From positions 1 to 36,506 of the forward strand of contig CALXTJ010000009.1 in NCBI GenBank assembly GCA_944391375.1: a stretch of 36,506 nucleotides of DNA. The letters run 5' to 3'. The translations under genes and the position numbers were made by a program. This document shows, piece after piece, positions 1 to 36,506 of the stretch (its first letter is position 1; each line of letters starts with the position of its first letter). Source of the stretch: an uncultured Alphaproteobacteria bacterium. Its GTDB lineage: Bacteria; Pseudomonadota; Alphaproteobacteria; RF32; CAG-239. The notes beneath the pieces are model-generated. The model was not told the origin of the DNA. It searched no databases and was given only the letters and a program-made list of their open reading frames with translations.

Positions 1-78
1 CTTTAAAATTGCAAAAAAAAAAAACGGTTTAGAATTTCGTTTAAACACCTTTTTCTTATACTTTTTCGGAGGTTTTAG
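1..78 (+). promoter_or_regulatory. Pilin-cassette leader, copy 1 (cut at left edge)
   Basis: This is the first of four related leaders. It opens at the window edge with CTTTAAAATTGC (1-12), then a run of 12 A (13-24), then an inverted repeat with arms AAACG (22-26, partly inside the A run) and CGTTT (38-42), a pyrimidine-rich stretch and a GGAGG ribosome-binding site at 68-72 ahead of the ATG at 79. It matches copy 2 at 77 of 78 positions; the only difference is the base just before the ATG. The TTATCCACC box of the other copies would lie outside the window. Promoter elements cannot be assigned with certainty: TTGCAA at 9-14 and TAGAAT at 30-35 are possible -35/-10 boxes, but their spacing of 15 is short. 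Confidence 0.8.
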
Positions 79-690
79 ATGAAATTTAATGAATTTGGTA
101 GATCAATGATTGAAATGCTCGGCGTTCTGGCGATAATTGGGGTACTTTCTGTCGGGGCTATTGCCGGTTATTCCAAGGCCATGATGAAGTATAAGCTCAA
201 CAAACAAACCGAACAGTTGAGCTGGCTTTTAAATGTTATGTATCAATATAAATCACAGTGGATATTTGATGATAGATTTGTATCACTGCTTCCATACTAT
301 AAAAAACTAGGTTTGATCCCAGAAAATATGCTTAAAGATAGCAATTATTATTTATATGATGTATTTGGCCAGAAAATAGATATGACGACAAATGGTTGTA
401 ATCCGGTTTGTACCGGACTAATATTGCATTACTATATAAACAATGGCTCCCTGGAATTATGTAGTAATGTTATTAAAACTATATCTAATTTCCACGAAGT
501 TATATATGGATTAGGTATGGGGCAATCGGAGGAGGATGAATCTTCCTATCAGACTTATTTTCTGGGAGATAAATATTGCACGACAAAATGCCTTAAGAGC
601 TTATCATTACAACAAATTGATGAGATGTGCCGTACTTGTGAAGGTACTGACAGCTGTTCTATTTATGCAACATATCAAATAAATGACTAA
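79..690 (+). CDS. Type IV pilin-like (pseudopilin-like) protein, variable cassette 1
   Basis: The 203-residue protein has a seven-residue leader (MKFNEFG), then R-S-M-I-E. If prepilin peptidase cuts after Gly7, Glu12 falls at the +5 position diagnostic of type IV pilins and pseudopilins; the +1 residue is Arg rather than the usual Phe or Met. A hydrophobic helix (about residues 14-31) follows, then the conserved KAMMKYKLN segment. After about residue 43 the sequence diverges sharply from its two paralogues in the window, but keeps a DVFG motif near residue 94 and a Cys-rich C-terminus (YC, KCLK, MC, TC, SC). No assembly ATPase, platform protein or prepilin peptidase is in view, so any machinery is encoded elsewhere. 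Whether it builds a pilus or is a minor or secretion pseudopilin is unknown. The start is fixed by GGAGG six bases upstream. Confidence 0.85.
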   Translation: MKFNEFGRSMIEMLGVLAIIGVLSVGAIAGYSKAMMKYKLNKQTEQLSWLLNVMYQYKSQWIFDDRFVSLLPYYKKLGLIPENMLKDSNYYLYDVFGQKIDMTTNGCNPVCTGLILHYYINNGSLELCSNVIKTISNFHEVIYGLGMGQSEEDESSYQTYFLGDKYCTTKCLKSLSLQQIDEMCRTCEGTDSCSIYATYQIND

Positions 691-766
691 ATTACCTTAC
701 AAAAAATTTCATATGTAAATCTTATAATACTAAAAATATCTTCAAGAAGGTTTTTATAATTTCCAC

Positions 767-862
767 TTTTATCCACCGGGATAACTTTAAAATTGCAAAA
801 AAAAAAAACGGTTTAGAATTTCGTTTAAACACCTTTTTCTTATACTTTTTCGGAGGTTTTAA
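767..862 (+). promoter_or_regulatory. Pilin-cassette leader, copy 2
   Basis: This copy is complete. TTTTATCCACC begins at 767, and 18 bases later CTTTAAAATTGC (785-796) starts the core, followed by 12 A (797-808), the AAACG/CGTTT dyad, a pyrimidine-rich stretch and GGAGG (852-856). The 78 bases before the ATG differ from copy 1 at one position only. The upstream gap 691-766 holds no recognisable gene; it has a weak short hairpin, CTTCAAGAAG, before a T run, which is not a convincing terminator. Confidence 0.8.
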
Positions 863-1489
863 ATGAAATTTTATCAATCTGGTAGATCAATGGTTGAGAT
901 GCTGGGCGTTTTGGCAATTATTGGCGTTTTATCGGTTGGAGCTATTGCCGGCTACTCCAAAGCCATGATGAAATATAAGCTCAATCGCCAGACCGAGCAA
1001 ATCGGTAGCATTTTAGACTATGTCACCATCAATTCCGATAAATTTAATCATGATTTTTCTATAAATTTCGGTATTCTATTACAAAAATTGGGCGTCATTC
1101 CGCTTGAAATGATAGTTGAAAATTCGGCTGAGACCGGCTATGTAAAAGATGTTTTCGGAAACATTGTATGGCCAACTCTTAATAATGACGGCGATATCTA
1201 CTACCGTCTACAAATATATGTTGGCAAAGGACCTCGCGAAATATGCGTAAATCTATACCAAATAGCCAAATTACGTTCGGCAGGTTTATGGCAAACTATG
1301 TTTTCAAAAGGTAACGGTCAGGGAGATATACAATATGCCAACAGAGTATACGGAGATGCCTATTGTACGGAAAATGTTACCTGTCTTAAAGATTTAACAT
1401 TATCAAAAATGGAAGAATTGTGTTCAACTTGTGATGATTCTGTAAGTAGTTGTATATTTACTATATTATGGAATAAAATAAAAGGTTAA
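863..1489 (+). CDS. Type IV pilin-like protein, variable cassette 2
   Basis: This 208-residue paralogue of the preceding gene lies behind a near-identical leader. The leader peptide is MKFYQSG, followed by R-S-M-V-E, giving Glu at +5 for cleavage after Gly7. The N-terminal 43 residues are almost the same as in cassette 1, although many codons differ synonymously. The remainder is largely unrelated in sequence but keeps the same framework: a KLGVIP-like segment near residue 75, DVFG near residue 95, and a C-terminal Cys cluster (YC, TCLKDL, LCSTC, SC). The likely fate is the inner membrane, then a pilus-like filament. It has its own strong terminator. The cassette could equally be a minor pilin or a type II secretion pseudopilin, and no partner gene in the window decides between these. 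Confidence 0.85.
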   Translation: MKFYQSGRSMVEMLGVLAIIGVLSVGAIAGYSKAMMKYKLNRQTEQIGSILDYVTINSDKFNHDFSINFGILLQKLGVIPLEMIVENSAETGYVKDVFGNIVWPTLNNDGDIYYRLQIYVGKGPREICVNLYQIAKLRSAGLWQTMFSKGNGQGDIQYANRVYGDAYCTENVTCLKDLTLSKMEELCSTCDDSVSSCIFTILWNKIKG

Positions 1490-1503
1490 AACCAAACTTA
1501 CTG

Positions 1504-1532
1504 AAAAATCCTCCCTTTCGGGAGGATTTTTT
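1504..1532. terminator. Bidirectional terminator between pilin cassette 2 and ssb
   Basis: A 12-bp perfect stem (AAAAATCCTCCC, 1504-1515, with its complement at 1520-1531) closes a TTTC loop. Pairing A/T flanks make it usable in both directions, so it probably ends pilin cassette 2 on the plus strand and ssb on the minus strand. Confidence 0.85.
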
Positions 1533-1552
1533 AATCATTACTCACTTTGTGG

Positions 1553-2020
1553 CTAAAACGGAATATCATCGTCCAAAGTTGATGAACTGTCCGCCGGAGC
1601 TGAACTGTCCCAACCGGAAGATGCCGAACCTCCGAACACATCCTCTACCGAAGATGCTCCCTCACCGCTGCGGCTGTCCAACATCATCAGAGTACCGTTA
1701 AAGTTTTGCAAAACCACTTCCGTGGTATAACGCTCTTGGCCGCTGTTGTCCTCCCATTTACGAGTCTGCAACTGACCTTCAATGTATACCTTGGAGCCTT
1801 TATGCAAATATCTTTCCGCCGTTTCGGCTAATTGCGGGTTGAAAATCACCACTCTGTGCCACTCCGTCCTTTCCTTCCAATCTCCGGAAAGTTTGTCTTT
1901 CCATCTATCCGAAGTTGCTACGGTTAAATTAACAATCTTGGTGCCGCTTTGGGTGTTACTGACACGCGGATCAGCTCCCAAGTTGCCAACTAAAATTACT
2001 TTATTAACGCTTCCTGCCAT
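1553..2020 (-). CDS. ssb: Single-stranded DNA-binding protein
   Basis: The 155-residue protein binds single-stranded DNA in replication, recombination and repair. The OB fold covers about residues 4-112, with family hallmarks [14 protein letters not shown], the TEWHRVV strand and YVEGQL-like [12 protein letters not shown] low-complexity Ser/Gly/Asp linker follows, and the tail ends DDDIPF, the conserved acidic tip that docks partner proteins. The length is typical for bacterial SSB. It stands alone on the minus strand, with its own promoter and a shared terminator. In many alphaproteobacteria ssb lies near uvrA, as here, although two unrelated genes intervene. Confidence 0.97.
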
Positions 2021-2055
2021 GATTATTTCCTATGTTATACAGTTTAACTTTTTTT

Positions 2056-2084
2056 ACTATAAAGACTTTTTACAAAATAGCCAA
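2056..2084 (-). promoter_or_regulatory. Likely sigma-70 promoter of ssb
   Basis: On the minus strand TTGGCT (2079-2084) and TATAGT (2056-2061) are separated by 17 bp and lie about 36 bases upstream of the ssb start. I saw no alphaproteobacterial LexA box (GTTC-N7-GTTC) nearby. Confidence 0.6.
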
Positions 2085-2116
2085 CTTTAAACCACATTTT
2101 TACACATCTATTGCAT

Positions 2117-2145
2117 TTGACATCCTACCTTAATTATGTTATATT
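2117..2145 (+). promoter_or_regulatory. Sigma-70 promoter of the small lipoprotein gene
   Basis: A perfect TTGACA (2117-2122) and TATATT (2140-2145) are 17 bp apart. The predicted transcript starts near 2152, leaving only a short leader before the start codon at 2170 or 2179. Confidence 0.7.
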
Positions 2146-2169
2146 TTCGGCAAATTAAATTATTTATAT

Positions 2170-2610
2170 ATGATATATATGAAAAAGTTTTGCTTATTGG
2201 CAGCAGCTGTCTGCGTACTGCTGTGTGCTTCGTGTTCTCCCGGAGAACCTATTCCTCACCAAAGTTATGAAGACTTAGATTTTGAGGGGCCGAATATCAG
2301 CGACCTGCTCTTTGATTACTTTGCCGATTACTACACCGATACTTATGCTATCGCCGACGGTAAAGTGGAAATCAGAGCCGAATACGAATTTTTCAGTTCC
2401 TGGGGATGTATATCTTACTACCTGGCTATTGAACAATCAGTCAGCGAAAGCGTCAAAGATGCTACTTTTCAAAATCTGACCGACAATCCGCAACATTTTG
2501 CCGATTTGGCGGAAAGCTATTTTGAAGACCGCTATGACTGGCTTGAAATGAAAATCCGTTACTTAAAATTTACACGGATTGACAATTTACAAGAAACGGC
2601 TCAACCATGA
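2170..2610 (+). CDS. Small predicted lipoprotein of unknown function
   Basis: The protein has 146 residues from the ATG at 2170, or 143 if translation begins at the in-frame ATG at 2179, which gives a cleaner N-terminus (MKKFCLL). Neither start has a clear Shine-Dalgarno sequence. The N-terminus is a charged, hydrophobic signal ending LLCASCS, so Cys22 (counted from 2170) could be lipidated, although Cys at -3 is not the usual lipobox residue. The mature part is acidic and rich in aromatic residues (DLLFDYFADYY). I do not recognise a family. The gene is monocistronic: it has its own strong promoter and a terminator that overlaps its stop codon. Confidence 0.7.
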   Translation: MIYMKKFCLLAAAVCVLLCASCSPGEPIPHQSYEDLDFEGPNISDLLFDYFADYYTDTYAIADGKVEIRAEYEFFSSWGCISYYLAIEQSVSESVKDATFQNLTDNPQHFADLAESYFEDRYDWLEMKIRYLKFTRIDNLQETAQP

Positions 2611-2625
2611 GCCGTTTCTTTATTT
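2593..2625. terminator. Terminator between lipoprotein and binding-protein genes
   Basis: An 11-bp perfect stem (GAAACGGCTCA, 2593-2603; complement 2608-2618) has an ACCA loop and is followed by TTTATTT. It includes the stop codon of the plus-strand lipoprotein gene and reaches the stop of the minus-strand gene. It is strongest in the plus direction. Confidence 0.8.
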
Positions 2626-3726
2626 AATAACTACATATTCTCCGTCTTTGTACTGATAAAACTCATAATGCAACGGATTGTCTCCGCCGCCGTTGTTGAA
2701 TAAAAACTTTTCCGCCAAATCTCCGTTTTCTTCTTTTTGTATCCAAGATGATAAATCATCATAGGCAAAGCTGTCGGCCGAATTTACCATATCTTCCCAA
2801 GTTTTGACCGCCGAATAACCGTAAATGTTAAGCCCTTGCATATCTATACCTTGTAATCGCAACTTGACTAAAGTTTCCGCAAATTCCGGATTATCATCCA
2901 TGGTCGGTAAAGCCACAAAGTAAACCGTATCCAAATAATCCTGAGCATATTCAAATAAAGAATCGCCTAAAGCATATTTGCTGGTTACTATGATTATATC
3001 TTTCTTTTGTTGTTTTAGCTCTCTTATCATTTTGGCGGTTTTTTTCGGACTGCCGGCTATGGCCACAACCTCTGCCCCTGAGGCAATAATCTTTTCGGCC
3101 TCGGCTTCTAAATTATCCGTTGTAAAAGCATAACTCTCCACTAATGATGCCTTGCCGTATTTTCTGAATTCATCATATACCAAATTAAAGGCCGCCGTGG
3201 TGTTTTTATTATCCGAATCTATTAAAACCGCTACTTTTTTACCGGCAAAATGCGTGTTATAAAACCTAAAAAAATCCCGACCGGCCTGTTCCTTAAAGCC
3301 TCCCATTCTAATCATGCCTTTGTGCTTTTGTAAAGCCTGATTATAACTTAAATGAATGGGCACAATTTGTAAAATTTTGGCTTTGGAATAAATTTGCGAA
3401 ATTTGCTCAAACCCGTTTGAACAATACGGCCCGATAACTACCGACGGTTTATTTTCCAAACCCACTGCCAACATTTGTGCCGTAGAAATGGCTAAATTGT
3501 CACTGCAAACATCGTCAATGCTGAGTAATTTGACTTTTTCACCTTTTACTCCACCGTTGCGATTTATTTCATCCACCGCCACCTGTGCCCCGTAGACCAG
3601 CTCATCACCCCACATCTTGTATTCGCCGGTTTTGGGTGCAATCACGGCTATCCGGACCTCGGCCCTACACATATGCGGCAGAAAATAACAACCTACCAGT
3701 ATGGCCGATACAATTTGTCTAATCAT
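2620..3726 (-). CDS. Periplasmic type-I solute-binding protein, LivJ/LivK-like
   Basis: The 368-residue protein has an N-terminal signal peptide (about residues 1-22, ending near MCRA). Its fold signature is that of ABC-transporter receptors for branched-chain or other amino acids: IAVIAPKTGEYKMWGDE at the start of lobe 1, a GA-VAVDEINRNGGVKG segment, VVIGPYCSNG at the ligand cleft, and KVAVLIDSDNKN at the second lobe. A typical LivJ binds ligand in the periplasm and hands it to LivHMGF. No permease or ATPase gene is adjacent, so this copy is an orphan that may serve a distant transporter or act as a sensor. The ligand cannot be deduced. Confidence 0.85.
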   Translation of the reverse strand: MIRQIVSAILVGCYFLPHMCRAEVRIAVIAPKTGEYKMWGDELVYGAQVAVDEINRNGGVKGEKVKLLSIDDVCSDNLAISTAQMLAVGLENKPSVVIGPYCSNGFEQISQIYSKAKILQIVPIHLSYNQALQKHKGMIRMGGFKEQAGRDFFRFYNTHFAGKKVAVLIDSDNKNTTAAFNLVYDEFRKYGKASLVESYAFTTDNLEAEAEKIIASGAEVVAIAGSPKKTAKMIRELKQQKKDIIIVTSKYALGDSLFEYAQDYLDTVYFVALPTMDDNPEFAETLVKLRLQGIDMQGLNIYGYSAVKTWEDMVNSADSFAYDDLSSWIQKEENGDLAEKFLFNNGGGDNPLHYEFYQYKDGEYVVIK

Positions 3727-3823
3727 TCCACGACTCTGTTTGTTTAAATACTTCCCGAAAACTACTACAATCTTCCCTAAAAATCAATACTTTTATTTTG
3801 CTCTTTTGGACAAATATTTAAAC

Positions 3824-3851
3824 TTGCAATTATTTTACTTTTTCCTATTGT
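3824..3851 (+). promoter_or_regulatory. Possible uvrA promoter
   Basis: TTGCAA (3824-3829) and TATTGT (3846-3851) are 16 bp apart and about 47 bases upstream of the uvrA ATG. The match is moderate. No GTTC-N7-GTTC SOS box was seen in the divergent gap 3727-3897. Confidence 0.35.
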
Positions 3852-3897
3852 GTTACGATGGCTTTTTATCTATATTACCTCAATGCGGAGATGTAAT

Positions 3898-6714
3898 ATG
3901 GCTGAAAATAAATTTATTGAAATTAAAGGGGCTCGTGAACATAACCTCAAAAATATTGATATAAATATTCCCAAAGACAAATTAACCGTTATTACCGGAT
4001 TGTCGGGTTCGGGCAAATCGTCTTTGGCTTTTGATACCATCTATGCCGAAGGACAGAGGCGATATGTGGAAAGTTTGTCCTCATATGCCCGCCAGTTTTT
4101 GGATTTAATGAAAAAGCCCGATGTGGACTCTATTGAAGGCTTGTCTCCGGCCATATCCATTGAACAAAAAACCACTTCCCATAATCCGCGTTCCACCGTC
4201 GGTACGGTTACCGAAATTTATGATTATATGCGGCTTTTGTGGGCCAGAGCCGGCACCCCGTACTCTCCGGCTACCGGACTTCCCATTGAACAACAAACCG
4301 TATCGCAGATGGTAGATAAAATTTTAGAATACCCCGAATCTACCAAAATTATTCTTCTGGCCCCTATTGCCAGAGGCAAAAAAGGTGAGTTTAAAAAAGA
4401 GTTTGAGTCTTTACAAAAACAAGGTTATCAACGGCTAAACATTGACGGTCAAATTTATAACATTGAAGAGCTTCCGAACTTAAACAAAAATCAAAAGCAC
4501 GATATTGAAGTTGTGGTTGATCGTTTGGTCGTAAAACCCGGAATTGCCGAAAGATTAAGCCAATCCATAGAAACCGTCTTAAAGTTAAGCGACGGACTGT
4601 TGTTTGTGGATTTTCCAAGCGGCGGCGAACGCAAAATATTTTCTTCCAAATTTGCCTGTCCGGTTTCCGGCTTTACCATTGAAGAAATTGAACCGCGTTT
4701 ATTTTCGTTCAACAACCCTTACGGAGCCTGCCCCCATTGCGACGGTATCGGGGCAAGGCTGTATATGGACCCTAACTTAATAGTACCTAATGAAAACTTG
4801 ACCATAGATCAAGGAGCCATTGCTCCGTGGTTTGGCTTCAGAACTTCATTTTATGCCCAAACCATTAACTCTTTGTGCGATTATTTGCAAGTATCTACCA
4901 AAACTCCTTGGAAAGATTTACCGGAACGCGCCAAACAAATTATTTTATACGGCTCGGGCAACGAATCCATTCCGATGTATTACTCTCGCTTTGTTACCGA
5001 TAAGCCGTTTGAAGGAGTTATTCCTAATATGGAACGGCGTTTTTTGGAAACAGATTCCATGGCGGCTCGGGAAGAACTTTCGCATTATCAGTCTGCCGCT
5101 CCTTGCGAATTTTGCAAAGGTAAACGCTTAAAACCGGAGGCTCTCGCCGTTAAAATCTGCGGCTTGGATATTATGGAAGTTTCCGATATGTCGGTTAAAA
5201 AAGCTTTGGACTGGTTTTCCAAAGTTGAAGAGCAACTTTCAACGCAAAAACGGGAAATTGCCCACAAAATCTTGAAAGAAATTATTGAGCGACTGCACTT
5301 TTTAAACAATGTCGGCTTGGATTATTTGACTTTGTCACGGCAATCGGGCTCTTTATCGGGCGGAGAATCACAACGAATCCGTTTAGCTTCGCAAATCGGC
5401 TCGGGATTGACCGGAGTTATGTATGTGTTAGATGAACCGTCTATCGGCTTGCATCAACGCGATAACGATAAACTGTTGGAAACCTTAACCAGACTGCGTG
5501 ATATCGGTAATACGGTAATTGTGGTGGAGCACGACGAAGATGCCATAAGAGCCGCCGACTTTTTGGTAGATATGGGCCCTCTTGCCGGCGATGAGGGCGG
5601 AAAAGTTACCGCCTGCGGTACCGTGGAAGAAGTCTTAAAAAATAAAAACAGTTTAACCGCTAAATATCTAAACGGCGAAAAACAAATTGTCGTACCCCAA
5701 GAAAGACGCAAAGGCAACGGTAAATTTTTGGAGCTTGACGGGGTTAGAACCAACAATCTTAAAGGGGTTAATTTTAAACTGCCGCTCGGAACTTTAACCT
5801 GTGTTACCGGCGTTTCAGGCAGCGGAAAATCTTCTTTGGTTTTGGAAACTTTATATAAAGCCTTAAACAAAGAAATAAACGGTTCACGCGAACCGGCCGG
5901 ATTTTATGATACAATTAAAGGTGTGGAAAAGATTGATAAAATTATTGATATTGACCAATCACCAATCGGCAGAACGCCGCGTTCCAATCCGGCAACTTAT
6001 ACCGGGCTGTTTACCTACATCCGCGACTGGTTTGCCGCTCTGCCCGAAGCTAAAGCTCGGGGTTATTCGGCGGGACGATTTTCTTTTAATGTGGCAGGCG
6101 GTCGTTGCGAGGCTTGCAAAGGCGACGGCGTTACCAAAATTGAAATGCACTTTTTACCCGATGTTTATGTAGAGTGCGAAGTTTGTAAAGGTAAACGCTT
6201 TAATCGGGAAACTTTGGAAGTTAAATATAAAGATAAATCCATCGCCGATGTTTTGGATATGACGGTTGATGAGGCTTACAAGTTTTTTGAAGCAATTCCG
6301 GCCATTAAAAATCGTCTTAACTTGCTGCGGCAGGTGGGGCTGGGCTACATTAAACTCGGACAACCGGCTACTACCCTCTCCGGCGGTGAAGCTCAAAGAA
6401 TTAAACTTTCCAAAGAGCTGTCCAAAAAAGCTACCGGCAAGACTTTGTATATTTTAGATGAACCGACGACCGGACTTCATTTTGAAGATATCAATAAGCT
6501 CTTAAAAGTTTTGCATACTTTTGTGGAGCAAGGTAACTCCGTACTGGTAATTGAGCATAACTTAGATGTAATAAAAACCGCCGATTATATTGTGGATATC
6601 GGCCCCGAAGGCGGAGACGGCGGCGGAAAAATTATTGCTCAGGGTACGCCTGAAGAAATTGTTAAGATTAAAGGTTCTTATACCGGAAAATACTTAAAAG
6701 GAAAACTTAAATGA
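3898..6714 (+). CDS. uvrA: Excinuclease ABC subunit A
   Basis: UvrA recognises bulky DNA lesions and loads UvrB in nucleotide excision repair. I place the start at 3898 (938 residues, normal for the family) because GGAG lies just upstream and family homology begins at MAENKF; an in-frame extension back to 3850 looks non-coding. Two ABC ATPase halves are visible: Walker [10 protein letters not shown] near residues 34-42 and GVSGSGKSS near 640; signatures [10 protein letters not shown] and [10 protein letters not shown]; Walker [11 protein letters not shown] and [10 protein letters not shown]. Zinc-binding CxxC pairs are present ([16 protein letters not shown] with CEVCKGKRF). The stop overlaps the next gene by 4 bp, so the two are co-translated. 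Confidence 0.98.
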
Positions 6715-7811
6715 AGCACTTTTATCTGTTCCGACACGGTGAAACTCACTTTAACGCTTTAGGCCGCTTTCAAGGGCAAACCTTAAATGCCGGCTTGAAC
6801 GAAACCGGTAAAAAACAAGCTCAAAATCTGGCTGAACATCTCCAAGATAAAGGAATTGAGCTCATTGTTTCAAGCCCCCTAAAAAGAGCTTTGGAAACAG
6901 CCCAGATTGTTGCCGAACATCTTGGTGTGCCCGTGGAAATTGATGAGCACTTCATTGAAGGAAACTTTGGTGATGTGGAAGGCAAAACCAAAGAAGAAAT
7001 TACCGAAGATGAAATTGCCACCTTCAAAGAATGGATTAAACTTGATGAACAATTTTTAGACATCCATTTTAAAAACGGTGAAAGTAAACGGCAGATTTTA
7101 AATCGGGCCTTCACCGGCTTAAATAAGTTACTCAAACTGCCTTATAATGTTATAGGCGTTGCCTCGCACAGTGCGGTGTTACGCGTAATTTTACTGCATT
7201 TGGGCAAAAAACAACACGATATACCCAACGGAGCGGTTTTTCATGTTATTTATGATAACGGAAAATTTTACTTGGCAGAGCCTGAAAAATTTTTACTGCT
7301 TTCCTGTTGTGCTCCCTGCTCTTGTGCCGTAATCAAAACTTTAGCCGAGCAGAAAAAAGATTTTGCCGTAGTTTTTTATAATCCTAACATCAGGCCTTTT
7401 AAAGAATACGAAAAACGACGCAATGAAAACCGGAGAGTATGCGAAATTTACAATGTACCTTTTATTGAGTTGGAATATGACAACGAGCGTTGGTGCAATA
7501 TCATCAAAGGACTGGAAAATGAGCCGGAAAGAGGCAAAAGATGCAGTTTGTGTTTTGAAATGCGGCTAAAAAGAGTTATGGAATACGCCAAGCAAAACGG
7601 ATATACCTCGGTTGCCTCGGTACTCGGAGTTTCCAGATACAAAGACCTTAATCAGGTAAACGCCGCCGCCGATAAAGCCATGCGAGAGACCAAGTGTCCT
7701 TACTTAGAAATTGAAGGCCGCAAAAACGGTATGCAGGAGCTGAGAGCCGCTCTTATTAAGGAACTTAATCTTTACAATCAAACTTACTGCGGCTGTAAGC
7801 CCCGAAATTAG
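6711..7811 (+). CDS. Fusion: histidine phosphatase + epoxyqueuosine reductase QueH
   Basis: The single 366-residue frame joins two enzymes. Residues 1 to about 190 are a phosphoglycerate-mutase-type histidine phosphatase: catalytic RHG at 8-10, a GNFGDVEG segment, and the second catalytic His in VASHSAVLR. Residues about 195-366 are a QueH (DUF208) domain: CCAPC at 199-203, [18 protein letters not shown] at 278-281, and YCGC at 359-362. The Cys-Cys plus CxxC set matches the 4Fe-4S-binding cysteines of QueH, which reduces epoxyqueuosine to queuosine in tRNA anticodons. Both domains retain their key residues and there is no frameshift between them. ATGA overlap with uvrA indicates coupling. The phosphatase substrate is unknown; no other queuosine gene is in the window. 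Confidence 0.9.
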
Positions 7812-7849
7812 AAATATGTAATATTTTTGCAAGTATTGTAAAAAAATGC

Positions 7850-7880
7850 TTGACTTAGAGCTAACTCCAAGCATTACACT
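7850..7880 (+). promoter_or_regulatory. MerR-family (AdhR/NmlR-like) promoter and operator
   Basis: TTGACT (7850-7855) and TACACT (7875-7880) are separated by a 19-bp spacer, the overlong spacing typical of MerR-activated promoters. The spacer carries the dyad CTTAGAG-CTAA-CTCCAAG (7854-7871), with one mismatch between arms, close to the operators of the AdhR/NmlR subgroup that sense aldehydes and related electrophiles. It sits about 58 bases upstream of the metallophosphoesterase start and should drive the five-gene run up to 12035. No MerR-type regulator gene is in the window. The assignment of subgroup rests on remembered operator consensus. Confidence 0.75.
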
Positions 7881-7937
7881 CCTATCAGAATCGTAAAATA
7901 CTATTGTAATTTATCTTTTTAAATAGGAGTTTTGCTT

Positions 7938-9050
7938 ATGTATACCTGTGCCGTTACCACCTCTTTTTTAGGCTGTTTGGCTACGCTTTTTTTGTATTTT
8001 CGTTATATCTTATTTGCCTCAATCGGGCTCCCTTATAAAATAATTTGTCTTATTTTATTTTTGCTTATAGGATGTATACCCTTGTTTGTGGAATATTCTT
8101 TTGAAGATATCTTGGGCAAATTCTATCCCTTCTATCGCTACACTCTTTACTTTATCTATATTGGTGCGGTCATTTTATTAACTCTAACCGTTATCAGAGA
8201 TGCTCTTTGGTTTATTTGCTCTAAGTTTGATTTATGCCCCGCAATTTCTTGGCATATGCCGCTTAAAGCCAACCTTTATACCGTTATGATAGCTCTTTTG
8301 TTTACCGTATGGGCTTTGTATGAGGGTACTAAAACCCCGAAGATTAACACCGTTACTTTATCTTCGCCTAAAATCAGCCAAGATATGACCGTTGCTGTTT
8401 TAAGCGATTTACATATTCATCGGGTTATCTGCCCGCAAAAGATTAAAAATATCATTGCCAAAACCAATGCCCAAAATCCGGATATTATCTTGCTTGACGG
8501 TGATATTATTGATGATAACCCGCAAAAAGTTGCGGCAATTACCGCTTTGCTAAAGGATTTAAAAGCCAAATACGGCATTTACTTTGTAACCGGTAATCAT
8601 GAGTTTTATGCCGGCTATCAAGCTACCGTTAACGCTTTGCAAAATTTAGGTTTTACCCTGCTTGAAAACAATTCGGCAGTTATTAACAATATCTATCTTG
8701 CCGGTATTCCCGATACTTTTACCGGAGAGGCTTACGGTAAAAACGCCGATATAAAACAAGCTTTTAATAAAGCTCAAAACCATCAATACAAAATTTTAAT
8801 GTCGCACACCCCGACCGATTTTAAAGACAGCAATGTTTTTGATTTGGAAATTTCCGGTCATACACACGGCGGTCAAATTTTTCCTTTCCATATTTTTACA
8901 AAACTGCATAATAAGTATTTATCAGGATTGTATAAAATGGATAACAATGCTTATATTTATGTAACTAACGGTGCCGGTCAATGGGGTCCGCAAATGCGTT
9001 TTCTGGCACCTTCGGAAATTACGATTATTAAATTAACTTCAAACAAATAA
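7938..9050 (+). CDS. Membrane-anchored metallophosphoesterase (YkuE/YaeI-like)
   Basis: The 370-residue protein starts at the ATG at 7938, which is eight bases after AGGAG; an in-frame TTG at 7932 is too close to that site. The N-terminal 130 residues contain about four hydrophobic segments. The calcineurin-like catalytic domain follows: D157-x-H159 in LSDLH, GD at 188-189 in LLDGDIID, GNHE at 219-222, H290 in MSHTP, and GHTHGG at 307-312. All metal ligands are present. Relatives such as YkuE and YaeI act on lipid or nucleotide phosphoesters at the membrane. It is first in an apparent electrophile-stress operon, an unusual partner for the redox genes downstream. The substrate is not deducible. 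Confidence 0.85.
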   Translation: MYTCAVTTSFLGCLATLFLYFRYILFASIGLPYKIICLILFLLIGCIPLFVEYSFEDILGKFYPFYRYTLYFIYIGAVILLTLTVIRDALWFICSKFDLCPAISWHMPLKANLYTVMIALLFTVWALYEGTKTPKINTVTLSSPKISQDMTVAVLSDLHIHRVICPQKIKNIIAKTNAQNPDIILLDGDIIDDNPQKVAAITALLKDLKAKYGIYFVTGNHEFYAGYQATVNALQNLGFTLLENNSAVINNIYLAGIPDTFTGEAYGKNADIKQAFNKAQNHQYKILMSHTPTDFKDSNVFDLEISGHTHGGQIFPFHIFTKLHNKYLSGLYKMDNNAYIYVTNGAGQWGPQMRFLAPSEITIIKLTSNK

Positions 9051-9061
9051 GGAGAAAAATT

Positions 9062-10225
9062 ATGAGTTTTAACTTTTATGTTCCGGTACATATTTTATTC
9101 GGAAACGGTGAATTAAACAATTTAAACAAACAGCCCCTTCCCGGCAAAAAAGCCTTGTTGGTTATTTCCAACGGAAAATCGGCTCGTGTCAACGGTTATT
9201 TAGACCGCACCATTGAGCAGCTTACCAAAGCCGGAGCTCAATATGTTTTGTTTGATAAAGTTGAAGCCAACCCCTTAAAGTCCACGGTTATGGACGGAGC
9301 ACAAGTTGCCCGTGACAATGCTTGCGACTTTGTTGTGGCTCTGGGCGGAGGCAGTGTTATGGATGCGTCCAAAGCTATTGCCGCCATGGCCGTAAATGAT
9401 GGCGATTTATGGGATTATATTCAGTTCGGCAACGGCAAAAAACTGCCCATGAAAAACAAACCCTTACCTTTGGTTACCATTACCACTACCGCCGGTACCG
9501 GCTCGGAGGCCGACAGCGGTGCGGTTATTACCAATCCCGAAACTAAAGAAAAAACCGCATTCTTTGCTGATTTTCCGGTTTTATCCATTGTTGATCCGGA
9601 GTTAATGACTACCGTTCCTCAAAAGATGACGGCTTACCAAGGTTTTGACGCTCTGTTCCACAGCATTGAAGCCTATATTTCCAAACAGGCTAATTTAATG
9701 AGTGATATGTTTGCCGTTACCGCCATTGAAAATGTCGGCAAATATTTGGCTCGGGCCGTTAATAACGGTAACGATTTGGAAGCTCGTGAACATATGGCCT
9801 TTGCCAATACTATGTCCGGCTTTGTTATGTGTGTCGGAACCTGCACCAGTGAGCACTCTTTGGAGCACGCCTTATCGGCTTATCATCAAGAGCTTCCCCA
9901 CGGTGCCGGATTGATTATGATTTCCAAAGCTTACTATACACACTTTATCAATCAGGGTGTCGCTCCCGAAAGATTTATCAAAATGGCTCAGCTTTTAGGC
10001 TTTAACGATGCCAAAAAGCCTCAAGACTTTATTACGGCTCTGGTTAATTTGCAAAAAGCCTGCGGCGTTGATGAATTAAAAATGTCCGATTACGGCATAA
10101 ATGAAAGCGAATTTACCGAAATGGCCGTTAATGCCCAAGACTGCATGAGCTTTTTGTTTAACTTTGACCGTATTAAATTAAGCATTGAAGACTGTGTAAG
10201 TATTTATCATAACTCTTATAAATAA
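9062..10225 (+). CDS. Iron-containing alcohol dehydrogenase
   Basis: The 387-residue, full-length group III Fe-ADH interconverts alcohols and aldehydes with NAD(P)H in the cytoplasm. GGGS at 95-98 and TTAGTGSE at 142-149 form the nucleotide site. Metal ligands align as D196 and H200 (GFDALFH), H269 (SLEHAL) and H280 (LPHG). AAGGAG lies eight bases before the ATG, and the gap to the upstream gene is only 11 bases. In this operon context the likely role is reduction of toxic aldehydes. The substrate cannot be read from sequence; butanol-type and lactaldehyde-type enzymes share these motifs. Confidence 0.93.
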   Translation: MSFNFYVPVHILFGNGELNNLNKQPLPGKKALLVISNGKSARVNGYLDRTIEQLTKAGAQYVLFDKVEANPLKSTVMDGAQVARDNACDFVVALGGGSVMDASKAIAAMAVNDGDLWDYIQFGNGKKLPMKNKPLPLVTITTTAGTGSEADSGAVITNPETKEKTAFFADFPVLSIVDPELMTTVPQKMTAYQGFDALFHSIEAYISKQANLMSDMFAVTAIENVGKYLARAVNNGNDLEAREHMAFANTMSGFVMCVGTCTSEHSLEHALSAYHQELPHGAGLIMISKAYYTHFINQGVAPERFIKMAQLLGFNDAKKPQDFITALVNLQKACGVDELKMSDYGINESEFTEMAVNAQDCMSFLFNFDRIKLSIEDCVSIYHNSYK

Positions 10226-10235
10226 GGAGAATATA

Positions 10236-10706
10236 ATGCTTTATCGTATTGTTTTAGCTATTACAATCGTATTTACAACAACTTTAACAGTAAAGGCTCA
10301 AGAAATGAAAACAGCTCCGATTGATACCGTTTTTGCCCAAGGCGAACCTAACCCTTACGGCAAATATTTTACCGGACAGACTTATCTTACCATGTTAAGC
10401 CCCAACGATACCGTTTTTAACGCTCCGGTTGGCAATGTTACCTTTGAGCCTAAAGCTCGTACCAATTGGCACAAGCACACCGGCGGACAGATTTTGCTGG
10501 TACTGGCCGGTGAAGGGCGTTACCAAGAACGCGGCAAAGAAGTGCAAGTGTTGCATAAAGGCGATGTTGTTCGTATTGCCCCCGATGTTGAGCATTGGCA
10601 CGGAGCGGCTCCGGAAAGCTGGTTTACCCATATTTCTTTGGAAACCAATGTGCCCAACAATCAAGCTATTTGGTTAGAGCCGGTAACCGATGAGGAATAT
10701 AAATAA
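10236..10706 (+). CDS. Exported cupin-domain protein
   Basis: The 156-residue protein begins with a Sec signal peptide (about residues 1-21, ending VKAQ). A single cupin barrel follows. Motif 1 is NWHKHTGGQ with H79, H81 and Q85 as likely metal ligands; motif 2 is IAPDVEHWHGA with H120 or H122. It resembles small cupins related to manganese-dependent hydroxynitrile lyases that are often linked to carboxymuconolactone-decarboxylase-like genes, as here. It follows the dehydrogenase by 10 bases and overlaps the next gene by one base (TAATG). The signal peptide is unusual for this type and suggests periplasmic action. The reaction is unknown. Confidence 0.85.
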   Translation: MLYRIVLAITIVFTTTLTVKAQEMKTAPIDTVFAQGEPNPYGKYFTGQTYLTMLSPNDTVFNAPVGNVTFEPKARTNWHKHTGGQILLVLAGEGRYQERGKEVQVLHKGDVVRIAPDVEHWHGAAPESWFTHISLETNVPNNQAIWLEPVTDEEYK

Positions 10707-11491
10707 TGAACAAACTTCTGTTAGGGGCGGCGATAATAATTTGTATTATCGTCGCCGGAGGAGCATTATATCTTAACAAAGGAGATAATATGCAAAATTT
10801 TGCAAAAACCGATGCCGATTTTACCGCCATGTGGAATCATTTTTTGGAAAATGATGTTAAGCCTCACGGTAATCTTGACACCCAAATGCGTTATTTAACC
10901 GTTTTAGCGGCCCATATTGCCACACAATCGGTTAATGAATACAAACTTATTTTGGCTCAAGCCTTAGATGATGAGGTTTCGCCGATTGCCGTTAAAGAAA
11001 TGCTTTATCAAACCGTACCTTATGCCGGTATGGCCAAAGCTTACGACTTTTTTAATGCCACCAACGAGGTAATGAGTGCCAAAGGCGTTAAAATACCATT
11101 GCCTTCTCAGGCGGTTACCACACCTGATAATCGGTTAGAAAAAGGTCTTGAAACACAATGTGCCATATTCGGCAAAGAGCAAATTTTAAGTATGCGTAAA
11201 AATGCCCCGGATGATTTGAAGCATATTCAAGACTATCTGTCGGCTAACTGTTTTGGGGATTATTACACTCGTGGCGGTTTGAATATTAAGCAAAGAGAAC
11301 TTATTACCTTTGCGGTATTAGTATCTATGGGCGGAGCCGATGCTCAGGCCAAGGCACACGCTCAGGCCAACATAAATGTCGGCAACGACCGTCAAGTTTT
11401 GTTAGATGTAATTTCGGGGCTCTTGCCCTATATCGGCTACCCGCGTTCACTTAACGGAATTGCGGCGGTTGATGCAGTTACAAAGGAGTAA
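10706..11491 (+). CDS. Carboxymuconolactone decarboxylase/AhpD-fold protein with N-terminal anchor
   Basis: The 261-residue protein has two CMD-type helical repeats, about residues 45-125 (YLTVLAAHIATQ) and 190-255 (KQRELITFAVLVSMGG). Neither has the CxxC of AhpD peroxidase, so a thiol-peroxidase role is doubtful. Residues 4-23 form a single hydrophobic segment, either an uncleaved anchor or a signal. A second in-frame ATG at 10790 (residue 29) is preceded by AAAGGAG with ideal spacing and would give a soluble 233-residue form. The first start is supported by one-base coupling to the cupin gene. A role in quinone or aldehyde detoxification is inferred from context. Confidence 0.85.
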   Translation: MNKLLLGAAIIICIIVAGGALYLNKGDNMQNFAKTDADFTAMWNHFLENDVKPHGNLDTQMRYLTVLAAHIATQSVNEYKLILAQALDDEVSPIAVKEMLYQTVPYAGMAKAYDFFNATNEVMSAKGVKIPLPSQAVTTPDNRLEKGLETQCAIFGKEQILSMRKNAPDDLKHIQDYLSANCFGDYYTRGGLNIKQRELITFAVLVSMGGADAQAKAHAQANINVGNDRQVLLDVISGLLPYIGYPRSLNGIAAVDAVTKE

Positions 11492-11495
11492 AATT

Positions 11496-12035
11496 ATGAG
11501 TAAAAAAGTTTTAGTTTTAGCGGCAAGTTTTCGTAAACACGGAAATTCCGATTTATTGTGTGATGAATTTATAAAAGGTGCTAAAGAAGCCGGACATGAA
11601 GTTGAAAAAATTTATCTTAATGATAAACACATCAACTTTTGTAAAGGCTGCGGAGTATGCAATAGTACTCACAAGTGCATTCAGCAAGATGATATGGCCG
11701 AAATTTTAGATAAAATGGTAAATGCCGATGTAATTGTTATGGCAACCCCTATTTATTTTTATGCCATGAACGGACAAATGAAAACTTTAATTGACCGTAC
11801 GGTACCAAGATATACCGAAATCAGCCATAAAGATTTTTATTTTATTTTGGCTTCTGCCGACGATAATAAAGCCAATCTTGAAAGAGCCTTAGAGGGTTTC
11901 AGAGGCTTTACCGAGGATTGCTTAAATGGAGCCAAAGAAAAAGGCATAATCTACGGTGTAGGAGCTTGGCAAATGGGAGAAATTAAAGGAACTCCGGCCA
12001 TGAAAGAGGCTTATACCATGGGCAAAGCCTGCTAA
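11496..12035 (+). CDS. Flavodoxin-fold NAD(P)H-dependent oxidoreductase, iron-sulfur flavoprotein-like
   Basis: The 179-residue protein starts at 11496, where AAAGGAG lies six to seven bases upstream; a longer frame back to 11460 would overlap the previous gene for no reason. The FMN-binding loop is ASFRKHGNSD near the N-terminus, and the family ATPIYFYAMNGQMKTLIDR segment follows. The cluster C-x2-C-x2-C-x5-C in FCKGCGVCNSTHKC matches the compact motif of iron-sulfur flavoproteins, although some relatives keep it without a cluster. It is the last gene of the MerR-type operon, before a strong terminator. Likely role: reduction of quinones or other electrophiles. Confidence 0.88.
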   Translation: MSKKVLVLAASFRKHGNSDLLCDEFIKGAKEAGHEVEKIYLNDKHINFCKGCGVCNSTHKCIQQDDMAEILDKMVNADVIVMATPIYFYAMNGQMKTLIDRTVPRYTEISHKDFYFILASADDNKANLERALEGFRGFTEDCLNGAKEKGIIYGVGAWQMGEIKGTPAMKEAYTMGKAC

Positions 12036-12056
12036 AATTTGTAAAATTTATGTCAG

Positions 12057-12090
12057 CACCCTCATTTTGCTAAAATGAGGGTGATTTTAT
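12057..12090 (+). terminator. Terminator of the electrophile-stress operon
   Basis: A 12-bp perfect stem (CACCCTCATTTT, 12057-12068; complement 12072-12083) has a three-base loop and is followed by ATTTTAT. It separates the operon from the third pilin leader, whose TTTTATCC box begins within the T tail. Confidence 0.85.
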
Positions 12091-12177
12091 CCACCGCTTT
12101 AACTTTAAAATTGCAAAAAAAAAACGGTTTAAGATTTCGTTTAAAGCCATTTTTACTAATTTTTTTGGAGGTTTTAG
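12085..12177 (+). promoter_or_regulatory. Pilin-cassette leader, copy 3
   Basis: TTTTATCCACC starts at 12085 and CTTTAAAATTGC at 12103, the same 18-base step as in copies 2 and 4. The A run is 10 long here (12115-12124) against 12 elsewhere. AAACG and TTCGTTTAAA are retained, while the sequence between and after them has drifted. GGAGG (12167-12171) precedes the ATG at 12178. Confidence 0.8.
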
Positions 12178-12804
12178 ATGAAATTTTATCAATATGGGCG
12201 TTCCATGGTGGAGATGCTCGGCGTTTTAGCCATAATCGGCGTGCTATCTGTGGGAGCTATTGCCGGATATTCCAAGGCCATGATGAAATATAAGCTCAAT
12301 AAATATAGTGAATCTATGACGTTGCTGTTGGCTAATGCTATACAACTTTCCAAACAAATTCCAACCGAACAAGCCACAATTAAACAATATCGTACTGAAC
12401 TACTACATAAACTCAATTTGTTGCCTGACGGATTTAAACTAGATGAAAATGACAATAGTTTCCTTATAGATGTGTTTGGTAATAATACACACTTCGCCGG
12501 CAGATCCGGATTCGGATACAATTGGGTATTGCATACCAGCTTAGCCAATAGCTCCAGCAGTTTTGAACAATGTCAGGTATTGTACCGTATCGGCAAAGAA
12601 TTTTCATCCGAACTTATAAAAATATACAGAGAAGAAGATTCTGCCGAAGACGGATATGCTTATCAGTCAATTTGGGGAGATAATGATTGTGCTTTAGGCA
12701 AAACTCCATGCTTAAAAGATTTGACTTTGAATGATATTTATAACAGATGTACCAATTCGCAACGAGCTAATACAACTTTTTCCGCTTCTTTCTGGTGGTG
12801 GTAA
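12178..12804 (+). CDS. Type IV pilin-like protein, variable cassette 3
   Basis: The 208-residue third family member lies more than 10 kb from the first two and directly behind the stress operon. Leader peptide MKFYQYG then R-S-M-V-E puts Glu at +5. The hydrophobic helix and KAMMKYKLN segment match the other two; divergence begins at about residue 41. DVFG recurs near residue 100, and the C-terminal region keeps DC, PCLKDLTL and RC, but the last Cys pair of cassettes 1 and 2 is missing and the protein ends in an aromatic run (SFWWW). The nucleotide sequence of the constant part carries many synonymous changes relative to the other copies. Confidence 0.85.
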   Translation: MKFYQYGRSMVEMLGVLAIIGVLSVGAIAGYSKAMMKYKLNKYSESMTLLLANAIQLSKQIPTEQATIKQYRTELLHKLNLLPDGFKLDENDNSFLIDVFGNNTHFAGRSGFGYNWVLHTSLANSSSSFEQCQVLYRIGKEFSSELIKIYREEDSAEDGYAYQSIWGDNDCALGKTPCLKDLTLNDIYNRCTNSQRANTTFSASFWWW

Positions 12805-12808
12805 ACTT

Positions 12809-12923
12809 CCACTAGCTAACGCAAGTGGTATTACCTGTTCCGAACTACGTTCGCCCTGCCCAAAGGCTTCGCAAGCCTAACGGCTGGGCAGGTATGTCTA
12901 CATCTACCTGCTTACGCAGGTAG
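12809..12923. repeat. Array of three GC-rich hairpins
   Basis: Three palindromes are packed between pilin cassette 3 and the smpB terminator. One: CCACTAGC (12809-12816), loop TAAC, GCAAGTGG (12821-12828), one mismatch. Two: CCTGCCC (12855-12861) with GGGCAGG (12886-12892), enclosing a second hairpin AGGCTT-CGC-AAGCCT (12864-12878). Three: CTACCTGC (12904-12911), loop TTAC, GCAGGTAG (12916-12923). Hairpins one and three share the GCT(A/T)ACGC apex. The stretch is clearly richer in G+C than its surroundings. REP-like elements or remnants of a small mobile palindrome are possible; no open reading frame is evident. Confidence 0.6.
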
Positions 12924-12940
12924 TGTTACGTTCGAATCAT

Positions 12941-12976
12941 AAAATCCCTCGTTATCTTGCAACAACGAGGGATTTT
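12941..12976. terminator. Terminator downstream of smpB
   Basis: A 13-bp perfect stem (AAAATCCCTCGTT, 12941-12953; complement 12964-12976) with a 10-base loop has A/T flanks on both sides. It lies six bases beyond the smpB stop and probably serves the minus-strand gene block, and perhaps the pilin gene from the other side. Confidence 0.85.
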
Positions 12977-12982
12977 AGTTAC

Positions 12983-13459
12983 TTAGCCAAGTAATCGGGC
13001 TTGCTCTCGTTTCCAATCACGCTCTTTGATAGTTTCCCTTTTATCGTAAATCTTTTTGCCTTTTCCTAAACCGATTTCCAACTTAGCTCGTCCCTTTTCA
13101 TTAAAGAACAGCTTTATGGCTATTAAGGTTGAACCTTTACGATTTAACTCGTTAATTATTTTGATTATTTCTTTTTTCTTTAACAGCAATTTACGATTTC
13201 GCTTTTCGGCATGGCTCTCATAACCCTTATTGGCATATTCGGCTATAAACATATTAGACATATACAATTCGCCGTTTTGCTCAATGCCGTACGCATCATT
13301 GATGTTGGCATGCCCCAGCCTTAAAGACTTTACTTCCGTACCGGTTAATTCCAATCCGGCTATAAAAACCTCAGATATTTCATAATCAAAATGAGCCCTG
13401 CGGTTTTGGGCTACCAAACCGCTGGTTATAAAATCCGATTTTGTGTTTTTTTTAGCCAT
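12983..13459 (-). CDS. smpB: SsrA-binding protein SmpB
   Basis: SmpB binds tmRNA and delivers it to stalled ribosomes for trans-translation. The 158-residue protein has the family core: VAQNRRAHFDYEI, the AGLELTGTEVKSLR strand, SHAEKRNRKLLLKKKE, and the basic C-terminal tail KKIYDKRETIKERDWKRE that enters the decoding centre. The length is normal. It lies five bases after the bactofilin gene on the same strand, so it is probably the last gene of that transcript. I did not find the tmRNA gene in the window. Confidence 0.97.
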   Translation of the reverse strand: MAKKNTKSDFITSGLVAQNRRAHFDYEISEVFIAGLELTGTEVKSLRLGHANINDAYGIEQNGELYMSNMFIAEYANKGYESHAEKRNRKLLLKKKEIIKIINELNRKGSTLIAIKLFFNEKGRAKLEIGLGKGKKIYDKRETIKERDWKREQARLLG

Positions 13460-13464
13460 TTCTA

Positions 13465-13968
13465 CTATTTTGCCGCCTGTCCGGACTTAAATAAATTGGA
13501 ATTATCCCCACTTGCTGCCGATTTTTTTATCGTTGCCGACGAAGCTTCACTCTTAATCGGTGCTTTTACTTCAGATTTTGCTTCTCCGCCGCTATTCTGA
13601 CTAACCCTTACACATCTGCCCTCTATATATGCTCCGGGCTCAACTGTTATGGAACGATGTACAGCATCACCGATTAAATGGGCACTGCCGGCAATAAATA
13701 AATTTTCTACTTCTACCGTTCCTTGCAAACTTCCGTACAAATTTAAACTCTTGGCTTTAACTTGCCCGATTACCTGACCTTTTACCCCGATAATCAACTC
13801 CTCACAGCAAACATTACCTTCCAAACGACCGTCTATATGCACAATGTCGCCGCCTAAAATATTGCCTTTTATTTTAGTACCGAAACTGATAATGCTCGGA
13901 ACCGGTGCATTGGAACCCCTGCCTATTTTGGCAATTTTTAAATACAACATTCTTCGCCAATTTTTCAT
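13465..13968 (-). CDS. Bactofilin (polymer-forming cytoskeletal protein)
   Basis: The 167-residue protein has a central right-handed beta-helix of short hydrophobic repeats (about residues 25-125), seen in steps such as IKGNILGGDIVHIDGRLEGNV and VIGQVKAKSLNLYGSLQGTV. Short basic N-terminal and Ala/Ser/Lys-rich C-terminal tails flank it. Bactofilins polymerise without nucleotide at the inner membrane and localise cell-wall enzymes. Directly upstream lies an M23 endopeptidase, the arrangement known for bactofilin partners in alphaproteobacteria and epsilonproteobacteria, so a role in cell shape is likely. Confidence 0.93.
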   Translation of the reverse strand: MKNWRRMLYLKIAKIGRGSNAPVPSIISFGTKIKGNILGGDIVHIDGRLEGNVCCEELIIGVKGQVIGQVKAKSLNLYGSLQGTVEVENLFIAGSAHLIGDAVHRSITVEPGAYIEGRCVRVSQNSGGEAKSEVKAPIKSEASSATIKKSAASGDNSNLFKSGQAAK

Positions 13969-13991
13969 ATCTATACTCCTTATTTATTCTT

Positions 13992-15221
13992 TTATAATTG
14001 TACCTGCATAAATGCCATCGGATCTACATTAACCCCATTATACAACACCTCATAATGAAGATGCGGCCCGGTTGAACGCCCCGTTGAACCTACTTCTGCT
14101 ATGGTATCTCCCGGCTCTACATATTCGCCCTTTTTAACATAGGCTTTATTTAAATGAGCATAACGCGTCTTAAAACCATTACCGTGATCTATCTCTACAA
14201 AAATACCGTACCCACCGTTACGACCGGACCTTAATACCTTACCTTTGGCCATGGTCTTTACCTTGTTGCCCTTGTTGCTGGCTAAATCTACTCCCTTATG
14301 AGTTGCCGAATGCTTGTTAATCGGATCCTCCCGCTTACCAAACGACGAACTTAACCAATAACTCCATACCGGCTTACCGAACGGCACTGACTTTAATACT
14401 TCTCTGTAATAACTCACATCATCAATTTTTCCGAATACTTCTCGCATTTTATTGCTTAATTCTTCATTATTAACCGCCGGAACATCCGGTATATACGCTC
14501 CGCCCAAATTATTTTTTTTACTGTTGGCCAATGGGTTAAAGTACTTGTTCTGCTTTTTCATGGATTTATTAACCGAAGCTATCGCCTCTTTTATTTTATT
14601 CATCTCTTTTTCAGATAACTTTTCTACCTGCTTTAATATCTCCATCTCCGAAGATTCCAGCTTTTCCAAACTATCTTCCAGTACCTCTATTTTAGCTAAT
14701 AACTCGTTTCTTTCCGATACTGCTCTGTCCCTTTGCAATAAAGCATCTCGTAAAGTGGTCTTTTCTTCAATCTTTTCTTCTTCCACCCAATCGGTGGCAT
14801 CGGTTATGCGTTTTATCTTTTCCTCAACAACCTGTGCCTGCTGCTTGTATCTGCTGACATTTAATTCGTCTTGCAACTTTTCATCTTCTATTAAAGTAAA
14901 CATGGAACTGATGTTCCGATGAATGGCCACAAAATCCGTCATTAAATCAACATACGCATTTCGTGTTTCATCCAGCTCTCGGTCCTTAAAGGTAATTATT
15001 TGATCCGATTTGTTATACATATAATAAGAGTATGCACTCCATGTCCCGACAACTATCAACAAAGTTACCAGAAACATCTGAAGCTTGGATGATATATTAA
15101 AAACCTTCGCTCTGCCACCGCTTCTGAAAATAATTTCCTTATTGGAAAACAACGGTTTGCGTTTGTTGTATTGAACCATGGAAGGTTTTTTTATCTTTAT
15201 ATGATGTATACCTCTTTTCAT
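13992..15221 (-). CDS. M23 peptidoglycan endopeptidase, bactofilin partner
   Basis: The 409-residue protein has a basic cytoplasmic N-terminus of about 45 residues, one membrane segment (about 47-67), a long coiled coil (about 75-215) and a C-terminal LytM/M23 domain (about 290-405). The zinc-site residues are intact: H308 and D312 (HKGVD), H356 (RYAHL), H389 (HLHYE). It should cleave peptide cross-links in the periplasm. An intact active site argues for an enzyme rather than an EnvC/NlpD-like activator. The gap to the bactofilin gene is 23 bases. The coiled coil plus cytoplasmic tail could contact the bactofilin filament (inference). Confidence 0.92.
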   Translation of the reverse strand: MKRGIHHIKIKKPSMVQYNKRKPLFSNKEIIFRSGGRAKVFNISSKLQMFLVTLLIVVGTWSAYSYYMYNKSDQIITFKDRELDETRNAYVDLMTDFVAIHRNISSMFTLIEDEKLQDELNVSRYKQQAQVVEEKIKRITDATDWVEEEKIEEKTTLRDALLQRDRAVSERNELLAKIEVLEDSLEKLESSEMEILKQVEKLSEKEMNKIKEAIASVNKSMKKQNKYFNPLANSKKNNLGGAYIPDVPAVNNEELSNKMREVFGKIDDVSYYREVLKSVPFGKPVWSYWLSSSFGKREDPINKHSATHKGVDLASNKGNKVKTMAKGKVLRSGRNGGYGIFVEIDHGNGFKTRYAHLNKAYVKKGEYVEPGDTIAEVGSTGRSTGPHLHYEVLYNGVNVDPMAFMQVQL

Positions 15222-15238
15222 AAATGTCTCATAATTTC

Positions 15239-15267
15239 AATATGTTACATACTTTAACACATTTCAA
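15239..15267 (-). promoter_or_regulatory. Possible promoter of the M23-bactofilin-smpB unit
   Basis: On the minus strand TTGAAA (15262-15267) and CATATT (15239-15244) are 17 bp apart, about 17 bases before the M23 start. This is a moderate match only. Confidence 0.3.
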
Positions 15268-15309
15268 CCGTTCGCACTATAGCAAACTTTTTGAAAAAAA
15301 TAAAGTTTT

Positions 15310-15639
15310 TTATTTATCCTCGGAACCGTCTTCCAAAATTACAAACTCATCCTTGCCTACCATATTAAGGACTATTCGGGCCCGTTCATCAAGCATATCC
15401 AGGTCTAAACTGTCGGATGACAACAATTTTACCTTTTGTTCCCACTCATTTTTTTCTTGTGCATATTTATCGGCAATTTCACGAGCCTGAGCTACTTCAC
15501 TGCTTAAGTATATATACCTGAAAAAGCCTCTCTCTCCCTTTACCGCATAAACGCTAAAATAAATAAAGGTTAATATTACAATAAACAAAAATCCCGAAGA
15601 ACTTTTAATCTTTGCCAATGTATCAGAAAGCCAATTCAT
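15310..15639 (-). CDS. FtsB/DivIC-family septum formation protein
   Basis: The 109-residue protein has the septum-initiator layout: short cytoplasmic tail, one membrane helix (about 16-34), then a coiled coil (about 45-75) and a short periplasmic end with the LDMLDERARIVLNMVGKDEFVIL segment typical of the family. FtsB works with FtsL and FtsQ to activate septal wall synthesis. In many alphaproteobacteria this gene is near enolase or pdhA; here it lies between an M23 endopeptidase and an MsbA-like exporter. Sequence conservation in this family is low, so the assignment rests on architecture and this C-terminal segment. Confidence 0.82.
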   Translation of the reverse strand: MNWLSDTLAKIKSSSGFLFIVILTFIYFSVYAVKGERGFFRYIYLSSEVAQAREIADKYAQEKNEWEQKVKLLSSDSLDLDMLDERARIVLNMVGKDEFVILEDGSEDK

Positions 15640-15686
15640 TTTGTATGTTACCGTTTAGTTTTTTATTTCTGTTTTTATAAAGTAAA

Positions 15687-15716
15687 GACTCGCCTTACGG
15701 ACTCGCTTTACGAGTC
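15687..15716. repeat. GACTCG direct and inverted repeat
   Basis: GACTCGCCTTACG (15687-15699) is followed at once by GACTCGCTTTACG (15700-15712) and closes with AGTC. Either GACTCG can pair with the CGAGTC at 15711-15716. It lies just downstream of the minus-strand exporter gene and could be its terminator or a small palindromic repeat. The CTTACG apex resembles that of the hairpin array near 12900. The rest of the gap 15640-15772 shows nothing else. Confidence 0.45.
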
Positions 15717-15772
15717 TGTAATTTAAATAAGGCTTGGTTAAAATTTGGTTTAGTTTTTTAAACTTATCAATT

Positions 15773-17536
15773 CTATTTAAGCTGAGCTTTGTAAAGTGAA
15801 GCATAAATTCCGTTTTCTTTGGCAAGCAGCTCCTCATGCGTTCCCGCTTCGGCAATTTGTCCGTAATTGACAACTACGATTTTATCGGCATGACGAACCG
15901 TAGATAAGCGGTGGGCAATTACAAATACCGTTCTGTCGGCCATCAGATTATCTATGGCTTGCTGTACTACAGCTTCCGCTTTGTTATCAAGGGCCGATGT
16001 GGCTTCATCAAAAATAACTATCGGGGCATTCTTTAAAAAGGCCCGGGCTATGGCTATCCTCTGCTTCTGGCCGCCGGAAAGCAATACTCCTCTCTCGCCG
16101 ATGTAAGTATCAAGTCCCTTATCCAAACTGTTAATAAATTCATCCAAACAAGCTCCGGTTACCGCTTTTTTAACTTCCTCCTCACCGGCATTTTCATTGC
16201 CTAACATAATATTTTCGCGAATCGTGCCCGAAAACAAAAAATTATCTTGAAATACTACCGATATATTATCTCGTAACGACTTAAGGGTGTAATCTCTGAT
16301 ATCCGTACCGTCTATTAAAATCTGCCCTGAAGTTACATCATAAAAACGCGGCAATAAATTGACCATGGTGGTTTTGCCGCCGCCGGAATTGCCGACAAAG
16401 GCTATCATCTGTCCGATACCTACCCTTAAATTGATATGCTTTAACACCGGCTTGCCTTTTATGTACTCAAAGCAAACATCTTTATATTCTATACCTTCCT
16501 TAACGCCTTGTAACTGCTTGGCTCCCGCTTTATCCCCGATTTTAGGCAACCCTTCCATTAAGGAAAAAACCCGCTCCATAGCCATAAACGACATTTGTAC
16601 ATTGTTGTAGTTGTTGCCGATGCTTTTTATCGGATTGTAAAGCATGATAAGAGCCGCAATAAATGATACAAAATTACCGGCACTTATCTGGTGAGTTACA
16701 ATTAAATGACTTCCCATCCAGATTACGGCGGCTATACCCAAAGATACCACAAAGTGCATCAAAGGAGAAAGTATTCCCGTCCTTTGCACCATTTTCATGC
16801 CGAGCTTAAATACCGAACGTAGGGTTTCTTGAAATCTTTGATGCTGATAGTCGTACAAATTATATGACGATATTATCCGATTACCGTTAAATGTTTCATT
16901 ATAGTGCGTTACCACCGCCGAGCCTGAAAAAACACTTTTATCCATGGTTGATTTTATACGACGGCGAACCGTTGTCAACGGATATAAGGCTCCCAACAGC
17001 ACAATTACCGCAATGATTGCCAACTGCCAGGAATTATAAAACAAAACAAAAATTAAGGAAATTGAGGAAAATAAACGCGTAGTAAACAACTTCATGTTGC
17101 TGAGCAAACCGTTGCATGCCAAATCAACATCATTGTTAAACCGAAAAATTATGTCTCCGGAGGTTGATTTATCAAAAAAGCCGGCATCGTAATGCATGAG
17201 CTTATCAAATAAATCTATTTTAACATCGTTGGCAATTTTCCTTCCTACCCAAGTATTGAGGTAAGTTGCCATATAACTGAAACCGCTTTGCAAACAGCTG
17301 AATAATACAATCAAAACCGGAATGTACCATGTGGCACCCGCACTCTTTTCCACCATTACCACATCCATGTACGGCTTTAAAGACCAGGCTATTACCGCAT
17401 CCATGGCTCCTATCGGTATGGTAATAAGTACGGCTACAATCGCCCGAAACCAATACGGGCGGACATACGGCAGCATACGGCCGTAATTTTCTACAAAATG
17501 CGTACTTTTTATTTTGGTTTTTAGCTTTTCAAACAT
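15773..17536 (-). CDS. MsbA-like ABC exporter (permease-ATPase half-transporter)
   Basis: The 587-residue protein has a six-helix exporter domain (about residues 15-325) followed by a complete nucleotide-binding domain: Walker A GNSGGGKTT, signature LLSGGQKQRIAIARA, Walker B IVIFDEATSALD, switch His in VIAHRLSTV. A dimer would move a lipid or hydrophobic substrate across the inner membrane. The fold and length match MsbA and lipid A-core flippases. The gene is upstream of ftsB-like in a cell-envelope block, which fits, but related exporters handle drugs or peptides, so the symbol is withheld. Confidence 0.88.
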   Translation of the reverse strand: MFEKLKTKIKSTHFVENYGRMLPYVRPYWFRAIVAVLITIPIGAMDAVIAWSLKPYMDVVMVEKSAGATWYIPVLIVLFSCLQSGFSYMATYLNTWVGRKIANDVKIDLFDKLMHYDAGFFDKSTSGDIIFRFNNDVDLACNGLLSNMKLFTTRLFSSISLIFVLFYNSWQLAIIAVIVLLGALYPLTTVRRRIKSTMDKSVFSGSAVVTHYNETFNGNRIISSYNLYDYQHQRFQETLRSVFKLGMKMVQRTGILSPLMHFVVSLGIAAVIWMGSHLIVTHQISAGNFVSFIAALIMLYNPIKSIGNNYNNVQMSFMAMERVFSLMEGLPKIGDKAGAKQLQGVKEGIEYKDVCFEYIKGKPVLKHINLRVGIGQMIAFVGNSGGGKTTMVNLLPRFYDVTSGQILIDGTDIRDYTLKSLRDNISVVFQDNFLFSGTIRENIMLGNENAGEEEVKKAVTGACLDEFINSLDKGLDTYIGERGVLLSGGQKQRIAIARAFLKNAPIVIFDEATSALDNKAEAVVQQAIDNLMADRTVFVIAHRLSTVRHADKIVVVNYGQIAEAGTHEELLAKENGIYASLYKAQLK

Positions 17537-17608
17537 CTCGGTCCGTTAGTTTGCGTTATTTGTATTGCTTAACAAAATTTATTGTCTTTGTAAACATAAA
17601 AATAACAA

Positions 17609-17639
17609 TGCCCCGTCATGAAAAACAGGGCATTGTCTT
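17609..17639. terminator. Terminator between barrel protein and exporter genes
   Basis: ACAATGCCC and GGGCATTGT form a 9-bp stem around a roughly 13-base loop, with T-rich flanks on both strands. In the minus direction it follows the stop of the outer-membrane barrel gene. Confidence 0.75.
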
Positions 17640-17654
17640 TTTTTACTTCGGATT

Positions 17655-18218
17655 TTAGAAGGTATATCTTAAACCGACGGTAACTTCTTTTAAGTTATCA
17701 AGACCGGCCATACCTAAATATGTGTAACGGCCCATAACTCTGAAAGCCATATGTTCGGTGAAATCCCATTGCATACCGATACCGGCTCTGTAACCGATAC
17801 GATTTCTGTGGAATGCCTTTTCGGTAGGATATTTAAATCTTACACGATAGTTAGCCAAACCTAATGAACCTAATAAGTTAAAGTCACTGCACATAATCGG
17901 CATATATCCGTACATATCAAGACCATAGCTCAAAAATTCAGTCTTGTAATCACCGGCAGCTTCGTGAGATTTTCTTTCTCCCGATTGTTGATAAAAAGCT
18001 TCCAAACCCAGGTAATCATACATTCTGACACCAAAATTGACAGCTCCGGAATTGTTACTGTCTTTCATATTACGGGCTTCGCCGCCGAATTTACCGTGTG
18101 AATATACATAATCGGCTCCGATATACGGTGACCAATCTTTCATCCAATTATATTCGGTAGCATCGGCATTGAAAGCAAAGATACTGGCAACTCCTGCCAA
18201 TAATAATGTTTTTTTCAT
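17655..18218 (-). CDS. Outer-membrane beta-barrel protein
   Basis: The 187-residue protein has a signal peptide (about residues 1-20, MKKTLLLAGVASIFAFNADA). The mature part consists of alternating amphipathic strands such as SPYIGADYVYSHG, NFGVRMYDYLGLEAFYQ, IGYRAGIGMQWDF and FRVMGRYTYLG, and ends in VGLRYTF, with the terminal aromatic residue used for BAM-dependent insertion. The size fits a small eight-stranded OmpA/OmpW-like barrel. It is monocistronic. Function beyond outer-membrane location is unknown. Confidence 0.87.
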   Translation of the reverse strand: MKKTLLLAGVASIFAFNADATEYNWMKDWSPYIGADYVYSHGKFGGEARNMKDSNNSGAVNFGVRMYDYLGLEAFYQQSGERKSHEAAGDYKTEFLSYGLDMYGYMPIMCSDFNLLGSLGLANYRVRFKYPTEKAFHRNRIGYRAGIGMQWDFTEHMAFRVMGRYTYLGMAGLDNLKEVTVGLRYTF

Positions 18219-18228
18219 TTTTTAACTC

Positions 18229-18242
18229 CTATTTATAAATAG
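18229..18242. promoter_or_regulatory. 14-bp perfect palindrome before the barrel gene
   Basis: CTATTTATAAATAG is a perfect palindrome whose last bases on the minus strand overlap the ribosome-binding site (TAGGAG) of the outer-membrane barrel gene. It could be an operator or a weak mRNA hairpin; the rest of the divergent gap 18243-18392 shows no certain promoter. Confidence 0.35.
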
Positions 18243-18392
18243 TTTTTTAAATTGTTATCATTTAACACAAGTCCTTAAGGCATCTTTTTCATGCCTACGG
18301 CCTTTTATATATTCTGTGAAAAATAATTTTAAATGGTGCAGATTAAATTTTTTTGTGTTAGCTTGATAATAATTTTGATAATGAGGTTTATT

Positions 18393-19040
18393 ATGAGTTT
18401 TTGCCCACCTGATAAAAATTGTTCTCTGTGCCCGCGTTTGCTTGCTTTTAGGGCCCAGAATATGAATAAATTTCCTAATTACTACAATGGTCCGGTTGAA
18501 CCTTTCGGCTCTCTTGATGCTAAAATTTTAATTGTCGGTATGGCTCCGGGACTAAACGGAGCTAATCAAACCAACCGTCCTTTTACCGGTGATTATGCCG
18601 GTGATGTTTTATATCCTGCTTTGCAAAAATTCGGTTTGGCCAAAGGTTGTTACCAAAGATGCAAAAATGACGGCTTTGAACTGATTGATACCAGAGTAAC
18701 CAATGCCGTTCGCTGCGTACCGCCGCAAAATAAGATCAATACCGATGAGGCTAAAAATTGCTCTCAATTCCTGTTAAAGGAAATTTTATCCATGCCTAAC
18801 TTAAAAATTATCCTCTCTTTGGGGGCCGTGTCCCACCAGGCGGTTCTGAGAACTCTTAACTACAAACTCTCCGCATTTAAATTTGCTCACGGGGCCGTCC
18901 ACAAACTTAATGAACATAATCTTCTGTTGCTTGATTCCTACCATACTTCCCGATATAACATCAATACCGGTTTATTGACCGTGCCCATGTTTGAAAAAAT
19001 TATTGCCGATGTTAAACATTTACTGGAAAGCTCATGTTAA
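18393..19040 (+). CDS. Family 5 uracil-DNA glycosylase (UdgB-like)
   Basis: The 215-residue protein starts at 18393, after GAGG; an extension back to 18333 reads as non-coding. The enzyme removes uracil and other deaminated bases from DNA. Seen here are the N-terminal CSLCP of the iron-sulfur site, motif GMAPGLNGANQTNRPFTGD (the active-site motif without the catalytic Asp of family 1, as in UdgB), the middle RCVPPQN segment with a further Cys, SLGAVSHQAVLR, and DSYHTSRYN as motif 2. The final seven bases overlap the next gene, indicating co-translation. Confidence 0.9.
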   Translation: MSFCPPDKNCSLCPRLLAFRAQNMNKFPNYYNGPVEPFGSLDAKILIVGMAPGLNGANQTNRPFTGDYAGDVLYPALQKFGLAKGCYQRCKNDGFELIDTRVTNAVRCVPPQNKINTDEAKNCSQFLLKEILSMPNLKIILSLGAVSHQAVLRTLNYKLSAFKFAHGAVHKLNEHNLLLLDSYHTSRYNINTGLLTVPMFEKIIADVKHLLESSC

Positions 19041-20842
19041 AAAAAATTAAAAATATTGCCGCCGATTTAGGTTTGTTTGTACTCCTCTTTGCCTCTTTGT
19101 TCTTATGCTTTGCCGTTATCAGAACTAACTTGATATGGGGCAATGTCAGTATTGAACAAATTTTAATTAACATGGTGGAGGCCAATAATGAGGCCGCTCA
19201 GGAAATTGTTGAAGGTTATGTCATTTGGACTTTAATACCGGCTTTGCTTTTGTGCACAATACTTACCGGACTGATTAAAAACAATTTGTACCTGTGCTTA
19301 ATTATGCTCCTATCTTGCGGGTATTCCGCATATAAACTGGAACTTGCCCAATTTTTAATAAACAGGAATACCTACTCCGAAATTTATGAAAAAGAGTATA
19401 TCAATCCGCAAAATATTACTTTTGACTTTCCCGATAAAAAACAAAACTTGATTATTTTGCACTTAGAATCCATGGAAAAAAATTATGCCGATGCTTCTTT
19501 GGTCGGGCAAAATCTGCTTCCTAATCTTTCCGAGCTTGCCAAGCAAAACATATCTTTTGATAACTTTTATCAATTGCATCATCAGGATTATACTTTGGCC
19601 GGAATGTTGGCTTCCTATTGTGCCGTACCTTACAAAGGCTTTCGGCAAGAAGGTTATACCGCTTTTAACAACTTTTTGCCTGACTTGGTTTGTCTGCCGC
19701 AAATTTTGCAGCAAAACGGCTATGATACCTATTTTATGAAAGGTGCAACTCTTGATTTCAGCCGAACCGGAATTTTCTTTTCTTCACACGGGGTAGAAGA
19801 TTTGGTCGGCGAAGATGAGCTATATCAAAAATTCGGCATCAATGCTCAAAATTCCAAAGGCAGCAGTTGGGGCGTTAAAGACAGTCTGTTGTACGCCATT
19901 GCCAAACAAAGACTTACTAAAATTGCCAAACAAAACAAACCTTTCCTATTTTCCTTGTTATCTTTGGATAATCATGGTCCCAATTTGTATATTGACGAGC
20001 AATGCTTATCAAAATTCGGGCCGGAAAGAGATGTTATACTTTGTGCCGATAAAATGGCTTATGACTTTATTGACTGGATTACCAAACAGGATTTTTATAA
20101 AAATACTACCGTCATTATTGCCGGAGACCATATCAAAACCGGAAGTAATGATTTATATCCCGAGTATAAAAATCGGCAAATCTATAATGTTATCTTAAAT
20201 CCGGCTGTTAAAAACATTCAACCGCAACAACATCAGTGGACCTTATTGGACTTACCTCCCACTGCTTTGCAAGCCATCGGCGTTAAGTTTGATAAAGGGC
20301 AATTCGGGTTGGGACGCTCTTTGTTTGAACCCTACCCTACGCTTATTGAACAAATGGGACGCGAACTTGACAATAACTTGCAAAAGGCCTCCAAAGTTTA
20401 TGAAAGTTTTAATGTAATTAAAACAACTTTTACTCCGCTTTATACCGCTTATCCGCAATGGGGAGAATATGTCAACACTCCTCAAACCATTAAACCTTAC
20501 GCCTCATTTTCCGACGAAGCTTTTAATGTTTTGTGGCTGGATACTCTTTCTTTTACACTACCTCAGCCCCAAAAACGCAATATCGGTTTTGACATATGTT
20601 TTAAGATGTTATTTATGGCCGAACGCTCCCGTAATGTGGATGTTTGGGCCAACGGGCACAAAATTGCCGCTCTTTCCTTTAATGATGATGTACACCAACC
20701 CATATGCCGCAAAATAACTTTTGATAAAAGCCTTCTCACGCCCGAAAATAAGTTATTATTGGAATTTAAAGTTAATACGCCCGGAAACTCAATGGTCAGC
20801 GTCGGGCTGGGAGTTGAAAGTTTTAAATTGGAAAATAATTGA
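19034..20842 (+). CDS. OpgB/LtaS-like membrane phosphoglycerol or phosphoethanolamine transferase
   Basis: The 602-residue protein has three hydrophobic segments (about 11-29, 64-81, 86-100), then an alkaline-phosphatase-superfamily domain facing the periplasm (about 135-400). Metal and nucleophile candidates align: E145 in HLESME, T187 in QDYTLAG, His in LDNHGP, and Asp-His in IAGDHIK. Such enzymes move phosphoglycerol or phosphoethanolamine from a phospholipid to a glycan. Classical members have more N-terminal helices. Residues about 480-602 form an extra beta-rich domain with no catalytic motif, possibly glycan-binding. The neighbouring phosphatidyltransferase gene may supply the donor lipid (inference). 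Confidence 0.85.
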   Translation: MLKKIKNIAADLGLFVLLFASLFLCFAVIRTNLIWGNVSIEQILINMVEANNEAAQEIVEGYVIWTLIPALLLCTILTGLIKNNLYLCLIMLLSCGYSAYKLELAQFLINRNTYSEIYEKEYINPQNITFDFPDKKQNLIILHLESMEKNYADASLVGQNLLPNLSELAKQNISFDNFYQLHHQDYTLAGMLASYCAVPYKGFRQEGYTAFNNFLPDLVCLPQILQQNGYDTYFMKGATLDFSRTGIFFSSHGVEDLVGEDELYQKFGINAQNSKGSSWGVKDSLLYAIAKQRLTKIAKQNKPFLFSLLSLDNHGPNLYIDEQCLSKFGPERDVILCADKMAYDFIDWITKQDFYKNTTVIIAGDHIKTGSNDLYPEYKNRQIYNVILNPAVKNIQPQQHQWTLLDLPPTALQAIGVKFDKGQFGLGRSLFEPYPTLIEQMGRELDNNLQKASKVYESFNVIKTTFTPLYTAYPQWGEYVNTPQTIKPYASFSDEAFNVLWLDTLSFTLPQPQKRNIGFDICFKMLFMAERSRNVDVWANGHKIAALSFNDDVHQPICRKITFDKSLLTPENKLLLEFKVNTPGNSMVSVGLGVESFKLENN

Positions 20843-20885
20843 AATTGAATATAATCGCAACCATATTCTGTAAACGGAGGAAAAA

Positions 20886-21551
20886 ATGATGTATCGGGAA
20901 AAAATTACTGAAGTATTTGAAAAAATTACCAAACATACTTATTGGAAAAATGCTGAACAAAAACTTGAAAATTGGGCCTTGTGGCTGAACAGAAATAATA
21001 TCAGTCCCAATCTTATTACTTTAATCGGATTGATGTTTGCCATATTAGGACTTAATTTTTTGGCCATAGAATCATACTTTTTGGCTTTTATATGCCTGGT
21101 ATTTAACCGCTTGTGCGATATTTTGGACGGTATCAGTGCTCGGCAGAAACAAATCACTACTTTCGGAGCTTTTTTTGATGTTTTTGCCGACTACACATCG
21201 TATGCCTTATTCATACTCGGATTTATACTGGCTAACCCCGACAATAACGGTTCAGCGGGAGCTTTTTTACTCGTAACTTTGCTGATTTCCGTAGCTGCCC
21301 TTTTGGGATTGTCCATAACTACCGATAAATCTTTTAAGGAACTTAATGCCTCAAAAGTAAATATTTGTATGTGGGGAACTTTGCAAAATGCCGATAGTTT
21401 TGTAGCTCTGTTGTTGATGTGCCTGTTTTCGGGATTATTTATGCAGCTGGCCATCTTTTTCGGATTACTGTTGCTCGGTAAAGCTCTTTTAATGGTATCT
21501 ACCGCTTATTATAATTTGGATATTGCCTACAGGCCGAAAAAGAAAAAATGA
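20886..21551 (+). CDS. CDP-alcohol phosphatidyltransferase family protein
   Basis: The 221-residue integral membrane enzyme carries the family motif D-x2-DG-x2-AR-x7-G-x3-D-x3-D: D78, D81-G82, A85-R86, G94, D98, D102. These enzymes make phosphatidylglycerol phosphate, phosphatidylinositol, phosphatidylserine or related lipids by displacing CMP from a CDP-linked donor. The alcohol substrate cannot be inferred. Around six membrane helices are visible. GGAGG lies before tandem ATG codons at 20886 and 20889. The stop overlaps the DsbD-like gene by 4 bp (ATGA). Confidence 0.9.
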   Translation: MMYREKITEVFEKITKHTYWKNAEQKLENWALWLNRNNISPNLITLIGLMFAILGLNFLAIESYFLAFICLVFNRLCDILDGISARQKQITTFGAFFDVFADYTSYALFILGFILANPDNNGSAGAFLLVTLLISVAALLGLSITTDKSFKELNASKVNICMWGTLQNADSFVALLLMCLFSGLFMQLAIFFGLLLLGKALLMVSTAYYNLDIAYRPKKKK

Positions 21552-23431
21552 GAAAGATTATTCTTATTGTTACCACCGTATTTGTTTTGCTGACTACTTT
21601 TGTCGGTAATGCCTCGGCAATGTATGCTCGCTGGCAAAACGATAAACTGGCCATTGAGGTTTATCCGCAATATCTGGAGGTCAATCCGCAAACCGCCAGA
21701 CAGCAAATTTTGGTTAAATTTAAGCTTAACGACGGTTGGCACATATCCTGGGAAAACCCCGGCGATGCCGGTATCCCGACACAATTTAACTGGACGCTTC
21801 CCGATAACCTAACCGTAAAACAGTTAAACTCTTCGGTGCCGCAAAAATTTGTTTTTGCCGGAATTGTTACCCAATACGGTTACGGCGATGAGGCTTATTA
21901 TTTGTTTGAAGTCTTTGCAAATAAGACCAATTCTTACTTACCTAGCGAGCTTAAACTTAAAATTAACTGGGCGGTATGTAAGGATATTTGTGAACCGCAG
22001 GAGGCCGAATTTACGATTTTAATGCCTAAATCCGGTAAACATAATATTACTAACCCGAACTGGAACAATTTTTATAACACGGCCTATAAAACCTTTCCGC
22101 AGCGGATGTCTCGTCCGGCTTTTGCCGAATACCAAAATAATCGTTTACGAATTTTGTTTTTGGAACCGGAATTTAATTTGGAAACGCAGCCATTTTATTT
22201 TATGCCACGGCAACGCAGCCTCTTTGCGGCCGATGCCCCGCAACATAAATCTTTAAGCCCCGACAACAAGTTAGAACTTTTTATTGAATCGGAAGATGAA
22301 CATTTTGTTTTACAAAACGGTTTGTTAATTTACGGCTCTAAAGCTTATGAGTATGATATTCGTCCGATGATTGTATATGAAAACGGTTTGGGACACGGAC
22401 TTTGGTATGTAATGTTGTTGGCTTTTGCCGGCGGTTTGCTCTTAAATTTAATGCCGTGTGTATTTCCGGTTTTGAGCCTGAAAGCTTTATCGTTAATTCA
22501 TAACCAAAACAAACAACATCATGCCAAAAATGCCGTGCTGTACACTCTGGGAGTGTTGTCATGTTTTACGATAGTAGCCGGTATATTATATGTTTTGCGT
22601 ACGGAAGGCGAAAATATCGGCTGGGGTTTTCAGTTGCAATCTCCTTGGTTTGTAGGATCTATGTTGATATTGTTTATTATTATCTGTTTGATGATGTGTA
22701 ATGTTATAGGGTTGAGTTCTAAAATTTTAAATCGTTTGAATCGTTTATCAGAATTAAACTCCTTTTTAACCGGATTTTTTGCCGTGTTAATCGCCAGTCC
22801 GTGTACCGGACCGTTTATGGGAGCAGCCGTGGGATATGCTCTGTTCCAACCGGCCGTTACTTATTTTCCGATATTTTTAAGCTTAGGCTTGGGTTATGCC
22901 CTGCCCTTTGCCCTGATTGAGATGTATCCGCAAGCCATAAAAAAAATTATGCCTCGTCCCGGCAAATGGATGGATATTTTGCACAAAATTTTACTTGTCC
23001 CGATTGTTTTAACTTGCCTATGGCTGGCCTGGGTATTGTTTAATCAACTCCACAATACCGCAACGGATGTAACCGATAGCGATATTTGGCAACCCTACAA
23101 TCAACAACAGGTACAAAATTTGATAAATGACGGACAATCGGTATTTGTGGACTTTACCGCCAAATGGTGTTTGACCTGTTTGTTAAATGAAAAAACTACT
23201 CTTGATACTCAACAATTTAAAAATTGGGCTAAGCAAAATAAAATACATTTATTTAAGGCCGATTGGACATCCAAAGATAAAGATATCACCGAAGCTCTTA
23301 AAAGGTACGGCCGCAACGGTGTACCTTTGTACATATTTTATTCGGCACAAGACGGCGATTTAACCATACTGCCGCAGATATTGACTTTTAAGCTGTTGAC
23401 GGAAACTCTCTCAGAGCCAAAAGATAATTAA
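21548..23431 (+). CDS. DsbD/ScsB-like thiol-disulfide transmembrane reductase
   Basis: The 627-residue protein passes electrons from cytoplasmic thioredoxin to periplasmic substrates. It has a signal peptide (1-24); a periplasmic immunoglobulin-like domain with CKDIC (about 140-144), as in ScsB-type proteins; a membrane domain (about 280-500) with redox cysteines in NLMPCVFP (about 301) and IASPCTGP (about 416); and a C-terminal thioredoxin domain with WCLTC (about 538-542). All three Cys pairs are present. Last gene of the plus-strand run, it converges on the MATE gene with overlapping stop codons and no terminator between them. Confidence 0.92.
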   Translation: MRKIILIVTTVFVLLTTFVGNASAMYARWQNDKLAIEVYPQYLEVNPQTARQQILVKFKLNDGWHISWENPGDAGIPTQFNWTLPDNLTVKQLNSSVPQKFVFAGIVTQYGYGDEAYYLFEVFANKTNSYLPSELKLKINWAVCKDICEPQEAEFTILMPKSGKHNITNPNWNNFYNTAYKTFPQRMSRPAFAEYQNNRLRILFLEPEFNLETQPFYFMPRQRSLFAADAPQHKSLSPDNKLELFIESEDEHFVLQNGLLIYGSKAYEYDIRPMIVYENGLGHGLWYVMLLAFAGGLLLNLMPCVFPVLSLKALSLIHNQNKQHHAKNAVLYTLGVLSCFTIVAGILYVLRTEGENIGWGFQLQSPWFVGSMLILFIIICLMMCNVIGLSSKILNRLNRLSELNSFLTGFFAVLIASPCTGPFMGAAVGYALFQPAVTYFPIFLSLGLGYALPFALIEMYPQAIKKIMPRPGKWMDILHKILLVPIVLTCLWLAWVLFNQLHNTATDVTDSDIWQPYNQQQVQNLINDGQSVFVDFTAKWCLTCLLNEKTTLDTQQFKNWAKQNKIHLFKADWTSKDKDITEALKRYGRNGVPLYIFYSAQDGDLTILPQILTFKLLTETLSEPKDN

Positions 23432-24753
23432 ATCTTTTTGCCTTGCCACTTGCCGGAATAAAGATAAAGTGCAGATAATACCAAGATACTGATGTTATAA
23501 ACCCAATCGGCCGTCCAACAATAAATCAGCGGTAATCTGAACCATAAAATTACTATAAAAATGTGCAAAACATAAAAAATCATGGCAACAATTTCTATCC
23601 ATAATGCATAACGCGTATTGCCCGTTCCCGATACGGTATTGAAGAATATCCAGGCCGGTATAAGAGTCAAAAAGCCACCCATCATTACCATATACGGAAT
23701 TACCGCCGAGTTTATTAAAACCTGATTGTCGGTATATATCCGCAAAAGGGGATGAACCGCCAAAATCATCAATAATAATACCGGCAAAGCTACATAAGCA
23801 CAAAGCTTCATAACCCGATAGCAGGTCGGAAACACCTCCCCGTTTTGCTTTTGCCCGATAAGATTGGCCGTTAAAGAGGAAGCAATTGCTCCCATCGCAT
23901 TGATAATAACATACGGAAAGGATGAAACACTACGCAATATGTTGGATATGGCTAATTCGTGTTTACCTAAGTGCTCTATGGCCACAAAAAATAAAAACCA
24001 GGTAGATATGGAAATAAACTGTTGCAACATGGTCCAAACCGATACGCGTAAAACCGAAAATAATAACGGCCACTTAAAAAATACCCAGTGCAATAAACCG
24101 TATTTTTTTAAATTTACCTTGCACCAAAAGTAAACAATACATACCGTAAGGGTAATCATTTCCGATAAATTTGAAGCCAGTGCCGCTCCGCCGATACCCA
24201 TTTGCGGAAATCCACCGTGTCCGAATATCAATAAATAATTCAGTATAATATTGGCAAAAACCATTACCAAAGAAATAAAAGTCAAAATAGAGGTGTGAGT
24301 TATACTTACAAAAAATGACCTTATAAGCACAATCAAAGAGGCACATATTAAACCCCAAACCCGCCAATCAACATATTCCAAAGTTGCATCATAAATTTCT
24401 TTATCGCTGATAATAACCCTTAAAAAATAAGGCGTTGCCACTTTAGATAAAATAATAAAACTTGCTGCCATCAACAATAAAAATGAACAGCTCTGATAAA
24501 ATACCCGCCCGATTTGAGTGTACTTTTTTTCGCCGTTGCGACGAGCCATAACAATCTGAGCTCCCGTGCTAAAACCGAAGGCTATAATGAAAATCGTAAA
24601 AAAATAAGTTGAACCCAGTGCCGAAGCCCCTAAAGCAACCTCACTTACTCTTCCCAAATAAATAACATCGGTAATCCCTATCAATTGCTGAATAAGCAAA
24701 CTGATAATCAGCGGATAGCTCATTTTCCAAATAGATTTGTAAGTTGTTTGCAT
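23428..24753 (-). CDS. MATE-family efflux protein
   Basis: The 441-residue polytopic protein has about 12 membrane helices in two homologous halves. The N-terminal half has the family features ISLLIQQLIGITDVIYLGRV and a GFSTGAQIVMAR segment; the second half has IISTWFLFFVAI-type helices and an NTVSGTGNTRYAL loop. MATE proteins export cationic drugs or toxins with Na+ or H+, while some move lipids or polymers. The substrate is unknown. It lies nine bases downstream of a histidine kinase gene, so the two are probably co-transcribed. Confidence 0.9.
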   Translation of the reverse strand: MQTTYKSIWKMSYPLIISLLIQQLIGITDVIYLGRVSEVALGASALGSTYFFTIFIIAFGFSTGAQIVMARRNGEKKYTQIGRVFYQSCSFLLLMAASFIILSKVATPYFLRVIISDKEIYDATLEYVDWRVWGLICASLIVLIRSFFVSITHTSILTFISLVMVFANIILNYLLIFGHGGFPQMGIGGAALASNLSEMITLTVCIVYFWCKVNLKKYGLLHWVFFKWPLLFSVLRVSVWTMLQQFISISTWFLFFVAIEHLGKHELAISNILRSVSSFPYVIINAMGAIASSLTANLIGQKQNGEVFPTCYRVMKLCAYVALPVLLLMILAVHPLLRIYTDNQVLINSAVIPYMVMMGGFLTLIPAWIFFNTVSGTGNTRYALWIEIVAMIFYVLHIFIVILWFRLPLIYCWTADWVYNISILVLSALYLYSGKWQGKKI

Positions 24754-24762
24754 AAAACCCCG

Positions 24763-26193
24763 TTAATCTTTAATTTTTATCGGCAGATAAACCGTAAATG
24801 TCGTGCCGTTATAGTTGGTGGAACTGACCGTTAAGTTGCCGCGATGACGCATGATAATCTGCTTGGCAATTGATAATCCCAATCCGGTTCCCTTGATGTT
24901 TAAATCCTTGTGCGTTTGCATACGATAAAAACGTTCGGTTAATCTTTTTAAATCATCGGCACTTATTTTCGGCCCCTTGTTGTTTACTGATATAGCCACC
25001 GCTTTACCTTTTGCAACATTAAAAGTTTTGGAAGCGGGAATTTGTTCGCTTAATTTAATGCTTACCGTAATCTCGCTGGGACTTACCCCGTATTTAACGG
25101 CATTATCCAATAAATTTTGCACCAACTGTTTAATTTGCTGCGAATCTGCAATAATTGTCGGTATTTTATCGGCAATATCCAAGTTTATACTCATATTGCG
25201 GGCCACTGCCTTTACCGATAGGGCTTCTGCCGCCTCTTTGACAATTTTACAAACATCGGTCTTTTCATCGGGAAGTTTATCTTGCGACAGTTCAATGCGG
25301 GACAGTGATAATAAATTTTCAATAAGCTGCGACATATACTCGGCCTGATCGGCCATAATTTTTAAAAAAGTTTCACGAGCCTGCTCATCATTTTTGGCCG
25401 AAGTTTGCAAAGTTTCTATAAAACCGGAAATAACCGACAGCGGTGTTCTTAACTCATGACTGGCGTTGGCCACAAAATCGGACTGCATTTTTTCAACCGT
25501 CATAGCCTTGCTTAAATCGTACAAGGAAATTACCGCAACCGTCCGGCCTTTGGAAAACCAAGGCAATTGCTTGATGTGAGCGTACATCTTTTTATTTAAA
25601 CCGCCCGGTGCGTAAAATACCAAACTTTCGGCATCGCTCTCCTTTTTTAACACTTTATTGACGGCATTGATAAAGTTATTGGAATTAAAAACATTTTCCA
25701 CATTTTTTTCGGTAATATCGGCATCCAACAGCTGTCTGGATGCTAAATTGGCTCCCAAAATATTACCCGAACGGTCAATCATTAAAATCGGATCCGGCAA
25801 AGTGTCCAACACGGCAGTATCGGAAATGGTTTGAGCCTCTAACGCATCGGTCTTATAAAGCCAAAACTTGTGCATGGAATTAACCGCATCGGCAATGTCT
25901 TTAGCCTCTTGTTCCGATAAGTTAAGTTTAAAATCCGTATCGGCCGTGTCTGTGGCCAGTTTGCTGATGTAATTTTTAACTTGCTGCATTTCGGAACTTG
26001 CCGGTATCATAAATACCATGGTAAAAACAACTACCGAAGCATAAGAAAGCAAGGCCCAGTAAGGCTCCAGTAAATTTAATATTACCAGCATAATAAACAC
26101 AAAAGCCGACGGCAAAGACAACAACAAAACCCTTTTGGCAAAGCCCGAATTGCTGTCAATATCTAACTGTCTTACCTTTTTAAGCCACATCAA
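24763..26193 (-). CDS. Membrane sensor histidine kinase, PhoR-like
   Basis: The 476-residue protein has two N-terminal membrane helices (about 22-42 and 47-64) with almost no periplasmic loop, a linker, a PAS domain (about 120-230), HisKA with phospho-acceptor H246 in ASHELRTPL, and a HATPase domain with NLLDNAVKYG (N box) and GTGLGLSIAKQI (G2 box). The layout matches PhoR and similar kinases that sense through membrane or cytoplasmic signals. No response-regulator gene lies beside it; downstream is a MATE gene. GAGG lies before tandem ATG codons. The signal is unknown. Confidence 0.9.
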   Translation of the reverse strand: MMWLKKVRQLDIDSNSGFAKRVLLLSLPSAFVFIMLVILNLLEPYWALLSYASVVVFTMVFMIPASSEMQQVKNYISKLATDTADTDFKLNLSEQEAKDIADAVNSMHKFWLYKTDALEAQTISDTAVLDTLPDPILMIDRSGNILGANLASRQLLDADITEKNVENVFNSNNFINAVNKVLKKESDAESLVFYAPGGLNKKMYAHIKQLPWFSKGRTVAVISLYDLSKAMTVEKMQSDFVANASHELRTPLSVISGFIETLQTSAKNDEQARETFLKIMADQAEYMSQLIENLLSLSRIELSQDKLPDEKTDVCKIVKEAAEALSVKAVARNMSINLDIADKIPTIIADSQQIKQLVQNLLDNAVKYGVSPSEITVSIKLSEQIPASKTFNVAKGKAVAISVNNKGPKISADDLKRLTERFYRMQTHKDLNIKGTGLGLSIAKQIIMRHRGNLTVSSTNYNGTTFTVYLPIKIKD

Positions 26194-26207
26194 AAGCCTC
26201 GTATAAT

Positions 26208-26236
26208 TTGCAAAAAGTTATAGACTATTCTATTAA
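26208..26236 (+). promoter_or_regulatory. Likely mutS promoter
   Basis: TTGCAA (26208-26213) and TATTAA (26231-26236) are 17 bp apart in the divergent gap between the histidine kinase and mutS, about 50 bases before the mutS ATG. Confidence 0.45.
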
Positions 26237-26286
26237 AAAGTTTATCATACAAGAGGTTTAAATTTATTTAATACTATTGTAGGAAC

Positions 26287-28974
26287 ATGACTGAGGAATA
26301 TACTAATTTAACGCCGGCTATGGCTCAATATATGGAAATTAAAAAGGCCCATAAGGACTATTTGTTGTTCTATCGTATGGGGGATTTTTACGAACTGTTT
26401 TTTGATGATGCCCTCACGGCCTCAAAAGCCTTGGATATTGCTCTTACTAAACGCGGTAAGGTTGAGGGTCAAAATATTCCGATGTGCGGCGTACCTTATC
26501 ATGCTTACGAAAATTATTTGGCCCGCCTTATTCATCAGGGCTTTAAAGTGGCTATTTGCGAACAAATGGAAACTCCCGAAGAGGCTAAAAAAAGAGGCAC
26601 AAAAGCCGTTGTTAAACGCGATGTAATACGGCTGGTTACCGCCGGAACTTTAACCGAAGATAACCTCTTGGACGCCCGTAAAAATAATTATCTGTTGTGC
26701 TGTGCCAAAATTCAGGATAATTTCGGATTTGCCTGGTTTGATTTATCAACCGGTGATTTTTGTACACAGCTTGTAAATACCTCGCCGACTCATCAGTCTG
26801 CCATGTTGCAAACCTTTATTTCTAAAATCAATCCGGTGGAAATTATCGTCTCCGATGCTTTGCTGCAAATTCCTGCCTTGTTTGAAATTTTAAATGCCTA
26901 CCGCGAAAAATTAACCGTGCTTCCACAAGCCCGTTTTAACAGCTTGGCTGCCGAAGAATACATCAAAAAAGCCTTTAAAGTGCAAACTCTGGAAGCCTTC
27001 GGTAATTTTTCCAAACCGGAAGTTGCCGCCGCCGGCGTAATTTTAGACTATGTTAATGCCACCCAAAAAGGCAAAATGCCACGCATTAAAAATCCCGTGC
27101 GATTTAATAATAATACCTCCATGGAAATTGACAATGCCACCAGATACAGTTTGGAGATTTTGGAATCGGTCAACGGTGATAAGAAAAATTCGCTTTTAGG
27201 CACCATAGACCGCACAATTACCGGCGCCGGAGCCAGACTGCTGACTTATCGGCTGAGCAATCCGTCCTTGGATATTGATACCATCAATCAACGATTGGAT
27301 GTGGTTCAGTTTTTTATTGATGTTCCCGAAGTAAGAAACGAATTACGAGAAACTTTTAAAAGCTTTACCGACTTGGAAAGGGCCGTTTCCAGATTAAGCG
27401 TAGGTCGCGGAAGTCCTAAAGATTTGTCTGCCATCGGCAGTACTTTGGCTCTTATACCTAAGGTCAAAAATCTGCTCAACGCTTACGGAAAATACAACAA
27501 AATGTTGTGTGAATTGCCACAGGCCGTATCTTTGATTTTGCAACGGCTCGGCGATTTTAGTTTTATTGTCAATAACCTGCAAAACGCTTTGCTTGATGTT
27601 GAAGATTTGCCTTTGCAATCTCGTGACGGCGGATTTATTAAAGCCGGTTACCATCCGGCTTTGGATGAATTAAAAAATATGCAAAATAATTCGCGGGAGC
27701 TGATAAGCCAATTAGAGCAAAAATATATTACCCAAACCGGTATTGCCAACTTAAAAATTCGCTATAACAATGTGCTGGGCTATTTTATTGAAATTCCCGC
27801 CAAATTTGCCACTGCTATTTTGCAAAATCCGGAATTTATTCATCGGCAATCGGTACTTAATGCTTCCCGTTTCGTAACCGTGGAATTAAGCGATTTGGAA
27901 AAGGAAATAAGTTCGGCTCATGATAAATCGGTGGCTTTGGAATTGGAAATATACAACTCTCTTGTCCAAGACATAATGTGTGCTTCGGATGATATTTCCG
28001 TAACTGCTGCCGCTATAGCCGAATTGGATGTTGCCGCCGCCAATGCCGACTTGGCCGTTGAACAAAAATATTGCCGGCCGGTTTTGGATAACTCCTATGC
28101 TTTTGAAATTAAAGACGGCAGACATCCGGTGGTGGAATCGGCCATTATCCGCAATCAAAACGGCAACTTTGTTTGTAACGACTGTTCTCTTAATGCCGAA
28201 AATAATCGGATATGGCTTTTAACCGGACCGAACATGGCCGGTAAATCTACTTTTTTGCGGCAAAATGCCATTATTGCCATTTTGGCACAAATCGGCTCTT
28301 ATGTACCCTGCTCTTCTGCCCATATCGGTATTATTGACAAAGTATTTTCCCGTGTCGGGGCTTCCGATGACTTATCCCGCGGACGCTCTACCTTTATGGT
28401 GGAAATGGTAGAAACCGCCGCCATATTAAATCAGTCTACTCCCCGCTCCTTCGTTATTTTGGATGAAATCGGCCGAGGAACCGCCACCTATGACGGCCTG
28501 TCCATTGCCTGGGCCGTGGTGGAATATTTGCATGAAGTTAATAAATGTCGGGCTTTGTTTGCTACCCACTACCATGAATTGACCGTACTTGCCGCCAAGC
28601 TTAATGCCCTGACTTTGCACTGTATGAAAATTAAAGAATTTAAAGGTGATGTCATATTTATGCATGAGGTGATTGACGGTACTGCCGACAGATCGTACGG
28701 TATTCATGTTGCCAAACTTGCCGGCCTTCCGCCTTTGGTCTTAAAAAGAGCGACACAGGTTCTCCACTCTTTGGAAAATAATCCGCAAAATAAAGATATG
28801 GCCTCGGTTGAAAATGAATTGCCTCTGTTTGCCGATACTGCCCAAGATGATGTTCAAAATGATGTGGCTTCCGAATTGGAAACGGCTCTTAAAAACATAA
28901 ATCCGGATGAACTGTCGCCTAAAGAAGCCCTTGAAAAAATTTATGAGCTTAAAAAACTGGCCGCTGAAAATTAA
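26287..28974 (+). CDS. mutS: DNA mismatch repair protein MutS
   Basis: The 895-residue protein is a full-length MutS1. The mismatch-reading Phe-x-Glu motif is F34-Y-E36 in RMGDFYELF. The connector, lever and clamp domains span the middle, and the ATPase domain has Walker A TGPNMAGKST (about 645-655), Walker B FVILDEIGRGT and the ATHYHEL signature loop. The C-terminal helix-turn-helix region (KEALEKIYELKKL) is present. AGGA lies close to the ATG. The last four bases overlap the stop of the convergent ABC-F gene. MutL and MutH are not in view. Confidence 0.98.
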   Translation: MTEEYTNLTPAMAQYMEIKKAHKDYLLFYRMGDFYELFFDDALTASKALDIALTKRGKVEGQNIPMCGVPYHAYENYLARLIHQGFKVAICEQMETPEEAKKRGTKAVVKRDVIRLVTAGTLTEDNLLDARKNNYLLCCAKIQDNFGFAWFDLSTGDFCTQLVNTSPTHQSAMLQTFISKINPVEIIVSDALLQIPALFEILNAYREKLTVLPQARFNSLAAEEYIKKAFKVQTLEAFGNFSKPEVAAAGVILDYVNATQKGKMPRIKNPVRFNNNTSMEIDNATRYSLEILESVNGDKKNSLLGTIDRTITGAGARLLTYRLSNPSLDIDTINQRLDVVQFFIDVPEVRNELRETFKSFTDLERAVSRLSVGRGSPKDLSAIGSTLALIPKVKNLLNAYGKYNKMLCELPQAVSLILQRLGDFSFIVNNLQNALLDVEDLPLQSRDGGFIKAGYHPALDELKNMQNNSRELISQLEQKYITQTGIANLKIRYNNVLGYFIEIPAKFATAILQNPEFIHRQSVLNASRFVTVELSDLEKEISSAHDKSVALELEIYNSLVQDIMCASDDISVTAAAIAELDVAAANADLAVEQKYCRPVLDNSYAFEIKDGRHPVVESAIIRNQNGNFVCNDCSLNAENNRIWLLTGPNMAGKSTFLRQNAIIAILAQIGSYVPCSSAHIGIIDKVFSRVGASDDLSRGRSTFMVEMVETAAILNQSTPRSFVILDEIGRGTATYDGLSIAWAVVEYLHEVNKCRALFATHYHELTVLAAKLNALTLHCMKIKEFKGDVIFMHEVIDGTADRSYGIHVAKLAGLPPLVLKRATQVLHSLENNPQNKDMASVENELPLFADTAQDDVQNDVASELETALKNINPDELSPKEALEKIYELKKLAAEN

Positions 28975-30782
28975 CCGGCCAGTTCATCGGCTTTCAACTG
29001 GATTTCCAGCCAAAGGTTTTCTTTTTCGTCTTTGCTTTGCTTATATTCTGCCAACTTAGCGGTGAGCTCATCAAACTCCTTGGGATTACGGGTATATAAA
29101 TCTACATCGGTAGCCAAAGTTTGCTCAATTTGAGAAATTTTATCTTCCAAGTCGGCAATTTCTTGAGGCAAAACTTCCAAAAGCCGATTATCTTTATAAC
29201 TTAATTTGGAAGGTGTTTTAATTTTTTGCGGTTCGGATTGAACTTTTTTGACAGACTTATCTTTTTTAACTTCCTTGTCCGCTTGAGATTTCAATTTTTC
29301 CAAAAGTTCGGTATAGCTCCCGACATGCTCAATAATACTTCCGTCCCCTTTCATATAAAGCAAAGAAGTTGCAACTTTATCCATAAAATCACGATCATGG
29401 CTGACTATCAAAATAGTTCCCTGATATTCATCCAAAACTTCCTGCAATAAATCAAGCGTATCCATATCCAAATCGTTGGTGGGCTCATCAAGTACCAAAA
29501 AATTGGAAGCTTTTGCCAAGGCCACCGCCAGCATCAAGCGATTTTTTTCGCCTCCGGATAAGGCCGATACCGGACATTGTGCCTGATCGGGCTTAAATAA
29601 AAAGTCTTTTAAATAAGCCACCACATGACGCCAGTGCCCTCTTACCCATATATGGTCACCCTCATTACATAAAGTTTTCCATAAAGTTTTTTTAGGATCT
29701 AAGGTCATACGATTTTGATCAAAATAAGCTTCTTCCAGATTTTTACCCATACGCACAAAACCGCTGTCAGGTTCAAGCTTTTTGGTTAATAATTTAATCA
29801 AAGTGGTCTTGCCGGCACCGTTAGGACCGACAACACCGATGCGATTACCCTTTAAAATCCTTATAGAAAAGTCTTTTACCAGTTCGCGGCTGCCGTACGA
29901 TTTATATATATGTTTGGCTTCAATTACCAAACGGGAACGCAACTCGCCTTCATCTATTTCCAGATTAACCGAACCGACTTGCTTAATTTGCTCTTTGCGT
30001 TCCTGCCGCAGTTGTTGCAGTCTTCTTAATCGGCCCTGATTGCGTTTACGACGGGCGGTTACCCCTTTATGCAGCCACTCGGTTTCTTCTTCAATTTTTT
30101 TATTAAGATACTTTTGGGCAATAATTTCCTGCTCCAAAATTTGTTCCTGCCACTCATCAAAAAAGGCAAAACCTTTGTTGTTGGAATGTAAAATTCCTCT
30201 ATCCAGCCAAAAAGTTTTTTGTGATACATGATTTAAGAACATGCGGTCATGGCTGATAACAATTACCGCACCGGTAAATTTGGCAATAATCTCTTCCAAT
30301 TTTTCAATGGTAGCAATATCCAAATGGTTGGTAGGTTCATCTAAAAGCAAAATATCCGGCTCGGATATCAACGCTTTGGCCAGAGCCGCTTTTTTTAATT
30401 CGCCTCCCGAAGAACTTTGCGGAGCTTGATGCTCCAAAATGTTTAAGTGTCTGATTAAAATATCGGCCTTATATTCCTGATTTTCCCGATTGCCGATGAG
30501 CCCGGAAAGAACAACCTCCCGCAAAGTTTGGTAACCGCTAAAATCCGGTTCTTGCGGCATATACGAAATTTTGGTGCCGGGTTGAATAAAAATTTCGGCC
30601 TTTTCGGCTTCAATTTGGCCGGATATTATTTTTAATAAGGTAGATTTTCCCGAACCGTTACGACCGACCAAGCATATTTTATCGCCACGGCTTACGGTCA
30701 TTTCAATTCCCGTAAACAACGGATTAAGGCCAAAGCTTAGCCAAACATCTTTCATGGTATAAATCGGCGGTTCCGCAGACAT
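28971..30782 (-). CDS. uup: ABC-F ATPase, Uup-like
   Basis: The 603-residue soluble protein has two ABC domains in tandem and no membrane segment. Domain 1 has Walker A GRNGSGKST (about 38-46), signature SSGGELKKAALAKAL and Walker B ILLLDEPTNHLD. Domain 2 has GPNGAGKTT, LSGGEKNRLMLAVAL and FLVLDEPTNDLD. The ABC-F linker (LRRLQQLRQERKEQ) lies between them, and a C-terminal basic coiled coil (about 525-600) is the Uup hallmark. ABC-F proteins act on ribosomes; Uup is also linked to branched DNA and transposon excision. Convergence with mutS is a curious but unproven link. Confidence 0.87.
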   Translation of the reverse strand: MSAEPPIYTMKDVWLSFGLNPLFTGIEMTVSRGDKICLVGRNGSGKSTLLKIISGQIEAEKAEIFIQPGTKISYMPQEPDFSGYQTLREVVLSGLIGNRENQEYKADILIRHLNILEHQAPQSSSGGELKKAALAKALISEPDILLLDEPTNHLDIATIEKLEEIIAKFTGAVIVISHDRMFLNHVSQKTFWLDRGILHSNNKGFAFFDEWQEQILEQEIIAQKYLNKKIEEETEWLHKGVTARRKRNQGRLRRLQQLRQERKEQIKQVGSVNLEIDEGELRSRLVIEAKHIYKSYGSRELVKDFSIRILKGNRIGVVGPNGAGKTTLIKLLTKKLEPDSGFVRMGKNLEEAYFDQNRMTLDPKKTLWKTLCNEGDHIWVRGHWRHVVAYLKDFLFKPDQAQCPVSALSGGEKNRLMLAVALAKASNFLVLDEPTNDLDMDTLDLLQEVLDEYQGTILIVSHDRDFMDKVATSLLYMKGDGSIIEHVGSYTELLEKLKSQADKEVKKDKSVKKVQSEPQKIKTPSKLSYKDNRLLEVLPQEIADLEDKISQIEQTLATDVDLYTRNPKEFDELTAKLAEYKQSKDEKENLWLEIQLKADELAG

Positions 30783-30862
30783 TTTATATTCCTCTCACTA
30801 TTTTTGCCGATACCATACAAGATTAAAAAAATTTTTACAATCATATTATTAAATTATTTGCC

Positions 30863-30891
30863 TTGAAAGTATGTTTTTTTTATTTTAAGAT
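30863..30891 (+). promoter_or_regulatory. Likely promoter of the Sel1-repeat gene
   Basis: TTGAAA (30863-30868) and TAAGAT (30886-30891) are 17 bp apart and about 31 bases ahead of the ATG at 30923, which follows AAAGG. Confidence 0.5.
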
Positions 30892-30922
30892 TGGTCAACT
30901 TGCTTGAAGAAAGGTATTAAAA

Positions 30923-32056
30923 ATGAAAAAAATCGTTATCGCCAGTGTGTTATTTTCCATGTTAGCGTTTCCGGTATATGCTCAAACCATGGATTTGGCC
31001 GGAGGTATTACCGAAGAACCGGAAAACAGCCCTCAAGAAACAACTGAGGTACAAAAAGAAGATGAACAACTTGCCGATGACAGAGGTATATTTTCATTCT
31101 TAAATTTTTCATTTATTAAAAAAGCCGTCAGCTCCGATGAGGATAAAGAAAAGTTGCCCGAACAGGAGGCTAAGCCGAATGAACCTCAGGAAACTCCGTT
31201 ACAAAAGTTGCATCGTACCGCTGAGGAAGGAAATTTAAGTTCGCAACTGTCTTTGGGTTATATGTACTTATACGGCACGGACGGAGTGCAAAGTGATTAC
31301 GGCAAGGCCTTTAAATATTATGAAATGGCCGCCAATCAGAATAATAAAATTGCTTTAAACAATCTGGGCAGTTTGTATTTTAGCGGTATTGGTACCGAAC
31401 GCAATTACCTTAAAGCCGCTCAAATGTTCGCCAAAGCTGCCGAATTAGGCAGTGATGATGCTGCCGTAAACTTGGCATTTATTTACTTAAGCAGCGATAA
31501 TAAAGAAAATATGTCGGCTGCCGTCAAATTATTTGAGCAAGCTGCCGCCATCGGCAATAACACCGCTCGTTTTATGTTAGGATATGCCTATTATAAAGGC
31601 TTTCAGCTTCCGCAAGATTACCGAAAGGCCGTTGAATTGATGAAAATTGCCGCCGATGCTCAGTTAGATGAGGCTCAATATGTGTTGGGTTTGATGTATA
31701 TGAACGGACAGGGAATTACCAAGAACTACGGTAATGCCGTAAAATTTATGGAACTGGCCGCCAAGCAGGGAAATATAGCCGCTATGATGCAGTTGGCCGA
31801 TATTTTGGCTCAAGGTACCATGTATCCTCGTAATTTGCTTCAGGCTCATGTGTTTTATAATGTGGCCTCGGTATACGGAGCCAAAGGAGCTGCCGAAAAA
31901 CGCGATGCTTTGGAACAAAGCCTTAAAATTGAGGAAATATTGCCGGCCCAAAGTGCTGCCGAAAAATTTAAAGCTCAGCCTTCAGAATTAACAACTTATG
32001 TGCGTCAAACTTTCGGAAACAACATAAGAAGTTATATAGATGAAAACTTAAAATAG
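30923..32056 (+). CDS. Exported Sel1-like repeat protein
   Basis: The 377-residue protein has a signal peptide (1-21, MKKIVIASVLFSMLAFPVYA), an acidic low-complexity stretch (about 25-90) and then about six Sel1-type alpha-alpha repeats of 36 residues (about 93-320). Examples are AEEGNLSSQLSLGYMYLYG, AANQNNKIALNNLGSLYFSG and AAKQGNIAAMMQLADILAQG. Sel1 repeats form a solenoid for protein-protein contacts, and periplasmic members often scaffold envelope or signalling complexes. There is no enzymatic domain. It is followed after 47 bases by the LPG-synthase-TM-like gene. Confidence 0.9.
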   Translation: MKKIVIASVLFSMLAFPVYAQTMDLAGGITEEPENSPQETTEVQKEDEQLADDRGIFSFLNFSFIKKAVSSDEDKEKLPEQEAKPNEPQETPLQKLHRTAEEGNLSSQLSLGYMYLYGTDGVQSDYGKAFKYYEMAANQNNKIALNNLGSLYFSGIGTERNYLKAAQMFAKAAELGSDDAAVNLAFIYLSSDNKENMSAAVKLFEQAAAIGNNTARFMLGYAYYKGFQLPQDYRKAVELMKIAADAQLDEAQYVLGLMYMNGQGITKNYGNAVKFMELAAKQGNIAAMMQLADILAQGTMYPRNLLQAHVFYNVASVYGAKGAAEKRDALEQSLKIEEILPAQSAAEKFKAQPSELTTYVRQTFGNNIRSYIDENLK

Positions 32057-32103
32057 AATATTATTTTTAATGCTGTCATATATAAAAAATAGCGGAGAAG
32101 ATA

Positions 32104-33258
32104 TTGCCTAAAAAAAATAACATGAAAAAAAACGGAAAAACCGGAGGACTGGCGTCCAAAACTAAACGCTTGATTAAAAAAATTATATCTTGGGCCGGTT
32201 TGTTCTTTTTTGCACTGGCAGCATTTATGATTTATAAACAGCTTTCCAAATATCAGTTGGAAGATATTAAAAATGCTCTTTTAAGCATTCCCAATCAGAA
32301 TCTGATTATGGCTTGTGTTGCCTCGTTTATCGGGTATGTGGCTTTGTCTTCTTACGACTTTTTGGCCTTAAAATATATTAAACACAAACAACCGTTTTGG
32401 CACTGGGTATTTGCCGGATTTATCGGGTTTGCGGTAAGTAATAATGCCGGTCATGCCATTGTTTCGGGCGGTGCCATTCGCTACCGTTTGTATACTCGTT
32501 GGCGGATTCATGCCGATGAAATTGTCCGTATGGTAACCTTTTCCGGATTTACTTATTTGGTGGCCTGTTTCTTTTTAATAATCATCGGTTATGTCATAAC
32601 CCCGGATCATGCTTTCGGCGAAGGTGCTTTATCCAAACTTACAACCGGTGTAATTGCATTAGTTTCTTTAATCGGATTGATTATTTATTTGGGAGCCAGT
32701 CTGTTTTACAAAAAACCGATAGATATTAAAGGTTTAAAGTTTGCCATTCCGACATTTAAAATGTCTGTGGCTCAAATAGTTATCGGCAGTATTGATATTT
32801 TAATGGCATCTCTGGTGCTTTACTTTACGCTTATCCATTTTATAGATTTGCCTTTTCATATTTTTATCGGAGCTTTTATTATTGCCCAAATTTTGGGAGT
32901 TTACAGCCAGGTTCCCGGAGGATTGGGCGTGTTTGAGGTGGTATTTGCCAACATTATCCCCGGAGCGGAAAATCAGGCCATGCTCTTTGGGGCTCTGATT
33001 GCTTACAGAATTATCTATTATTTATTACCTTTAATACTTTCGGGAATTGTGTTATTTTCCTATGAAGCTTATTTAGCTCGTAAATATCATGAAATTAAAG
33101 AGCAAAGACGGTTGGAAAGACTTAAAAACTACTTATCGGATAAAAAGCAAAAAATTGCCGATAAAGCTCATCATCTTGCCGATAAGGCTCATAAAATAAA
33201 AGAAAAAGCTCACAATATAACCGAAAAGGCCAAAAATATCGGCCATAAAACAAAATAG
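32104..33258 (+). CDS. LPG-synthase-TM/YbhN-like membrane protein with heptad-repeat tail
   Basis: The protein has 384 residues from a TTG start at 32104, chosen because GGAGA lies five bases upstream; the next in-frame ATG (32122) has no ribosome-binding site. About eight membrane helices cover residues 30-320. Family marks are SNNAGHAIVSGGAIRYRLY and QVPGGLGVFEVVF, as in the flippase-like domain of MprF and in YbhN. There is no aminoacyl-transferase domain. A basic cytoplasmic tail ends in five seven-residue repeats (346-380: DKKQKIA, DKAHHLA, DKAHKIK, EKAHNIT, EKAKNIG). The function of such stand-alone proteins, probably lipid translocation, is not established here. Confidence 0.82.
   Translation: MPKKNNMKKNGKTGGLASKTKRLIKKIISWAGLFFFALAAFMIYKQLSKYQLEDIKNALLSIPNQNLIMACVASFIGYVALSSYDFLALKYIKHKQPFWHWVFAGFIGFAVSNNAGHAIVSGGAIRYRLYTRWRIHADEIVRMVTFSGFTYLVACFFLIIIGYVITPDHAFGEGALSKLTTGVIALVSLIGLIIYLGASLFYKKPIDIKGLKFAIPTFKMSVAQIVIGSIDILMASLVLYFTLIHFIDLPFHIFIGAFIIAQILGVYSQVPGGLGVFEVVFANIIPGAENQAMLFGALIAYRIIYYLLPLILSGIVLFSYEAYLARKYHEIKEQRRLERLKNYLSDKKQKIADKAHHLADKAHKIKEKAHNITEKAKNIGHKTK
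33139..33243 (+). repeat. 21-bp coding repeats in the YbhN-like gene
   Basis: Five successive 21-base units encode D/E-K-x-x-x-I/L-x heptads in the C-terminal tail. The units share GATAAAGCTCAT-like openings with drift, consistent with slippage expansion followed by point change. Confidence 0.7.
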
Positions 33259-33268
33259 CCTTATTAAC

Positions 33269-33532
33269 TTACTCGGCTAAATTTTCGTGCATGTCCAGAA
33301 TTTCTTGACGGAATTCTTTGCTCTCACGGCGGAGCTCGGCCTTTTTCTTGGCATCAGCGGCTTTGCGTTGCTCCAATTCGGCTTTGGCTTGCTCTTTTTT
33401 AACTTCCGCTTCCGAAATTACTTGATTTGCCGTTTCTTGATCTTTTTGTGCCTGACTTACCAAATCTATGGCGTGGGCATTAAATGATATTCCCAAACCC
33501 AATACTGCCAATAAGCAAAACATCTTGTTCAT
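33269..33532 (-). CDS. Small periplasmic coiled-coil protein of unknown function
   Basis: The 87-residue protein starts at 33532, where GAGGAG lies seven bases upstream on the minus strand; a longer frame to 33553 would contain the ribosome-binding site. The signal peptide is about residues 1-21 (MNKMFCLLAVLGLGISFNAHA). The mature 66 residues are very rich in Lys, Glu, Gln and Ala and should form a continuous helix or coiled coil (about 30-75). There is no Cys in the mature part and no recognised family. It converges with the YbhN-like gene, 10 bases apart. Confidence 0.7.
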   Translation of the reverse strand: MNKMFCLLAVLGLGISFNAHAIDLVSQAQKDQETANQVISEAEVKKEQAKAELEQRKAADAKKKAELRRESKEFRQEILDMHENLAE

Positions 33533-33709
33533 ATCAATTCTCCTCAAGTTCATATATGTAATATATTAACACTTTGGTACTTTTTTGCAACTTTACATAC
33601 CGCTTTATAAATTTTTTTGTTGTATTTTTGGTTGGTAAAATATTTTTTTATTTGTTTTTTAATTTTATGTTTTTATATTTCTAGAGTATTTTTGTTGGGA
33701 GTTGTTATT

Positions 33710-35062
33710 TTGGATACCGCAAACATTAAACAAGCCGCTGATATTTTGTGGAATATGAACCCGCAAATTTTGGCTTCGGCAATTTTGGTTGTCAGTTACA
33801 TTATTTTATTTACCGAAAAACTTAATCGGGCTGTTGTAGCTTTAATCGGGGCCTCGGTTATGATTTTTACCGGAATTCTTACCCAGCAAACCGCTATTGC
33901 CGGTATTGATTTTAATACTATCGCCTTGCTTATCGGAATGATGATTATTGTCGGTATTGCCGAAAAATCCGGCTTATTCCAGTTTGCCGCTTTGTGGTCG
34001 GCCAAACTGGTTAAGGCTTCGCCGCGGGGAATTTTAATCATGCTGGCCGCAGTTACGGCATTTTTCTCGGCTTTTTTAGATAATGTAACTACCGTGCTGC
34101 TCATTGTGCCCGTTACTTTCCAGATTACCCGCAGCCTAAAAATCAATCCTTACCCCTACCTTATTTTGGAAATATTTGCTTCCAATATCGGCGGTACCGC
34201 TACCCTTATCGGCGATCCGCCCAATATTTTAATCGGTTCGGCTTTGGGACTTTCCTTTAACGATTTTGTGGTCAATTTGGCCCCTATCGTTATACTTAAC
34301 ATGCTTTTGCTGATTGCGGTTTTTGATTTTTTATTCGGCCGAAAATTGCAAACTTCCGATGAAAATAAAGCTCTGGTTATGCAAATTAACGAAAAAGATT
34401 GTATTACCGACTATAAATTGTTGGTAAAATCGCTTATCGTATTGGGACTGGTAATATGTGCCTTTATGGCTGCCGAGCATTTACATCAACAAAACGGCAC
34501 TATCGCCTTATGCGGAGCTGCTTTGCTGTTGTTGCTTTATACATTTAAAGATGAACATCAGCAAAGAGAACAAAAAGTTGAAGAAATATTCTCACTGGTG
34601 GACTGGACAACCATCTTCTTTTTCTGCGGATTGTTTTCCATTGTCTACGGTTTGGAAGAGGTGGACGTATTATCTATGCTTGGCGAAAAATTAACCGAAT
34701 TTACTCAAGGCAGCATACAAAAAGCCACTTTTTGGGTTTTGTGGATTTCGGCGTTTGTGTCAGCCGCCATTGATAATATTCCGTTTGTGGCTACCATGAT
34801 ACCCGTAATTAAATCCATGGAAGAATCCGTCGGTGGCAGAGAAGCTATGATGCCGGTGTGGTGGGCTTTATCGTTAGGGGCTTGTTTTGGCGGTAACGGC
34901 TCGTTGATTGCCGCCTCTGCCAATGTAATTGTGGCCGGACTTGCCCAACGCGAGGGACATCCTATAAGCTTTTTGCGATTTTTGTTATGGTCGCTTCCGG
35001 TTATGCTGATGACAATTATAGTGTCAAGTTTATGCTTATATTTAATGTATTTTATCAAATAG
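33710..35062 (+). CDS. ArsB/NhaD-superfamily permease, tandem copy A
   Basis: The protein has 450 residues from a TTG at 33710, placed eight bases after GGGAG. This start makes the N-terminus line up with copy B; the frame extends to 33617, but that part is T-rich and has no partner in copy B. About 11-12 membrane helices are present. The core stretch around FLDNVTTVLLIVP, NIGGTATLIGDPPNILIGS and a second DNIPFVATMIP re-entrant motif is that of the ion transporter superfamily containing ArsB, NhaD and SLC13 carriers. The substrate could be an anion or Na+/H+. No arsenic gene accompanies it. The gap 33554-33709 shows no certain promoter. Confidence 0.85.
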   Translation: MDTANIKQAADILWNMNPQILASAILVVSYIILFTEKLNRAVVALIGASVMIFTGILTQQTAIAGIDFNTIALLIGMMIIVGIAEKSGLFQFAALWSAKLVKASPRGILIMLAAVTAFFSAFLDNVTTVLLIVPVTFQITRSLKINPYPYLILEIFASNIGGTATLIGDPPNILIGSALGLSFNDFVVNLAPIVILNMLLLIAVFDFLFGRKLQTSDENKALVMQINEKDCITDYKLLVKSLIVLGLVICAFMAAEHLHQQNGTIALCGAALLLLLYTFKDEHQQREQKVEEIFSLVDWTTIFFFCGLFSIVYGLEEVDVLSMLGEKLTEFTQGSIQKATFWVLWISAFVSAAIDNIPFVATMIPVIKSMEESVGGREAMMPVWWALSLGACFGGNGSLIAASANVIVAGLAQREGHPISFLRFLLWSLPVMLMTIIVSSLCLYLMYFIK

Positions 35063-35071
35063 GAAAATGTG

Positions 35072-36385
35072 ATGTTCGGTATAGATTTAAAATGGATTGC
35101 AACTTTAATTGTCGTACTCTGTTATGCAATTTTATTTACCGAAAAAATCAACCGGGCCATTGTTACTTTGTTGGCTGCCACCATAATGATTTTTTGCGGC
35201 GTATTAAACCAATCCCAAGCCTTTGCCGGTATTGATTTTAATACCATATCTTTGCTGGTCGGTATGATGATTATTGTTAATATTACCGAAAAATCAGGCT
35301 TGTTTCAGTTTGTGGCTATTTGGGGAGCCAAAAAGGTAAGAGCTCATCCCTTGGGTATTTTGGCCGTTTTGGCACTCGTGACTGCATTTTTCTCGGCTTT
35401 TTTGGATAATGTAACTACCGTATTGCTTATTGTGCCCGTTACTTTTCAGATTACCCGCAGCCTAAAAATCAATCCGTTTCCTTACCTTATTTTAGAAATA
35501 TTTGCCTCCAATATCGGCGGTACGGCCACACTCATCGGTGATCCTCCCAATATTTTAATCGGTTCGGCCTTAGGGCTTTCTTTTACCGATTTTGTGCTTA
35601 ATTTGGCTCCGGTGGTAGTTTTGGTTATGCTGATATTAACCCTGATTTTTGTTTTGATTTGGAAAAACAGTTTACATACCTCCACCAGAAATAGGGCTAT
35701 GGTGTTACTCATCAATGAAAATGACAGTATTACCGATAAAAAATTATTGTATAAATCTTTAGCGGTTTTGGCAGCGGTTATATTAGCTTTTATTACGGCC
35801 GAGCATACTCATATTGCCAACGGAGTAACGGCTCTGTTCGGAGCTGCCGTATTACTGTTGCTTTATACCTGGGGCGAAAAACATAGTGAACGAGATGAAA
35901 AAACCGAAAATATTTTTAATTTGGTAGATTGGACAACCATATTCTTTTTCTGTGGGTTATTTATTTTGGTATCGGGGTTGGAAGTTACCGGAATATTGCA
36001 ATCACTCGGGCAATGGTTTTTAGAGTTGACTGGGGGCAATATGCAAAAAACCGTCTTTTTAATTTTGGGTTCGTCGGCTATCCTTTCCAGTGCCATTGAT
36101 AATATTCCGTTTGTGGCTACCATGATACCCATGTTACAATCTATGGAATCGGCTATGGGCGGCAGAGAAGCCATGATGCCGGTATGGTGGGCTTTGTCGT
36201 TAGGTGCTTGTTTTGGCGGTAACGGTACTTTAATCGGAGCTTCGGCCAATGTGATTGTGGCCGGACTGGCCCAACGCGAAGGGCATCCCATAAGTTTTGC
36301 CAAGTTTTTAATTTGGTCAGTTCCGGTTATGCTTTTAAGCATTGTAATTTCCGGGCTTTACTTGTATGTGCGATACTTGATGTAA
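35072..36385 (+). CDS. ArsB/NhaD-superfamily permease, tandem copy B
   Basis: The 437-residue paralogue of copy A starts at the ATG at 35072, seven bases after AGGA; an in-frame GTG at 35069 is less well placed. It is largely identical to copy A in the two DN-containing motifs (FLDNVTTVLLIVP and DNIPFVATMIP) and in the TATLIGDPPNILIGSALGLSF stretch. It diverges in the central cytoplasmic loop and at both ends. The two genes are nine bases apart and probably form one transcript. Whether the pair works as two transporters or as a heterodimer is open. A pilin leader begins six bases past its stop. Confidence 0.86.
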   Translation: MFGIDLKWIATLIVVLCYAILFTEKINRAIVTLLAATIMIFCGVLNQSQAFAGIDFNTISLLVGMMIIVNITEKSGLFQFVAIWGAKKVRAHPLGILAVLALVTAFFSAFLDNVTTVLLIVPVTFQITRSLKINPFPYLILEIFASNIGGTATLIGDPPNILIGSALGLSFTDFVLNLAPVVVLVMLILTLIFVLIWKNSLHTSTRNRAMVLLINENDSITDKKLLYKSLAVLAAVILAFITAEHTHIANGVTALFGAAVLLLLYTWGEKHSERDEKTENIFNLVDWTTIFFFCGLFILVSGLEVTGILQSLGQWFLELTGGNMQKTVFLILGSSAILSSAIDNIPFVATMIPMLQSMESAMGGREAMMPVWWALSLGACFGGNGTLIGASANVIVAGLAQREGHPISFAKFLIWSVPVMLLSIVISGLYLYVRYLM

Positions 36386-36390
36386 CTTTA

Positions 36391-36490
36391 TTTTATCCAC
36401 CGCTTTAACTTTAAAATTGCAAAAAAAAAAAACGGCTAAAGAGTTCGTTTAAAGCTCATTTGTAAATAAATAGGTTAGAGGCGTTAGGGG
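36391..36490 (+). promoter_or_regulatory. Pilin-cassette leader, copy 4, with altered start region
   Basis: TTTTATCCACC at 36391, CTTTAAAATTGC at 36409-36420, 12 A (36421-36432), AAACG and TTCGTTTAAA are all retained. Beyond them the sequence has drifted. The GGAGG-TTTTAG-ATG block of the other copies corresponds here to GAGG-CGTTAG-GGG, so the expected start codon is GGG (36488-36490), followed by AAATTTTATC as in cassettes 2 and 3. The window ends 16 bases later, so it is unclear whether a gene, a decayed gene or a later start codon follows. Confidence 0.7.
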
Positions 36491-36506
36491 AAATTTTATC
36501 TATTAT

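Follow-up and report, generated by a model that had tools for sequence, protein, structure and literature searches.

The window (the whole stretch of DNA analysed, 36,506 nucleotides) carries three genes that probably belong to a dispersed type IV prepilin repertoire with turnover of the variable bodies, served by one R64/TCP-like pilus machine. Searching the genome of origin (G000, a 1.33 Mb draft) with the 56-residue N-terminus of gene 79 returned 33 places at E <= 1, 30 of them at 71-100% identity, the window's three included; the shared N-terminus is therefore not due to chance. These 30 pilin-like genes lie on 21 contigs and are whole reading frames except at contig ends, confirming the genome-wide repertoire of complete, dispersed genes, in the tens, that the original prediction had put forward; the opposite outcome, only a few copies, is not what the N-terminus search found. 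A shufflon reading was rejected on the same dispersal of whole genes. Three congeners of the source species have 52, 52 and 64 pilin-like genes and one genome from another genus (G019, the largest repertoire) has at least 150, the copy number within the family ranging from 0 to at least 150; the compared species are denoted G001, G002 and G003. To our knowledge, known systems of pilin variation rely on a single expression locus or a single invertible cluster. Here, genomes of 1.3-1.6 Mb devote 30 to at least 150 genes to alternative pilins, at conserved sites and with content turning over. This makes testable how a single pilus machine handles subunits by the dozen, how scattered genes can keep one end constant while the other diverges, and which pressure (phages, host immunity, receptors) drives this in a little-studied animal-associated bacterial lineage. 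No description of this pilin family was recognised among the top-ranked open-access papers (subscription journals fell mostly outside the search), nor was a paper on it found in the open-access literature on RF32 or alphaproteobacterial pilins.

Table 1 Prepilin genes and 5' modules in the window; the assignment of -35-like and -10-like boxes is inferred.
Feature	Position	Strand	Description
5' module of gene 79	1..78	+	TTGCAA 9-14 (-35-like), A-tract of 12 (13-24), TAGAAT 30-35 (-10-like), UTR, Shine-Dalgarno
Prepilin gene 1	79..690	+	203 aa; leader MKFNEF; N-terminus constant up to about nt 205, body beyond it variable
5' module of gene 863	769..862	+	TTATCCACCG at 769-778, A-tract of 12 (797-808), TAGAAT 814-819
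Prepilin gene 2	863..1489	+	208 aa; body shares a clade with those on contigs C4, C35, C64
5' module of gene 12178	12103..12177	+	A-tract of 10, TAAGAT
Prepilin gene 3	12178..12804	+	208 aa; also a synteny breakpoint, G000 vs G002
5' module of a further copy, truncated by the contig end	36409..36453	+	A-tract of 12 (36421-36432); 89% identical to 1-45

The three predicted ORFs exist and have a common leader and N-terminus, MKF...GRSM(V/I)EMLGVLAIIGVLSVGAIAGYSKAMMKYKLN, with a leader of 6 residues, Gly at -1 and Glu at +5; GRSMVEMLGVLAIIGV with this Glu (residue 6 including the Gly) is invariant in alignments of 29 and 42 sequences. Identity across the 30 own-genome copies is 94% in the 36-residue N-terminus and has a median of 24% in the body. 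Purifying selection on the N-terminus is strong (median dS 2.2, dN 0.07); no sign of positive selection was found among close bodies, where finite dN/dS values were 0.06-0.26 by a crude Nei-Gojobori count. Body divergence and the retention of Cys positions were correctly foreseen (Asp88, Cys122 and Cys178, mature gene 79 numbering, are invariant in 42 aligned sequences), and the conserved motif had to be redrawn: it is D-(x)-F-(G/N), and DVFG alone is not diagnostic, being also present in ORF 1553-2020, SSB-like by reading of its sequence. Likewise, the N-terminus is constant as claimed, and the constant part does not start at the coding region: about 80 bp upstream, with the A-tract, are conserved too (785-865 is 99% identical to 1-81). 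What had been taken for a fourth leader peptide near 36391 is a promoter/5'-UTR module, the contig ending before any pilin codon.

The type IV pilin hallmarks are present: a leader ending in Gly, Glu at +5 and a hydrophobic N-terminal helix (residues 2-50 in the model). The window proteins score 15.6, 16.7 and 15.8 bits with Pfam N_methyl (PF07963), below its cut-off of 21.2; NCBIfam gave weak matches only, all below cut-off, and a sequence search against solved structures also gave weak matches only (best E 0.28, to a fimbrial N-terminus). The AlphaFold model of the mature gene 79 protein (pLDDT 91.8), the only body modelled, has a type IVb-like pilin fold near PilS, TcpA and CofA. The tip or minor pilin role first proposed is not borne out by this single body, which matches the main subunits PilS/TcpA/CofA in size and fold; the minor pilins TcpB and CofB, which are larger, score lower. 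In type IVb pilins a disulfide closes the D-region; the invariant Cys122 and Cys178 are candidates for it. Type IVb leaders are longer than about 15 residues; those of the three window genes are not, and other copies have longer leaders only with inserts. One R64/TCP-like pilus operon was found, with genes for PAP_PilO, TcpQ, a secretin and an ATPase; its own Bundlin-like protein could be the main subunit. The likeness to the type IVb PilS, TcpA and CofA systems extends from the fold and size of gene 79's modelled body to these machinery genes, whereas the dozens of chromosome-scattered paralogues, the 6-residue or palindrome-extended leader and the Arg at +1 set the family apart.

Comparison of positions 1-81 with the own genome gave 43 matches at E <= 10, 26 of them at E <= 1.2e-9. 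The 5' regions of the 30 copies comprise: 17 A-tract modules, with a tract of about 12 at a fixed place; one UTR only; three R2 RNA leaders; one (C8) with neither; one (C62) with a different UTR; and seven cut at the 5' end. A silent-cassette model (promoterless copies plus one expression locus) was rejected wherever the 5' region of a copy could be read; most of these copies have a promoter module of their own. In the DNA read, A-runs of 10 or more are promoter modules in 23 of 26 cases in the own genome and in 45 of 45 in G002. Their number does not exceed what a simple extrapolation of the shorter-run counts predicts (G000, 26 against an expected 28; G002, 45 against 42); all that stands out is the peak in their length distribution and where they lie. 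With 12 A's, the spacing between TTGCAA and TAGAAT is 15 bp, outside the 16-18 bp range of a sigma-70 scan that does not report this promoter.

The A-tract, lying between the -35-like and -10-like boxes, may slip and so switch each promoter separately; copies would be expressed one or few at a time, switched within a strain and used in the pilus. The window also contains a MutS gene (five MutS domains), which should lower slippage, and a tract of mostly 12 A's also fits a fixed spacer. A plausible alternative, although not the outcome that we expect, is that the tract is just a fixed-length promoter element and that all copies are co-expressed, their diversity building mixed filaments: 12 is the commonest tract length in all four species examined in the genus, the one common promoter suggests one regulon, and in G019, where the DNA read has no A-run of 10 or more, 25 of the 27 copies read align with either of two structured RNA leaders, which is compatible with common control. 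The range of module tracts, from 9 (one in G003) to 19 (a contig-end module of G000), argues weakly against it, as such variation is expected of a slippery tract.

Pilin sites are conserved between species in 31 of 38 flank tests, and the flanks of site-matched copies are about 92% identical. Of the 21 site-matched copies in two species (at only 18 sites, because tandem neighbours have a common partner), 6 have orthologous bodies and 15 are near the random-pair level; stable orthology of each copy, the second outcome that would have spoken against the prediction, thus held between species for the former and failed for the latter. Several of the non-orthologous bodies have better matches at other sites, such as that of gene 863, whose best G002 match lies elsewhere (L205:1730; 0.52 vs 0.31 at its own site). 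In the site test of G001 and G003, with 4 and 5 usable copies, two of each were conserved. Four synteny breakpoints fall at pilin copies, one of them resting on an 82-aa ORF. It looks as if bodies at fixed chromosomal sites were mostly exchanged between species, as a large wardrobe of alternative pili. That the copies are instead fixed minor pilins, each permanently assigned to one task (priming, tip adhesion, uptake) in a merely fast-diverging family, is improbable: it would account for the orthologous bodies kept at their sites (the Gly-rich pilins C11:10199 and C8:21582m, and C10:13384m, among others) and for the C6:27542m body, which G001 and G003 retain (about 0.6), but not for the 15 non-orthologous bodies between conserved flanks, the better matches elsewhere or the wide range in copy number.

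In the repertoire that we favour, the common front end would consist of the A-tract promoter (in most readable cases), a leader for the prepilin peptidase and the N-terminal helix packing the subunits; any expressed copy should therefore fit the same machine, with a different globular surface. Chromosomal sites would act as sockets whose body may be replaced by, or relocated from, other family members, probably through recombination anchored in the common 5' region. The same recombination may homogenise the promoter-UTR modules, which evolve in concert within species, and may occasionally rearrange the chromosome at pilin sites. The N-terminal codons show no concerted evolution (0.80 and 0.77 within species vs 0.76 between site-matched copies); since they are no more alike within species, recent copying of the entire front end is unsupported. 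No common 3' recombination element was found in the own-genome copies beyond a tandem neighbour's module, leaving a two-crossover exchange with no obvious second anchor. The pressure could come from a need to evade phages or host immunity, or from receptor choice.

Flanking direct repeats are not general: the raw 8 of 25 in G000 (control 0) are 7 contig-end artefacts plus the tandem neighbour's module, and G002 has 3 of 47 vs 3 in the control. The one real case of flanking duplication, revealed by alignment, is C6:20582: G002 has a single intrinsic terminator there, and in G000 the unit lies within that terminator with a copy of it on either side.

Many pilin leaders contain palindromic elements in frame (fold z below -3 in 30 of 49 long leaders vs 2 of 47 controls), which the prepilin peptidase would remove along with the leader. 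Strong own-genome matches to elements A and B are only pilin leaders or contig-end leader fragments, and no spread over unrelated genes was found in that genome. A selfish or mobile gene family that spreads via terminators and intergenic sites and benefits the cell little, as the C6:20582 terminator and these leader insertions might suggest, is very unlikely given the conserved sites, the purifying selection on the N-terminus, the lack of general flanking repeats and the absence of any transposase or recombinase domain in the 20 window proteins scanned by Pfam (of 43 window ORFs of at least 100 aa).

Several known systems resemble parts of this one. In Neisseria pilE/pilS, a constant N-terminus and a variable body are combined by homologous recombination between a single expression locus and silent cassettes; the architecture is alike, with recombination proposed here, but our copies are complete genes, and where the 5' region is readable most have a promoter module of their own; there is no single expression locus. 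The Vlp family of Mycoplasma hyorhinis has a conserved promoter and secretion signal before a divergent surface body, and a homopolymer tract in the -35/-10 spacer, to which the A-tract between the putative boxes here may correspond; those are, however, lipoproteins and not pilins. Vlp switching by promoter-spacer slippage is demonstrated (PMC2268961), whereas here it is inferred; the same paper reports a homopolymer T-tract in the Mycoplasma vpma promoter without a role in variation. The R64/IncI shufflon of PilV (PMC5430464, PMC9045228) shares the constant front end, the variable exposed part and an R64-like pilus machine, but here no single locus holds a cluster of invertible segments, the genes are whole and dispersed, and the fold is main-subunit-like. 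Rickettsia palindromic elements (PMC10969869) are likewise palindromes, about 100-190 bp long, that lie in frame within alphaproteobacterial coding genes, unlike elements A and B in that the strong matches of the latter are confined to pilin leaders and leader fragments.

A more far-reaching reading, which we hold doubtful, is an undescribed diversification system in which fixed sockets each carry a constant promoter-leader-helix module with its own slippery A-tract switch, and one-sided homologous recombination swaps the bodies (5' module anchor, illegitimate joint close to the stop codon), perhaps using DNA that these pili import; in a sister genus, two new structured attenuator RNA classes would replace the switch before at least 150 pilin genes. 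Rfam gave no match above threshold in an initial search of seven sources, and nothing above threshold except tRNA in three G019 stretches; one R2 copy overlaps a sub-threshold sRNA-Xcc1 match (34.7 bits, gathering threshold 53, E 0.026).

The 30 pilin copies found in the window's own genome, G000, share a nearly constant N-terminus and carry strongly divergent bodies. In that genome (a draft of 1,328,500 bases in 73 contigs, 97.1% complete, with the window as its contig C9), the N-terminal 56 residues of gene 79 gave 33 hits at E ≤ 1, of which 30 constitute the family (21 contigs, identity 71-100%) and the remaining three are weak (50%, 30% and 31% identity). All 30 were inspected; contig breaks have removed the 5' end of seven, and the C64 copy is truncated in the same way at its 3' end. 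Identity across the 36-residue N-terminus averages 94% (minimum 86%), and across the bodies 26% (median 24%, best pair 83%). The three window ORFs named in the original prediction are real on reading of the window, and the dispersed pilin repertoire it proposed is well supported, as is the pilin fold predicted for one body.

The 29 G000 bodies compared with 47 bodies of the congener G002 (from stretches around the G002 copies) show that the sites are kept and most bodies are not. A G002 pilin lay at the same place and in the same orientation in 31 of 38 flank tests (flank gene at least 60% identical within 3.5 kb), and a readable partner was available for 21 G000 copies, which represent 18 sites because tandem neighbours have a partner in common. 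The partner was the best body match in six (identity 0.55-0.99); in the other 15 it was not, identity being 0.22-0.41, near random pairs, between flanks about 92% identical. The contrary arrangement considered in the original prediction, a stable orthologue at each site, thus held for the six copies and failed for the 15. Several of the 15 bodies match better at other G002 sites: window 863 (0.52 at the G002 copy L205:1730, 0.31 at its own site), C4:38106m (0.47 elsewhere, 0.27 at its own site) and C19:6190 (0.51 on stretch L197, 0.41 and 0.24 at the two sites to which its flanks correspond). That bodies turn over between the species is well supported.

Positions of features (window coordinates, G000 contig:position of pilin copies, or fetched DNA stretches, L)
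Feature	Location	Remark
Prepilin genes	window 79, 863, 12178	
Histidine-phosphatase domain + QueH domain	window 6711-7811	single ORF
Synteny break against G002	window 7808-7922	no pilin there in G000; pilins near both G002 ends
Tandem pair of CitMHS-family transporter genes	window 33617-36385	directly before the cut-off module
Variant A-run	window 36421	
Copies with orthologous site-matched body	C11:10199, C8:21582m, C10:13384m, C62, C23, C19:5246	
Unit of pilin copy C6:20582	L182:5232-6237	flanked by two copies of an intrinsic terminator
G002 site of that unit	L201:16160-16208	terminator single
Palindromic in-frame leader elements	L181:6067-6192 (C19:6190), L182 (C6:27542m), L196 and L203 (G002)	
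R1/R2 examples	L216-L225 (G019); L222:16455-16611, L219:392-548	

In some of the 20 site-matched pairs aligned as DNA, homology starts in the upstream flank and continues without a break across the promoter into the N-terminal codons (window 12178 against L197: -888 to +140, 87.5%); in others it is patchy or is interrupted where a contig ends. In non-orthologous pairs homology stops by +113 to +150 and resumes downstream in 10, in eight at 22-80 bp past stop and in two at -3 and +182, and three orthologous control pairs aligned across most of the body. The copy on C62, a 5-kb contig, is much closer to G002 than the other aligned sites (body 99%, DNA 94.9%), so recent transfer or mis-binning of this contig is possible. 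In the parts of the congeners G001 and G003 covered, four and five copies were testable, with two conserved in each.

The UTR is more similar within species (0.879 in G000, 0.868 in G002) than across 19 site-matched pairs (0.766), and the -10-like hexamer is species-typical (17/17 vs 42/42), a pattern of concerted evolution; taken by itself, the hexamer could also reflect a change of sigma factor. No concerted evolution was found in the N-terminal codons (0.80 and 0.77 within species, 0.76 site-matched). By our leader labels, leader type differs in 9 of 11 body pairs with identity of at least 0.5, a count omitting four rows that involve a truncated leader or the pair of Gly-rich pilins. Chromosome order between G000 and G002 is broken in 4 of 11 intervals with a pilin and 3 of 124 without (Fisher p 0.0008), one break in each class depending on the same 82-aa ORF.

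About 80 conserved bases upstream of the window genes comprise CTTTAAAATTGC, an A-tract, CGGTTTA(G)AAT, the UTR and a Shine-Dalgarno sequence. The A-tract is present in 17 of the 30 G000 copies (15 complete, two cut at a contig end); one copy keeps the UTR of the module only, the RNA R2 replaces the module in three (C11:10199, C6:20582, C10:13384m), C8:21582m has neither upstream, the UTR of the C62 copy differs, and the other seven are the copies that lack their 5' end. The module core occurs at at least 40 places in each of three congeners and had no match in G019, a genome of another genus. Among the 26 A-runs of at least 10 in 414,745 bases of G000 read, 15 have pilin N-terminal codons no more than 450 nt downstream, seven carry the module core and are located at a contig end, one is a variant and the other three are of different kinds. 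Of the 45 such runs in 569,004 bases of G002, 44 precede a pilin and the last carries the core; 194,301 bases of G019 contain none. The totals do not exceed extrapolation from shorter runs (28 expected in G000, 42 in G002, 24 in G019). Lengths 9, 10 and 11 are rare in G000 (11, 2 and 3 runs), the peak is at 12 (15 runs in G000, 35 in G002), and module tracts range from 9 (G003) to 19 (a G000 contig end).

If TTGCAA and TA(G/A/T)(A/G)AT, our putative promoter boxes, are read as such, the tract falls in their spacer; a sigma-70 scan does not report this promoter. By analogy with the Vlp surface proteins of Mycoplasma hyorhinis, separate slippery promoters may select among the copies, an explanation that is favoured but unproven. 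Against it stand the MutS gene present in the window, the narrow distribution of tract lengths and the counter-example of the Mycoplasma vpma promoter, whose homopolymer T-tract is reported to have no part in variation (PMC2268961).

In G019, 25 of 27 copies read align upstream to one of two structured RNAs, R1 (13) or R2 (12), each with a terminator-like hairpin at its 3' end. R1 shows strong covariation: 96.5% of cells are paired, both partners have changed in 13 pairs, and neither this count nor the score was attained by any of 500 shuffles. For R2 covariation is fair, with 98.7% of cells paired; its four pairs with both partners changed were equalled in 138 of 500 shuffles, its covariation score in 0 of 500. 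In the stretches searched, neither RNA matched an Rfam 15 family above threshold. Of 20 chosen genomes of the taxonomic family, 18 have R1 and 19 have R2, and the two RNAs also occur upstream of non-pilin genes: 24 loci inspected by eye had an ORF in 20, five of these being pilins, while others resemble lipoproteins, a barrel protein or glycosyltransferases.

Many copies have modular leaders of 25-94 residues. Their inserts A (about 105 bp) and B (about 165 bp) have strong matches only in pilin leaders or contig-end leader fragments, and the three inserts folded are palindromes paired end to end; some elements are in tandem (A plus B in an 86-residue G002 leader). In five genomes, fold z was below -3 in 30 of 49 long leaders vs 2 of 47 controls of the same length from the same genes. 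The inserts are similar to the palindromic elements of Rickettsia (PMC10969869), but they lie in the part of the protein that the peptidase would be expected to cleave off.

Among relatives, 53 of 89 genomes gave a match at E ≤ 1e-6, in a survey scoring at most 36 matches per genome. The N-terminus-only query found 52, 52 and 64 copies in G001, G002 and G003, at least 150 in G019 (150/150 scored matches positive, 180 candidates in all), and 34, 18, 10, 7 and 6 in G029, G006, G044, G042 and G013, respectively. Outside the genus, 33 of the 45 family members carry 0-3 copies and 41 carry 0-8. The best 80 GTDB r220 contig records all come from metagenome assemblies and bear the name of uncultured Alphaproteobacteria or proteobacteria; any source given in the name is an animal (e.g. 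rumen, reticulum, colon or rectum of deer or yak). Apart from the pilins, the histidine-phosphatase/QueH ORF of the window looks like an unusual fusion.
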